Shown here: positions 1 to 64,000 of the stretch, piece after piece
How the letters are laid out: each line of letters begins with the position of its first letter
Numbering within the stretch: the stretch's first letter is position 1
NCBI GenBank assembly: GCA_002205965.3
Contig: NADL03000118.1
Coordinates: forward strand, 186,001-250,000
Source: Kappaphycus alvarezii
Taxonomy: Eukaryota; Rhodophyta; Florideophyceae; Gigartinales; Solieriaceae
Length of the DNA: 64,000 bases
Direction of reading: 5' to 3'
Position numbers and translations under genes: made by a program
The notes under the pieces: generated by a model
What the model saw: only the letters and a program-made list of their open reading frames with translations
Told to the model about the DNA's origin: nothing
Database searches by the model: none

Positions 1-1773
1 TTGATAGCTCTTTATTTCATTTTCATCTCCCAGCTGGAATCATACACTCCCAAGAAACTTTAATTTCCACTTTTAATCTTAACCTCATTCTTCGTTCCAA
101 TTAATTTTCTGAAGCATTGCTTATTATTGGTGATCTGGGGTAAACGTTCGTCAAAAAAGTACCGAACAGAGGAAAAAGTCATCTCCGCAAGCTGTATTGG
201 AGCATTGTGAGACATTATTTTCTATGATTGTCCCCGGAAAGGATGAAAGAAAGCTTAAAGTTGCTTTCCGATATGTCAGGCTTTCTATTACTGAGTAGAC
301 ACTATCCAAAAATATTCAAGAGGAAATTGAGGCACTTTCTCCAAGTGATAGACCGGATATATCTTCCAAGGGTAAAACACCCAAACCTTTTTCCCTTTCT
401 CCAAGTCTTGATGAGTGTAGTGTTGAACTGTGTAATGATCATGGAACTAGAGAAATCTGAAAATTTAAGGGTGAACGTACCAATGCTTAATGGTCTGGTG
501 GCATAAAATCTAAGGATTTTGAAACTTCTCTTAATTCAGATGATGATGATGATAAGTTTGTTTTATCACCAAATATTGGTGATAGAAAATTTTGGTGATG
601 GCGTTGAGAAGTAAAAAATTACCGAATGATAAATTCTATCCTGGTTTAATTTCTTTCATTAACGGAAGTGATGATAACTGCAGTGAACTGGACAAGGAGA
701 CAATTAATTGATCTGAAGAAAGTATGGATATATGCATAGCAAGACATCGTTCCTTTGGAAACGTTTAGACTGCAGAGGAATATCTGAGCATCTCTGAGCT
801 GTATATTATTTTTTCTTCTCACGTTACTGATTCTTGCCACAAAAATTTCTTGCGCTGCCAAAATCAAAGGCTTCCATCCTTCCCGCTCTTGTTTGCTTCT
901 GCAAAGGAAGAATCGGAATTTAAAGAAATTACTAAGGTTATTCTAGATTCAAAAATATCACCAAATCCTAATATTATTTCTAGTCTCATTACTCACAAAA
1001 TGAAGTAAAATATCGACCTCTCTTTAAATAAAAGCAAGAATTGTTATCTCAATGAAACGAGGACTCTGGACGACATCAACTCGAGAAATAGTCATCCCCA
1101 TGCCTTCCAACTGGGATTAGTATCCTGATTCTGCTGCCCTTGATTTTCAGTACCCAGCGATATCAGATTTCAATAGTCCTTTTGTTCAAACTGGAGATGG
1201 TACAGGAGACGTCTTCCTTGTGCTATCTCGTGAGAGTATTGATAAGCAAAATTACCGGCTAGAGTCGAAAGCTAAATATGGTCTCTTTCATGCAAGTTTA
1301 AAGTCGAAAAATGAGTAATCATGCCTTGTCATAGGGTTGGAAATAGCGTCATAGGAAAGGAGAAACTACTAACTACCAGAGAAGAGTGTCGTTGCGAGCG
1401 AATAAAGTGATACGATAGATATTTACGGAAAAAGCCAAGGAGTTGACTTGAAAGATGAGAGACTGTTCAATAAATCGACTCTGAAGGGCCATGATTTATC
1501 ATCTTGCTTAGAAACCAAGAATGTGATTACAGATATTGGTTTGAAGTTTTCCCCCAGTGTTCCTTTACTTTCCTGACGGAATCAATTATTCAGCTTATAT
1601 ACTTTTTCTAAATTAAAATATAGATTTAACTAATAAAAGAAACAGAAAAGTAGGACAAGACTTCATATGGACGCAACGAGTTTGACAAAAGATACTTGAA
1701 AAAGGAAATTAAGAAAATCTAATTCTCAAAATTTTCATCCACTAGGTCAGAGTCTAGCACATCACTTGAGACA
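1..1773. other. no recognised gene; one short MITE-1 fragment
   Basis: I see no convincing gene here. Short open frames occur on both strands but show no recognisable domain. About 340-405 contains the end of the dispersed repeat called MITE-1 below, in minus orientation: a block resembling GGATATATCTTCCAAG followed by GTAAAACACCCAAACC. The stretch from about 640 to 1320 has patchy open frames and could be old, frameshifted coding sequence, but I cannot assign it. Confidence 0.5.
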
Positions 1774-2070
1774 TCAAAAGTACCCAAGTCGCCCATACAT
1801 ATACCCGTGAATGACTTTTGATTGCTTAACCTTTCTACAATGAATACAGGTCACCTCAACCCCCTTCATTCGGGTCCATGACTGGGACCACCTGGTCCAG
1901 CAAGTAAATTTCACCACCTCCAATTCGACGCATTTTGAAATCTCTCGCTCATCTGAGGGCTTGCCCGATTCTTCTCCTCCCGCCGCGGGCTCTTCCCCGG
2001 ACCTTTCATTGCTATTCTCATTTTCCATCATTCTATAGACCAGTTTCAGGTTCACCCGCCCTCGAAGCAT
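1774..2070 (-). pseudogene. possible relic of the LTR U3-encoded acidic protein family
   Basis: An open frame of 98 residues with an acidic, Glu-rich N-terminal half (ENENSNERSGEEP) and two cysteines in CIHC. It is not recognisable as such. In the next frame the same DNA reads LDQVVPVMDPNEGG and then stops. That resembles the hallmark DQVVPTLEPDGG of the acidic U3 family found at five other places in this window. At DNA level TGGACCAGGTGGTCCC (16 nt) also occurs in the family copy at 19494-20100. I infer a heavily decayed member with a frameshift before the hallmark. No flanking LTR sequence was recognised, so this is tentative. The alternative is a chance ORF with a short match. Confidence 0.3.
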
Positions 2071-3110
2071 TTCCCTGCCCTTAATTCCTTCTTTTCAGCG
2101 TCCCACTCCATTTATTACTAGGCTATGATCTTTGAAAGGCTACCAGCAAAGAGTTCTGTCAGTCTCCTTTTCGTTTTGCAACGGATATAGTCTTTCACAT
2201 CATTTATACCCGAATTGAATAAGTAGAAGACTGTTGTGGGGCGAGAATGACGTGATTAGGCAATAGGTCCAAAATAGAGTAGTCCATGCATGAAGCCTGC
2301 CAAGAGTAGTGTTTGAATTGTCAAGTCGTTTCAAGGTCTTGTTTAAAATTTAGGCAGCACCCAACGGGTTTGAATACAGGGAAAAGTTGAGATTGGCTGG
2401 ACTGCTGAATCCAAAAAATAGGCATAGACTGGTTTGTAGTGGAAATTAGTGACAAATCCCTTTCAAATGATGATTAATGGCGAAAATCACACGTGTGAAT
2501 CTTAATTATTTAACAAGATATGTAGGGCCAATGAAGATCAAATAAATAGAGAATAATAAAACAATTACGTCATCAAGAAAGAAAAGCACACAACAGAGAA
2601 ATAAAAAAGAAAGGAGTATAAAGAAATGTAGATTTCGTAGCATAAAAAAAAATGGAAGTGGAGGGAGGAATAAAGAAAAAGGAATTCATGAGAGCTACTC
2701 AACCGAACAGAATTTCTACGTGTACGGAGAGTAACTTAAGTTTTTCGCTTCGCATCATGCTTACCTCCACTTAATCCTCTCAGCTAGCTTATATTTAACA
2801 TCTCTTCTTCTTTAAACAAATATCCATTAGTATACTTATGGTTGCGTGTAACATTGTTAATTATTTTTTTAGTTTTTATCTGGAAACAATGCTGATTACG
2901 AATTATTCAATGTTGAGTCTCTCTTATCCAATTATACATTTTCGTAAAATCGAACCCAGAATGAATTGGGAACAATAATGTATGGTCCTGGTACTTTCTT
3001 ATTTCGCCTAAATATATGTCGAGACTCCGATTGCAATGTTTTTGTACAAGTAAATGCCAATAGTAGTAGTATTTACCAGTACCATATCGCTTGACAGCGA
3101 AAAAAATGTT
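2071..3110. other. no gene seen
   Basis: This AT-rich stretch holds no long open frame and no repeat I could match elsewhere. The left border of the decayed LTR that follows may lie inside its last 100 bases. Confidence 0.5.
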
Positions 3111-3119
3111 AAAGTAATA

Positions 3120-4540
3120 AAATAGTACCTATTCTTACCTGTCCGTCCCCTATCCTTTCTACGGTCCTCTGTATGTTTACGGTCGTTCTACCAAGGTATT
3201 TCAATACTGTATTCAATCCCCCTAAATCGGTTCCAAACCAAGTTCTACTTCCCTTTTTCCTTACCTCCTTCTCCAAATTCATTTTTTCTGAGAAAAAAAG
3301 GGGCAAATGCACTACCGCAAATTCTTTTTTAGATTAGTTTTTCTATTTTAAATCTATAGAATGCGCCTTTGAGGGCCTAACTAAACCCTCTATTCCAAGT
3401 TTCAAACCTCCGCGATCATTTTACTCAGTAACATACCACTCCTACCTATTCGAAACACCCCAATCCACTGCCACTGCGAAAATTCCATCGAAATGAAACA
3501 CTTATGCCCCTCCAACGCCATTTACGAAACTAGCCACCATCGCACTCTAAACTTCATTCCCTTACACTTTTCAGCCCGACTGACTGCAATGAATATCTCT
3601 GCCAGCAAACCAAGAAAAAGGTGATCGCGTTCGTTTTTCGTTTGTTAATCGACGATGAGGCGGAGGAGATGAGTGAGGTGAGGGAGGTGGAGGTAGAAGA
3701 TGGAGCAGGGGAGACTTCAGAGGAGTGGGAGGTCCAGAGATTGGCTTACAAGGATGAAGGAAAGGAGGAAGAAGAGGAGGACGAGGAGGACGAGGAGGAC
3801 GAGGAGGACGAGGAGGACGAGGAGGAAGATGGAAATGACGAGGAGGTAAACGAGAAGGAAGGAAAAAGTGGAAAGTTTTGGAATGGTGGGGCGGGGACTA
3901 GATAGTGAAGACCAGGTAATCCCGACGCTGGAACCAAATGGGGGCATGTTTAGTGGTTTGTATATTCGCCAGGAGGAGCTGGCGAATTGGAAGCCGTTCG
4001 CGGATGTTTGTGGGGACTGTTTGGTTGGTATGGATATTTTGGATGATTTGCTTGGATCTAGAGTAGGGAACTGAAATTTTAATGACCAGTATCGTTTCTG
4101 CATCCATTTATATTCTTTCAATTATCATTTATTGGGAATCTCACGAGCACAGAAATTAATTCTATGAACTTTGTGATATTTATTATGGTTTTGCCAAGAC
4201 TTTAGGGGGGCAAAAAGTGTATATAAGCTGACTAATATGCTTCTAACGAGCGATTTCAATCAAGTTAGGAGACAAAATGAAAGTCGTACTCGGGTAGGAA
4301 GGGAGTTTTTCGTCAACTTCAGACTCAATGAGCGTCCCTGTTACTTTTTTTAGTGACGGCAGGTAGTAGAACCTGCTCCTTATGAATATACTTGTAGACC
4401 CTTGGTCCCTCATACATATTTACTACTTCCTGATCCTGAAAATATACTATGGTAACAATTTTGTCGCTTGCAACAAACTCCGCTCGGAGATAGTCATCGT
4501 CGTATATCTCTCGTCCGCCGATTTACCGCTACCGAGGTTC
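3120..4540 (+). mobile_element. decayed long-type Gypsy LTR, plus orientation
   Basis: The segment aligns by eye, in order, with the long LTR of Gypsy copy 1 (16927-18456, read on the minus strand). Shared parts are a U3 leader containing TTTCAATACTGTATTC, then GGGGCAAATGCACTACCGC, TTCCAAGTTTCAAAC and ATCATTTTACTCA, then an acidic-protein frame, then a TATA-like GTATATAAGCTGA near 4220. The U5 tail holds AATTTTGTCGCTTGCAAC and a degraded CCGATTTACCGCTACC end near 4537. Borders are approximate and no target-site duplication was found. It is the most diverged LTR copy in the window. Confidence 0.65.
3493..4074 (+). pseudogene. U3-encoded acidic protein, copy D (decayed)
   Basis: Member of the unrecognised LTR-encoded family. 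The ATG at 3493 is at the place used by other copies, but the first ~120 bases are diverged and frameshifted. From about 3583 a readable frame gives NEYLCQQTKKKVIAFVFRLL then IDDEAEE, matching DADDYLRRQTKKKIIEFV and FVEDEAEE of the Gypsy-1 copy. An acidic tract follows (3765-3850, GAGGAC repeats giving EED repeats). After another frameshift the C-terminal block reads DQVIPTLEPNGGMFSGLYI, then PFADVCGDC and MDILDDLLGSRVGN, and stops at 4074. Function unknown. Conservation of both ends across copies argues for a real protein in the ancestor. This copy cannot be translated as one chain. Confidence 0.6.
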
Positions 4541-4846
4541 ATTGGTGGGTTACCTGGGAGGAATAGGATCGTCCTCTTTCCTATCTCCACGATCGGAAGG
4601 TGATGTCTGAATGCATTCTTCTCTATGGAGGAATTGAAGCGATCAATCACCAGCAGGGTCTTTGACTAGTACTTCATGATGAAGGCCATCTTCCCGAAAC
4701 GATATACCACGTTGGTGATTAACACCAATGGTTCCTGCTTGTTGACTGGGATACCAGCCACTTTTCAGTGAATGGAAATGCGTGTTAGTGGTTAATAGTT
4801 AGGAGTTGCAGGGCATGACCTTGTGTAGAGAGTATTTAGAGATCAG
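4541..4846. other. no gene seen
   Basis: Spacer between the decayed LTR and the LINE fragment. The open frames crossing it are continuations of U5 sequence and show no domain. Confidence 0.5.
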
Positions 4847-5904
4847 CTAAGCAGGCAAGCGGCGAATGGAAACTTGTCGCGCCTGCATCACTTGGAAGCT
4901 AAACGAAAAGCGCTGATAGACGTCGAGAAAGTCCTGCGGAGGGAAGGAAACAAGACAGAAAGCAACGTAGGAAGCGAGAAGTCGAAATAACCTCCAGCTT
5001 TTGTTGCTCAAGGCACCATAGATGCCGACGTGGAAAAGGAAGATATTGTTTTGGTAGAAGGAGTCCCCGTAATAACAACGTTTGTTGCACTCTGCGAGTG
5101 TCACAGCAGCCCCTGCGATAGCTTTACTGTGCGAGATGCGGCGAGCAGAAGGGTGTACAACAGTAACGTCGATGCCTATATCACTTGGGTGAAGACCATA
5201 GGCCCACGGAATGGAAACGGAAGGGGTCGATGTTTTACTCTGGAAACATACATACGATCTATCCGAAAGTTTTTCAGACAATCACAATCGACTCGAAAAG
5301 TTGTGCCAACAAAATAGTAGGACAGTAAGTTTGATCCCTAGGAGGCCACAATATGGCCCCCAATTAATCAGGCCGTATTGCGCATGGAAGATACTGCAGA
5401 GTGCCATTGCATCAAAATGCCCCTAATTTTTCTGTATATCCCCATTGCCATCACGGTCACATTCCTTGCTACGTCATTTAGCAGTGAACATGCACCAGGG
5501 TGACAACCTCCAAGAGGGGGGATTGGCACAGGTACGAGTCGGAAGTCGTCACAGAAGATTGATATCTTCTCTGCTATTCATTTCGTGCCTCATTTAGAGA
5601 GAACATTGTGCTGAGGGCCCCAACTCTCCTGCTTGAGCTAAGGGGGAAATTCACGACGGTGACATTGAAAAAATCGGTCCCTCTGCTGTTTCTTGTAATG
5701 TATAGGTTCATACGCAATGAAGCTGACTTCTGATGAATAGCGGAGTCCGGATCCTGGACGGGGAGCGAATGTTCGATGAGAAGGAGGGAGATACCAACCT
5801 TCTTACAGAATTGAACAAGATCGTTGCAAAGGGTGTAATGTCGGAGAGTAGTGCAATCTTCGTACATGCATATCAAAGACTTTTTACGCTAGGTCCAAGA
5901 CGGG
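4847..5904 (-). pseudogene. RLE LINE ORF2, C-terminal endonuclease region (fragmented)
   Basis: Minus-strand frames match the end of the LINE ORF2 at 58494-59099. At 5100-5215 the frame reads IPWAYGLHPSDIGIDVTVVH, the counterpart of IPAAYGLDPKDIALDVTVAH, which carries the Asp of the PD-(D/E)XK-type nuclease core. It continues to MQARQVS near the end. A second block at about 5700-5876 reads MYEDCTTLRHYTLCNDLVQF then CKKVGISLL, the counterpart of the basic stretch after the zinc-binding cysteines. The two blocks are separated by a MITE-1 insertion (about 5217-5440) and unassigned DNA. Several frames are needed, so it is dead. The upstream part of the same LINE resumes at 7517, beyond an LTR insertion. 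Confidence 0.75.
5217..5440 (+). repeat. MITE-1 copy inside LINE fragment
   Basis: Matches the dispersed ~180-240 bp repeat seen at 30941-31118, 44140-44350 and 52660-52905. Diagnostic blocks in order are TGTTTTACTCTGGAAACATA, CGATCTATCCGAAAG, CAGACAATCACAATCGACTC, a poorly preserved CAGGCC block and CATTGCATCAAAATGCCCC. It interrupts the LINE endonuclease frame. No coding capacity. Confidence 0.65.
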
Positions 5905-7516
5905 TGATAGCAGAAAATCTGCGTAAGAGAAATATCCGACGCCTAATATCCAAAAAAGGAGGTGTTGCGAGCGACAAAAGTGCTATGGTAAGGTAGTTTT
6001 GGGAACGGAAAGTGCTGTATACGGACGAGAAATCAATTGCAACCGATATTTTCCGAAAGTGGCAAGCTGTACCTTCGCCTTGTAAACGACATATCTGCTT
6101 TCGTGTACGTCACAAGGCAAATACAATGGACTGAAATGGAAGAGGGCTCAGTGGGTCATCCAACAATCCTAAAGGGGAAGGCTTTTTCATCTAGCTTCGA
6201 GGCTTGAGAGCCGTTTATAAGTTTTGGGCCTGAAGATGACTACCAACTTCATTACAACTGGAGTGTCTCTCTTGCGTTTATCTGCCAACTTGCTTGATAT
6301 CAACAAGAGGAAGCAGTTTACTCATCTTATATAGACTTTTTGGCTGACCCTAAAGTCTCAAACAACCATGCTAAGAACCATAAAATGCCTCAATTGGAAT
6401 CGTGTGAACGAGAATGACTAACAGAAGGTACTATAAGGATAAATATCTAGCTTCTTCCTTACTATCTTAGTCCTCTATATCAGAGCCAAACAATTCCCCC
6501 AAAATATCCATTCCACCCAAGCAGTCTCCACAAATATCCGCGATCGGCCTAGAACTCTCCATTGCCTCCTGCGAAATATCTAGACCACTGAAGATGCCCG
6601 CATCCAGTTCCAGAGTCGGGACCACTTGGTCAATACTATTCAGCCCCGCCCCACCTCACCGACTTCTTCTCCCTCATCCTCCTCACCCTCCCCTCCATCC
6701 TCTTCATCGTTCTCGTCGTCGTCCATGTCATCCTCCTCGTCACCCTCGTAAACTAAATCCGGGTCCACTAACGCTTTAAACGACTTGCCGAGCTCATCTT
6801 ACTCCTGTTCTGCGTCAACTTCGCTGAATTCTTCTGCCTCATGTTCAACGAACAGCTCGCGGACGAACTTTATGATCTTCTTCGTCTGGCGTCGCAGGTA
6901 TTCGTCTGCGTCCGTCGGGCCATATGCAGCGAGCGCAAGGCCGTTTAAGGGGCGAGAGGGGCTGTTTTTGGTGATGGGGGCGGACTGGCGAAGGTTGTTC
7001 ATTTTGGTTGTAAATGGACTGAGGCGATTATGGATGAAGGATAGAGGGGGTGAGAGGGGGGTTAGTGTGTAGAGGTTGGTGGATCTCAAAAAAGTTGGGT
7101 AAAATGGGTTTAAGTAAACCTTAGAGACGGACTGGTGTTGGTACTAAAAAGTTAAAATCGAAATTGCAGTAGCGCATTTGCTTGAAATGTCTACATAAGC
7201 AGTGAATTTGATGAAGAAGGTAGATAAAAAAGACGGAAAACGCTGATTTGGAGTAGATTTGGAGGAGAGGATACAGTATTAAAATATCTAGGGAGGATGG
7301 TAGACAAATTTGGAAAGGACGGTAAGCGGATTCAGGGGCGGGTCGTTAATTTTATTTAGTGTGGAATGGGGGCCTAATTTACTGTGGTGTATGTGGGTTG
7401 GTACCCAGTAAATTTGTACGGGAGCGTAGATACCGTATATTGGCCAAGCCAGTTGTGAAACCGTACAATTTTGGTAAGTTGTTGTTCCTTTTGGGAGGAC
7501 CATTTCCTGTATTACA
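5905..7516 (-). mobile_element. long-type Gypsy LTR inserted in a LINE (1612 bp)
   Basis: On the plus strand it begins TGATAGCAGAAAATC, the degraded counterpart of the LTR terminus TGATAGGGGTAAATC, and ends CCTGTATTACA. Flanks are ACGGG on the left (5900-5904) and AAGGG on the right (7517-7521), a 5-bp duplication with one mismatch. The LINE ORF2 frame continues across the two flanks, which supports both ends. Inside, read on the minus strand: a U3 leader sharing CTAGATATTTTAATACTGTA with other copies, the acidic-protein frame, a TATATAAG box near 6333, and a U5 with GCGAGCGACAAAAGTGCTA on the plus strand. No second LTR or internal region is present, so it behaves as a solo LTR. Confidence 0.75.
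6467..7002 (-). pseudogene. U3-encoded acidic protein, copy C
   Basis: The N-terminal part is the best preserved of the family. From ATG 7002 it reads MNNLRQSAPITKNSPSRPLN, then GLALAAYGPTDADEYLRRQ, TKKIIKFVRELFVE, and an acidic stretch ending at a stop near 6799. The frame is also open upstream to an ATG at 7089; I prefer 7002 because copies A, B and S have MSN or MTN at the same place. After frameshifts the C-terminal block reads DQVVPTLELDAGIFSGLDI, then ADICGDCLGGMDILGELF and GSDIED, stopping at 6467. It lies upstream of the LTR TATA box in the same orientation, so in U3. Function unknown. See the findings for a transactivator hypothesis. Confidence 0.65.
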
Positions 7517-7960
7517 AAGGGCGCGACGTCAACAGCGCGCCTCGGGAAGAGCGTATTACAAGAAGATCCAATGAATAGCGCGTTACCGAGACGGTTCTCT
7601 AGGCGACCTTCCACACCAGGTAGACCATATACTTTACGTACCGCGTACCGCGGTGGGGGTGAGGAAGCGAAGAGAAAGCGAAAGAAACAGGATGTGCGCA
7701 GGGAGAGGAGCCCTTCTGGCTTGGCAGCTGTTGCAAACGAGAACAAGCTGTCAAACTTAGAAAGAATCAGTTGAGTTGTGATAGCAGATTGGAGTCTTTC
7801 ACCGCGGACGGGCGAAGAACGTTCGAAAAGGGCAGTAGGCTTTAGCGACGACGACAGCTGCGGATGGCGGTAAGATAGAAGCGAGATTACAGACCGGCGG
7901 ATTTCTTCCAAGTGGCGGTCGTTGGGCAAGGGTCAAAAGGTCGGTGATGAGACAGAAATA
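7517..7960 (-). pseudogene. RLE LINE ORF2, region between RT and endonuclease
   Basis: The minus-strand frame from 7929 reads HLEEIRRSVISLLSYRHPQL, then ALFERSSPVRGERLQSAI. This matches LINE ORF2 at about 58140-58290 (HLEEVPRAAISLLSTRYPDL and LFQRCQTPVPDERLQSAI). It continues to the start of the zinc-binding cysteine region, where the long LTR interrupts. It is the upstream part of the LINE whose end lies at 4847-5904. The 5' end of this LINE is missing beyond about 7960. Confidence 0.75.
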
Positions 7961-8029
7961 GTCGATTACAGAGGAGACCGAAGAAAGAAAGATGAGGGAT
8001 AATTCATTGGAGTATTTGAAGTGTGTGTG

Positions 8030-8345
8030 TAGTCTTTACGGGATTTGGAGAATCGCGCTTAGTTTTCCCCGCTAGAAGTGTCAGACGACGAAGTAAACTA
8101 CCTCATCATTCCCCCCGATTTGGAGAAAGCATGTAGGGGAACGCGCTAAGGGGTTTCACAGAGAATCAAATCAGAAAAGCGTCTGGTAAGAACCTGACGC
8201 GCTTGCAACCCATGCAAGCAGAAAACAAAGCGCGAAATGAGGAGTTACAGCTCCCACTGAGGAGTGGTGCCGCGATGGGCAGCAGCGAACGTAGAAAAAC
8301 GGCGATAGAAAGTGGCACCCTCGGCTCCCAGGGCGCCGAACAGAA
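8030..8345 (-). pseudogene. RLE LINE 3' end fragment
   Basis: On the minus strand 8340-8165 encodes the end of ORF2: LFGALGAEGATFYRRFSTFA, then HRGTTPQWEL, an in-frame stop, FVFCLHGLQARQVLTR. It resembles the 55-59 kb LINE more than the (ACC)n-tailed copies. Bases below 8165 are presumed 3' UTR. 5' truncated. Confidence 0.65.
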
Positions 8346-8359
8346 TATTTGAAAGCATG

Positions 8360-8457
8360 TGAGGAATAAAGTATTAAGAAAGTTCCTCCCCCATCACTGT
8401 AACTTTAGCAAAGATCGAATTTATCTTCCAACACTAAAAACACCCAAAACATTTCCC
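8360..8457 (-). repeat. MITE-1 fragment
   Basis: On the minus strand it has the diagnostic order: GGGAAATGTTTTGGGTGTTT, TTGGAAGATAAATTCGATC, then CAGTGATGGGGGAGGAAC. It overlaps the end of an 84-residue open frame (8405-8659) that I reject as a gene. Confidence 0.55.
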
Positions 8458-8936
8458 TTGTATTAAGAAATATCGCGATGCAACTTCCGGAGATTGAAAG
8501 CATTCGCAGTGAGTTATTGCACCAGCTAGCTGAGAACAACGAGGAGTCGATGACGTTCGGAAACCGGAGTGGTATCTTTCCGGGAAGCAACGTATTCGAA
8601 AATTCAATGCAGCCCTGCCTCCGTCCCTTGGCCAGCTGAGCATGTGATGCTCGTTGCATAAACCGCGGTAGCGTCCTTCAGCGACTTGAGATTAGGGGAG
8701 AAGGGCGGTGGGGTCGTAGAAGGCAGAGCGGTGGTAGAGGTTGGAATTAGGGCTGATGACTATCACCTCGAAGCCTTTGGGGCGCGGGCGAACTGGGAGT
8801 CATCAATAATGAGGCACAGGGACAGGCAGTGACATGGTGACTAAGGATGTCAAGGACGGAGGGCACTCGACAGTGATAGTTGAGGCAGTAAAAATATTGC
8901 TCGGCGCAAGAAAATATTGCGCAGCCTAGGCAAATG
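8458..8936. other. unassigned stretch
   Basis: GC-moderate DNA with short open frames on both strands and no recognised domain. It lies between a MITE-1 fragment and the 3' tail of a LINE. Confidence 0.4.
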
Positions 8937-9575
8937 GTGGTGGTGGTGGTGGTAAATCTTTATTGGTTGTACAGAAGCGTGCGGAGGGTATCATAAATTA
9001 ACTACTGATGCGGGCGGCGGGTAGAAACCTGTCGCTCATGCATTATTTGGAGACTAAATGCAAAACGGGTAACGAAGTCGCGGAGCTCCTGTTGAGGGAG
9101 GAACCGCGACGGGAAGCAGCGAAGAAAGCAAGGCGGCGGAAAAAACCCTTACCGTCGTCGCCCAAGGCGCCATAGATATCAATCCCGATGGGGGAGAGGA
9201 GGATATCGTTTTGGTTGCAGTAAGTGCCGTAATGACGATGTTTCTCGCGCTCTGCGAGTGTTGTGGCAGCGCCTGCGGTAACCGTACTTGGCGAAATGTG
9301 GCGGCGTGCGGAAGGATGGGCAACAGTAACGTCGACGGCGATATCGGTACTGTTAAGCCCGTATGCAGCGGGTATGTAAATGTCCATTCGTAGCGCGGGG
9401 ACTCCGAATGCCCAGATGGGTTGGGAACCTGGTAGAGGAGCGGATGTTCGACGAGGGCGACTATCCCAACTTCCTTGCAGTAGCGGGCAAGAACGTTGCG
9501 GAGGATGTGATGACGACGAGTCATTCCGTCTTCGTATTTGCAGGTCAATGCGTGTTGCGTGTTGAACATAGGCAA
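8937..9575 (-). mobile_element. RLE LINE 3' part with (ACC)n tail, 5' truncated
   Basis: The minus strand encodes the LINE endonuclease domain in two overlapping frames. One has LTCKYEDGMTRRHHILRNVL and YCKEVGI, the other has MDIYIPAAYGLNSTDIAVDV followed by TVAHPSARR and FGALGDD-like GALGDDGKGFFRRLAF. Beyond the stop the sense strand runs GTACAACCAATAAAGATTTA directly into an ACC trinucleotide run (plus strand TGG repeats at 8937-8952). So the 3' end carries an AATAAA signal and a short ACC tail instead of poly(A). Frameshifts show it is inactive. The 5' end stops near 9575. Confidence 0.8.
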
Positions 9576-9777
9576 AGGGACCCAGTATCCAGATATCGGG
9601 TGGGAAGCCGGTTCTCAAGTAACTCTGAGAGAACCTGGACCATCCATGGGATGGTTTTTCGAACCAACTTTATTTCGTGAGTAGGTTCCCATTCATAACC
9701 GTGTGGAATCAGGTTTAGCCTACAACTTCGAGAACATGGGTTGCCCACTTACGACTTGTCCGCACAACGCACTTCTA

Positions 9778-9840
9778 GCGGCGTGGATACAACCGACCAC
9801 ATCTTTCAGGCATTAAAATAAATCAAAACTTCCCCTCTTT
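9778..9840 (-). repeat. MITE-2 fragment
   Basis: On the minus strand it reads TTTTAATGCCTGAAAGATG then TGGTCGGTTGTATCCACGCC, the core of a second dispersed repeat also seen at 10150-10205, 27105-27190, 45085-45170, 52535-52610 and 60580-60660. The end next to it (AAAGAGGGGAAGTTTTGAT) resembles the G-rich start of MITE-1. Confidence 0.55.
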
Positions 9841-10149
9841 AAAAACGAGGGGAGCGTGGTGTTTTCTCCGACGCCGCCACACTGTACAGGCTAATGGGAT
9901 TTTTACCCTATGTTCTACTCGCAGTAAACTAACCCAAACGTTCCCTGCTCTTATCAGGAAAATTAAGTAAACCACCCTATTTAACCCAAAACGTTCCCCC
10001 CTCTTTGAAAAATATTCTCTCAAAAAAATAGATCGAAGCCGACAAAAATTTTAAGCAAGAGACTATCCACCAGTTTCCCTTGATCTAAACTTGTATCGGG
10101 TATTTTCTGTGATGAACAGTCTATCACATGCAGCATGTCACCCTCACCT

Positions 10150-10205
10150 CCAGCGGCGTGGATAAACCGACCACATCTTCTACGCGTTAAAATAACTTAA
10201 AAATT
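10150..10205 (-). repeat. MITE-2 fragment
   Basis: A second MITE-2 core 370 bp from the previous one, in the same orientation: TTTTAACGCGTAGAAGATG then TGGTCGGTTTATCCACGCC on the minus strand. Confidence 0.5.
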
Positions 10206-10534
10206 CCGCCTTGTCCCCGTCGTATTTAAAAGTTGAATCGCCCATGTAAACGTTGTCGGAATTTTCGGGACCCAACGAAGACTTCGGTAATTAAATTTCT
10301 GATATCTTGTGAGAACAATTGCGACCTTGAGTTCTGAAATTTACATCAGTATAAATGACTAAATCTTCCTGCAGACAGAATATCTGTCATCACCTTTGCA
10401 AAATAACGTCTCCCTCCAAGCCAATCCAAGCACATCCCATTACTTAGTGATCATAATATTGTTCTAACGTCTACCTCCAACCTCTTAAACACACTCCATT
10501 ATTTACTGCTCAAATAGGTGTTCCAATTCCTCTC

Positions 10535-10822
10535 GTGCGATTTAACAAAAAATCCTTCACATCTTTGAATAAGATGACTTCTTTCGAAAACGATGATCAA
10601 AAATTGATTTATGAATCCAAACAGAAGAATATGGAGCAAGATCCAGCACTTCTGCTATTCCGATCACGAAAGAAGAATTCATCAAGGGATTCATGCCTCA
10701 AACAGATTGATTATTTCTTCCTCCCGAGGAGTGAGTCGTTAAAAAAGTATTGCAATTCGGAAACTTTTTTCTGCGAAAACAAATATTCACGAAAAGTTCA
10801 TTGGAGAAGAAAGAACGGCTGA
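10535..10822 (+). CDS. hypothetical Lys/Ser-rich open frame upstream of a broken kinase
   Basis: A 95-residue open frame, basic and Ser/Lys-rich (KSFTSLNKMTSFENDDQKLI, SRKKNSSRDS), with no recognised domain. It lies about 150 bp upstream of the kinase-like pseudogene on the same strand, so it could be a frameshifted N-terminal extension or a first exon of that gene. I cannot show this. It could equally be a chance ORF. Confidence 0.25.
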   Translation: MRFNKKSFTSLNKMTSFENDDQKLIYESKQKNMEQDPALLLFRSRKKNSSRDSCLKQIDYFFLPRSESLKKYCNSETFFCENKYSRKVHWRRKNG

Positions 10823-10964
10823 TGACACAACTGGCTCTTTTCCGTTGATGACCAGGAAAACTGTCATACTGCTGCCGAGAGAAGATAAAGGAGTCGCCCA
10901 AGCTAGTTCACGTAAACAGCGTATTCGATACCGTTTATCTCAATACTGAATCGCCATCTTTTAT

Positions 10965-11718
10965 AGAAGGATTTCCACTGATCGACGGGGTTTGGAAATT
11001 GAAACATGTAATCGGTGCAGGTTCCACTGGTGTAGTCTTCCGCGCATCGCATGTTGAAACAGGGAAAGAAGCAGCTGTCAAGATTGTACAGGAATGTGGT
11101 TTCCCCAGATAGCTTTATTCAGGAACGAAATGCGGGTTTACAAACATTTACTCACCCGCCAGGCAATCGCAAAAGTTCCGGCTATCAAATATCATGGAAG
11201 TATCAAGGTTCAAGGCAATGCTTTTCAGGTCGCGGTGATGGATTTACTCGGAGTGTCTCTGAACAACATTATAAGCTGGGATGCAGATATCCTCCAAAAG
11301 TAGTGTCTGAGGTGGGCGTCAAATTGTTGAAACTTGCCGAGGATCTACACATTGGAGGGGTTATCCACGGAGATTTATATTTTAGTAACGTGGCATCTCT
11401 TGAAAAGAGCGATGATTATTCCTTTCGACTTCGGAATGTCTATAACATGTGCTGATGACAAAAGTAACGAATGCAATGTCAAGATCGAATACACTAGGTT
11501 TTTGCTTTGGGGACCATGAAAGGTTCACTGTTGATAACAACGCAGAAACTACCTCTAGATTGCTTGATATCAAATCCATTTTTGAAGATGTGCTACAGAT
11601 GCTGTGTACCCCTTGCGATACCTTCGATAGCCGTTTATCAGAAGACTCATATGAGCTGAATGGGGTATTTTCTCGGTGTAAAACGTTGTTGGAGGCAGCA
11701 AAGAATGCGGGGGGATAA
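10965..11718 (+). pseudogene. decayed CK1/TTBK-like protein kinase
   Basis: Kinase-domain pieces occur in order but in several frames. The glycine-loop region (GVWKLKHVIGAGSTGVVF) is followed by the beta-3 lysine (EAAVKIVQ). Next come an alpha-C-like stretch (NEMRVYKHLLTRQAIAKV), a hinge region (FQVAVMDLLGVSLNNII), a catalytic-loop equivalent (GVIHGDLYFSN, with HGD for HRD) and DFGMS. The gene then runs on to a stop at 11718. At least three frame changes (near 11110, 11300 and 11420) break it, so no functional product is expected unless unseen introns account for the shifts. Family call rests on the motif order and on similarity to the copy at 28930. Active kinases would phosphorylate Ser/Thr. 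Confidence 0.6.
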
Positions 11719-12185
11719 AGGGGGTAGTTGTCCTTGAAGAATTACTAAATCATTTAAAACAAGCGAACTTAAACCCCGAAGAAATACCGAAATATGAGAC
11801 AATCAGGAATATGCTGGCTCGCTTCGGTGATTTCTAGTGTTCCTCTATGGTAGAGCCATATGCATTCATTGGCCATGACCATAATGAAGTTGGTAAGAAC
11901 GTTACATGGAGCACTTTGAACGTGTCTAAACTGGGTCAATACTTCTCCATACTGGAGAGATAGTAGATGGGAAGCAATAGTTGTGAGTTACGGCAACTTT
12001 TTTGTGCTCTATTTTCTATATAAGATAGTCCGTCCAGCTCGGCGACCCAGCCACGTATCTCTCAAAATAAACACACCCCATTTAGAAAACTTTTGCAGAA
12101 TAAACGTGTCAGCATGTCATTTCTGAGTCGATTGTGGTCGTCTCGAAGACTTTAGGACTGATCGAATGTATGTTTCAAGAAATCG
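11719..12185. other. no gene seen
   Basis: Spacer after the kinase pseudogene. The first 120 bases stay partly open and may be the kinase's C-terminal tail in another frame. The block CTGAGTCGATTGTGGTCGTC near 12125 resembles a MITE-1 core (CGACTC...CAATCG) on the minus strand. Confidence 0.4.
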
Positions 12186-12247
12186 ATCGATTTGGTTCTT
12201 TAATGGTTTAAAAGTGCGGTTCGGCTATCCCCCGGTGTATGCTAGAC
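12186..12247 (+). repeat. dispersed repeat arm (inverted partner at 18813-18905)
   Basis: Contains TTTGGTTCTTTAATGGTTT, AAAAGTGCGGTTCGGCTAT and CCCCCGGTGTATGCTAGACG. The same sequence occurs as its reverse complement at 18813-18905, just outside the other side of the Gypsy-1 block. A third, partial copy at 63590-63640 reads TTTGGTTCTTTAATTTTG and AAAAGTGCGGTTCCGCTATC. It is probably the end of a transposon family I cannot name. Confidence 0.6.
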
Positions 12248-12305
12248 GTGTTCAGGATAATGGGTAATTTCACTCGAGAGTGGCATTACCCATTATCCTG
12301 AACAC
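12248..12305. repeat. 58-bp near-perfect palindrome at the broken end of Gypsy copy 1
   Basis: Left arm 12248-12268 (GTGTTCAGGATAATGGGTAA plus T) is perfectly complementary to the right arm 12285-12305. The 16-nt loop contains CACTCGAGAGTG, which can itself pair, so the whole is close to a continuous palindrome. The left arm continues the dispersed repeat at 12186-12247. The right arm abuts the first base attributable to Gypsy pol. Confidence 0.85.
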
Positions 12306-12306
12306 A

Positions 12307-12910
12307 TCATTCATTCTTATTTCTTGTCTGTGTTAGCGCGCGGTGTGATCTCCAGCCTTCAGTGGCCAGTAGTTCGACTTCTCTACTCTCTTCATCGATA
12401 ATATTTGTTTCCATGTCTCTCTGTAACATTCTAGGAGCCCTTCCGTACATTAGCTCGAATGGTGACCGTCCGCTTCTTCCTCTTCTTCGACGATAGCCGT
12501 ATAACACTTTTGGTAAAGCATCTTCCCACTGGATTTCATTCTTCGACATAGTTTTCGATATTGCTCGTTTGATGGTTCCAACCATCCTCTCCGCTTTACC
12601 GTTTGACATAGGAGCGTATGCGAGAACTGTCTTCAGCTGAATCCCTTCTCTTCCAAGAAACGAAGCAGTGAAGTTGCAGTAAAACAAAGGGCGTTATCTG
12701 AGATGATCCTTTTTGGAAGACCAAACGGTTCAATTATTTCTTTTTCGATGAATCTCAGGACCACCTCAGCATTGGCCTCCTCAACTGCAACTGCTATTGG
12801 CCATCCAGTAAGATGTTCCACCCCTATAAGGAGGTATTTGTTTCCGGAAGAGGTTTCCTTGAATGGGCCGGCAAAGTCAATTGAGAAGGTTTCAAAGAGA
12901 GGGAAACTGG
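12307..12910 (-). pseudogene. Gypsy copy 1 integrase core
   Basis: The minus-strand frames contain the DDE integrase core of the element. There is a first-Asp region near 12870 (DFAGP), then HLTGWPIAVAVEEANAEVV, the second Asp in ISDNALCF and the Glu in SNGKAERMVGTIKRA. It continues to PFELMYGRAPRML, typical of Gypsy integrases after the core. A frameshift between RFLEEKGFS and GREGIQLKT separates the two catalytic parts. The sequence stops at the palindrome, so the chromatin- or DNA-binding tail is lost. Confidence 0.85.
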
Positions 12911-13227
12911 AAGCTTAGGTTGTCTTATACTTTCGTATCGGAGTGAATTTTTGACAGCTTTTCACGAAATTATAGACGTCCTTATGGATACTGGGCCACC
13001 AGAATCTCTCAGTTACGAATTTTTGGTTGTTTCGAGATCCCAATGCCCTAGCTCATCATGGAAAGTCCTCAAGATCTTCATTCTTTCTTTCAAAGGGGCC
13101 ACTAGTCGGGACCGGCTTTAGTGTGCGGAAGAGTTTCCCATTCCACAATGTAAAGGCCTTTTGGTTCCTGCGTACCCAATTTCTGTGTTCGAGATCAACC
13201 TTTCTCATTTCTAGTCCATCAAGGAAT

Positions 13228-14010
13228 TTAATAAGTCCGTGAATATAGCTTCGTACTCGTTATCGATCGGCACTTGAACTTCGGCAACTCCGACGATGTC
13301 TCGGAAGCTTTTTCATTTGGAATCAATGGATCCCTCAAGCGGGATAGGTAATCGGCAGGCTGATTATTGCGTCCGGGCCTATACACAATTTCAAACCGAT
13401 ATTCTGCGAAAATGTCGAGCCATCGGGCCAAGCGGTGATGTACATCTTTCTTTTGGAATGCTGTCTTAAGTGCCTGGTGATCAGTTATCAAGACAAATTT
13501 CTCGAGTGATAAAAGGTAAACACGAAACTTTTTCAGTGCGAAGACGACAGCTAGCGCTTCTTTCTCGCAGACTGAGTATCTCTTTTCCGCATCATTCAGA
13601 GTGCGACTTGCGAATTGAACAGGGTGTAGTCTTCCGTTTTCATCTTTTTGGGACAAAAGGCACCCAAAGACCGTTCTGAGGCATCTGTCTCCCACAAAAT
13701 GGTCTCTTGAAATCTGGATACATGAGCACTGGGGGGACACATAGCTTATCTTTAAGCTCCTCAAATGCAGTTGCATTTCCTTGTTCCAGTAAAATTTTCC
13801 GTTCTTCGTAGTGCTGGCATGTAACGGTGCTGCAGTTTGGCGAAATCTTTGATAAATCTTCTGTAATATGAGGCCAGTCCTAAGAAGCTTCGAACCTCCG
13901 TCTTTGAAGCGGGCCTGGTGCCAACTTGATTTTTTTCGTTTTCTCTGGATCCACTTTAATTCCCTCTTGATCGACGATATGACCGAGTAATTGGATAGAC
14001 GTTTTCGCAA
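13228..14010 (-). pseudogene. Gypsy copy 1 RNase H and start of integrase
   Basis: The minus-strand frame covers the end of RT, then RNase H with SQKDENGRLHPVQFASRTLN, EKEALAVVFALKKFRVYLL and LITDHQALKTAF. It ends with a linker containing RPGRNNQPADYLSRL. The beginning is out of frame with RT. Below 13228 the HHCC zinc finger of integrase (seen as HDELGHW-like DELGHWDL in copy 2) lies in broken frames. RNase H degrades the RNA of the RNA/DNA hybrid during reverse transcription. Confidence 0.85.
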
Positions 14011-14634
14011 AGAAGCATTTGCTTAACTTAATTTTCAGGCTGTACGCATCTATTCTCTCCACCACAGTCTTGACATGCGATATGTGCTGATCCAAGGTTT
14101 TTGAGAATATCACCACATCGATATAAACTCTTGCAAATGGAAGTCCTTTCAAAACCTCGTTCATCATTCTTTGGAATGTAGCTGGGGCATTCATGAGACC
14201 AAAAGGCATCACTTCGAACCTGAATGTACCGGCTTTGCTGGTAAAAGTTGTTTTCCTTACATTTTTCATCTAATGGAATCTGCCAATAACCAGTGTAAAG
14301 ATCAATTGAGGTGAAGTATCTCCCGTCCTTCAAGTCCTCGAGGATTTCCATGTTGGAATCGGAAATCGATCGGGTATCATTCTCTGGTTCAGTTGTCGGT
14401 AATCGACGCAAAAGCAGTTTCCATCCTTCTTTGGTGCGACACAACTGGAAATGACCATGGGGATGAAACTGGCCGAATAATATCATTTTCCAGCATACTT
14501 GTAACATTCTCTGAGATAAATTGGTCATATTTTGGCGGTTGACGTCTAGGCCTGTGGTAAATTGGTTGAGTATCGGTAAGTTCAAATGAGTGAGTGACCG
14601 GTACACTTGCTTGTCTTAAATCTGAACACTCCAT
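13880..14634 (-). pseudogene. Gypsy copy 1 reverse transcriptase
   Basis: RT domain in at least three frames: an N-terminal PPKYDQFISENVTSMLENDI, the GRYFTSIDLYTGYWQIPLDE block, then FEVMPFGLMNAPATFQRMMN. The polymerase motif reads VYIDVVIFSK, where copy 2 has YIDDVVIF: one Asp codon of the YXDD box is deleted here. That loss alone would abolish polymerisation. The frameshifts agree. Confidence 0.85.
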
Positions 14635-14638
14635 GCAA

Positions 14639-15922
14639 TTACTTCGGAAGATGTAACATGTCGGATATTTTCAGTGAGGCGGCGGCGGGAAGGTGCTGCA
14701 CTTTTCCTTGGATTTCTGCCATTTGGCGCCCTTTTTCTTCTTGATTCTCAACCTCAATATTTTGAAGGACCTTTTCCGGCGTGCTCACATCTTCAGATAT
14801 GGAATCCGATATATTCCTGTTTTCCTTGCAATTGTAATCTTCTTTCATGCTCCGAATTCCGTCCTTTGATTCGATATTATCGCAAAAAGAAACACATTCA
14901 GGTGTCACACCTACCCTAGAATTCCAGTCTTCATCTGTTTCAAACCCAGAATCATAATCATCCCATGCCATGTTCAGTATCCCCCGAGCGTACCCTTCTC
15001 CACTTCCGAAAGTGTTAGTTGGTTCGAATCTTCGCTGTCATAGCTAGAAGTGAAATCTTCACTGTCCGTTTTTTCAAATCTACCGGATGTGTGCTTTTGT
15101 CGAAATCCAGGGGCATCTTCACGGTTCTGCCGTCAACATTAACTGAAACGATTTGGTTGCCCAAGTCAATGCAGGTCCCTAGTCTTTCCATGGTAGGGCA
15201 GCCAATGATTGCATCGAAAGGGAGATCAGGCATGACAAGAAAGTCTACATCAACTTTAGAGTCCCCAAAGAACACGGAAACCTTGTCAACAGTGCCCATG
15301 CATTTTGATACGGTTCCATCCGCCACAGTTATTCTTCGAGTAGTTGGAATAATTTCAAGACCTAGATCTGTCACCAAAGTTTCTGAAATAAGGTTTGGAA
15401 CAGCGCCCGAATCGAAAAGAGCTTGGGTTTGCATTCCCAATACTTTGACTGGTACTAGTTTAAGACGTCTTGGTGCTGTCGAGGCCGATTGAAGAAACAG
15501 TTTCTTACCCTTAGCGGACTTATTAGACCTGATAATTTTTTTTGAGTTCTTTCCTCGCGTCCTCTGCGTCGCCCCTCAAAAGTTGACCAAACGTTATCCC
15601 AGTTGGGGCTGATGCAAGCTCAGCCACCAAATTGTACTTCTTCACATATTCTAGTACGTCCTTATATCTTAAATTTCTTACTCTTTTTCGTCTTCTTGGC
15701 CGGAGTGACTCCCACTCCTGGAACAACTTGATCAGACCTCTTGGTTCGAGGAGGTACAGGTGCTGGGATATGCTCCAGCATTCCATAATCTAGCCTAGGT
15801 TTCTTCGATAAAATGTTCCCTTCCCCATCCCTTTTTGTCACATTGACTTGACTGATTTCAGCGATGGATACGTTACCGGCATCCGTCAACCTTTGATCCT
15901 TTCTGTTTTGTAAGATTTTCAC
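14639..15922 (-). pseudogene. Gypsy copy 1 protease and flanking linkers
   Basis: The retropepsin-like domain at 15440-15015 has ALFDSGAVPNLISETLV (the DSG active-site triad) and, about 75 residues on, FDAIIGCPTMERLG (the Ile-Ile-Gly-type flap-end motif). The block before it (15922-15523) is a basic linker, KKTKKSKKF, present in copy 2 between the zinc knuckles and protease. The block after it (14971-14639) is an acidic linker DDYDSGFETDEDWNSRVG. The three blocks are in different frames. Confidence 0.8.
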
Positions 15923-16838
15923 TCTGGTCCTGACTCACTCCTTGCGTCCGATAAATTTGCTCTTCTGTTGTCTTTAGACCAGCAGTTACTTTCATGATGC
16001 CCATATCGACCGCACTTTCCACAACGAGTGTTTCTATGTGGATTATCAGGACACCTATTTGCAAAGTGTCCAGGCTTGTGACAGTAGGAACAGACTTCTG
16101 CGGCCTTGGGGCCCCAGACTGGTTCTTCTTAATGGTAAGAGTAAGGCTTTCCAACTGCGAGGTTATCATGTCAAGTCGATTATCGAATCGGGTTTCCAAC
16201 CTTTCTTCCAAGTTTTTGACATCGCTCCTGACTGATTCCAATGCTGCTGCGCTAGTAGCTGGCCTTTGATAATTCTTTTCAGGATGTACGATCGACAGAT
16301 GTGGGTTTCCCTCGGTATCACTTAGTGACTGAAACGTCTCCGAATTTTTGACAAATTCTACTATGGTACCCTTCAGTTCATCAAAAGTGTGAGGGCCCTT
16401 GATGAGGAGGAAATCGGAGAGCCGCTTATCCCCCATAGCCGCCTTACGCAGCATTCCGTACTTGGCTTGGGCGTTGAACCCAGCCTTTTCATAAAGATCA
16501 CACAAGTACACCAATGAGCTTAACAAATCGTCGAAGTTGAGCCGGGCCTCTATGGCGGTACGAATCATCTCATCTGGTTCTACCTCCTTAGCATATTCTT
16601 TCACAAGCCACTCACATACCTCACCGAAGTTACGCCCATTCCCGTTAAGAGACCACCCGTTGATAAACTTGGCCTTATATTTGTGCTTTGCGTCACCATG
16701 AAGATAGGCGAAGATACTTTCGGCCTTCTCTTCATCGCTCTTCTCACGCATCACAACGTTGACATATGTATAGAGAAACTCCTCAACGTCTTCATTCTTG
16801 CCCCCTGTGAACGTTATACGAGCAGCGTTGAGATCCAT
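15873..16838 (-). pseudogene. Gypsy copy 1 gag
   Basis: An open frame of 321 residues starting MDLNAARITFTGGKNEDVEE, the same start as copy 2. The first ~180 residues are a capsid-like, alpha-helical, Glu/Lys-rich domain. A helical spacer follows (DVKNLEERLETRFDNRLDMI, a likely coiled coil). At about residue 250 a frameshift replaces the two CCHC zinc knuckles; part of the second one survives nearby. Gag would form the particle that packages the RNA. It is nearly identical to copy 2 over the capsid part, so the copies are closely related. Confidence 0.85.
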
Positions 16839-16926
16839 GATTACAGAAAAGAAATCCCTCGAATGGTTCCCTAAGACTGCTCAACTCGAATACCTCGGGT
16901 GCAACCCCCTCCACAAGAGTACCAAA

Positions 16927-18456
16927 TGATAGGGGTAAATCGTCGGGAGAAGAGATACTTAGAACCAACTACCCCAAGACGGAGGTGTTGCGAGCGACAA
17001 AAGTGCTACCGTGGTATAGTTGAACGAACGAAAAGAGTGTATAGGGAACGACAGTTGAATGGGCTACAAGCAAGTATGGAAGGGGCAGGGTCTACCACCT
17101 ATGCTTAGTGACTAGGGTAAAATAAATGCTTCTTGGGTCTGAAGTTGACTCTCAACTTCCTAACTATTTGGGACTGAGCTTGAAGCTGTCTGCCAACTTG
17201 CTTGACCTCTCCATGAGGAAGCGGTTTACTCAGCTTATATAGACTTTTGGCTAACCCTAAAGTCCGAACAAAACTACAGAAGGTACCAGGAAATGCATAC
17301 AAACAATTTGTGTGGATGATATACTCTAAACAAAAGATACTTAAGAAACTAACAATCAATGAGGTCCTCTTATTTCCCATTCTCTAAATCAGATCCAAAC
17401 AACTCCTCTAAAATATCCATGCTGTCCAAGCAGTCCCCACAAATATCTGCGAATGGCTCACAGCTCTCTATTCCCTCCTGGGAGATATCTAAACTACTAA
17501 AGATATCTCCATCCGGTTCCAGCGTCGGCACCACTTGATCCATACTCTCCAGTCCAGGCCCCACCAGTACAACACTTTCCATGCCCCCATTTCCCTCATC
17601 CAACTCGTCCTCGTCCTCGTCATCCTCCTCTTCCTCCTCTTCATCCTCATCCTCATCCTCATCTTCATCTCATCCTCATCTTCACCTCATCCTCATCTTC
17701 ATCCTCATCCTCATCCTCTCGTTATTAACCTCATAGACCAATCCAGGGGCTACCCACTCCTCAAAGGTCTCCCCAGCTCCTCCTCGATGTCCCACTCCTG
17801 ACCCTCAGGTACCTCCTCGGCCTCATCCTCGACGAAGAGCTTGCGGACGAATTCTATTATCTTCTTCTTAGTCTGCCGTCTCAGGTAGTCGTCTGCATCC
17901 GTCGGGCCATATACTGCGAGCGCAAGGCCGTTTAAGGGGCGAGAGGGGCGGTTTTTAGTGATGGGGCGGAGGGGCGAAGGTTGCTCATTTTGGTTGTAAA
18001 TGATTGTAGACGGAGGATAGAGGGTGTTTTGGGTGTGTTGGGGGAGAGGAGTGATGAGTAAAATGATCAGGGACGTTTGAAACTTGGAATAAAAAGGTTT
18101 AAATAGGCTCCCGGGGCAGGTTCTATCGATTAGGAATAGGTAAAATAAATCTGCAAGGGATTTTGTAGTAGTGCATTTGCGCCCTTTTTCTCAAAAAAAA
18201 CGAATTTGGAGGAGGAGGTAAGCAAAAAGGGAAAAAGAACTTGATTCGGGATCGATTCAGAGGGGTAGATACAGTATAAAAATATCTAGATAAAATGGAA
18301 GTAAATTTGGGGAGGACCGCGGTAATGATAAGCGAGGTTCAGGGAGGACGAGGAAGGACCGGAACTATAAGCAAATTTGGACAAGGAGAGGTAGTACAGT
18401 AAACTATAGGCCTGTAGATGACGGCGACAAAAAAAATCTGCGCCTAACACACATCA
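16927..18456 (-). repeat. 5' LTR of Gypsy copy 1, long type (1530 bp), carries an ORF in U3
   Basis: Plus-strand ends are TGATAGGGGTAAATCG and TAACACACATCA, giving TG...CA on both strands. The first 99 bases (U5 end) are identical to the 5' LTR of Gypsy copy 2 at 38999. After that similarity falls to roughly 80% by eye. Between U5 and the LTR start lie, on the minus strand, a TATATAAG box near 17240, then upstream of it the acidic-protein frame (17988-17370), then a U3 leader of about 470 bp. Flank after 18456 is AGAGT. The matching flank is lost with the 3' end. Confidence 0.8.
17370..17988 (-). pseudogene. U3-encoded acidic protein, copy A (in the LTR of Gypsy copy 1)
   Basis: Start ATG at 17988: MSNLRPSAPSLKTAPLAP then an early stop. 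The stop follows loss of one C relative to copy C (GCCCCATC against GCCCCCATC). Past it the frame gives GLALAVYGPTDADDYLRRQ, TKKKIIEFVRKLFVEDEAEE and a linker with QEWDIEEELG. A Glu/Asp tract of repeated GAGGAT/GAGGAC codons follows (17600-17730). The C-terminal block (17603-17370) is open: DQVVPTLEPDGDIFSSLDI, then ADICGDCLDSMDILEELF and GSDLENGK. This copy proves that the gene travels inside a Gypsy LTR, because the LTR abuts a Gypsy leader and gag. Confidence 0.7.
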
Positions 18457-19075
18457 AGAGTGAAACACCCAAACATATCCTATTTTCAAAGAATGTCGGA
18501 AAATATTATTAGAAGCCCTATCGAGTCACAACCTCGAGGAGTTGTATTTATGCAGGAGTTGATCAGAGGGGAGAGAACCTTAGAAAGTTTAATGTTTAGA
18601 AGGTAATGTCATTTTCTGAAGTGAGTCACGATTTTAGAGCAGGAACTACAGTAAGGGGAATAGGGCAAGCTTACAAAACAAGAGTTTCGCAGAGCGCCCA
18701 CGTCATCCTAGAGAACTCCTATGGTTTTAACAACGCCTCCATCACAAAGGCACTTAGTTCTCACCTTTCGAGCTCCCACATTAAATATACTCCATATTTA
18801 CTCTAGAAAAGCACACGAGTGACATTATCCATTATCCTGAACATGTCTAGCATACACCGGGGGATAGCCGAACCGCACTTTTCAAACATTACAGAAACAA
18901 ATCGATTCCACTCTAGAATACGGCCTAGATTCTATCCGTCAAGCACGTAGCACTGGACATTGATGCCGCTGCAACTTTCGTTTGAGTGTTTAACAGTTCC
19001 GTATATCCCCAAAGTTCTTAATGTAGCATCGATGTCGCTTGGAATGGACTATAACGGACAAAACCCTAAGGTACT
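18457..19075. other. region between Gypsy copy 1 and the next LTR
   Basis: Holds a 66-residue open frame at 18606-18806 (+) without recognised domain, then the inverted partner of the 12186 repeat at 18813-18905, then about 170 bp of unassigned DNA. MITE or LTR matches were not seen in 18906-19075. Confidence 0.4.
18813..18905 (-). repeat. inverted partner of the 12186-12268 repeat
   Basis: Plus strand reads CATTATCCATTATCCTGAAC, ATGTCTAGCATACACCGGGG, GATAGCCGAACCGCACTTTT and AACAAATCGATT. This is the reverse complement of 12186-12268 with few changes. The pair brackets Gypsy copy 1 over about 6.7 kb. Confidence 0.75.
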
Positions 19076-20206
19076 TGATAGGGGTAAATCTTCGGGAGAA
19101 GAGATACTTAGAATCAATTAACCTAAGAAGGAGGTGTTGCAAACGACAAAATTGCTACCGTGCTCTAGTTGAACGAAGAAAAAGGGTTGTGTTCAGAGGG
19201 ATAGAAGCTAGTATAGAAGGGGCAGGGTCTACCACTGATGCTCTATGACCATGCGTAAAAAATGTTTCTTATGTCTGAAGTTGAGTCTCAGCTTCTTAGT
19301 ACTAAGGACTTGACTTGATTTTGTCTGCTAACTTGCTTGAAATCCACAAGAGGAAGCAGTTTACTCAGCTTATACAAACTTTTTGGCTAACCTAAAGTCT
19401 CAAAGAAACAGACTAAAACCATAAAATGCATCAAATGGAATCGTGTGAACGAGAAAGACTAACAGCAGATACTATCAGGATAAATATCTAGATTTATTTC
19501 TTAATATATTTGTCATCTAGATCAGAGCCAAACAGTTCCCCCAAATATCCATTCACCCAAGCGGTCCCTACAAATATCCGGGAATGGCTTAGAATTCTCC
19601 ATTGCCTCCTGCAAAATATCTAGACTACTGAAGATGCCCCCATCCGGTTTCAGAATCGGGACCACCTGGTCCACATTTCCGGCCCCTTCCCCACTATTAC
19701 AGCACCTTCCATGCCTCCCTCCCCCTCATCCTCCTCATCCTCCTCATCCTCCACTTCACTTTTCTCTTAATCTTCGTCAGAAGAGTCAGAGATCACAATT
19801 ACTCCCTCAGTCTCCCCTTTGTTCTCCATGGGAGCCCCCACCGTTGTATACTAGTGGCTCCCATTGGTCCACCCAGTCCTCCTCTTCCTCCTCATCCTCT
19901 TCCTCCTCTTCCTCCTCCTCTGCCTCTTCTGCCTGCTCGAAGCAGTTACGGCGGCCCCACTCCCGAACGCGTTCCCGGTCCAACCTTCTACAGTAATCAT
20001 CGTATCCGGTTGGACCATTTGCCATCAGGGCCAGAGCGTTGAGGGGACAACGGCCTCGGGATGACTTGGCTATGGTGAGGGAAGGGCAGATGTTGGTCAT
20101 GTTGAAGGCAAAAAAAAGGGGTGAGCCGATGGGGTAGTTGATAGCGGGGGGTTGCCTCAACGACATCTATTTCGTTCTATAATAGGGCAACGTATTCGAA
20201 ACATAT
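19076..20206 (-). mobile_element. long-type Gypsy LTR (B), probably truncated
   Basis: Plus-strand start TGATAGGGGTAAATCTTCGG followed by a U5 similar to the other LTRs (GGAGGTGTTGCAAACGACAA). Then come the promoter region with a degraded TATA (CTTATACAAAC on the plus strand near 19375) and the acidic-protein frame. Only about 100 bp of U3 lies beyond the ORF start before similarity ends near 20206. Its ORF and U3 resemble the solo LTR at 40232 more than copies A, C and D. No duplication was found. Confidence 0.65.
19494..20100 (-). pseudogene. U3-encoded acidic protein, copy B
   Basis: Start MTN at 20100 (the frame is open back to an ATG at 20166): MTNICPSLTIAKSSRGRCPL, then NALALMANGPTGYDDYCRRL, then a Glu-run of more than 15 acidic residues and VDQWEPLVYNGGG, with a stop at 19807. 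Past frameshifts the C-terminal block reads VDQVVPILKPDGGIFSSLDI, NSKPFPDICRD and then, in another frame, GELFGSDLDDKYIKK to a stop at 19494. The N-terminal block is a second subtype: YDDYCRRLDRE replaces DADDYLRRQTKK of copies A, C and D. Function unknown. Confidence 0.65.
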
Positions 20207-20230
20207 CACGGCCTTGGACGAAATAAAAAA

Positions 20231-20673
20231 ATGCGAAGCAGTGCCACAGCTTTGAATTTGCATGCGATTAGGACAATAACTAAAAATCTGCTTGATAAAA
20301 TATCGGAACCGAATTTGGACGACGAAGCGGATCAAAAGTCGAAAGATTCCTATTCTGATAAAGGAGGACCAAAATACTCAAAGAAAAAAATAGAAATGGA
20401 GCTTTACAATGAATTTGGATTCATGGGAAAAATCCGTTCCATGATTTGTTTCGTAAAAGAAAAGTGATGGGAAGAGTTTTTTTTGAAGAATCATGGAGAG
20501 GGAGAAGAAAAAAGTTTGTGGAGAGGACCATTCTCCTAAAGAAAGGACCGTTTCCTTACCAACAGTACTATAAGGAGATGGAATCTGCAGACGGCTCTTT
20601 ACTAACAAGATATGAGAGCTGCTTAAATGTACGTTGCAGTCTAAGCAACTTCAGATATTTAGTTACGCAGTAA
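20231..20673 (+). pseudogene. hypothetical, frameshifted Lys-rich reading frame
   Basis: Two overlapping plus frames, 20231-20467 (SEPNLDDEADQKSKDSYSDK) and 20446-20673 (GRRKKFVERTILLKKGPFPY), read as one sequence if a single frameshift near 20450 is allowed. Composition (Lys, Asp, Ser) is protein-like but no domain is recognised. It starts right after the truncated LTR B. It could be part of a host gene or of an older element. Confidence 0.25.
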
Positions 20674-21054
20674 AAATAATACACAAGAAAGGTCAAAATG
20701 ATTCAATGAAAGATCAAAAAGCCCGTTGCGCAACATATGACTATGAGAGTTAAATTGAATCAGGTTCATATTCATCCCATTTTCTTCACTGATACACTTT
20801 CCGTAGACTGAAGTGTATTGCAATCAAGAGCTTCTTCAAATGGTACGGATAGCTCACCAGCAAATATTGTTAGCTGCAGTGGCTGAACAAGGGGACTACT
20901 TGCCTTAGTCAAGGAGCGAGCCGAAATCACTTTTCGTGGTATCCATAGGATACAGTGGACCTTCCGCGATTCAAACTCGTAACGAATTACAGTAAAATGA
21001 GCACAAATAGGTCTTTCTATGTAGTTGGGGCACATAAATAGAGTTTCAAGTAGG

Positions 21055-21290
21055 TCGTTAGATGGAGAAAGGTTTGAGTGTTTTAATCTTGGAAGATATA
21101 TGTGATGTATCCATGGTTTCCCAGACAACCACAATCGACACAAAAAGGTATACCGACACAGTAATGGAAAATGAACTACTATCCGTAAAAGGCTACCTTC
21201 AAGCCAGCCATCAAGCAGGCCGCATTGGACATGAAGGCTGCTGAGCGTTCCTTTGCATCAAAATCTTCAAAATCTTCCGAACCTTTCCGT
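21055..21290 (+). repeat. MITE-1 copy
   Basis: Ordered blocks: GGTTTGAGTGTTTTAATCTT, GGAAGATATATGTGATGTAT, CCAGACAACCACAATCGACA, GACACAGTAATGG, AAGGCTACCTTCAAGCCAGC, CATCAAGCAGGCCGCATTGG and CCTTTGCATCAAAATC. Near full length. Confidence 0.7.
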
Positions 21291-22222
21291 ACGTCTCCAA
21301 TGGACTTAGAGTCAAGTGCAATTTAGAGCTCGACTCGAATGCCAAAAGACAGCCGTAAGCTTTTTTGGTAGGCCTTTCCTTCGTCTATAGCCTCTCCAGT
21401 AGAAGGAATTTCAGCTACACTTTATACTTAACAGGTCGCTTAGGCTTTTTATATGCCCTAGGCAGCGCATATAAATGGAGCCACCAGCAACAAACCCGAC
21501 TTGCTCATGGTCGAAAGCACGGCTTGAATCAGAAAGAACCTGAATAGACAAACGATAGCCTTTCATATCAGCAGGGTACTTATTTGTTATAGTAGAAAAG
21601 TGAAACTGTAGGGTGATTTATTGTTTTGAAATAATTACTGTGCACTAATTGTTGCTGCTACGAAATGCTGGGGTATAATGAATGATAATAATAATTTTTA
21701 TTGTAGACCCAAGCTTTTTCAGTAATTTCGATGATTTTATCTGGCCAGCTAAATCATGACCCTTTGAATAGGGTACTTAATGTATTATAAGTGTCAAAAT
21801 GGTGACACTGCAATGCCTAGCCGACCGAGGGAGTCATTGAAAGATCTAAACGCGGTCAGCTTAAGAGCCTTTAGTTCATCACTTTAATCTTTTTCACTGT
21901 AAAGCGATAAGTTATTGGTAAATACTATTTTGATTGTCACCGCCTTGCACAAAAAACTTTAACCGGAGTCTTGACTTATTTTTAGCCCAAAAAAAAGAAA
22001 AGAGGGGAGTTTTAGGTGGTTTTACTCTTGAAATATGTACTAGATCTATCCTAAAGTTTTTCAGACAGCCAAATCGGCCCAAAAGTGTGTCCACACATAA
22101 ATGGGTGAAAAAGTATGTTCCCTCAAATCTCAACTGGACAAAGAAGCACCGGAACCATACACTACTGTTCCTAATTCATACTGGGTCCGAATTTCTGAAA
22201 TTGTATATTTCGATAAGTTAGA
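21291..22222. other. no gene; MITE-1 fragment at about 22005-22100
   Basis: No supported gene. At 22010-22100 a plus-strand fragment TTTTACTCTTGAAATATGTA, GATCTATCCTAAAG, CAGACAGCC is a further MITE-1 start. A 60-residue open frame at 21365-21547 has no recognised feature. Confidence 0.45.
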
Positions 22223-22355
22223 TGATGTGCACTAAATTTGCATCCCAAAATAATCTAGAAAGCGGACTAAATTTGGATACATCATCGGAATTTCCAAGAT
22301 ATTTTTACAGTATCTGAATTTGTGAGATATTTTTAATTTGGATGAGTGTGGCAAA
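22223..22355 (+). repeat. 5' end fragment of a Gypsy LTR
   Basis: TGATGTGCACTAAATTTGC is followed by GACTAAATTTGGATACATC, AAGATATTTTTACAG, AGATATTTTTAATTTGGAT and GAGTGTGGCAAAT. This matches the first ~130 bp of the LTRs at 40232 (+) and 39718 (-). It is cut off where Copia sequence begins. Confidence 0.75.
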
Positions 22356-23445
22356 TGAAGGGAAGATCCTTGTTCGTGTGTTTCAATTCTCATCATTATC
22401 CTGCGCCCAATCACCGAACGTACCACAAGTGCTGCATCTCGACTTGGCTTTGAGTGCAGCAAAGTCCTCGGGAGATAAACGCTGTTTCCCATTCTGCGGC
22501 CTTTGTTGCCGTTTGATTTCGTCTTGGCAGAATTTTAATGCAAATGGTCGAGAGTGTTGTTGTCCCTGCTATTGTCATGCCCTTTCGATCGGTCGCACTG
22601 ACGATTTACGCCAGCAACAGAGTTGTACGAAAATTTCTTCAGAAATTCGTCGGTTGTGTCATTTAGATCATATTCCCCATTACGAGGGCAGCTGCAGCCA
22701 AGAAGGATACACGCTGGTTTCTATCGACCTTTTCATTTGCAAGCAGCATAAATGTAATCAGACAATCGGGCGGCTTCTCTTCAGTGGGAGAGAGTTGAGC
22801 CTCGAAACCTGCGCTTCAAACCGAGACTCAAAATTCTTGAATGTTTCGTTCGTTCCTCTCTTCGTGTTCAAAGCCTGCAAAAACATACTGTAAAGATCAC
22901 CCGCCGCAGCCAGCGGATCTCGTTTGTACACGGTGCGGACAATGGCTCCTACGCCCTCTCTGACTGAATAACTTCACTGGATAACTTCTTGCACAAGTCA
23001 AGAGCACGGCCATACAGCTGAGATTGCAACATGATTCCTTGAAGTTCGGGGGTACCTTGTTGCTGTTTGACTCGAAAGCTTGTCATTTAAGGCTTTCCGA
23101 AGGTAGACGGCGTTACGACAACCAGCAGAGACCAGCATCTGAAAACACCAAAACTCGCAGCTCGAACGTGACGTTAGAGTCCGGACGTTTGTACAAAATA
23201 GTAGATCCCAATTGTTTGAGTCGTCGTGGCATAGTATTCTGGGCAACCAAATCGCGAACTAGGGGTAGTGCACGTCTCTGCTGGAGGCAACTGTTAGCGA
23301 AAGCACAAAATGGACTCTCACAATTTCCAGCCAAGACTCTTCCGCCAGAATCTTCAGCTTCTGACGACAAAAAGCCGCAGAACCAGCAAAAGAAAAAAAT
23401 GAAATTCCATATGTCCCGGTTAAATAAGGAAATATTTGACATCTC
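22356..23445 (-). pseudogene. Ty1/Copia fragments, minus strand: RNase H-linker piece, gag and zinc knuckle
   Basis: On the minus strand 23445-23110 reads GNCESPFCAFANSCLQQRRA, then VRDLVAQNTMPRRLKQLG and STILYKRPDS. This is a close homologue of plus-strand 25500-25660, the Copia segment just before RNase H. Further along, about 22900-22600, broken frames look gag-like (NEKVDRNQRV, LAAAALV), ending near 22430 with a zinc-knuckle remnant SRCSTCGTFGDWAQ. Pieces are out of the normal order (a pol piece ahead of gag), so two truncated copies are probably joined. Inactive. Confidence 0.65.
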
Positions 23446-23519
23446 ATCTTTCCCTGGACCCTTGTCTATGACGGATCACCGCACAGTGGGCTTGGTCAAC
23501 ATGAACTTCGCCTGTTAGC

Positions 23520-26190
23520 TCCGTTTATGCTCCCATTTTGGGATCGAACCCTTGATCCGTTGCCTGAACTGATCCCTGACCGACCGTTCTGGCAATATGG
23601 TAATGGAACACACTCTAGTGTATCTCGTCGCATCTTTGGCCCTAACGTTTTTACTGCTATGTCTGACTGTAATGTACCTGTAGAGATACGCCACTTGGTG
23701 ATTGAAGGGTCATCTCAATGGGTAGTAGGCCGCAACGTGACACGTAAGTGCAATAGAGCACATCGACGGCAATGCATTGGTTCTACCCAATCTTGAAGCT
23801 GGAATTATCTCGCTCATTGGCGATGATTTGCACAGTTATATGCCTTTCGACATTTTTGTTGACAGCAACCGGCCGTTGAATCAGTCTCAGTTGACTCTCG
23901 TATTTTTGCGACTGCCCAGGTCAAACCCGACCGCCCTGGACAGAACTGAAAGCAATAATTGACCGCATACACCATCACGTCTGTGGACACTCCTCATATG
24001 CGGATATCAAGATGCTTTTGCAAAGAAACTAAATCTGGAATAAGGACGTTGAGAGCTATCTGACGCAGCTGTTAGAGACTTATGCAAGCTGTAAGGAAGT
24101 ACAGCAGCCAAAGGGACAGCGCTCAGTGTCTATCAGTTCGATGTCTCGTCAGTTCAACCAAGTTGTGTCTGTGGATCATTTTTTTCAGGCCATAAGGTTT
24201 TTCACATTATTGGATTCAACCCAACCACTCGCTTTCAGTTGGAACAGTTGTCTTCGACTTGACAATGGACACTTCAGTGAATGCATTTGAGACCATTTGG
24301 TTAACACCGCTTTGGAATCCGCAAACTGTGCTGTATGACTCTGCATTTCGTAGCAAGGAATTTGAAGATTATTTGAAAGATCTCATCAATCCGAACTAGT
24401 TAATGAGCTGAAGGTACAGACCCCGGAACCTTTTCTGTTATGTCCGACCCTGATGATTATCAGCCTTCTGCAGTAATTGATTTGACAGGAGTTGACCATG
24501 ATGCGCTGCTTACTCACATCCGTGTAGAAGAGTCAAATGTTTTGACCGGAAATGAAGTACCCCTATCGCCTGGATTCAAATTTACTTCGCAGGAAAAGGC
24601 TGCGACTAACCTTTACTTCCAGCGCTTCAAGCACAAGGAGTTCTTGTCAGATCATGCGCAAGGGCTATCGCCATATGTGATCTACAATGCTTACACTACT
24701 GAGGAGAATTCTAAAAAGCAGGTACGGGAAGTACACATCTCGCAGGTCCCAAAAGGTTCACACGTCATTTCAAGTCATGTACTGTAGAAGATTAAGAAAC
24801 TCGACGACGACTCGCTAATGTGTAAGGAAAGAATTGACCCGCACGGTAACAAAGTCCGAGAGAGGGAGGACCTAAAGATAGACTCAAAAACCTTTCCTCC
24901 CCTTGGTTTTCGCATACTCCTATCAATATGCTCTATTTTTCATCGGGTACTGGCCAAAATTGACATTAAGTCTGCCTTTTTGCAGACAGGCCAAGATCAA
25001 AGAGACGTGTATGCTGTGCCCCCTAAAGAGTGTATGAAGCGTGTTTTTATTGGCTTTTGCTCTCTGCGTCGTATGGACTTGTTAATGCGAACGAAAAATG
25101 GCAGCAGCATAATGATCAATTCATGCAATCTGTTGGGTTCACTCAACTGCTCTCCATCCTACAGTTTTTTTACCATAAAGGGCGTGGAGATCTTTCAATA
25201 TTAGCTGTCAAGGTGGTAGAAGACATTATGCTTGCCGGGCCAGGAGAATTGATCGATAAGTTTGTGAAACAAATATCTGCCAAGTAAAAAGTTGGGACTA
25301 TTGTGATTGGCCCTGGGAATCTTCAGTTCTATGGTCTGTCCATTTTTCAAGACTAGAATGGCTCAATTAAGCTTTCTGGTGATGAGAAGTTAGAGGCTTT
25401 AGAGCCTCACTAGCTCACAAGAGTCCGGCGCAAGGACTCTGATTGTGAGCTGAATGCTGTAGAGATGTTTGCATTCTCATCTCTGAACGGATCCCTTGGC
25501 TTTATTGGAAATTGTGAGAGTCCATTTTGTGCTTTCGCTAACAATTGCCTGCAGCAGAGACGTGCACTACCCATAGTTCGCGATTTAGTTGCCGAGAATA
25601 CTATGCTACGACGACTCCAAAAATTGGGATCTACTATTTTGTACAAACATCCGGACTCTAAGGGCATGTTAGAACTGTGCGCTTTGGCGTTTTCAGATGC
25701 AGGGAGGATTAACGATAGTGGTCAACTAAGATGCATCGCAGGAATTCTCTTTGGTGATCTAGACGAAGGGTCTACGTTTAACCTGGTGAACTGGTCCTCT
25801 CAGAAATCGAAACGACCAGTACAATCCATTGGCGCAGCCGAGACGCTTGCAGCCGGTTCCGGGATTGATGAAGGGAAGATCTTGGTTCAGTCACTCCTTG
25901 AGCTTTTAGGGTTGAAATTGGACCTGGTTGCAGTGGTTGATTCCAAGGATTTGTACGACTCCCTCTCTACTTGCCAAAATGCAACTGACATATCGATCCG
26001 AGCTGACGTTAGCCTCATCCACCATGAATTTGAGACCCATAGTGTCAGCCGAATTGTATAAATCCCTGCTAAAATCAATCTTGCTGATCCTCTGACGAAA
26101 ACAGACAGTCAGCTGTGTAAAACGCTCCAGTTACTCATGTTCACAGCCGCACTCCCGATGAATTTCTGCCAGTCTGTCTCTCTAAACAGC
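23520..26190 (+). pseudogene. Ty1/Copia pol relic, plus strand
   Basis: Ordered Copia pol segments in broken frames. A protease-like block lies at 23580-23760 (GTHSSVSRRIFGPNV, SSQWVVGRNVTRKC). The integrase zinc-binding region follows near 23970-24090 (HHHVCGHSS..., YASCKEVQQPKG). RT is at 24880-25290 (LAKIDIKSAFLQTGQDQRDV then LLSASYGLVNANEKWQQHN). RNase H is at 25680-26060 (QSIGAAETLAAGSGIDEGKI, VVDSKDLYDSLSTCQNATDI). It ends with the hallmark ADPLTKTDSQLCKTL near 26090. The order IN-RT-RH is that of Copia. The YVDD-type box is not intact and stops are frequent, so it is dead. Confidence 0.8.
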
Positions 26191-27104
26191 AACCTATCCC
26201 TGGGATAGTGCTCCTACACTGATTACTTGGATGATACGACTGCTTTGCTAGCTGGCGTCACCCTGTTTTGGTTCAGGATTAAGCAAGCGCCGATTCCCAG
26301 ACAGGTGGAACAGTATCGTTCCGAATACCTCCTGGGTAGCACCAAGTGATTTTATTGTTAGAACTACTTTTATTCATCCATAGCTTTATTGCTTTGGAAG
26401 CTTCTTGCAGTACTTAATGGTCTGTAGTATGGTCCCAGTAGAAGATTACAGGACACGACATATTTTTGACACCAGAAACACGACCAGACACCAGTTGTAA
26501 AGACACCCCCACAGACACCGTGAAGCAGACACTTTTTCATTATTACAGCTTGAGCAAGATCCATTTTATCTGTCATTTATGTTTTGCAGCACGATAATCT
26601 TCCTATACATAGCGACAGGGGAAAATAACATTCGTCAATCCACTCGCTGCCTCCCATTCCAGAGTCCGGACTTTTAATCCGATGACCAGTCTCAATGCAG
26701 CGAGTGCGGAAAAGCGGCGAAAGTACCAATGATTTCTTGCCGAATTACCGGAGAGAATCAGGCTAGTTCCTGTTCCAATCTCTACTCTTGGCGGATGGCA
26801 TCCAGAGGCGTTACCAGTGGTCACGTAGTTTGCAAAAACCGTCGCCAGCCGCACAATGGAACGGTTTTCCAAGGTTCGAGGCATTCTTCTACAGAGATAC
26901 TCGGCGTTGGCAGTAACTTCTAACGCTGCTTGTCTGCTGGCTGGCATCCTATCGACTTTCTGTTAGACTGTTGCTGGTGCCAGCATTCAACAGCAATGAT
27001 TTGTAAATTGCTTCGACTATCGGTACATGTATTTAATATGACATACAGATTTGCAACTCCAAATAGGTTCCAGCTAATTCATACATCTCAATAAAGACAC
27101 CACC
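26191..27104. other. unassigned; possible Copia LTR or downstream sequence
   Basis: Follows the Copia C-terminus. A 114-residue minus-strand open frame (26603-26947) has no recognised domain. No LTR repeat for the Copia element could be found in the window. Confidence 0.35.
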
Positions 27105-27190
27105 CTTTTCCCGGGGAAAAATGGGAAAATTTGGGGTAAATTAAATGCATGGAAGATGTGGTGGACTCTCCACGCCGCTAATACATGATG
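27105..27190 (+). repeat. MITE-2 fragment
   Basis: GGGAAAATTTGGGGTAAATT, AAATGCATGGAAGATGTGGT and CTCCACGCCGCTAATAC: the MITE-2 core with its G-rich end. Confidence 0.55.
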
Positions 27191-27267
27191 CAAGGGATAA
27201 CTGATGGTGGTCCACTGTAATGGCAAAGTATAAAGTCGCATTAAGCTGATATCATGTAACTTCTAGA

Positions 27268-27412
27268 CATTATTTGGCATGCTGCGCTAAATGAGCTGAC
27301 ATGCTGCGCTAGATGAGCTGGCATGCTGCGCTAGATGAGCTGGCATGCTGCGCTGGATGAGCTGGCATGTTGCGCTGGATGAGCTGGCATGTTGCGCTGG
27401 CTGCGCTGTCAC
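27268..27412. repeat. 22-bp tandem repeat, about 6-7 units
   Basis: Units of the form GATGAGCTGGCATGCTGCGC are repeated head to tail with small changes (GGCATGTTGCGCTGGATGAG in the last units). The first and last units are partial. Non-coding minisatellite. Confidence 0.9.
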
Positions 27413-27624
27413 TGTAATAACATATTATTTTCAATAATTTTTAGAGGGATGCTTCGCACCGTACTGTAGCGGTGCAGATACGTATGGCATATAGGTACTG
27501 TATAGGTGCTACAAATTGTGAGGGTTGAAAACTCTATATAAGGGACTGTTTGCATGAAATGGTAGGAGTACTTGTGAGCCAGGATACCCGAGCGGGACGC
27601 TCAACAAATTGAGTGGCACACAAA

Positions 27625-27906
27625 GCATAAAGCAAGTTGGCAGACAACTTCAAGTAAAGTCCCGAGTAGTAGGAAGTTAAGAGTCAACTTCAGACCCAAG
27701 AAACAATTTTCCTACGCTGGTCACAGAGCATCAGTGGTAGACCCTGCCCTTTCCATACTTGCTTGTAGCCCTCTCAGCTGTCTTTCTTATCCACTCCTTT
27801 TTGTTCGTTCAACTATACCACGGTAGCACTTTTGTCGCTTGCAACACCTCCTTCTTGGGTAGTTGGTTCTGAATATTTCTTCCCCCGACGATTCACCCCT
27901 ATTAGA
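27625..27906 (+). repeat. Gypsy LTR U5 fragment
   Basis: Starts within AAGCAAGTTGGCAGACAACT and continues through GAGTCAACTTCAGACCCAAG, CAGAGCATCAGTGGTAGACC, ACCACGGTAGCACTTTTGTC and CGACGATTCACCCCTATTA, matching the R/U5 part of the other LTRs. Upstream the DNA differs, though it holds CTCTATATAAGGGAC at 27531, a possible TATA box from another LTR subtype. It ends at 27906 with TTA where others have TCA. Confidence 0.65.
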
Positions 27907-28929
27907 AGCTATGTGGTACCGCGATGTCGAGAGATCGGCTGCGCAACGAGGACTGATGGGTTAATAGAAGAGCTCCTAAAAATAGTTACTGCACAGAACT
28001 AAGTCATGCTCTCCGCTCCTTATTAGAGATACCCCACTAAGAAGCTTCAAATTCATTTTCAATGAGTACAGGCGAAGCGCATCTATTTGAAATAAAATTT
28101 CATAAATTCCCGGAGAGTTCAGGTCGTTCAGTGGAAATTTGCCTGTAATCGATCCTTGGGTTCGTAACTATGGCCATGTGCTGGCGCCTGAGTAACTGCC
28201 AACATAAAGCCCTCGGCTTGTGGCGAAAGAATGACTTTCTTTCGAAGCAATCAAATGCCGAACCTTTTCCTAGCTCCATAAGAAGTGAACTTGTAGATTT
28301 CCCTTCGCAGTAAAAACGGTATCTGTTTTGGATGAAAAATTACAGACTAGGGGATTGAGGGTGAGTTCGCACGTTTGGCAACCCTGCGCATGTTTTTGTC
28401 ACATGCATTTCTTCATCACATGTGTTTATCGCAATTATTCCCTCGCAAAAGCACACGCGCTTATCACACATATTCCTCCGTTAGTGTACATGTGTTTGTC
28501 ACACATCCACGTGGAAAACTTCAGTGCGCTATATCAGCGCTTCATTCCCTTGCGCCCCGGCGTATGACTGCTCGACGCCGAATGAGTATCAGATAGCTAT
28601 CCCGCAGCCATAAATCTCCTTCTCATCATGTCGAACTCCAAGTCTCAACGGACCTAGTACAGCAAACCACGCTCTCAACCACTCCGCAAATATTTGCTTC
28701 GACAGTGCGATGGAATTCGGGAAAAAGTCCATTACGATGGAAATCGAAGTCTCCCGCCCAATTTCAATCATGATTGCACTAATGAGCGTGATTCGCAAAT
28801 ATTGAAAGGATTCGGTTTGAAAGTAAGAGAGTGCAAACCGGTACTTCCCAATTTGCATCTGTTTCAGAAGTTGAAAAATGATAAGATCCAAAGGGGGAAA
28901 CGATACGCAAACATCCACTAGCTTCGGCT
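27907..28929. other. no supported gene
   Basis: Upstream region of the kinase pseudogene. Short frames at 28328-28567 (+) and 28694-28921 (+) could be degraded 5' coding parts of it but show no domain. Confidence 0.4.
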
Positions 28930-29655
28930 TTGAGGGTTTTCGAGGAAGCCCACCAGCACCCCCTCCTTCCCGTTCCTGAAGTCATTTATCGCCGTTGGAG
29001 ACTTGGAAATAAGCAGGGATCAGGAGGATTTGGTGCGGTGTACGAAGCAAAGGACTTGGCTACCGGAGAACAGGTTGCGGTAGAGGTTGAAGGCCCAGCA
29101 ACTCTAGCACGCAAGAATGATGCGAATACATTGGAGATTGAGAATGAGGTTTACGAGTTGAGACAGAAATCAAGGAACCTAATCGGGTTCGCGAAACTTA
29201 TATTCTTTGGCACACTTTCGGATCAGAACCAAGTTTTGATTCTCCAAAAACTTGGGAGATCCCTCCGGTCCCTTATGGGGACAGCAGCAAATAGAAGGCT
29301 TCCTTCAAAGACTGTTCTCTCTGTGGGAATTCAAGTTTTACAGCGATTGGAGGATTTACAGAGAATCGGCTTTACCCATGCAGACGTAACGCCAGATAAT
29401 CTGGTCCAGGGTGAGGATGATCCGATGACAACCTATTTGATCGACTTTGGACTTGCAAGGAGATACCTTGATGACAAAGGGGAGCATATTCCTCTGAAAA
29501 AAGAGGGTAAATGTGTGGGGACAACGGATTATTGCTCAATAGACAGTCATCTTGGTGCGCCTAGGACACGAAGAAGTGACCTGGAGAGTCTGGGTACTCC
29601 TTACTAGAGCTCTCGGAAGGAACCTTCCCATGGAAAAATTTATCCCGGTCCAGTT
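28930..29655 (+). pseudogene. CK1/TTBK-like pseudokinase truncated by a LINE
   Basis: 225 residues, kinase fold of the casein kinase 1/tau-tubulin kinase type. Glycine loop KQGSGGFGAVYEAKDLATGE at about residue 33. The beta-3 strand reads VAVEVEGPA where CK1 members have a Lys (VAIK-type), so the ATP-anchoring Lys is gone. The catalytic loop is FTHADVTPDNLV (HAD for HRD, Thr for Lys). DFG is kept in YLIDFGLARRYLD, as is the CK1 stretch GTTDYCSIDSHLG. After LESLG the frame stops at 29607. One base over, the next frame continues GYSLLELSEGTFPWKN to about 29655, where the 3' tail of a LINE begins. So one frameshift plus a LINE insertion ended the gene. It may have been a pseudokinase before that. 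Confidence 0.75.
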
Positions 29656-29659
29656 ATGG

Positions 29660-30140
29660 TGGTGGTGGTGGCGGTGGTGGTAAATCTTTATTGGTTGTAC
29701 AATGTCGCACAGAAGCGTGCGGGGGTATTCATAAATTAACTACTGATGCGGGCGGCGGGTAGAAACCTGTCGCTCATGCATTATTTGGAGACTAAATGCA
29801 AAACGGGTAACGAAGTCGCGGAGCTCCTGTTTGGGGGAGGAACCGCGACGGGAAGCAGCGAAGAAAGCAAGGCAGCGGAAAAAACCCTTGCCGTCGTCGC
29901 CCAAGGCGCCATAGATATCAATCCCGACGGGGGAGAGGAGGATATCGTTTTGGTTGCAGTAAGTGCCGTAGTGACGATGTTTTCTCGAGCTCTGCGAGTG
30001 TTGCGCCAGCGCCTGCGGTAACCGTACTTGGCGAAATGTGGCAGCGTGCGGGGGGTGGGCAACAGTAACGTCGACGGCGATATCGGTACTGTGAAGCCCG
30101 TATGCAGCAGATATGTAAATGTCCATTCCTAGCGCGGGAT
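29660..30140 (-). mobile_element. RLE LINE 3' end with (ACC)n tail, minus strand
   Basis: Minus-strand frame from 30126: MDIYISAAYGLHSTDIAVDV, TVAHPPHAATF, then GALGDDGKGFFRCLAFFAAS and MHERQVSTRRPHQ. After the stop, ACAACCAATAAAGATTTACC runs into ACC repeats (plus strand TGG run at 29656-29675). Highly similar to 8937-9430. 5' truncated at the junction with an opposite copy at 30140. Inserted in the kinase gene. Confidence 0.8.
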
Positions 30141-30380
30141 TGCGCCTTGGGCGACGACGGCAAGGGTTTTTTCCGCCGCCTTGCTTCCTTCGCTGCTTCC
30201 CGTCGCGGTTCCTCCCCTCAACAGGAGCTCCGTGACTTCGTTACCCGTTTTGCGTTTAGTATCCAAATAATGCAGGCGCGACAGGTTTCCGCCCGCCGCC
30301 CGCATTCGTAGTTAATTTATGAATACCCTCCCACGCTTCTGTGCAACAATGTACAACCTATAAATATTTACCACCACTTT
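30141..30380 (+). mobile_element. RLE LINE 3' end, plus strand, head-to-head with the previous one
   Basis: Plus-strand frame: LGDDGKGFFRRLASFAASRR, FVTRFAFSIQIMQARQVSAR and a stop at 30309. The 3' UTR follows (AACAATGTACAACCTATAAA, TATTTACCACCAC). Sequence up to 30380 is the inverse of 29665-29905, so the two form a large inverted repeat with the junction near 30140. Confidence 0.75.
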
Positions 30381-30569
30381 TCTCAATTTGTTTATTAAGG
30401 CAGTCCTTCCCGAGCAACTGCCGCGTTGCTTCAGGTTTCGGCGCCGGTTCCCGCCACTTCCGCTAACCTGCGTACCCTGAGGTCCTACACCCCTCACCGC
30501 CCTCGCCTGTGGTTCCTGTGCCCCGCTCCCGCCTCCCTTCCCCTCTTACTTTCTCATTCGCTGATGTAC

Positions 30570-32257
30570 GCCGAGATTACATAGCCTTGATTGCTCCACC
30601 GCCCTGAAGCCGACGGTCTCTCCCCGGTGTTCCTGCGAATTTTGCTCCGGCTGGCTGGAGGTGTCCATCCACAACGCGACTGCTTATATATGCTAACCAA
30701 ATTCGTCAACCTGTGCTGCGATGGTTCTCTGCCCGAATCTGGTCGACCCTTTTTCTGTGGTGGGCGCTGTTCAGGCTCCCAGACTCAACGGTGGCATCCG
30801 CCCGATCGCGGCCGGGTTATTGCTTCGACGCCTCATCGCCCGCCTCCCAGTCCGCAAAGCTTCGACTTCCCACCAAGTGGGTGTCGGAGTCAAGAACGGC
30901 ACAGACGCCATCATTCACGCGGTCCGACGCTTGACCCAGCAGCCGTCATGTCCAATGCGGCCTGCTTGATGGCTGGCCTGAAGGTAGCATTTTAGGGAGT
31001 GTAGTTCCTTCCCCATTACTGTGTCGGTATACCCTTTTTGAGTTGATGGCGGTTTTCTGGAAAACCATGGGATAGACCGGTTATATCTTCCAAGAGTAAA
31101 ACACCCAACCCTTTTTCCCTTGACCCAGCGTCCTGAACTTCGCCAGCATGTCTTGGTACAACCGGATGCTCAAAACGCATTCAACAGCATTTCCCGGCAG
31201 CCCATTCTCGACACAGTCATCCAGCATGCCCCCGGGCTCGCCCGCTGGGTTCATTACTGCTACGGAGCTCGTCCTTCCTCTCTTTTGGCGATTTCACTAT
31301 TCGCGAGACTGCGGACTCAACAGGGCGACCCCCCGGGGCCTCTACTTTTCGCCCTCGCCCTTCACCGCTAGTCCTCTCGTTACAGGAACGTTTCCGTCCT
31401 TCTTTGAATGCCTGGTATGCTGATGATGGTAATTTGGTTGTCACTCGCTCTTTTGCTCCTGCTGCCCTTTTTTTTCCAAAAGAATGGAGCAGAGATTGGT
31501 TTCTCCCTGAACCTCACCAAAACACAAGTTTGTGGCCTTTCCCCTGCTCTCCCGGTCCTTGCCCTACCTTGTCCTTGCTCAACGCCCAGGGCTTTACGGT
31601 TCTGGGCTCCCCAGTTGGTTCTATTGCATTTACTTCGGACTTCTTCGCATCCTGTAAAGCTGATATCGATCACGTCATCTCCCGCTTGTTGGCCCTTGAT
31701 GACGCTCAGCTGGCTTATCATGTGCTTCGTTTCTGTGCCAGCGCCTGCAAGGTCGTCTATCTGTGAAGAACTCTTTCCCCCAATCAATATACGGCTTTCG
31801 CTGTCAGCTTCGACAGGAAGCAGTGGGAAGTGTTCACACAGATTCACGGCCCTTGCTCAGAGCAGCCGTGGGACCAAGCTTCCCTCCCGATCTCCAAGGG
31901 CAGCCTTGGTTTACGTCTGGCTACTGATATCGCAGAAGCTGCCTACGCTCCCTCTGTGATCGATTCTTTTCGCCTCTTCTCTTCTCTCCTCGCGTCTTCC
32001 GCCGATGTTCACGTCCAGGAAGTGCCCAGGTCAGCTATTTCTCTGCTCACAGCCCGCTATCCATCACTTTCCTCTGCACTGACCAGCACTGCTCTTTTCG
32101 AGCGCTGCAGTGCTTTGGTCCCTGGTGAACGCCTCCAAACCACTATCACGTTTGAACTGCTATCATCGGAGTTTGGCCGCCTTTTCCATTCTTCATTTGC
32201 CGCCAACAGGGCCTGCTTGCTCTCTTCCTGCGAACCCTCGTCTTGCTCTGTGTTCTC
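30570..32257 (+). pseudogene. RLE LINE ORF2, reverse transcriptase part
   Basis: The RT begins with ADGLSPVFLRILLRLAGGVH and QRDCLYMLTKFVNLCCDG, then after frameshifts QPDAQNAFNSISRQPILDTV. The QQGDP box is altered (TQQGDPPGPLLFALAL). The catalytic box is kept in NAWYADDGNLVVTRS, in another frame. A connector region follows (YHVLRFCASACKVVYL; QEVPRSAISLLTARYPSL) up to the Gypsy insertion at SCSVFS. RT copies the LINE RNA at the nicked target. At least five frame changes make this copy inactive. Confidence 0.75.
30941..31118 (-). repeat. MITE-1 insertion with 11-bp target duplication
   Basis: CTTGACCCAGC at 30930-30940 is repeated exactly at 31119-31129. Removing one copy plus the insert restores alignment to the LINE at about 57250-57270. 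On the minus strand the insert starts GGAAAAAGGGTTGGGTGTTT, continues CTCTTGGAAGATATAACCGG, and ends AGGCCGCATTGGACATGACG plus GCT. Other copies run about 50 bp further to CATCAAAACCCCC, so this one is truncated at that end. No coding capacity. Confidence 0.85.
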
Positions 32258-32968
32258 TGATAGGGGTAAATCGTCCGGAGAAGAGATACTTAGAACAACT
32301 ACCCCAAGACGGAGGTGTTGCGAGCGACAAAAGTGCTACCGTGGTATAGTTGAACAAATAAAAGGCAGTGTATATGGGAGAGAGTTGAGAGGGCTACAAG
32401 CAAGTATAAAAGGGGCGGTCTACCACTGATGCTCTGCGACCAGCTTTGGAAACCTTTTCTTGGGTCTGAAGTTGACTCTCAACTTCCTACTACTCGGAGC
32501 TTGACCTGAAGTTGTCTGCCAACTTGCTTGACTCTCAAGGAGGAAGCACTTTACTCAGCTTATATAGACCTTTCGGCTAATCCTAAAGTCTCAATAACAT
32601 ACTAAATACCATAAAACGCATTCACGGGAATCGTGTGAACCAGAGAGACCATTAGAAGATATTTCCTCAAGGTAAATATCTAGGTGCCATACCCATGCCA
32701 GCCCCATCGACCAGGGGTGGGAATTGATGTGGCCATTATATAGACCTTTCAGAGTCACTCGTAGTATCACCCACAACCTAGAACTGTACTGACATCCACT
32801 ATGACAGCGTGTCCTAAAATAAAAAATCAACCGATGAATTTGCCACACTCACCCAAATTAAAAATATCTTGCAAATTCAAAAACTGTAAAAATATCTTCC
32901 CAGTTCCAATACTGTATACAATTATGGTCCTCATCTAGATTTTTTCGTGTGCGAATTTGTGCACATCA
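32258..32968 (-). repeat. 3' LTR of Gypsy copy 2 (short type, 711 bp)
   Basis: Plus strand begins TGATAGGGGTAAATCGTCC and ends TTTGTGCACATCA. It contains a TATATAGACC block at about 32563 (plus strand), which on the minus strand gives the TATATAAG promoter. There is no acidic-protein frame: the U3 carries CACATCAATTCCCACCCCTG (minus) where long LTRs have the ORF. Confidence 0.95.
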
Positions 32969-33002
32969 CGCCCTCGCTCAAGACGAACGTCCCGGCTCGT
33001 TC

Positions 33003-34057
33003 TCAATGCTCTTGTTGTTCTTGTGGGAGTTCTATCCATTCATCAGGGAGAGTATAGGGTTCACTGTAAGGATATGGTAGTAGCTCATTTCCAATATGAT
33101 GAGAGAGTGTGTACCGTGCGATAACCGGCTCATCTCCTTGGTCAAGAGTTTCCGTAGATTCGGCGTATGGTTTCATAGTGTTCTCTAATGAGCTCCTCCC
33201 GTTTCACTTCTCCAAACCTTCCAAATGTGAGGTAGTAAACGTAGTATGCAAACTTTTCTGGCAACGGGTCCAGAAACGGGTATCTGAAGGAGAAAAAAAC
33301 TCGCAACATAAGGACTGAGTCCTCACGAGTAAGGTGCGCCCCGTGAATGGTCTGGAAGCACATGCAAATACTAATGGCAAAAAAGGAAATTACTTCTGCT
33401 TCTCGGGTCCTCTGTCATTTCGCGAAGCCAACGTCTAATTGGTAGCCGTCCAATAATTAAGGATGCATAGTTTCCCCTGGGAGACTAGGCGGTGTTTGGG
33501 CGATCTTCTTGGCGATCTTCCTCGCTGCTCCCGACGCCTTGCCCTCTTCGATGATCCCCCGATCACTTGATGGTCCAGCTCGTATCATCATCACGGCCTC
33601 GGGAGGATCTGGTCTTCGGCTGAGGTTGTGTTTCTGAGCGGAGCAACGTAAGGTTCCCATAGAGGATATGGGACCAGTCGATATTCCATATCAGGGGGCA
33701 AGCTGTAACCTCTCAGTCGCACATCTTGGTTGTTCTTGAGAAATACGTAAACTGGACGGATAATGTTCAGATATGTTTGCGACAAGTCTCCGATAGCTAC
33801 CATTCCATACCTCCTATAGAGTAATGATATATGACTTCCACAAACTCTGGACCTGCTTCCGTGAACCTTCCGTTTTGGAATGAGAATAGAACTCTGATCA
33901 ATAGTCGGAAATCTTCTTGAGGTAGCAATGGTCCGTTCAACGTACGAAAACATAGGCATATATTAATGTAGAAATGGATGATTACGTGGAGTTCGTAGTA
34001 GTCACGCGTAATCGAGATGATCCATTCCCAGGCCCTTTTTCCTCCCATAGGAATCAT
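33003..34057 (-). pseudogene. Gypsy copy 2 extra ORF after integrase, two tandem copies of an unknown domain
   Basis: The start ATG at 34057 overlaps the pol stop as ATGA, an arrangement used for termination-reinitiation. Unit 1 (34057 to about 33600) has a stretch INICLCFRTLNG, then QEDFRLLIRVLFSF, PEFVEVIYHYS and, after a frameshift, LVPYPLWEPYVAPL. Unit 2 (about 33450-33003) repeats the pattern: ISICMCFQTIHG, REDSVLMLRVFFSF, PEKFAYYVYYL, and, after a frameshift, LLPYPYSEPYTLP. Between them lies a basic linker (ARKIAKKIAQTPPSLPG). No signal peptide or clear membrane anchor is seen. I do not recognise the domain. The position is that of env in retroviruses, but nothing else supports an envelope role. 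Broken by at least three frameshifts or stops. Confidence 0.7.
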
Positions 34058-35400
34058 TCTATAGTTAAAGATGAGTATGCCCGTGGTTGCGCATAGTCCT
34101 GTGTGAGAAGGAATTCTTCAGGCCTCTGATGGTAAGGGACCAGACGACGTGCATGGATTGCCCTCCTTGATCTCTTCCCTGAGCTTGAACAGAGCTTATA
34201 ATGCGGGTGTCTTTCCTCCGTGACGATGCAAGGGTTCGAGTACTTTGTTTGGAAAGCCGGCCACTTCACAGCCTGTTGCATTGCTTTTCCGTGTGCTACA
34301 AGTACTTTAGAGCCGACTGAGAAAGTTTGGACTGGAGGCTCTTCATCCTTATTTCTTGTCTGTGTTAGCGCGCGGTGTGATCTCCAGCTTTCGGTGGCCA
34401 GTAGTTCGACCTCTCTACTCTCTTCATCGATAACATTTGTTTCCATATCTCTCTGTAACATTCTAGGAGCTCTTCCGTACATTAGCTCAAACGGTGACCG
34501 TCCACTTCTTCCTCTTCTTCGACGATAGCCGTATAACACTTTTGGTAAGGCATCTTCCCACTGGATTTCATTCTCGACATAGTTTTCGATATTGCTCGTT
34601 TGATGGTTCCAACCATCCTCTCCGCTTTACCGTTTGACATAGGAGCGTATGCGAGAACTGTCTTTAGCTGAATACCTTTCTCTTCCAAGAAACGAAGCAG
34701 TGAAGTTGCAGTAAAACAAAGGGCGTTATCTGAGATGATCCTTTTTGGAAGACCAAACGGTTCAATTATTTCTTTTTCGATGAATCTCAGGACCACTTCA
34801 GCATTGGCCTCCTCAACTGCAACTGCTATTGGCCATCCAGTAAGATGTTCCACCCCTATAAGGAGTATTTGTTTCCGGAAGAGGTTTCCTTGAATGGGCC
34901 GGCAAAGTCAATTGAAAAGGTTTCAAAGAGACCGGAAACTGGAAAGCCTAGAGTTGTCTTATACTTTCGTATTGGCGTGAATTTTTGACAGTTGTCGCAG
35001 CTTTTCACGAATTATAGACGTCCTTATGGATACTGGGCCACCAGAATCTCTCAGTAACGAATTTCTTGGTTGTTTCGAGATCCCAATGCCCTAACTCATC
35101 ATGAAAAGTCCTCAAGATCTTCATTCTTTCTTTCAAAGGGGCCACTAGTCGAGGACCGGCTTTCGTGTGTCGGAAGAGTTTCCCATTCCATAGTGTAAAA
35201 GCCTTTTGATTCCTGCGTACCCAATTTCTGTGTTCAATATCAACCTTTCTCATTTCTAGTCCATCCAGGAATTTAATTAGTCCGTGAATATTAGCTTCGT
35301 ACTCGTTATTGTTCGGCACTTGCACCTCGGCAACTCCGACGATGTTCTCGGAAGCTTTTTCATTTGGAATCAGTGGATCCCTCAAGCGGGATAGGTATCG
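34054..35400 (-). pseudogene. Gypsy copy 2 integrase
   Basis: An HHCC-type zinc region (HDELGHWDLETTKKFVTERF, WWPSIHKDVYN) lies in 35385-35005, with the cysteine pair in the next frame. The core has the first Asp in IDFAGPFKET near 34905, then HLTGWPIAVAVEEAN, the second Asp in ISDNALCF and Glu in SNGKAERMVG, with 35 residues between them as in DD35E integrases. After a frameshift at about 34540 the tail reads LYGYRRRRGRSGRSPFELMY to PPVQTFSVGSKVLV and stops at 34054. Integrase would insert the cDNA with a 5-bp duplication, as seen here. Confidence 0.9.
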
Positions 35401-36665
35401 GCAGGCTGATTATTGCGTCCGGGCCTATACACAATTTCAAACCGATATTCTGCGAAAATGTCGAGCCATCGGGCCAAGCGGTGATGTACATCTTTCTTTT
35501 GGATGCTGTCTTAAGTGCCTGGTGATCAGTTATCAAGACAAATTTCTCGAGTGATAAAAGGTATACGCGAAACTTTTTCAGTGCGAAGACAACAGCGAGC
35601 GCTTCTTTTCGCAGACTGAGTATCTCTTTCCGCATCATTCAGAGTGCGACTTGCGAATTGAACCGGGTGTAGTCTTCCGTTTTCATCTTTTTGGGACAAA
35701 ACGGCACCCAAAGACCGTTCTGAGGCATCTGTCTCCACAACAAATGGTCTCTTGAAATCTGGATACATGAGCACTGGGGGGACACATAGCTTATCTTTAA
35801 GCTCTTCAAATGCGGTTTGCATTTCCTTGTTCCATAAAAATTTTCCGTTCTTTGTTGTGCTGGCATGTAACGGTGCTGCAGTCTTGGCGAAATCTTTGAT
35901 AAATCTCCTGTAATATGAGGCCAGTCCTAAGAAGCTTCGAACCTCCGTCTTTGAAGCGGGCCTTGGTGCCAACTTGATTTTTTTCGTTTTCTCTGGATCC
36001 ACTTTAATTCCCTCTTGATCGACGATATGACCGAGTAATTGGATAGACGTTTTCGCAAAGAAGCATTTGCTTAACTTAATTTTCAGGCTGTACGCAGCTA
36101 TTTTCTCCACCACAGTCTTGACATGCGATATGTGCTGATCCAAGGTTTTTGAGAATATCACTACATCATCGATATAAACTCTTGCAAATGGAAGTCCTTT
36201 CAAAACCTCGTTCATCATTCTTTGGAATGTAGCTGGGGCATTCATGAGACCAAAAGGCATCACTTCGAACCTGAATGTACCGGCTTTGCTGGTAAAAGTT
36301 GTTTTTTCCTTGCATTTTTCATCCAATGGAATCTGCCAATAACCAGTGTAAAGATCAATTGAGGTGAAGTATCTCCCGTCCTTCAAGTCCTCGAGGATTT
36401 CCTCCATATTCGGAATCGGAAATCGATCGGGTATCATTCTCTGGTTCAGTTGTCGGTAATCGACGCAAAAACGCAGCTTTCCATCCTTCTTTGGTGCGAC
36501 CACAACTGGAAATGACCATGGGGATGAAACTGGCCGAATGATATCATTTTTTTCCAGCATACTTGTAACATTCTCTGAGATAAATTGGTCATATTTTGGC
36601 GGTTGACGTCTAGGCCTGTGGTAAATTGAGTTCGGTAAGTTCAAATGAGTGAGTGACCGGTACAC
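35360..36665 (-). pseudogene. Gypsy copy 2 reverse transcriptase and RNase H
   Basis: The RT frame 36665-35526 is almost intact: SSPWSFPVVVAPKKDGKLRF, CVDYRQLNQRMIPDRFPIPN, then IDLYTGYWQIPLDEK, FEVMPFGLMNAPATFQRMM, and the catalytic VYIDDVVIFSK. The thumb and RNase H follow (FLGLASYYRRFIKDFAKTAA, VVETDASERSLGAVLSQKDE). A single-base loss near 35610 shifts the RNase H end into the next frame (EALAVVFALKKFRVYLLS, LITDHQALKTA). The first RT residues overlap the end of the gag-protease frame (36641-36665), so protease and RT lie in different frames here. Confidence 0.9.
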
Positions 36666-38909
36666 TTGCTTGTCTTAAATCGAACGCTCCATGCAATTAC
36701 TTCGGAAGATGTTAACATGTCGGATATTATCATTGAGGCGGGGGCTGGAAGGTGCTGTACTTTTTCTTGAATTTCTCCAATTTGGCGCTGGTCCTTTTCT
36801 TGATCCTCACCCTCCAAATTTTGAAGGACCTCTTCCGGCGTGCTCACATCTTCAGATATGGAATTCGATATATTCTTGTTTTCCGTGCAATTGTAATCTT
36901 CTTTCATGCCCCGAATTCCGTCCTTTGATTCGATATTATCGCAAAAAGAAACACATTCAGGTGTCAAACCTACCCTAGAATTCCATTCTTCATCTGTTTC
37001 AAACCCAGAATCATAATCGTCCCATGTCATGTTCATTGTCCCCCGAGCGTACCCTTTCTCACTTCCGAAAGTGTTAGTTGGTTCGGAATCTTCGCTGTCA
37101 TAGCTAGAAGTGAAATCTTCACTGTCCGTCTCTCTTAGATCTTCCGGATGTGTGCTTTTGTCGAAATCCAGGGGCATCTTCACGTTTCTGCCGTCAACAT
37201 TAACTGAAACGATTTGGTTGCCCAAGTCAATGCAGGTCCCTAGTCTTTCCATGGTAGGACAGCCAATGATTGCATCGAAAGGGAGCTCCGGCATGACGAG
37301 AAAGTCTACATCAACTTTAGAGTCCCCAAAGAACACGGAAACCTTGTTAACAGTGCCCATGCATTTTGAGACGGTTCCATCCGCCACAGTTATTCTTCGA
37401 GTAGTTGGAATAATTTCGAGACCTAAATCTGTCACCAAAGTTTCTGAGATAAGGTTTGGAACAGCGCCCGAATCGAAAAGAGCTTGGGTTTTCATTCCCA
37501 ATACTTTGACTGGTACTAGTTTAAGACGTCTTGGTGCTGTCGAGGCCGATTGAAGAAACAGTTTCTTACCCTTAGCGGACTTATTAGACCTGATAATTTT
37601 TTTGAGTTCTTTTCTCGCATCCTCTGCGTCGCCCCTCAAAAGTTGACCAAACGTTATCCCAGTTGGGGCCGATGCAAGCTCAGCCACCAAATTGTACTTC
37701 TTCACATATTCTAGTACGTCCTTCGGGATACTCTTAAATTTCTTACTCTTTCTCGTCTTCTTGGCCGAAGTGTTTCCCACCCCTGGAACAACTTGATCAA
37801 GCCTCTTGGTTCGAGGAGGTACAGGTGCTGGGATATGCTCCAGCATTCCATAATCTAGCCTAGGTTTTTTCGACAAAACGTTCCCTTCCCCATCCCTTTT
37901 TGTCACATTAACTTGACTGATTTCTTCAGCGATGGATACATTACCGGCATCCGCCAACCTTTGATCCTTCCTGTTTTGTAAGATTTTCATCTCTGGTCCT
38001 GACTCACTCCTCGCGTCCGATAAATTTGCTCTTCTGTTGTCTTTAGACCAGCAGTTACTTTCATGATGCCCGTAACGACCGCACTTTCCACAACGAGTGT
38101 TTCTATGTGGATTATCAGGACACCTATTTGCAAAGTGTCCAGGCTTGTGACAGTAGGAACAGACTTCTGCGGCCTTGGGGGCCCCAGACTGGTTCTTCTT
38201 AATGGTAAGAGTAAGGCTTTCCAACTGCGAGGTTATCATGTCAAGTCGATTATCGAATCGGGTTTCCAACCTTTCTTCCAAGTTTTTGACATCGCTCCTG
38301 ACTGATTCCAATGCTGCTGCGCTAGTCGCTGGCCTTTGATAATTCTTTTCAGGATGTACGATAGATAGATGTACGGGTTTCCCTCGGTACACTTAGTGAC
38401 TGAAACGTCTCCGAATTTTTGACAAATTCTACTATGGTACCCTTCAGTTCATTAAAAGTGTGAGGGCCCTTGATGAGGAGGAAATCGGAGAGCCGCTTAT
38501 CCCCCATCGCCGCCTTACGCAGCATTCCGTACTTGGCTTGGGCGTTGAACCCAGCCTTTTCATAGAGATCACACAAGTATACCAATGAGCTTAACAAATC
38601 GTCGAAGTTGAGCCGGGCCTCTATGGCGGTACGAATCATCTCATCTGGTTCTACCTGCTTAGCATATTCTTTCACAAGCCACTCACATACCTCACCGAAG
38701 TTACGCCCATTCCCGTTAAGAGACCACCCGTTGATAAACTTGGCCTTATATTTGTGCTTTGCGTCACCATGAAGATAGGCGAAGATACTTTCGGCCTTCT
38801 CTTCATCGCTCTTCTCACGCATCACAACGTTGACATATGTATAGAGAAACTCCTCAACGTCTTCATTCTTGCCCCCTGTGAACGTTATACGAGCAGCGTT
38901 GAGATCCAT
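36641..38909 (-). pseudogene. Gypsy copy 2 gag-protease
   Basis: Gag starts at 38909 (MDLNAARITFTGGKNEDVEE) with an LTR leader of 89 bp before it. One frameshift near 38375 separates the capsid part from a 583-residue frame. That frame holds a coiled-coil spacer, two CCHC zinc knuckles (CSYCHKPGHFANRC and CGKCGRYGHHESNC) and a basic region (KKTRKSKKFKS). Next is the aspartic protease with ALFDSGAVPNLIS and DAIIGCPTMERLG. The final linker is acidic (DSEDFTSSYDSEDSE). The knuckles would bind genomic RNA and the protease would process the polyprotein. Confidence 0.9.
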
Positions 38910-38998
38910 GATTACAGAAAAGAAATCCCCTCGAATGGTTCCCTAAGACTGCTCAACTCGAATACCTCGGGTGCAACCCCCTCCACAAGAGTACCAAA

Positions 38999-39718
38999 TG
39001 ATAGGGGTAAATCGTCGGGAGAAGAGATACTTAGAACCAACTACCCCAAGACGGAGGTGTTGCGAGCGACAAAAGTGCTACCGTGGTATAGTTGAACAAA
39101 TAAAAAGGAGTGTATATGGGAGAGAGTTGAGAGGGCTACAAGCAAGTATAAAAGGGGCAGGGTCTACCACTGATGCTCTGCGACCAGCTTAGGAAAAAGT
39201 TTTCTAGGGTCTGAAGTTGACTCTCAACTTCCTACTACTCGGAGCTTGACCTGAAGTTGTCTGCCAACTTGCTTGACCTCTCAAGGAGGAAGCACTTTAC
39301 TCAGCTTATATAGACCTTTCGGCTAATCCTAAAGTCTCAATCAAACATACTAAATACCATAAAACGCATTCACGGGAATCGTGTGAACCAGAGAGACCAT
39401 TAGAAGATATTTCCTCAAGGTAAATATCTAGGTGCCATACCCATGCCAGCCACCCATCGGCCAGGGGTGGGAATTGATGTGGCCATTATATAGACCTTTC
39501 AGAGTCACTCGTAGTATCACCCACAACCTAGAACTGTACTGACATCCACTATGACAGCGTGTCCTAAAATAAAAAATCAACCGATGAATTTGCCACACTC
39601 ACCCAAATTAAAAATATCTTGCAAATTCAAAAACTGTAAAAATATCTTCCCAGTTCCAATACTGTATACAATTATGGTCCTCATCTAAATTTTTTCGTGT
39701 GCGAATTTGTGCACATCA
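38999..39718 (-). repeat. 5' LTR of Gypsy copy 2 (short type, 720 bp)
   Basis: Minus strand begins TGATGTGCACAAATTCGCAC and ends GATTTACCCCTATCA. A second candidate TATA (TATATAATGGCC) lies upstream of the shared TATATAAGCTGAGTAAA. The last 99 bases are identical to the LTR of Gypsy copy 1. Confidence 0.95.
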
Positions 39719-39723
39719 TTCTC

Positions 39724-40231
39724 CACTCTTCTCACCCCCACCGTGGCACATACCTCTCCACGCAATCATGGGTTGTTGCTGTATCTTCCGTCTCGGCATG
39801 TCTCTCTTTGCTGGCAACACGCGCTGTCCCGTCGGCTCAAGGCGCTGTAATGAGTTGGCCCCGCTTCTCGATCTCGATAGTAAGCACACTCTTACTTTCA
39901 AATACGAAGACGGTCAGACCCGCCGTTACATTTTCCTCCGCAATTCTCTGTGCCGCTTTTGCAAGGATGTTGGCATTACTGCTCTACTCGAACACCCCCT
40001 TCCATCTAGCTCCACCTCTGCTCCTTCACCTTCAGCGCTTCGTGTTGAAGTTTACATTCCAGGGGCTTACGGCCTAGATCACCGCGATCTAGCCTTGAAT
40101 GTCACTGCCGCCCATCCCTCGTCCAGTCCAGAGTCCAACAGGGCACCCTGTGCGGAGTCGCTGCAGCAGCCTTCGCCGAATGTACCAAACATTCACACTA
40201 CGGGGACGTCTGCCGTTCCTCTGATATCCTG
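39724..40231 (+). pseudogene. RLE LINE ORF2, zinc-binding and endonuclease start
   Basis: Continues the LINE frame across the Gypsy insertion. It has a Cys region (degraded), KHTLTFKYEDGQTRRYIFLR, NSLCRFCKDVGITALLEHPL, then ALRVEVYIPGAYGLDHRDLA and LNVTAAHPSS. The nuclease Asp in DVTVAHP is changed to Asn (LNVTAAHP). The frame is interrupted at 40231 by the solo LTR, whose sequence supplies a new stop. Confidence 0.8.
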
Positions 40232-40512
40232 TGATGTGCGCAAAAATTGCACACGAAAAAAAATCCAGAAGAGGACCAAATTTGGATACAATATCGGAAT
40301 TTGCAAGATATTTTTTAATTTGGATGAGTGTGGCAAATTAATGGATTGATTTTCTATTTTAAGACACGATGTCATTAATAGATGTCATTACACGTCCAAC
40401 TTCGTCATACTTTTCGAAGACGTCGCAGTATTTAAAGTTCGAAATCGACGTCGTTGAAGCAACCCTCCGCCATCAACTACCTCATCGGCTCACCCCTTTT
40501 TTGGCCCTTAAC

Positions 40513-41091
40513 ATGACCAACCTCCGCCCGTCCCTCACCATTACCAAGTCATCCGAGGCCGTCGTCCACTCAACGCTCTGGCCCTGATGTCAAATGGTCC
40601 AACCGACTACGATGATTACTGTAGAAGATTGGACGGGAACGCGTTCGGGAGTTGGTCCGCCGTATCTGCTTCGAGCAGGCAGAAGAGGAAGAGGAGGAAG
40701 AAGAGGAGGAAGAGGAGGATGAAGCTGAGGACTAGGTGGAACCGTGAGAGCCACTATTGTACAACGGTGGAGGGGCTCCCATGGAGAACGAAGGAGATAC
40801 TGAGGGAATAATTGTGATCTCTGACTCTTCTGACGAAAATGAAGAGAGGGCTGAAGAGGAGGATGAGGAGGATAAGGGGGAGGGAGACATGGAAAGTGCT
40901 GGAATAGTGGGAAGGAGCCGGAAAATATGCAACAGCTGGTCCCGACTCTGGAACCGGATAGGGGCATCTTCAGTGGTCTAGATATTTCGCAGGAGGCAAT
41001 GGAGAAATCTAAGCCGTTCGTGGATATTTGTGGGACTGACTCGGTGTAAGATATTTCGGGGGAACTGTTTGGCTTTGATATAGAGGAATAA
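40513..41091 (+). pseudogene. U3-encoded acidic protein, copy S (in the solo LTR)
   Basis: ATG 40513: MTNLRPSLTITKSSEAVVHS, where a missing base shifts the frame. The neighbouring frame gives NALALMSNGPTDYDDYCRRL. The acidic tract (GAGGAAGAAGAGG repeats, 40680-40735) and GGGAPMENEGDTEGIIVISD follow; another acidic run (DENEERAEEEDEEDKGEG) leads to the C-terminal block. That block reads VPTLEPDRGIFSGLDISQEA, then KSKPFVDICG and, after a damaged site, GELFGFDIEE with a stop at 41091. It belongs to the same subtype as copy B. The TATA box lies 135 bp beyond the stop. Confidence 0.7.
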
Positions 41092-41225
41092 GGTATTTAG
41101 GAAAGAATCTAGATATTTATCCTGATAGTATCTGCTGTTAGTCTTTCTCGTTCACATGATTCCAGTTGATGCATTTTATGGCTCTCAGTATGTTTCTTTG
41201 AGACTTTAGGGTTAGCCAAAAAGTC

Positions 41226-41233
41226 TATATAAG
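41226..41233 (+). promoter_or_regulatory. LTR TATA box
   Basis: TATATAAG in GTCTATATAAGCGGAG. The same element is conserved at this position in the short LTRs and in copies A, C and (degraded) B. It sets the U3/R boundary shortly downstream, so everything upstream, including the acidic ORF, is U3. Confidence 0.6.
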
Positions 41234-41544
41234 CGGAGTAAATTGCTTCCTCTTGTGGAGGTCAAGCAAGTTGGCAGACAACTTCAAGTCAAGTCCCAAG
41301 TAGTTGGAAGTTTACAGTTAACTTCAGACCAAAGAAAATTTTTTCCTACGCTAGTCACAGAGCATCAGTGGTAGACACTGCCCCTTCCATACTTGCTTGT
41401 AGTCCTCTCTACTGTCTTCCTTATCCAATCCTTTTTTTTTCGTTCAACTATACCATGGTAGCACTTTTTCGCTTGCAACATCTCCTTCTTGAGGTAGTTG
41501 GTCCTGCCTATCTCTCCTTCCGACGATTTACCCCTATCATCCTG

Positions 41545-41760
41545 CTTATTCAAATCGGCATCGACGTCTATGGTGCCTCGAGCCCGAAGGCGTGCAGTTC
41601 TTCCGCCACGTTGCCGCCCACGCCACTAAACGCCATAGTTCCCCTCCCCGTCAAGAGTTTCACGTTTTCGTTTCCCTTTTAACCTTTTGCCAGCACAGCA
41701 TGCAAGCCCGTCAGGTCCTCTCCCGACTTCTCTCTGATTAGTTTCGATTTTACTCTCCCC
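41545..41760 (+). pseudogene. RLE LINE ORF2 C-terminus after the solo LTR
   Basis: Resumes with LIQIGIDVYGASSPK, the counterpart of LLPVGIDVFGALGAD in the 55-59 kb copy. After a frameshift it reads TFCQHSMQARQVLSRLLSD and a stop near 41742. Confidence 0.75.
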
Positions 41761-42150
41761 AGCGCCTCTGAGTGCTTGTTCCCACCGCCGTAAAGATGTT
41801 CCCCAACCCAAAGGCACGCTGCTACTGCCGTAATCAACGCAGCATGCCTGCTGGCCGTCCTTGAGCCGGGTTTTTTGGGAAAGTTAAGAGATACTACTGA
41901 TCAACTCTCTATGATATTACAGGCACAACTCACCGTATCTTTCAAATATTAAAGCACCTCACATCCCCCCGTGCGGAGAATGGCGATAGCAGAAGACTTC
42001 CATGTACTGTAAAGTAGTTTGGTTGGCTCTGTTTCTGTACTGCCACCGGAAAAGCTGATTTTAGTACTAATTTTTATCCAGGTTTTGGTTATGTAAGGAG
42101 GGGATGATGGGGGGCACAGGGACCTTTATTTAAAGAATTAAGTGAGCCTG

Positions 42151-42693
42151 CTAAACAGACACAACCTGGCAAGGACTTGACGAATGCCTAATCCAGCAAA
42201 AGGAAGAAAATCCCCCCATTGAAATTTCGGCAAAAAGAGAAATGGACAGGGTTGAAAAACCCCCGGTGTAAGCGATATGCTTACAGAAAGCGACGACGAA
42301 AGCCACATATTCTCGAAGTGAACGATCATGAGTAACACCAGTAGGACAGCAACAGCTAGGACCCCTGGCTTGCTGTGACAAAGACGGTACTGGTTGAGTG
42401 CGAGAGGGTACGCTGAGCATTACTGAGTTTGATCGAGGAGAACGACCTTCTAACGAGCCTTTCCCAGATCGACGATGTACGGTTGGAGCGAGGGATGGTA
42501 ATCTCTCTAGAGCGTCAAAAACCAAATTCGACAACACGAAGGCTCCGAAGCGAGGACGGGCGAACCGTAAGACACGCTTGGGCTTAATGCCTCGTTTTCC
42601 AAGCTCAGCATGGCCCGGGCGCCGAGCAAAGTGAAACAAATATTGAAAGAGACTAGTCGTAAAGGTTGGAAGAGTGAGAAAGGGGGTATTCAA
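42151..42693 (-). CDS. hypothetical 180-residue open frame
   Basis: Long for this region and GC-moderate, but with no recognised domain. Composition is rich in Ser, Pro and Arg (KRVLRFARPRFGAFVLS, PSRTQPVPSLSQQARG). The opposite strand is open over a third of it, which is a warning sign. It may be decayed LINE or host sequence. Confidence 0.2.
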   Translation of the reverse strand: MNTPFLTLPTFTTSLFQYLFHFARRPGHAELGKRGIKPKRVLRFARPRFGAFVLSNLVFDALERLPSLAPTVHRRSGKGSLEGRSPRSNSVMLSVPSRTQPVPSLSQQARGPSCCCPTGVTHDRSLREYVAFVVAFCKHIAYTGGFSTLSISLFAEISMGGFSSFCWIRHSSSPCQVVSV

Positions 42694-42949
42694 ATGGAAG
42701 TGATTGTAAGCTGGGACGCAGAGAATAAATTCTGGAGGCCAGTGGCTTGAAAGTAGCCGGTCTGGAGACGAAACTCGCTTCTGGAAAAAGTAGAGGGAAC
42801 AAAAAGAACCGGAGGGCTGTAGGATAACCTGGTTGAGTTGAGAGGGGTGAGACCAAAGAGCGTGTCCTTTTGATGTTCGATAGCAATGATAAAAAAGAAG
42901 TAAAGCATACCGCAGAGGGATCCTTCTTGATAACGTCTGACGTGCACTA

Positions 42950-43561
42950 TAGTTGCGCTCGGAAATATCTAGAAGAAGACCTGTGTCGGTTTCTTCTATG
43001 AATTTGATGTCAGTACAAGTAGAGGTTCTCGGTGATACTAAGAGTGACTCTGAAAAGTCTATATAATGTCACATCAATTCCCACCCCTGGCAGATGGGTG
43101 GCCGATGGGTGGCGGGCATGGGTATGGTACCTAGATATTTACTTTAAAGAAATATCTTCTACTAGTCTCTCTCGTTCACAGAATCCTTCAATGTATTTTA
43201 TGGCTCTTAGTGTGTTTGCTTGAGACTTTAGAGTCAGCCAAAAAGTCTGTTTAAACTGATTACACTGCTTCCTCTTGTGTAGGTCAAGCAAGTTGGCAGA
43301 CAAATTCAAGTCAAGTCCTAATTAGTTAAGAAGTTGAGAGTCAGATTCAGACCCAAGAAACGTTTTCCTTACGCCGGTCACAGAGCATAAGTGGTAGGCC
43401 CTGCCCCTTCTGTACTCGCTTGTAGCCCTCTCAGCTGTCGTCCTTACGCACCTATTTCTGTTCGCTCAACTATACCTTGGTAGCACTTTATACCTTGCAA
43501 CACATCTTTTTTGAGTTAATTGGTTCTGATTATCTCTTCCCCCAGCTATTTACTCCTATCA
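42950..43561 (+). repeat. short-type Gypsy LTR, 5' truncated
   Basis: Begins inside U3 (GATGTCAGTACAAGTAGAGG, GGTGATACTAAGAGTGACTC, TCTATATAATGTCACATCAA, TTCCCACCCCTGG) and runs through the R/U5 to TATTTACTCCTATCA at 43561. It has no acidic ORF. The first ~110 bp of the LTR are missing. Confidence 0.8.
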
Positions 43562-44135
43562 AAGGGTTAGGTGTTTTTACTTTGGAGGTTATATATATTA
43601 TCCATGTTCCCAAGTTGAGGGCGATTTCTTTCAGCGACTCGCATAGTTTATGGTCACTTTGAACGCAGACTGCTTGTTTATTGGCTGTGAGCTAACTTTA
43701 CAGTTAGTAGAAGCGCTCCATTTATTTTATTGTAAATACTTGTCACATTTGCGTGGTAATTTTATAGGACTCATAACCTTTGCACTATTAGCAGTACAAA
43801 AACCCCTTTAAAATCTCTTGTCAGTCATGTTAGTGGTTTGGATTGACTACTGTTGATCGGAAGATTAGCAGTTGCCTGTCCCTACTTGGCTTGTGTATTC
43901 AAATCGGACCGAGCCAGTGGCCTTGGAGTTTTCATCATTTGTTCCAAATTTCAAACAGATATTTTTAAAGCTTAAAAACGTTTGCTATCGATCTCTAGTA
44001 CAGCCGTAAACTATCAATCTAAGGTGGGGTCTTTTTTTTTCAACGACACGCGATTTTAAGGTCAATTCCAATGTATCCTGATTGTTGACTTGGCTACTAG
44101 CTCCGTTCCACTTATCATATGGCAACGCTCAGATA
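43562..44135. other. no gene; scraps of a third dispersed repeat
   Basis: At 43760-43815 the text TAGGACTCATAACCTTTGCA then AGCAGTACAAAAACCCC matches blocks at 45825-45870, 53634-53680, 63145-63200 and 9890-9935. No coding evidence. Confidence 0.45.
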
Positions 44136-44352
44136 TACTTGGTGGTAATTTTTCGTTGTTTCACTCTTGGAAGATATATTTGAGCTATTCTAAAGTTTTC
44201 CAGACAATTATAGTCGACTCAGAAAGGTATGCCGACACAGTAGTGGTGGAGAAACTACGCTCCCTAAAAGGCCATCTTAAGGCTGACCACTAAGCAGGCC
44301 TCACTGTAAATTATCGCTACTGCAGCGTGCCTTTGGTCCAAAACCCCCGAAC
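44136..44352 (+). repeat. MITE-1 copy
   Basis: TTTTTCGTTGTTTCACTCTT, GGAAGATATATTTGAGCTAT, CCAGACAATTATAGTCGACT, TATGCCGACACAGTAGTGG, CTCCCTAAAAGGCCATCTTA, CTAAGCAGGCCTCAC and GCGTGCCTTTGGTCCAAAAC in order. Near full length. Confidence 0.75.
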
Positions 44353-45180
44353 CGGATAGAGGGGGAAAATTTGGGGTTTTAATGGTTGAAAAATAGGTTA
44401 CCCTATGTTCCAAAGCACATCAAGTAATTGGCAGAAGTGGTCGGCTGTATAGGGAGGTGAACGGGGTTTGTTTGCTGCCATTTATGTGAAGGTTGGTCCC
44501 ATTAGTTTTCATTCAAATATGGCTTGCATGAATGCGGTTTTTCATGGAACGTAGTTTGCCCCATTACTGTGTCGGCACACCTTTTTGAGTCTTTTGCGGA
44601 CGTCTAGAAAACGTTAGGATAAATCGAATATATCTTCCAGCAGTAAAAACACGTAACAATTCCCTCTCCAAACAAGGTTTCTGGTTGCACTTCGTTCAGT
44701 TACAAATACTGTATATCCCGTCATATTATTCGGATTCGAGTCAATGAGAATGATGATCTTCGCACACTTGTTTAAAGCCAGTGAACTGTAATCCCCCCTT
44801 TCCGGGCCAAGAATCAATATTATTGGTCTCTTAACACGACTATTGTTATTTTGATAGCACTTTCTTTACTCTAGTGTTACCCAGTGACGACTTATCTCGC
44901 GTAACGCACTTCCGGCGGGTAGAAACAACTGCTCACATCTTTCATACATTAAATTCACCTTTTTGAGTCGATTGTGGTTGTCAAGAAAACTTTAGGATAG
45001 ATCGAATATATCTTCCAACAGTAAAAACGCCTAATACTTTCCACCTTAAATAACCCAAAATCTCCCTTCTTTACTTATCGAACTATATTAAAATGGGGAA
45101 TGTGGGTGCTTTAATGTTTGAATGATATGGTCATTTGTGGCCCGAAATATTTTAGAGGGGGATCTGGGTTGCTCTACTGA
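44353..45180. repeat. cluster of MITE-1 and MITE-2 fragments
   Basis: MITE-2-like start at 44358-44400 (GGGGGAAAATTTGGGGTTTT). MITE-1 minus fragments at 44540-44665 and 44955-45035 (TCGAATATATCTTCCA with AGTAAAAACGCC). MITE-2 plus fragment at 45085-45170 (GTGCTTTAATGTTTGAATGA, TATGGTCATTTGTGGCC). The repeats sit end to end, which suggests nested insertion or a preference for inserting into each other. Confidence 0.55.
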
Positions 45181-46184
45181 TTGGAGATACAGTACGACTA
45201 TTTTTCGAAGACTATGACGGGCAGTTATGTGTATTAAAGAGTCCGAAAATGAGACTGAGTCATGAGATACGACCTCACAGGGCTGTTGACCAGTATACGC
45301 TATTAGTTTTCCATTACATCTGGCTCAAGACCTGCCAGCAGGCATGCTGCGTTGAAGTTTCGGCCTCGGCAGCGTGCCTATGGATGAGGACAGCTCGTAC
45401 CTTGCAATAGGTCTACATCGTCTTAACGTCCAAGTTCTCGGCGACATCGGTTGGCACACTGCAGTGTCTGGGTCTATTAAAAACCAATTGAAACTATAGC
45501 TGCAGTTATAATCAAGTTGAATGATATCTTTACGCATATGGACAATTAGACTTCAGATAAGTATCCAGTGTGCCTGGCCTCTTGATTTGTCTGCTTTTCT
45601 ACCTCCTAACAGATCTTGTAACATAGAATTTGGCTAAAGCCACTGTTATAAATCATTAATTCCCATATCTCTTTCAATGCAATTACTTTTACCAATTTCT
45701 TGAGATCTTATTATATATTGGCGATCAAACGTCCGTCTTGCGAGAGAAGTGAGAAAAATAACGACTCACTTAGTTAAGTCGCTACCTTCCCCATTTCCAG
45801 CCACATGGATATAATGCAAATTAATAGGACTCATAACTTTTGAAGCATTTGCAGTAACCTAACCCAATTAACCCTGTTTCCTCCAGAGTAGATATGCAGT
45901 ATTTTAACCCTTTATTGTCTTAAGTAAACTTTACTGTCACACGTTATCTGTTACTATTCTTCCAATCCGATACTGCTCAAAATTTTAACACTCTGTTAAT
46001 CGCATTGGTTCATGAGATGCGGCGAATATGTGAACTGTGAAGCCGTCCAACGAATCAATCCTATCGTATCGTCTCAGTTTGTCCTCAATAACTTTTATGA
46101 ACGCTGTTGCAGCTAAGGTTTATGACAGAAAAGTAATAAAAAACGAGCTCCTCTTTAATCCCCTGTTAAGCTCCATGTTTCACG
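45181..46184. other. no supported gene
   Basis: Short frames only. A 70-residue minus frame at 45325-45537 has no domain. A third-repeat block lies at 45825-45890. Confidence 0.45.
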
Positions 46185-46849
46185 TTGTTGAAGTCATTTA
46201 TTATAGTCCATAAAGATAGCCTATTTCCAGTCCATTACAAAAGGCGATGTACAGAGTACCAGAGAAGTAATTCTCTAAATTCCATCACAATAACCTTGGG
46301 AATGATGGGTTCATTGTCTGACACTTCTAGCGGGGGGGTCCAAATAAAGTTTGGAGATAAGAAAAGGAGAAAAGGGAGACTATATATTATCTTAATAAAC
46401 AGTGATGAATTGAAAACATTTCGGAAATGTGGAAGAAGTTGGAAAGAAAACTACCAGGGAAAAGCAGAGGGGAAACTGATCATGTAATCGCATATGGTCA
46501 GGAAATAAGACATGAAAGAGCATCTGAACCGTTTTTTTGCTCTCCGTACAAATATGATTTTAACAGCCGCACTTACAATTACATTATCAGTTTTTTTCGT
46601 TGTTTAAATGGGGAAAAGGAGGGACCAATAAAATACAAGTTCGATTGTATAATGTATTTTACCATTTTCATATACTTCCCTTCTCCTTATCTTATACTAA
46701 TCACTAGGAACACTTTCTATCCATTCCTAGAAAATCAAGGTAAAAGAATTGAGCAATTAATTGGTGTTTACGGTATAATATTCCTCTCAATAGTTGTTAC
46801 TGGCCTTATCCGACGACTAAATGAAAGCTTTATCTATTCCTTCTCCTAG
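46185..46849 (+). CDS. hypothetical, two overlapping frames, possible membrane segments
   Basis: 46185-46487 and 46427-46849 overlap in different frames. The first holds GGVQIKFGDKKRRKGRLYII and LINSDEL, loosely like the start of a C2 domain, but I would not claim it. The second (140 residues) has two hydrophobic stretches, IMYFTIFIYFPSPYLILIT and LIGVYGIIFLSIVVTGLI, that could span a membrane. It could be part of a spliced host gene or chance. Nothing else nearby helps. Confidence 0.25.
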
Positions 46850-46859
46850 CTGGAAGTGT

Positions 46860-49800
46860 AATACTGAAAAAGTGTATGTTTTGGTTTTAAAACACAGTAA
46901 ATTTTCGTTAGGAATGCGGAGTGTCCCTTTTTGAATATATTAATTTTCTATGTATTACCAATGGCATTAAACTTACTGGTTTGGGGAGACTGCAGGCTTT
47001 TCTTTGAACATTTTCTCTTCTTTCTCGATACTTTTGAGAGCAGAGTATCAATGAAATTCTGCTCTGAAAATACAGTAATGCAAATAATTATATGACTGCT
47101 GTTATAACCTCAGCAAATGTGCTGACTATGGTTAGTCTCAAGAGGTGGAAGATTCCCATGAGAAAACTATACATTATATAGTCTAGGCCTTGAAATCGCA
47201 TTGTATTTATCCATCTTGACTGGAAAGGCTACCGTAAAACATAATATAAATGTGAAAAGGAACTTTTCGAGTTCACTAGGCACTTATATCACCCATCCAC
47301 CTGTATCGGACTGCGCTTTATCGTTAATTGATCGCCTGCTTTAATATTTATTTCTGTACTTTCTTACTGTATAAAGTCTTTGCAGAAGAAGCAAATTAGC
47401 CGTGGGAAAAGATCTACCATAATCCAACAAAAATATCCAAAATACTCGCTGAGTGAAAAAATTGTTGGCCGATATCAAATGTTTGTGCAGACGCGCACCT
47501 GGAAGCCACCAAAAGCGTACTTTATATCTATCTCTCTTCAAATTGTAAACACTCCGCTTATGAAACGCTTATTGCTTCAGGATAAATGTCTTACATTTTA
47601 GGGTACCCATATTTGGCGGATAATTGGGTTTTTTTCAGTCTATTACTTAATATGTATTGATTCCACACGTGAAAATTATTATAAATCAAACTATTTTCAT
47701 TTAATTGTCAAAAGGAAAATTTTTCATTTTGTGGGAGGAAATGCGTACGGAAAACTTTCAGATACAAAATTTCGGTTCATAACTGCACAGCCTAGCTAGA
47801 GTTCGACAATTTTCCTCATCTGTAATTCTAATATAAATTAAATTTTGGAACGTAAGCATTATTTTTTAATTTACGGGCAGGATTCATTCGCATTGTAAGC
47901 TTACACCAGTCCAACTTTATATTTCGTACTCGAAACTGCTGAACTAATAATGAAGTAACGGACAGATAGTTCTTTATCACATGATGCAAAAATATTATTT
48001 CTATTTCCTAAATGAATCTTTTACATTTTGGGGAGCATTATTTGGTGTTTTGGTGTTTTGCGTTTTAATTTTTTTAATTTTTCTCATATTTAACTTTTAA
48101 TGATTTACATTCATCAGCTTCTGTGTCAAAATAGTCTTTATTAGTAAATTGTGACAAGATTTAGACGAGAACATGAAATTTATAATAAAAATTCACGAAA
48201 TTATAGCTTCACATATGTTAGAATCAATTTGGAAGACAATTGTAAATTAAAATAGGTTAATTAAATGTCCGTTTTGCTCTAAATTTTGTAATATTTTTAC
48301 AGTAAGGCATCTTACATATAAAACTAATTTGATCTTTGTATTCTAGGAAGTCAAAATAGTGTCAATATAATTATCATGACTTAAATTTCGTTTACAAAAA
48401 TTTTTAACTGCTTCCTTTCGCTGATTCGAATTTTTCTGTTGAGTTCATTCTCATTCTACTAATTATAAAAACTTATTTACGTACACCTACGAAGCAAAAT
48501 GAGTTGATTCCTTTGCTAATGAATATAATCATTGATTATTGTAACCATTTGACAAATTTTCAATATCATGAAAAGGTAATGAATGTCTATATTTTCCAAA
48601 AGTGTAAAGATTTCGCGATTAAGACGTATTACTGCCTTGAAATACGTCAAAATTTTTTGACAGTTACATTTACGTGGTTTTAATATACTCGTGAATATTT
48701 TTTAATTCGCAGATGTCCTCAGAGTGGTTAAAGATAAGGAACCTAGGGAAAGAGATGAAAGAATGACTAACATATTAACATGGTGATAATTTTGACATTA
48801 CGTTGTAAAGATTATTTTCGGTTCTCGCTTCGGAACAATTCTAAACGACCAAACGCGTACAAAGTGAATAATATTGAAATTGCGAAACAAAATTTGAAAT
48901 ACTTCACTTAAAGAAGTAGTGTCATTTATTAATAGAATTTAGTTAGGTGAAGAAAATAATCGTATAACGTTTCCTGTGATCCATTCTAAGATAACTCACA
49001 ATAAGTAACCTTTACCTAGCTTGGTAGGCACAATTTTCGGAAAATATTTTAAAATTATTAAACATGAAACAGTACAACATTTATATTTTTCAACGTTTTG
49101 TAAGAAAAATTTTTTAGTTTAATATAGCGAGTAAAAATCTTGAAATTGAAAATTTCAATGTAAGGACTGAAAGCATAACTGGGGTGTTTTACTTTTTCAG
49201 CAACTTTGTAAAGTATACCTCAAAGCTGTGAAATACAGTGTCGAAAATTTATTTAAAAAAAACTTGATTTGAAAGCTCATGTGAATAATCTTATTACACT
49301 TATTCTAAAAATTAAATATATTTGGATGGTAAAATCGTGTAAATTTCAGTGAATCTTTTTTGAAATATACTGATAAAATTTTCGAAAAATCCTAAACAGT
49401 TACCACTCCTGATTTTTCAAGCATATTGTTTAGTTATATCTCATTGTTAGAATTGTTTATATTAATAAATTTATAGAATTGTTATTTTGTCTGCTTTACG
49501 TAAAGATATTGCATATAAAAATTAATTGAACCATTGAATGCAAGATTTGAGCTCTATTTTATTCATATAAACGATAAAAATTATTACAAGCTTGAATTTA
49601 TCATTTCCTATTGCGATAATGTATGATAGAATAATGCATTTCTGACCATTTCACAGATCAGTAAACCTATCTTCAAGTATAATAATTTTATTTATATCCT
49701 ACAAAATAGAGAACCTTGGCTCAATTTAGATGATTGGAGATTTTCGCAGACGAATGACATATTTCTGAATATGCACATACAACATTTCGTTGTTAACGTG

Positions 49801-51580
49801 AATTACATTTTGTCTTTGTAGTCAGTCGATAACTTCATTAGGGAGAAAAATGTTAGGTGATAGGAGATAATTATTTGTAGCTTTAGATTTTCGTAAGTGT
49901 ATGGGGGAAATTAGAGTATCTTATGAAATTTCAATAGTTAGTTCAGAAAATTGTCACGCATACTTCGAGAAATTCCATTCGTCGAATTTATGTCATATGA
50001 GTAATCAGTCTGCTTAGTCATTCCATTTTAGATACTATTTCTGAGACAATTTAGTCACTATCGAGAAAGGCAAGAAACCAGACGGTAACTTCAAATGTAT
50101 TAAAACATTTAATTTAAAACATAATATATAAATTTGTAACTAAAAACTTAGAATTACTGTACGGGTCTTGAGAATGAGAGGGAAAAACAACATCTAGGCA
50201 TTATTGAGTGTAATAAGTATTTGGGATGATATTTTAAATTATATAAAAATTTGTAATATTAAGTCAAAAGTTTTCAACTCGGAATGCTTCAATATTATAT
50301 ACTTGCGTTATTTGGATAATAATGAAATACGCTCTACGACATTGATCTCAACCCATTAGCTGAAACTAGAAAATATATTTTCTCTTCTCGACATGACAGT
50401 TCCCCAATAATAAATTCACAAAATGATCCAACTTTCTATAGGCAAACATTAAAATTTAGATTTACGGAGAAATATTACTTGATGATGTTTTCACATTACT
50501 CTCCTAATTCCTAACTCAGTTATTAGGTAGTATTGATATCATTAGTTTATTTTCAAGAACTATATACTTATTCCAGTAACAGCTTCAACTGAATCGTCTC
50601 TTCTTTATCAAGTTCAGAAATTTTCATTCAATTTGTCCAGGTTAGCCAAAAAGTGTGATGTAGACATTTCGTTATTGAAAAAATCCTTTATGACTTCATT
50701 TTAATCATGTATTCTTTAGAAGCGGTCGAGTGAGTAGCTTTATTTTAACGGCTTACAAACGTATAAAATATTATTCAATAAGCTTGACTTACTTTACAAG
50801 TTTAAGTTCCATGTTAGAAATGTATTTAAAAATCACTATGAATAATTTTTTTAAAAAAACAATGATTTATTCGGTTTACATATTTCGAAATGTACTTGGA
50901 AGGACTCATTCTGTGAGAATTACAATCACACCTTATTCTAGAAAAGATCTGCTCTGAAAACCATGAAAGAGATCGATCATTTAGAGTCAAGTCCATTGCC
51001 CCGAAATCATGAAACAATCGTGAAATCTATCTCATTTGATTTTTAGTTCGCAGTGCTAGTGTACTTATTGAGTTGTTCTCTTTAAATCTGTCTGTTTTTG
51101 TTTAATAACGAACTGATTAGGACGTGCTTGATCGTCTGTGGCCAGATTTGTTCTTATATTATATATTTCAATCCGAATTTCATTTGAAACTGAAGAATGC
51201 ATAGCGCGAAGACAATATACATGGTAGGAATAAGTTGTTATACCACGCAGTTGATAGCCTTGATTGTATGGTGCTCCAGCTTACGCAATCAACTATTTTT
51301 CTGATTTCAATTGCCCTTAGTTATCCCAATTGTGTTTCGCAAGATTCAATTGACAAGTAGTTGGGCTCAAGAGGTCGGACTCCACTACCTATTGGCTTTC
51401 GCCATTGCTTGAATGGCTCAGCGAGTGAATATAAGCTATGATTTTGACTTGCTCTCGAGTACCCAATGATAAGAGGGATTCCTGTAACCAGAATTTTCGC
51501 GTCACCAATTAGAGCGTGAACCGCCTAGGATTAGTATTGCACAACGGTAAGAGGTTAGTCTTCGTAACGACTAATTTTTA
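46860..51580. other. AT-rich intergenic block, no gene or transposon recognised
   Basis: About 4.7 kb of visibly AT-rich DNA without long open frames on either strand and without the repeats common elsewhere. It ends at the upstream region of the SUMO gene. The longest frames (47380-47601, 50730-50957) look accidental. Confidence 0.6.
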
Positions 51581-51765
51581 GTAAATTTTTGCAAAGAATT
51601 TCAAATTCTTCCTTTGTACAGTTCTTGCTCTCTCGCGAGTCCTGCAGTTACCATTTGAGGAAGAATTTCGAAATCCAAGCTTCTCCTAAACTATCTTCTG
51701 TGGGTTCTCTCTGCGTGTGCTGGCTTCAGACATCGACACAAATCTTTACCCCAAGAACCTACATC

Positions 51766-52295
51766 ATGGAGAATGGCGATCCCGCGAATGGCGAGAATAA
51801 GGAGGACGGATCTCCGCGCGATCGTGAGCAAAGAATTAACATCCAGGTACGTGTCATCTAACCATTCTTCTCTATCTACTGTACACCTTGATTACTGAAG
51901 GTATCAGCGCGATTTGTGTTTGTAAGAGGGACTGTGTATGCCAACAACATTCTGCGAGAGCTTAGGAACTCATTTTAAAGTGAAACAATCATACTTTAAG
52001 TCCTACGAACATTCAACTGACATGGCCCTTACCACACTGAACGGATCACTGACTTCCTAACTCATAGATTCGCGACTGTGATGGTTCTGTTCTGCAATTC
52101 AAAATCAGGCCTACCTCTAAGCTACACAAATTAATGGATGCGTTCTGCTTTCACAATGGTGTGCCGAAGGGATCATTCCGTTTCCTATGGGATGGAAGGC
52201 GTCTCAACCGAAACGACACCGCTGAATCTTTGGATATCCAAGACATGGACGTTGTTGACGCTCTAACATTCCAATCTGGAGGAGGTATTATGTAA
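51766..52295 (+). CDS. SUMO: SUMO, small ubiquitin-like modifier (two exons)
   Basis: Exons 51766-51846 and 52068-52295, giving 102 residues, the usual SUMO size. Exon 1 encodes an acidic tail MENGDPANGENKEDGSPRD and the start of the fold (RINIQ). The intron (51847-52067) begins GTACGT and ends CTCATAG, with CTAAC, a likely branch site, just before it. Exon 2 encodes IRDCDGSVLQFKIRPTS, then NGVPKGSFRFLWDGRRLN and DMDVVDALTFQSGG. The family's conserved GVP...RFL.DG.R core is present. The protein ends with a GG-containing tail, GGGIM, so a SUMO protease would remove the last residues after the diglycine before attachment to lysines. Start choice: ATG 51766 has G at +4 and fits the family. The frame is open upstream to an ATG at 51589, but that part is unlike SUMO. 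Function is known from the family, not shown here. Confidence 0.93.
51847..52067 (+). other. spliceosomal intron of SUMO (221 bp, phase 0)
   Basis: GTACGT donor, TAG acceptor, and CTAAC 8 bases before the end of the intron. The reading frame is restored only by removing it. The intron carries stops in frame soon after the donor. Confidence 0.85.
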
Positions 52296-52454
52296 TATCC
52301 CAGAAACTCAAGCAAAGGACCCTTTGCTAGGTGTATCAATAAATGATCAATCCATCCGCCGGCTTAGGTAATCCCTGCGAGGACTGACTGCGGTGTATAC
52401 CCCATTGCGAGAATTGAATGACCTCTTCTCCTTTCTTGATTGCGGGGGAAAATG

Positions 52455-52910
52455 GGGAAGGGGGAAACGTTTGGGTGTTTTACTGTTGGAAGATATTTCC
52501 GACCTATCTCATGGTTTTCCAGACAACCGCAATCGACTCAAATGGGGGAATGTGGGGTGCTTTAATATTTGAAAGATATGGTCGGTTGTGGCCTCGAATA
52601 TCCTAAAGGGTGACTAGTATACCTCTTAATTTTGGGGGGAAAGCCTAGGTGGCTAAATATTTGGAACTTGGCGTCATTTCCCGAGGAGGAAAATGCTTTG
52701 GTGCTTTACAGTTGGAAGATATATTCGACTCTATCCCAAAGTATTCCAGATAACCACAATCGATTCAAAATGACATTCCGACACCGAAATTGGGGAGGAA
52801 CTGTGCTCTCTAAAGGGCCACCTTAAGACTAGCCATCAAGCAGGCCACATTGGTCATGGCGGCTGCTGTAGCGTGCGGTTGCATAAACCCCTCCAAACCT
52901 CTCCGTCGGT
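52455..52910 (+). repeat. MITE-1 / MITE-2 / MITE-1 cluster downstream of SUMO
   Basis: 52460-52535: GGGAAACGTTTGGGTGTTTT, CTGTTGGAAGATATTTCCGA, CAGACAACCGCAATCGACTC (MITE-1 start). 52535-52610: GGGTGCTTTAATATTTGAAA, GATATGGTCGGTTGTGGCC (MITE-2). 52660-52905: a near full-length MITE-1 ending GCGGTTGCATAAACCCC. Confidence 0.7.
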
Positions 52911-53754
52911 CTCATTTGCCCTAACAAATGGAAGCCGGTTGTTCCGTGAGAAATGAAGCAAAATTTATGTAAGCTTACACACTAAGAGATCAGCGACGTG
53001 CCCTGATCACTCTAGAGGACGGGCTGGAGATCAGATCATGTAATGAGATTTCACTGTAGTAATGTTTAGTACAAGGCCAGTGATACAGGTTTACCAAAAT
53101 TTCCCCTTAAAAGAAGCAGAATGACTGAAGCCTCACTTTGAGATATGATCTTTCTTTCAAAATATTAAGCTACCCTAGCTTTCACCCCCGAAAGGCGGGT
53201 GTAAGGGCTGAGTCCTACGAATGTACAATGCAACTAGGTTGGCCTATCGGGACCACGACCTTCTGAGCATTTCAGCTACTCGAAAGTACCTTTTAGCCTG
53301 AAGGGAACAGGATCGCCATTGTTCTTATCTCCACGCGTGGAGGGTATGTCCTTTGCGGTTAATAACCGCCACTGGCTCTAAATTAGTAAAGCACCAAAAG
53401 TCTCCCCCTTCGCAGGGTGCTCTTATTATGCATTTTCTTAGATTAACGAGGTGGCACGATGGGTCACTAGTCGAGACTTGGACGATACTCTGGGCGAGGG
53501 GCATTCTCCTTCAACGGCGGGCCGCGTTTACGATCACAAAGCCAGTTGCTTGTTGATTGGGCTACCAGCTATTTTTTGGTGGTGGAAATGGTCGGATATG
53601 TACGGTACATTCTACCACATGGTTTGAACGCAAGATCATAGGGCTCCTAACCTTCACAGGACTCGCAATTAACCCATCTTGTTTACCCACCCTTGATCGC
53701 CCGGTGATTCGGGAGAAGTGGAGATGGACAGCAAGTGGCCTGGGAAGACGTGGT
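52911..53754. other. no supported gene
   Basis: Short frames only. At 53598-53690 the third dispersed repeat appears (CCACATGGTTTGAACGCAAG, ATCATAGGGCTCCTAACCTT), also found at 63125-63200. Confidence 0.45.
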
Positions 53755-53930
53755 GGTATATCTTTACGAGTTGTACAGTATGGCACAGAAGCGTGCGGAG
53801 GGAATTCAGAAGTTAACTACGAAGGCAGGCGGCGGGTGGAAACCTGCCGTGCCTGCATCACTTGGAGACTAAACGCAAAACGGAAAAACGGGTAACGAAG
53901 TCGCGAAGCTCCTGTTGATGCGAAGACAGC
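53755..53930 (-). mobile_element. RLE LINE 3' end fragment
   Basis: The plus strand shows the inverse of the LINE end: TGGTGGTATATCTTTACGAG, TTGTACAGTATGGCACAGAA, GCGTGCGGAGGG, then CATCACTTGGAGACTAAACG. On the minus strand this is a few C-terminal codons, the 3' UTR and a short ACC tail. About 175 bp long. Confidence 0.7.
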
Positions 53931-55135
53931 GTGATCAGATTCTGTCGCTGAAAAGGCGGTTTAATTTGTTCAACAGTTCGGTACAGTACCAGTTTGTTTC
54001 TGGGGAATTTTATATAGGAGGGAAGATTAATTTCTGAATAAAGGGAGTTTTCTGATCATTACCCGATAAGAGCATACGTTTGGGTATGATACGAGCTTTA
54101 GGGAATGTGAGGCAAAACAGTGCCGGTTCCGGCGATGAAATCGCAGAGCTTAAATTCTTGATAAATATTGCGAAGGCTGGTACCTGGGGTGGCCGGATTT
54201 CTCGGACAAGAAAGCAACAATTGTTGAACAGTTTGAGCACATATGAGCACGGCTGTCCTAAAGCATTTTACTCGCTCAGAAGTCCTATTTTGTGCCTTTT
54301 TCGAGCTACTCATCTTTAATTTTTCAATCGTCAAACATGTACAAAAAAGGGCATTACTGGTTGTCATTCAGGGTCCAGTAAATGATTAAAAGCAAAAGAC
54401 CTTTCAAAATTTGCTTGAGAAGCGTTGACTGGTACTGGGCACTCTACTTAATTTATTTGTCCGGTTAAATTTAGAAGAAAAGTTTGAGAAATTTTATGTA
54501 TGAAAAGGAGGATAGTGTTTCTGAGTGATGCCAGTTGCTCTCTAAGGGACAGAGCTGACTGCAGAAGAAGAAGAAGAAGAAGACTTTACCAAGCAGGAAA
54601 GGGGGGGCTAGCGGTCCTCAAAAGGGGAAAAATCTGCAGAAATATTTCGAAGAAAAGCTACAATGCATTATTGGAGTACTGCTGAATAGGGGGAAATTGT
54701 TAAGAGAAGGTGGCAGTTAAACACAAGTTTCTCAACGGCAGCGAACGCTACCGGATGGCATCCTCTGAGCGTTGAGAGGGATACGAGAGCTAGCCTGCTT
54801 TTCCTTACTTTCATTATGAAAACAACGGCATTTAATTTTGCGCAACCCGATAGAAATTCGAGATTTTGCAATATGTGTGCCGTTTCATAGCAGAATTGTT
54901 AATACGGAGTTAACAATTGGAAAATGTGTAATGACTGCGACGACGGTGCTTTCGCCCTCATCTTCCCTCTTCTCCTGGTTTTTTCTCTTTTTCTTCTTTG
55001 ATTCTCCCGATCTTCGCCAGATTCGTTTTTCCACAGCGCTATCTTATTGGCTACTTCTTGATTTTAAGTCTATCGTGATCTTTTTATTGGCTATTTCCTT
55101 TCCCGTGATCTCCCGACCCCACAGTTTCTGCCACC
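53931..55135. other. upstream of the 55-59 kb LINE, no gene seen
   Basis: Short frames only. The last few hundred bases before 55136 are pyrimidine-rich and may be LINE 5' UTR. No copy of that region occurs elsewhere in the window to confirm it. AAG trinucleotide repeats lie at 54565-54585. Confidence 0.4.
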
Positions 55136-56279
55136 ATGCCTTCCCGACCTTCTTCTGGGCATTCCGACACCGTTGTTTCCCTAACCCATGCGTCGATGGA
55201 CTATCTGGTCAAATGCGTCTCCATCTTTGATGGAGTCGTCAATCTCTCCGACCCTGCAGCCACAGCTGCATTCTGTTCTGCCGTTCAGAACTCCCCCGTG
55301 GCGACCGCTCTGGCCCCTTCTCTGCAAAACAACCCTCAGTTTCGTTCCGTCCTGCAGATCTTGACCTCTCTTGCGGCCCTTCCTCGCCGACTTCTCCAGC
55401 CACTGAACGGACAATCTCCCAATCCTGCTCCTCAGCCTCCCGCACAATCCTACGTACGCGCGGCGGCCATGCCCCCAACAGCCCCAAAACCCCTCCGCCG
55501 TCTCCTTTCCTGGCCGCCAAGGCCTCACCCATCAGGGTGACCTTTCAGCTGTTCGCATCTCCACCAAGTTTGCGGGCCGCGTCCGCCGAGCTATCGAGGC
55601 TTTTTGGCGGCAACACCAAGCGAGTTGTCGTCGTCACGTCTCCTCCGGACTTTCCTGTACATGATCCTCCGCTTTCCGCCGAGCCATCACACAAGGTGGT
55701 TTTCCGGGCTCCTGTTCCATTATTCGCTCCTCTTCCCCTCATATCTTCATGGTGTGCGCTGCCGAGCGGGATTTGGCGTCTTTGCCTCCCGCCTATACCG
55801 CCTTCCGAAACTTGGCGAAGACATCGGACAACTACGACCCTCCCGAACTCGTGTTTTCCGAAATCATGGACATCTCTTCAGACCTGTCTCCTGCCCAGCT
55901 CCGCGGCGTCCTTCCTGGCCTTCGACAAGAAATCGAACGCCTGGAATCTCCGTCCTGCTTGTGGTATCCGGCTCCTGCTTTTGCCCAATCCCTCCGCGAA
56001 ATGGAGTCCGCAGCTTACCAGACTCTTTCTGCCGATCCCACCTTTGCCCGGGACATGCCTCCCCTCGCACCCCCTTCGGCTCCCGCTGTCCACTCTAAGC
56101 GCCGTCGCGCCCGTCCAGATGTGACCGATACGGATGGTTTTACCCTGGTTGCACGTCGCGGCCCTGGGCCCGCGACCTCTTCTGCTCCTAGCTCCCCCGT
56201 TCCCCCGCAGGTTGATGGTCGGTTCTCTGTCCTCGAATACGTCCCAGTTCCGGAATCAATGACCGATAATGACCAGTAG
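55136..56279 (+). pseudogene. RLE LINE ORF1 (frameshifted)
   Basis: The ATG at 55136 lies in CTGCCACCATGCC, a good eukaryotic start context. The first frame (MPSRPSSGHSDTVVSLTHAS) runs to 55540. The middle frame starts around 55510 (RVTFQLFASPPSL, RAASAELSRLFGG). The last frame runs from about 55749 to a stop at 56279 (PPELVFSEIMDISSDLSPAQ, TDTDGFTLVARRGPGP, FSVLEYVPVPE). Pro/Ser/Ala-rich with no recognised domain. Presumed RNA-binding ORF1 of the LINE by position. The middle frame choice is uncertain. Confidence 0.55.
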
Positions 56280-59099
56280 GATTGCTTCTGTCCCTCCTAC
56301 TGCCCTTACTTTCCCTGCTCTTTTCAGGGCTTCGATACCCGTTCTTCCGTACATCCCTCGCCCAGTTCAAGCAGCGGCCTACGACCTCTATTTTGCCTCC
56401 TTGAGCCGTGTCATCGCTGCTCCGTCTGATGCACATCGTCATCGTGCCCTTCTCGAACTTGTCGCCCTCCCCAAACTCGTATTTCGACGCAATCATCCTC
56501 GCTTCCATCGCTCGAGCCGCTCTGAAATCTGCTCCAATCTTGCCGACCGCATTCGTCTCGCATCTTCCGGTCTTTTCGATGACCTCTTCATTGAAGCCCT
56601 CTCCCTTTTCGGGGCCTCCCACCCCCTGCTACCCATGCCGACGCCTCTCATTCCCCATCTACCCTCCAGCGCAGCCGCCGCTTACTGCACCGTGGCAGTC
56701 CTTCCCGCGCCACAGCAGCCTTACTGCACGATACCCCACCTGTTGTGCCCTCGGAAGACATCTCCGCAGACTCAAATCCCTTCACCCCACGCCCACGTCC
56801 CCCGTTCAGCCCCTCCCTAACTCTCGTCTTCCCCCTGCCGTCAAGTTTTCCGTTTCGGATGTTCGTAGAGCCATCCATAGCCTCGACCCGTCCACCGCCC
56901 CTGGATCTGATGGCCTTTCCCCTCTCTCCTGTGTATGTTGCTTCGACCTGCGGGGGGAGTGCATCCCGCCCGCGACTGTCTTTATGTGCTGACCAAGTTT
57001 GTTAACATGTGTTCCAACGGCGAACTACCGGACTCGTGCAGGGCCTACTTCTGTGGGGGCCGGCTCACAGCCCTCCACAAGCCCAACGGTGGACTTCGCC
57101 CTATAGCTGTTGGTCTCCTCCTCCGCCGACTTATTGCCCGCCTCCTCGCTCACAAGGCTTGCTCGACTGCAGCTTCCTATCTCTTGCCTCATCAACTCGG
57201 CGTGGGCGTTAAAAGCGGGGCTGAGGCCATTGTTCATGCCGTCCGTCGCCTGACGCAAAACACCAAGTTCCAGGACCACGTATTGATCCAAGTCGATGCC
57301 CACAATGCTTTCAACAGCATTTGTCGACAACGCATTCTTGATGCCGTTCTGGACTTTGCACCTGGCATCGCGCGATGGGTTCACTACTGTTATGGGGATA
57401 CCTCTTTTCTCTCATTCGGTTCATTCTCCATACTAAGCGCCGATGGCACTCAACAGGGGGATCCTTTGGGGGCTCTGCTTTTCGCTCTCGCTCTCCATCC
57501 TCTCGTTCTCAAGTTCCAGGAGCGATTCCGGCCCCCGCTCAACGCTTGGTATGCAGACGATGGGAACTTGGTCGTTCCCCGCTCGCAGGCCCTCGAGGCT
57601 TTGCAATTCTTCCAGAGTCAGGGACCAGCCATCGGGTTCGCACTGAATATGACCAAAACTCACGTATACGGCCTCTCCTATAATCCCTCTCCCTCACTCT
57701 TCCCTGCCCCTTCTCCACGCCCGATGGCTTTACCGTTCTCGGCTCTCCCATTGGTTCCGATACCTTCGTCAGCGCCGCATTTCACACCCGTCAAGCTGAG
57801 TAGATCGCATCTTTTCCTGTCTTCAGTCCTTCGATGACGCCCAGATGGCCTACCACTTGCACCGTTTCTGTGCGAGCGCCTGTAAGGTTGTTTATCTGCT
57901 GCGGACTCTCTCCCCCCACCAATCTACGGCTTTGGCCGTCAGCTTCGACCGGAAGCAGCGGGAGGCTTTCGCACAGATTCATGGTCCTTGCACCGACTCC
58001 GAATGGGAGCAAGCCTGCCTTCCTATTTCCTACGGGGCCTCGGCATTCTTCTCGCTTCGTCAATCCCTGAGTCCGCTTATGCGGCTTCGATGATTGATGT
58101 TTTCCGCCGTTTCTCAGATCTGCTCTCCTTCTCGGGAGACCTACACCTGGAGGAAGTGCCTCGGGCCGCGATTTCTTTATTATCTACCCGTTATCCAGAT
58201 CTTTCGGCTTCCCTGTCGCCCACTTCCCTGTTTCAGAGGTGTCAAACGCCGGTCCCCGACGAACGGCTCCAGTCTGCTATCTCGTCTGAGCTTCACAGTT
58301 CGACGTTTGATCGGATCTTCCGATCATCCTCTGACCGCGACAGATCTCGCCTCCTATCTGTCCGTGAGTCGTCCGCCTGTTCAGCTTTCTCTACTTTACC
58401 GCACCCTCACCGCGGCACCTATCTGTCCTCGCAAGCTTGGATAGTCGCTGTATCTCTACGCCTCGGCCGCGCGATTTTCTCTGGTCATGATCGATGTCCG
58501 GTATGTGCTCGCCGTTCCAACGACATCGCCCCGTGCTCGATCCCCTGGGCAAACATGCCCTCACCTGTAAGTACAACGATGGGCAGACTCGTCGCCACAA
58601 TGTCTTGCGTAACGCTCTCCATCGCTACTGTAAGGAGCTTGGAATTTCTGCCTCTCTTGAACATCTGCTTCCTCCCCTTCCCCCTTCGTCCTCTTCCTCG
58701 TCCGCCCTTCGCATAGATCTTTATATCCCTGCTGCATATGGCCTCGACCCGAAGGATATTGCTTTGGATGTCACAGTGGCCCATCCACAGGTCACTTCTC
58801 GCGTTTCCCAGTGTGCCCTATCTGGCGGCGCAGCTGCCTCAATGGCTGAACGTGCGAAACACACGCACTACGGTCTAGTCTGCCACACGAACGATATACG
58901 GCTTCTTCCTGTTGGTATTGATGTGTTCGGTGCCCTTGGGGCCGACGGTGCGACTTTCTTCCGGCGCCTTTCTACGTTCGCTGCTGCCCGTCGAGGCACC
59001 ACTCCCCAATGGGAGCTGCACCTCCTAATCACGCGCTTTGTGTTCTGCTTGCATGGGTTACAAGCTCGTCAAGTTCTTACCAGATGCATTTCCGATTAG
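56269..59099 (+). pseudogene. RLE LINE ORF2: reverse transcriptase plus restriction-like endonuclease (frameshifted)
   Basis: Start ATG 56269 overlaps the ORF1 end by 11 bases. The N-terminal ~180 residues are of unknown function. After frameshifts near 56820 and 56930, RT reads LHKPNGGLRPIAVGLLLRRL, PHQLGVGVKSGAEAIVHAVR, VDAHNAFNSICRQRILDAV, GTQQGDPLGALLFALAL and NAWYADDGNLVVPRS. The connector includes FCASACKVVYLL and HLEEVPRAAISLLSTRY. The zinc motif begins RCPVCARRSNDI; then, in the last frame (58494-59099), GKHALTCKYNDGQTRRHNVL, LRIDLYIPAAYGLDPKDIAL and DVTVAHP form the nuclease core. Stop at 59099. Five frame changes, so inactive. Confidence 0.8.
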
Positions 59100-59165
59100 T
59101 TTCTCTCTCATCCCCCTATGCATGTTAATTTCTCTGTAATCCCCCTCAGCATGTTCTCCCACATG

Positions 59166-61764
59166 CTCTTTCCACATCCCGTAAAGATTACACACACATG
59201 ACTGTATGCCACCTTCTACTCAAATATAATGAAAGATGGTTACATATTATACACATTAAAATAAATTTTAACAAAATTTCCACCACTTTACAGTCTTGTT
59301 GCAGATATACTTCCCGGGAACTTTTGTACAGTACCCCGCTTTTGTGCAGCAGTTATTTCAGTCGAAAATCCAAATGTGTACACAACAGAAAACAAGTACT
59401 GTAAGCGTGACTCTGTCTTTTCAAACTCTATCGTAATTTACGATAAATTACTGCAATTATTGAGAAAAATAACAAAGTTTATCGCTAATTACGATTCAAA
59501 TTGAATCATGTCGTGACCCAAATATATAATCATCAATGTACTGTAAAGTATTGTACGAAACAGTAGATCAGAACTGCTGTACATGTGCGGAGAAAAGTCG
59601 ATACAATTCGGCACTTTACTGCAGTTTTCCGTAAGTATTGCACGAGGCCGATGTCGACCATCTGTTTAGTTTCTAGCTATATATTGCACTTCTCCAGACG
59701 GGGTCAAATTTGGACAATCAACACTGTCGATTTATACAGTACCAAAATACAATATACTTTTTGTTCCACCGTTGTCGTGTTGTGCTACCTGAATTTTCCT
59801 TTATTTTTAGCGTATTTACCCCAGAATGTGGCCCAGTTTTTATGAATTTTCAGGATCGAACTGGGTGTGGCGTCTAGCGCTCCGCGCCCCCACTAGTCCG
59901 TCCACACTTCAGGAGCAATCTGGTGTAACGGCGTGGAGGTGGTTGGGGAGCATGTTATAAGTAAGAAGTAAACCTACCATGTGGTCGTCATCGTCCGCCG
60001 AAGTGTTCCGCTCAGCCCTTCTCAACAACACCATTCCTGCACTACATTACTCTTCACCAGTAATCTATTCGCTACTGCGAGGACCTTGACCACGACAGAT
60101 TGTACCCTAGTGTGGTCCTTGCTAGCCTAGAAGGAGTTTTCATCCACAAATACTGAGCCTCCTAAAAGTAATAAGAAAATAGCCTCATGACCTCAAAATC
60201 AACTCAGATAACAATCCCTTTTGTTTGTACGCAATCGGACCAATTTCTTTGGAAGGACAGATAACATCCGTCTAATAAACGATTTCATTTTTGTCGATCA
60301 AAAAAGTTAAACATCAACAAGGAATTCCTTTTTGGATATCTAAACGATATGATTTTAAGATTCAAAAACGTTCTCCCAAACATTGACAACCGCACAAAAA
60401 ACAAACAAAAACCTTATTGCTTCCCTTCACTCATTCATCACTCCTCTATACATAGTAAGTACCTGTGGCGCCTTCAGTAACCCCATGCAAGCTATATTTT
60501 CGCGATTTACTTCGAAGTCTGCAATGTTTTTTTGAGAATTTCCAAGGACCATTATTGCAGATGTTTTATGTTCGTACAGGGGGAATTTTTTGGTTATTTT
60601 AATGCATGGAAGATGTGGTCGGTTATATCCACGCGGCTAATGCGTTATGTGGAATAAGTCGTCGCTGATGGGTAACAATACAGTCATCTAGACTTTTCAT
60701 GAACCTATTTGTTGCACTGCAGCATTGAAGCGGAAAATATTGTCCGGATTATCATATTATACTGCCGCCCCGGGTGCATGAAATATAACACCAGCATTGA
60801 GGCTTACTGTCGTTTAATAAGATCTATTGTCGCCTTCCGGCAAGCAAATGTTTAGCTGTCTCACCATTTTTACTGCTTATTGTGGTCGAGTGTGCACAAC
60901 TTAGCTGCAAAGTTACGGACTCAAGTTGCATCATCCTGAACATCCTGAATATCAAGGACAACTAACCTAAATTTTCAGGTTAGCAACTTCTACATAATTT
61001 TTTGATCTGACAATTCAAGGCTCTCAAGGGCCGCCAGGAACGCCCTCACGTGGCACCATGAAACCATAGTATGCGCCCATGCGCATATGCACGATACTGT
61101 TTCTACAGATCAGTATAGATTAGCCTTAGCTTTTCTTATCCATCCGATACCCAAGTATCTATGATGGGACTTTCTTACTGGCCGAACGGGAGATTCTGCG
61201 AATCACCCCTCGGACCAGCCCGAGCTCCGGGAGCTCAAGCCCCTGGGGCCAGATCCTCGGGGAATAAACTTCCAACTGCCGGTTGCAGTTGGGGGACCGC
61301 TAGAGCGCCATCGCTCTAGCGTGCTACCCGTTCTTGGCTTTTGTCTTCCATCTCCACGATATTCTATCCTGAATTTACCTTTCTCTACCTTATCCTGAAT
61401 CCTTTTACTGCGATTACGTAATCTATTCCTCTTTCCATCGATACCTCTCCCGAGACAAGCCAACACTTATTTATCTGCTTAGCAGTTCCGGAAAGATCTT
61501 GAGCCTTTTCAATTGCTTCCGTTCATCCTTTTTTTTGTCCCATATTCTCAGTCTGGCTTGCAGATTCGTTGAAATGACCCATTAGAATTCCACCGCGTTT
61601 AAATATCTAATCAATAGTTGGACAAAAAAGAGCGAAAATCTTTTTCAGAGGGCAAGATACCTATTTATTCAAAAAAAAGTCGATATTTACGTCGCTATAG
61701 TTCTTTGAATTATGTATACAACAAATGTAGGGCGTAATTTTATGCTACCGGTCTTGAACGCTCC
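59166..61764. other. no supported gene; MITE-2 fragment at 60580-60660
   Basis: Frequent TACAGTA/TACTGTA heptamers. At 60580-60660 there is TTATTTTAATGCATGGAAGA, TGTGGTCGGTTATATCCACG, a MITE-2 core. An 87-residue minus frame at 61203-61466 is Arg/Gly/Ser-rich and unconvincing. Confidence 0.45.
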
Positions 61765-62115
61765 TTGGGAGTAAAATACCTAAAATTCACTTTTGTTTTT
61801 CTTGTTTCGATGTTTATCGCACGGCTGCAAGATATGAAACTTGTTAGCAGGTGTAACCACTGCCAGACTGTTGTTCTATTTGCATTCATGAAAATCCATC
61901 TTATTCCATTTCGAGACGAATGTACATCAAGAGTCAGAATTATATTTTCGTCCAATAAAGTTTACAGAATGCAATTATTAACTCCTTTGATTGCAGTATT
62001 GATTATACATGTTTCTATGGAAACATATCTCTTTAGCAGCCAAAGAAGAGGAAAACAATCCTTAGAAGGAAAACAGAAGGCAAAACCATTACCAGGTTTC
62101 CTGAAAAGCCCTTAA
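61765..62115 (+). CDS. hypothetical 116-residue open frame with hydrophobic stretches
   Basis: MGVKYLKFTFVFLVSMFIAR at the start resembles a signal peptide or membrane anchor. A second hydrophobic stretch is LLTPLIAVLIIHVSM. The C-terminus is basic (SQRRGKQSLEGKQKAKPLPG). No domain recognised, and the opposite strand is open too. Possibly chance. Confidence 0.25.
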   Translation: MGVKYLKFTFVFLVSMFIARLQDMKLVSRCNHCQTVVLFAFMKIHLIPFRDECTSRVRIIFSSNKVYRMQLLTPLIAVLIIHVSMETYLFSSQRRGKQSLEGKQKAKPLPGFLKSP

Positions 62116-62417
62116 ACAAGATCAAATCAGCGCCCATAGATTTTGTTTTCTTTCAAGATGAAGCAAGTATCAATCTGCAAACAACCGGCAGTCAGACAAA
62201 CAGCAGCTTTAAGTGTTTCCATACCAAATTTCTGCTACACTTACACCTTTTATCCTCCTGTGTGACTCTATTACACACTAAATTAGTAACTTGTTAATCG
62301 CGCCCTATGCGCCGTCAATCGTTGTTTCGTCTACGTGTTAAATATAGCTGGGACTAGCAAATGTACTGAAATTTTTCCTTTCGACCTGCAAAAGTGTACC
62401 AATAATTCTATTGACAT

Positions 62418-62845
62418 GTGCTTTATTCTCTCTTATTCTCTGTATTTATTTCTGATATCTTTTGCTCGCTTTTGGTGACGTTATCGAAAGTAGCTAAGTA
62501 TGTTCTGACAAGTAATAGCTTTTCAGAACCCAGGAACGACTATTGGCAGCAATCCTTTCCATCATATATCTTAGTGAGTCGATTCGCACAGAGCAGAAGG
62601 CGCTGGTCAGATATCTGCTTCTCATCTGCAGAAAACTGAAATATTCTTCCCACTTAGCTCTTCCTTCTGGAACTACTCTCAAATTTTCTTTAACTTCCTT
62701 CCCCAAGCATTGCTTCATATCTACGAGGACAATATTGCTGGCAGGGAATATTTCCACTATCGCTGTGATAGAAAGCTTCTTTCTAGCCTTAATAGTCGTC
62801 TTCCTGTTTTTTGTAATAATGAAAGCGCGTTGTCAAAGCCATTGA
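62418..62845 (+). CDS. hypothetical hydrophobic frame(s)
   Basis: 62418-62639 and 62543-62845 overlap in different frames. The second ends with a strong hydrophobic segment IAVIESFFLALIVVFLFFVI followed by MKARCQSH, which would be a single C-terminal membrane span. No family recognised. Could be an exon of an unseen gene. Confidence 0.2.
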
Positions 62846-63099
62846 GTATAACTTATTTTGTTGCCATTGCCTTTGGCTTAGTTCCACTCCGCATCCTCAT
62901 AAATTTAGGTATCGTTCAATGGGCCTGTGCATATTTAGTGTTTGTACCGGCGCATCGAGGGGTACTCACTGGTTTATTTCAAAAGCACGACAATGGGAAC
63001 GTGTTATAAGAAAGGCGGAGGTCTTGCTTGAGCAGTCTCTGTTTGGCGAGGACATATTTTTTTGCCCGGAAATTTTACTGGCGTCAGAATTTTCCGGTT

Positions 63100-64000
63100 T
63101 GGAGGGGTACTCGCATCGTGGATCCTTCCACATGGTTTGAATACAAGTTCTTATGACACTTAAAATTTGCACCATTCGCAGTAAACCAACCCCATTCGTC
63201 AATCGGAACGGCGCGGGCAGCTGTTCCGATTGCTAATGCGCAGCAAACATTGTTCGCTCGTCTCGCGGCGAGACTCGTCCAGAATAACGCCAGTTGTTTG
63301 TTGCAGGCAGTGTTGAGCGAAACTTAAGGCCACAACTTGAAATTGTGTATATTAATACCTCCGTTCTCAGGGTATGTACAATACGGTAAGTAGTTACCTA
63401 CTTACAGTAGTCCTCGTCTGCGATTGCCCTTACAGTATTAGGAAAATTAAGTATACTGTACCAACCCATTGAAGTAAACTCCATTTAACCCGATTTACCA
63501 TATTGACCTGCCTTTGATGGGACCATACGCAACCGAGTGATTGTGGATGCCTGCTCGCTGCAAGGACCGATAGTATGTTCAACGGAATTGATTTGGTTCT
63601 TTAATTTTGAAAAGTGCGGTTCCGCTATCCCCATGTTCACAACCCTTTCGACTTTACACTCAACCTCAGTTATCAGGAAAAATGAGTAAACCACCCCATC
63701 AAACCCCATTACTGACCGCGGGGATAGCCATGGATTTGTCTGTACAGGTTCTATACGTCCCATTGCTGGTGATGTAGTGGATGGGTATGCAGTAGTGAAA
63801 CTTTACTGCATTTATATCGAGGGTTCTTTTTCTACAGACCAACAAATACCTACTGTACACCAGCTCAACAATAAAAACCCCATTTAACCCCTGTAGATAC
63901 TGAACGCATTAAACTTCTTAAACTTCTTTCTTTTACCCACAGGAAAATTAAGTAAACCACCCCTCATACCCCATTGAAGTAGTTATTAAATTAGGCCTCG
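63100..64000. repeat. third dispersed repeat, several fragments, and a copy of the 12186 repeat
   Basis: CCACATGGTTTGAATACAAG at about 63129, CGCAGTAAACCAACCCCATT at about 63177, AGGAAAATTAAGTATACTG at 63440, AAATGAGTAAACCACCCCAT at 63680 and AGGAAAATTAAGTAAACCAC at 63942 are variants of one motif also seen at 9955. 63590-63640 matches the repeat that brackets Gypsy copy 1. No gene seen. Confidence 0.5.

What the first reader, a model, noticed from the sequence alone, without database searches (positions are those of the whole stretch)
40232..41539. A Gypsy LTR that encodes an unrecognised acidic protein in its U3 region
Long LTRs (16927-18456, 5905-7516, 40232-41539; partial at 3120-4540 and 19076-20206) hold, upstream of the TATA box, a frame with a conserved N-terminus (M-S/T/N-N-x-R-P-S ... 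GPTD..DY.RR), an acidic tract and a conserved C-terminus (DQVVPTLEPDGG ... MDILGELFGSD). Both ends are recognisable in five copies while the spacer varies, which is the pattern of a protein under selection and not of random LTR drift. Known precedents for U3 coding are MMTV Sag and the Nef overlap of lentiviruses; I know of none like this in Gypsy elements. This is the best candidate for an undescribed system in the window.
Basis: partly seen in the sequence, partly recalled or inferred. Interest (0 to 1): 0.88.

Follow-up and report, generated by a model that had tools for sequence, protein, structure and literature searches.

The report
Jumping-gene repeats carrying their own gene
The end repeats of a family of virus-like jumping genes, in what is probably a red seaweed genome, carry a small, unrecognised acidic protein gene with its own promoter-like box; natural selection kept that protein in the lineages that spread, but what it does is not known and some very young copies lack it.

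Summary
40232-41539 is a genuine solo LTR (identical 5-bp target repeats) of a Ty3/Gypsy element, and its U3 holds a broken copy of a real gene. The window has a sixth, very diverged copy (about 1.3-2.5 kb, minus strand) matched only as protein. Of 99 fetched, 15 keep one open frame of 179-249 codons. Codon counts show purifying selection on internal tree branches (omega 0.38-0.44, against 0.75-0.86 in neighbouring R-U5 and 1.06-1.49 in the wrong frames) and decay nearer neutral on terminal branches. A TATTTAAA box sits at a fixed distance before the start codon in both main subfamilies. The protein has a basic, helical N-terminal part, a length-variable Asp/Glu tract and an acidic-hydrophobic C-terminus; no relative was found in Pfam, PDB or a 5.8-billion-protein set. 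Best guess: an accessory, trans-acting transcription or chromatin factor of the retrotransposon. Against an essential role: a very young family (all 40 LTR matches listed at 100%) lacks the gene, and most copies are broken. New variant of a known kind (U3-encoded accessory genes).

The parts
40232..41539 (+). Copy C: solo LTR (U3-R-U5), 1308 bp, target repeat TCCTG on both sides; U3 ORF broken
   Evidence: 39 further copies at 83-89% identity fetched
40513..40554 (+). Copy C, start of the U3 protein (MTNLRPSLTITKSS)
   Evidence: tblastn
40563..40687 (+). Copy C, rest of the N block, with a frame change inside
40748..40930 (+). Copy C, linker, SIM-like IIVISDSSDE stretch and acidic stretch
40930..41088 (+). 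Copy C, C block, broken by a stop
41226..41234 (+). Core promoter box (TATATAAGC) of the element, downstream of the U3 ORF
16927..18456 (-). Copy A: 5' LTR, followed by a primer-binding-site-like sequence and an open frame in the gag region (15873-16838)
   Evidence: L049 is this copy
17813..17956 (-). Copy A, N block in frame
17373..17669 (-). Copy A, acidic tract and C block, 99 codons open
5905..7516 (-). Copy B: LTR region, N block A-like, C block C/E-like (mosaic); outer end not confirmed
6829..7002 (-). Copy B, N block from ATG
6470..6631 (-). Copy B, C block
3120..4540 (+). Copy D: LTR of a diverged subfamily; ends not confirmed
3534..3902 (+). Copy D, N block and acidic tract, 123 codons open
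3910..4071 (+). Copy D, C block
19076..20240 (-). Copy E: LTR, C-like subfamily; distal part of U3 not matched
19856..20100 (-). Copy E, N-terminal 81 codons open
19512..19671 (-). Copy E, C block (two pieces)
1844..2291 (-). Sixth, very diverged copy: N block 2255-2154 (a weaker match reaches 2291), start of C block 1897-1844; core promoter box at 1601
32258..39718 (-). Complete element (LTRs 38999-39718 and 32258-32968, target repeat GAGAA) whose U3 lacks the ORF; internal Ty3-type protease, RT, RNase H and integrase pieces
   Evidence: 40 genome LTR matches listed at 100%

Best explanation
The U3 region of this Ty3/Gypsy lineage carries a self-contained accessory gene. Shown: a conserved ORF of about 180-250 codons inside genuine LTRs; a TATA-like box at a fixed distance upstream of its ATG in the two main subfamilies; purifying selection on the protein in the lineages that founded the subfamilies; a protein with a basic, helical N-terminal part, an Asp/Glu tract and an acidic-hydrophobic C-terminus. 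Inferred: the gene is transcribed from its own U3 promoter (also in solo LTRs), or read from the 3' end of the genomic RNA, and makes a nuclear protein that acts in trans on LTR chromatin or promoters. In this model the N-terminal helix, which differs between subfamilies, would give targeting; the shared acidic-hydrophobic C-terminus (..DILGELFGSD..) would act as an activation or co-factor-recruiting segment; the acidic tract would be a tolerant spacer. Because it acts in trans, elements with a broken or missing gene can still be mobilised, which would explain a young gene-less family and many broken copies.
For: Gene: 15 of 99 fetched copies have a single frame of at least 150 codons from an M-x-x-[LIV]-[RCHS] start to the stop after the C block (L020 and L031 end abnormally, so 13 keep the usual C-terminal end). 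Omega on internal branches 0.44 (C block, 69 distinct rows) and 0.38 (N block, 68), against 1.06-1.49 in the other two frames and 0.75-0.86 in R-U5 (68 of 99 loci, 57-58 distinct). Codon-position changes on internal branches 44/41/72 (p=0.0012) and 89/67/142 (p=4e-7), flat in R-U5 (84/88/85). Sixth copy recognisable as protein but not by blastn. TATTTAAA within 200 nt upstream of the start in 28 of 28 A-type copies (116-117 nt) and 31 of 35 C-type copies (30 of them at 83-87 nt), against 0.65% of base shuffles. Intact frames occur in a young family: 28 A-type loci have median 99.3% identity in the promoter-proximal LTR. Net charge +3 to +6 in the first 45 and -8 to -14 in the last 55 residues, in 15 of 15. 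N block predicted helical, pLDDT 86-91 over residues 31-50; C block mostly unordered. N block differs between subfamilies more than the C block, as expected for targeting plus a shared effector.
Against: No function was tested and no homolog of known function was found. A very young family has no such ORF, so the gene is not needed in cis. 84 of 99 fetched copies fail the intact-frame rule; of 19 LTR pairs about 7.5 kb apart only 4 are open in both LTRs. One early frame break is shared, base for base over 75 bases, by three loci with different outer flanks (L049, L070, L074), which suggests that a broken allele spread, although it lies in a run of one base where repeat slips or assembly errors are possible. 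D-search copies have TATTTAAA upstream in only 5 of the 11 whose start was located. Acidic tracts and short acidic-hydrophobic motifs are common in unrelated proteins; the reading as activation domain or SUMO-interacting motif is recalled, not tested, and a SIM-like search on four intact proteins found the stretch in L030 only, a different hydrophobic run in L072 and nothing in L100 and L107.
Confidence: 0.5

Rival explanations
1. Counter-silencing protein: the U3 protein disarms host silencing of the element (for instance by binding SUMO or SUMO-dependent repressors, or by mimicking acidic histone-binding proteins), rather than activating transcription directly.
For: C-type copies carry a SIM-like stretch (hydrophobic run followed by DSSDE or similar) in some frame in 33 of 39 copies; a protein acting on host machinery would work in trans for related elements, including the young gene-less family.
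Against: The SIM-like stretch was not found in all intact proteins examined; nothing was learnt here about silencing in this host; no Pfam, PDB or protein-set relative was found.
Confidence: 0.2
2. Captured host gene, now mostly a passenger: a host coding sequence entered U3 long ago, was useful in early lineages, and is being lost in current ones.
For: 84 of 99 copies fail the intact-frame rule; terminal branches near the R-U5 level; a very young family without it.
Against: Six window copies, one of them beyond blastn recognition, and constraint on internal branches; intact in some copies of a young family. No host gene related to it was seen, but the genome searches are saturated by LTR copies and could hide one.
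Confidence: 0.15
3. Particle or genome-handling accessory: the acidic protein acts as a chaperone for Gag, nucleic acid or integrase rather than in transcription.
For: Highly acidic (26-47% Asp+Glu) with a basic N-terminal part; retroelements do carry small accessory chaperones (general knowledge).
Against: Placed in U3 behind a promoter-like box of its own, not beside gag-pol; no similarity to the element's internal frames beyond one 9-residue match at E=0.054.
Confidence: 0.1
4. Not a gene: a purine-rich tandem repeat inside the LTR opens frames by chance, and shared descent gives the look of conserved ends.
For: The acidic tract is repeat-like and varies in length between near-identical copies.
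Against: The signal lies outside the tract: N and C blocks show frame-specific constraint absent from the other frames and from R-U5, and a protein-only match in the sixth copy.
Confidence: 0.03
5. Superantigen- or Nef-like membrane or immune-acting protein, as in MMTV and lentiviruses.
For: Same place, U3.
Against: Highest 19-residue hydropathy 0.89-1.75, above 1.6 in only 3 of 15 and there in the charged C-terminal block; no MG start in 15 of 15; the probable host is an alga.
Confidence: 0.02

Closest known systems
Ty3/Gypsy LTR retrotransposons (Metaviridae)
   Same: LTRs TG..CA with 5-bp target repeats, order protease-RT-RNase H-integrase, best solved relative Ty3 RT
   Different: Ty3-type LTRs are regarded as non-coding (recalled); these carry a selected gene in U3
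MMTV sag (superantigen in U3)
   Same: An accessory gene lying inside U3, duplicated by reverse transcription into both LTRs; MMTV too has been described with an extra promoter upstream in U3 (recalled, not checked)
   Different: No convincing membrane segment, no Pfam match, different protein layout, different host kingdom if the host is an alga
Lentiviral nef (overlaps U3)
   Same: Coding sequence reaching into U3 near the 3' end of the genome (recalled)
   Different: Here the whole gene is inside U3 and no MG start is seen
Acidic transcriptional activators (VP16 type) and retroviral or foamy transactivators such as Tax and Tas
   Same: Targeting part plus acidic-hydrophobic segment; would act on the element's own promoter (functional analogy, recalled)
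   Different: No sequence relative found; no activity tested
Extra ORFs of LTR retrotransposons between pol and the 3' LTR
   Same: Accessory coding capacity of unknown role (recalled)
   Different: Those lie in the internal region, this one inside the LTR itself

Membership tests
Ty3/Gypsy LTR retrotransposon | LTRs with TG..CA ends and 5-bp target repeats | tested here: met
   Copy C, element 32258-39718; both ends were found in 19 of 39 C-type copies, and 15 of these 19 are solo LTRs with matching 5-bp repeats
Ty3/Gypsy LTR retrotransposon | Order protease, RT, RNase H, integrase | tested here: met
   Pfam on pieces of 32258-39718; best PDB match a Ty3-type RT chain (4ol8), E=8e-72 (that 4ol8 is Ty3 is recalled, the next match 7q5b is named Ty3-G)
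Ty3/Gypsy LTR retrotransposon | Primer binding site next to the 5' LTR | tested here: inconclusive
   A sequence beginning TTTGGTAC follows the LTR in the window element and in 17 of 30 A-type loci, one of them the window's own copy A; the tRNA was not identified
U3-encoded accessory gene (as MMTV sag) | Selected ORF wholly inside U3 | tested here: met
MMTV Sag protein | Type II membrane protein of the Sag family | tested here: not met
   No convincing membrane segment; no Pfam match at a meaningful E for P0007 or for eight pieces
Nef | N-terminal MG myristoylation start | tested here: not met
   Second residue S, T, N or A in 15 of 15 intact copies
Acidic transcription activator | Acidic and hydrophobic segment able to activate transcription | not testable with these tools
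   Composition fits; activity needs an assay
SUMO-interacting protein | Hydrophobic core with flanking acidic or phospho-serine residues that binds SUMO | tested here: inconclusive
   Motif in 33 of 39 C-type copies, in one of four intact proteins looked at; binding not testable

The most novel reading that the evidence does not exclude
A retrotransposon family keeps its own transcription or counter-silencing factor gene inside the very DNA that the factor controls, so that gene and target are copied together into both LTRs and every solo LTR remains a self-contained gene plus target; gene-less relatives now live off it as parasites of a parasite.
Probability: 0.3. Interest if true: 0.85.

Novelty: new variant of a known kind. 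Interest (0 to 1): 0.64.

Why it matters
LTRs of Ty3-type elements are usually treated as regulatory DNA only. A selected gene inside U3 means that a solo LTR, usually counted as debris or as a stray promoter, may still be a gene, and it gives a system in which to test how a retroelement regulates itself in trans and how gene-less relatives exploit it. Repeat annotation that masks LTRs would hide such genes; other genomes can be rescanned for U3 frames with the same internal-versus-terminal-branch test. If it acts against silencing, it would be a counter-defence gene in a lineage where, as far as I recall, none is described (not searched).

Tried and rejected
Homolog searches: 167-residue read-through of copy B (134 candidates, none at E<=0.01) and the natural intact ORF P0007 (2779 candidates, none at E<=0.01). 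The gag-protease frame as a yardstick found 4 relatives among the 7998 candidates scored, one from EukProt, so the database does hold some eukaryotic relatives of the element. IMG/VR scans with the C block, the RT and P0007: nothing; for single proteins these scans reach close relatives only. PDB with profiles of both blocks: none for the N block, two weak matches for the C block (E 0.08 and 0.33, DJ-1-like proteins over 19 residues), taken as chance. Pfam on eight pieces and on P0007: only matches below the curated cut-offs. Rfam and tRNA scans of the window: none. Fold search was not run because the C-block model is of low confidence and the N block is little more than one helix. Literature on ORFs inside LTRs: (search listings and abstract starts only; no paper was opened); PMC10787394 (Podospora crapaud) was noted, from its abstract start, for LTR variation confined to the 5' half of the LTRs.

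Binning pairwise dN/dS by pS biases the lowest bin upwards and the highest downwards; the tree-based counts with controls are the main evidence. Parsimony on short blocks is crude; R-U5 at 0.75-0.86 rather than 1 shows the neutral level of the method. Rows dropped: of 104 copies, 5 in the C block and 10 in the N block had no match or too short a match; 31 of 99 loci had no R-U5 segment by the rule used. The fetched copies are the best-scoring ones of capped searches, so they lean towards young and intact copies.

Full report
What was claimed.

The LTR is real. 40232-41539 begins TGATG and ends CTATCA, and the five bases on either side are the same, so it is a complete solo LTR. Of the 39 further genome copies of this subtype fetched, both ends could be found in 19; 15 of these are solo LTRs by matching 5-bp repeats. 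The window also holds a complete element, 32258-39718, with LTRs of 720 and 711 bp, a GAGAA repeat on both sides and internal protease, RT, RNase H and integrase pieces of Ty3 type.

The frame is real and older than the DNA similarity. N and C blocks are found in the five named copies and in a sixth at about 1.3-2.5 kb on the minus strand. That sixth copy matches only as protein (E=0.001 and 0.017), in the right order and followed by the TATATAAGC box; blastn with 1510 bases around it found only itself in the window, and the reversed window gave no match at E<=0.05. Each of the five named copies is broken, and so is the sixth.

The genome. After many unanswered calls, the genome search located the window in a genome of 336,021,096 bases in 884 contigs. 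From memory this size fits the red seaweed Kappaphycus alvarezii; no call confirms it. A search with the C-terminal piece of copy A scored 150 of 7707 candidates; all 150 match at E<=1.2e-47 and 95-100% protein identity; 5 of 150 have a stop in the matched part, and 77 of 150 lie in a frame of at least 215 codons with no stop in the match. Nineteen same-strand pairs lie 7.5-7.6 kb apart, as expected of two LTRs around a 6-kb interior. The D piece also gave 150 scored matches (E<=8e-20); the sixth-copy piece gave 66, of which 61 hold stops.

Intact copies exist. By one rule (a single frame from an M-x-x-[LIV]-[RCHS] start to the stop after the C block, at least 150 codons) 6 of 39 C-type, 6 of 30 A-type and 3 of 30 D-search copies are open, 179-249 codons long; two of these 15 (L020, L031) end abnormally. 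The A-type family is young: the promoter-proximal LTR parts of 28 loci have a median identity of 99.3%, and 71 of 378 pairs are identical.

Selection. Codons of the C block (99 rows, 69 distinct) and N block (94 rows, 68 distinct) were aligned from 104 copies (99 loci and five window copies). Parsimony counts on FastTree trees give omega 0.44 and 0.38 on internal branches, 0.75 and 0.66 on terminal ones. The same counts in the other two frames give 1.06-1.49 on internal and 0.83-1.06 on terminal branches; the R-U5 part of 68 loci, read as if coding, gives 0.75-0.86 internal and 0.71-0.98 terminal. Changes at codon positions 1/2/3 on internal branches are 44/41/72 and 89/67/142 (binomial p for position 3: 0.0012 and 4e-7), against 84/88/85 in R-U5 (p=1.0). 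On terminal branches position 3 is not enriched in the C block (p=0.92) and slightly in the N block (p=0.016). In the window alone, A against B gives dN 0.058, dS 0.559 (N block) and 0.131, 1.021 (C block), whereas the close pairs B-C, B-E and C-E give ratios of 0.8 to 2.6. The picture is a gene kept in the active lineages and decaying after insertion.

A promoter of its own. TATTTAAA lies within 200 nt upstream of the start codon in 28 of the 28 A-type copies whose start was located (116-117 nt) and 31 of 35 C-type copies (30 of them at 83-87 nt), but in only 5 of 11 D-search copies; base shuffles of the same stretches have it in 0.65%. Copies within a subfamily are not independent, but the two subfamilies share the box at different distances. 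No transcript data were available, so use of this promoter is inferred.

The protein. In 15 of 15 intact copies the first 45 residues carry net +3 to +6 and the last 55 net -8 to -14. The middle is an Asp/Glu tract whose length differs even between the two LTRs of one element (L071 and L072). AlphaFold2 on short window pieces gives a helix in the N block (residues 31-57, pLDDT 86-91 over residues 31-50) and little order in the C block (mean pLDDT 49.5). C-type copies have a SIM-like stretch in 33 of 39. No relative was found in the 5.8-billion-protein set, Pfam, PDB at a meaningful E or IMG/VR. Resemblance of the C-terminus to acidic activation segments is recalled knowledge.

Modularity. Copy B has an A-like N block but a C/E-like C block. 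Copy A and the gene-less element are 94.8% identical over 5 kb of interior and the promoter-proximal part of the LTR, and the match stops in U3 just downstream of the ORF. The gene-less LTR shares its first U3 bases with copy C (80% and 88% in two stretches). Distal U3 is therefore exchanged, and the ORF can be lost with it.

Evidence against an essential role. The gene-less 720-bp LTR has 40 genome matches listed, all at 100% identity as printed (40 of 2357 candidates scored, the window's own copy among them), with six pairs about 6.75 kb apart: a family at least as young as the A type that does without the gene. Redundancy of the assembly was not checked. One early frame break is shared base for base by L049, L070 and L074, whose outer flanks differ; L075 has a similar but not identical stretch. 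That suggests a broken allele spread, but it lies in a run of one base, where slips or assembly errors can recur. Of the 19 pairs, 4 are open in both LTRs, 9 in one and 6 in neither; mixed pairs mean change after insertion or assembly error in the repeat tract.

Reading. I take the gene as established in sequence terms (about 0.93). For its role I commit to an accessory trans-acting transcription or chromatin factor (about 0.5), with counter-silencing as the main rival (0.2). Acting in trans would reconcile past selection on the protein with the spread of gene-less and perhaps broken relatives that keep the same promoter-proximal LTR. It would also predict that the gene-less family depends on gene-bearing ones, which is testable.

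Known kinds. The position is that of MMTV sag, and partly of nef, but a defining feature of each was tested and not met. I found no description of a U3 gene in a Gypsy element (listings only), which is weak evidence of absence. I rate it a new variant of a known kind.

Noticed in passing
window 33006-34117, minus strand: Between integrase and the 3' LTR of the gene-less element lie two related frames of unknown family (38% identity over 61 residues, E=8e-12), a duplicated extra ORF; no Pfam match for the two pieces scanned.
   Followed up: partly
window 38999-39718: The gene-less LTR has a second TATA-like box (GGTCTATATAATGG, about 39490) resembling its own core promoter (GGTCTATATAAGC, about 39312), in the distal U3 where gene-bearing LTRs have the TATTTAAA box and ORF.
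   Followed up: no
window 28930-29607, plus strand: Protein-kinase frame (Pkinase E=5e-11), apparently truncated; it resembles casein kinase 1, a label that is recalled.
   Followed up: no
window 55537-59099, plus strand: A further retroelement with a reverse transcriptase frame (RVT_1 E=2e-13 at 56935-57837); part of it is repeated at 31147-32158 (67% DNA identity).
   Followed up: no
G000 C385:3874-19244: Three gene-bearing LTR matches in a row, 7.5 kb apart: perhaps two elements sharing an LTR.
   Followed up: no
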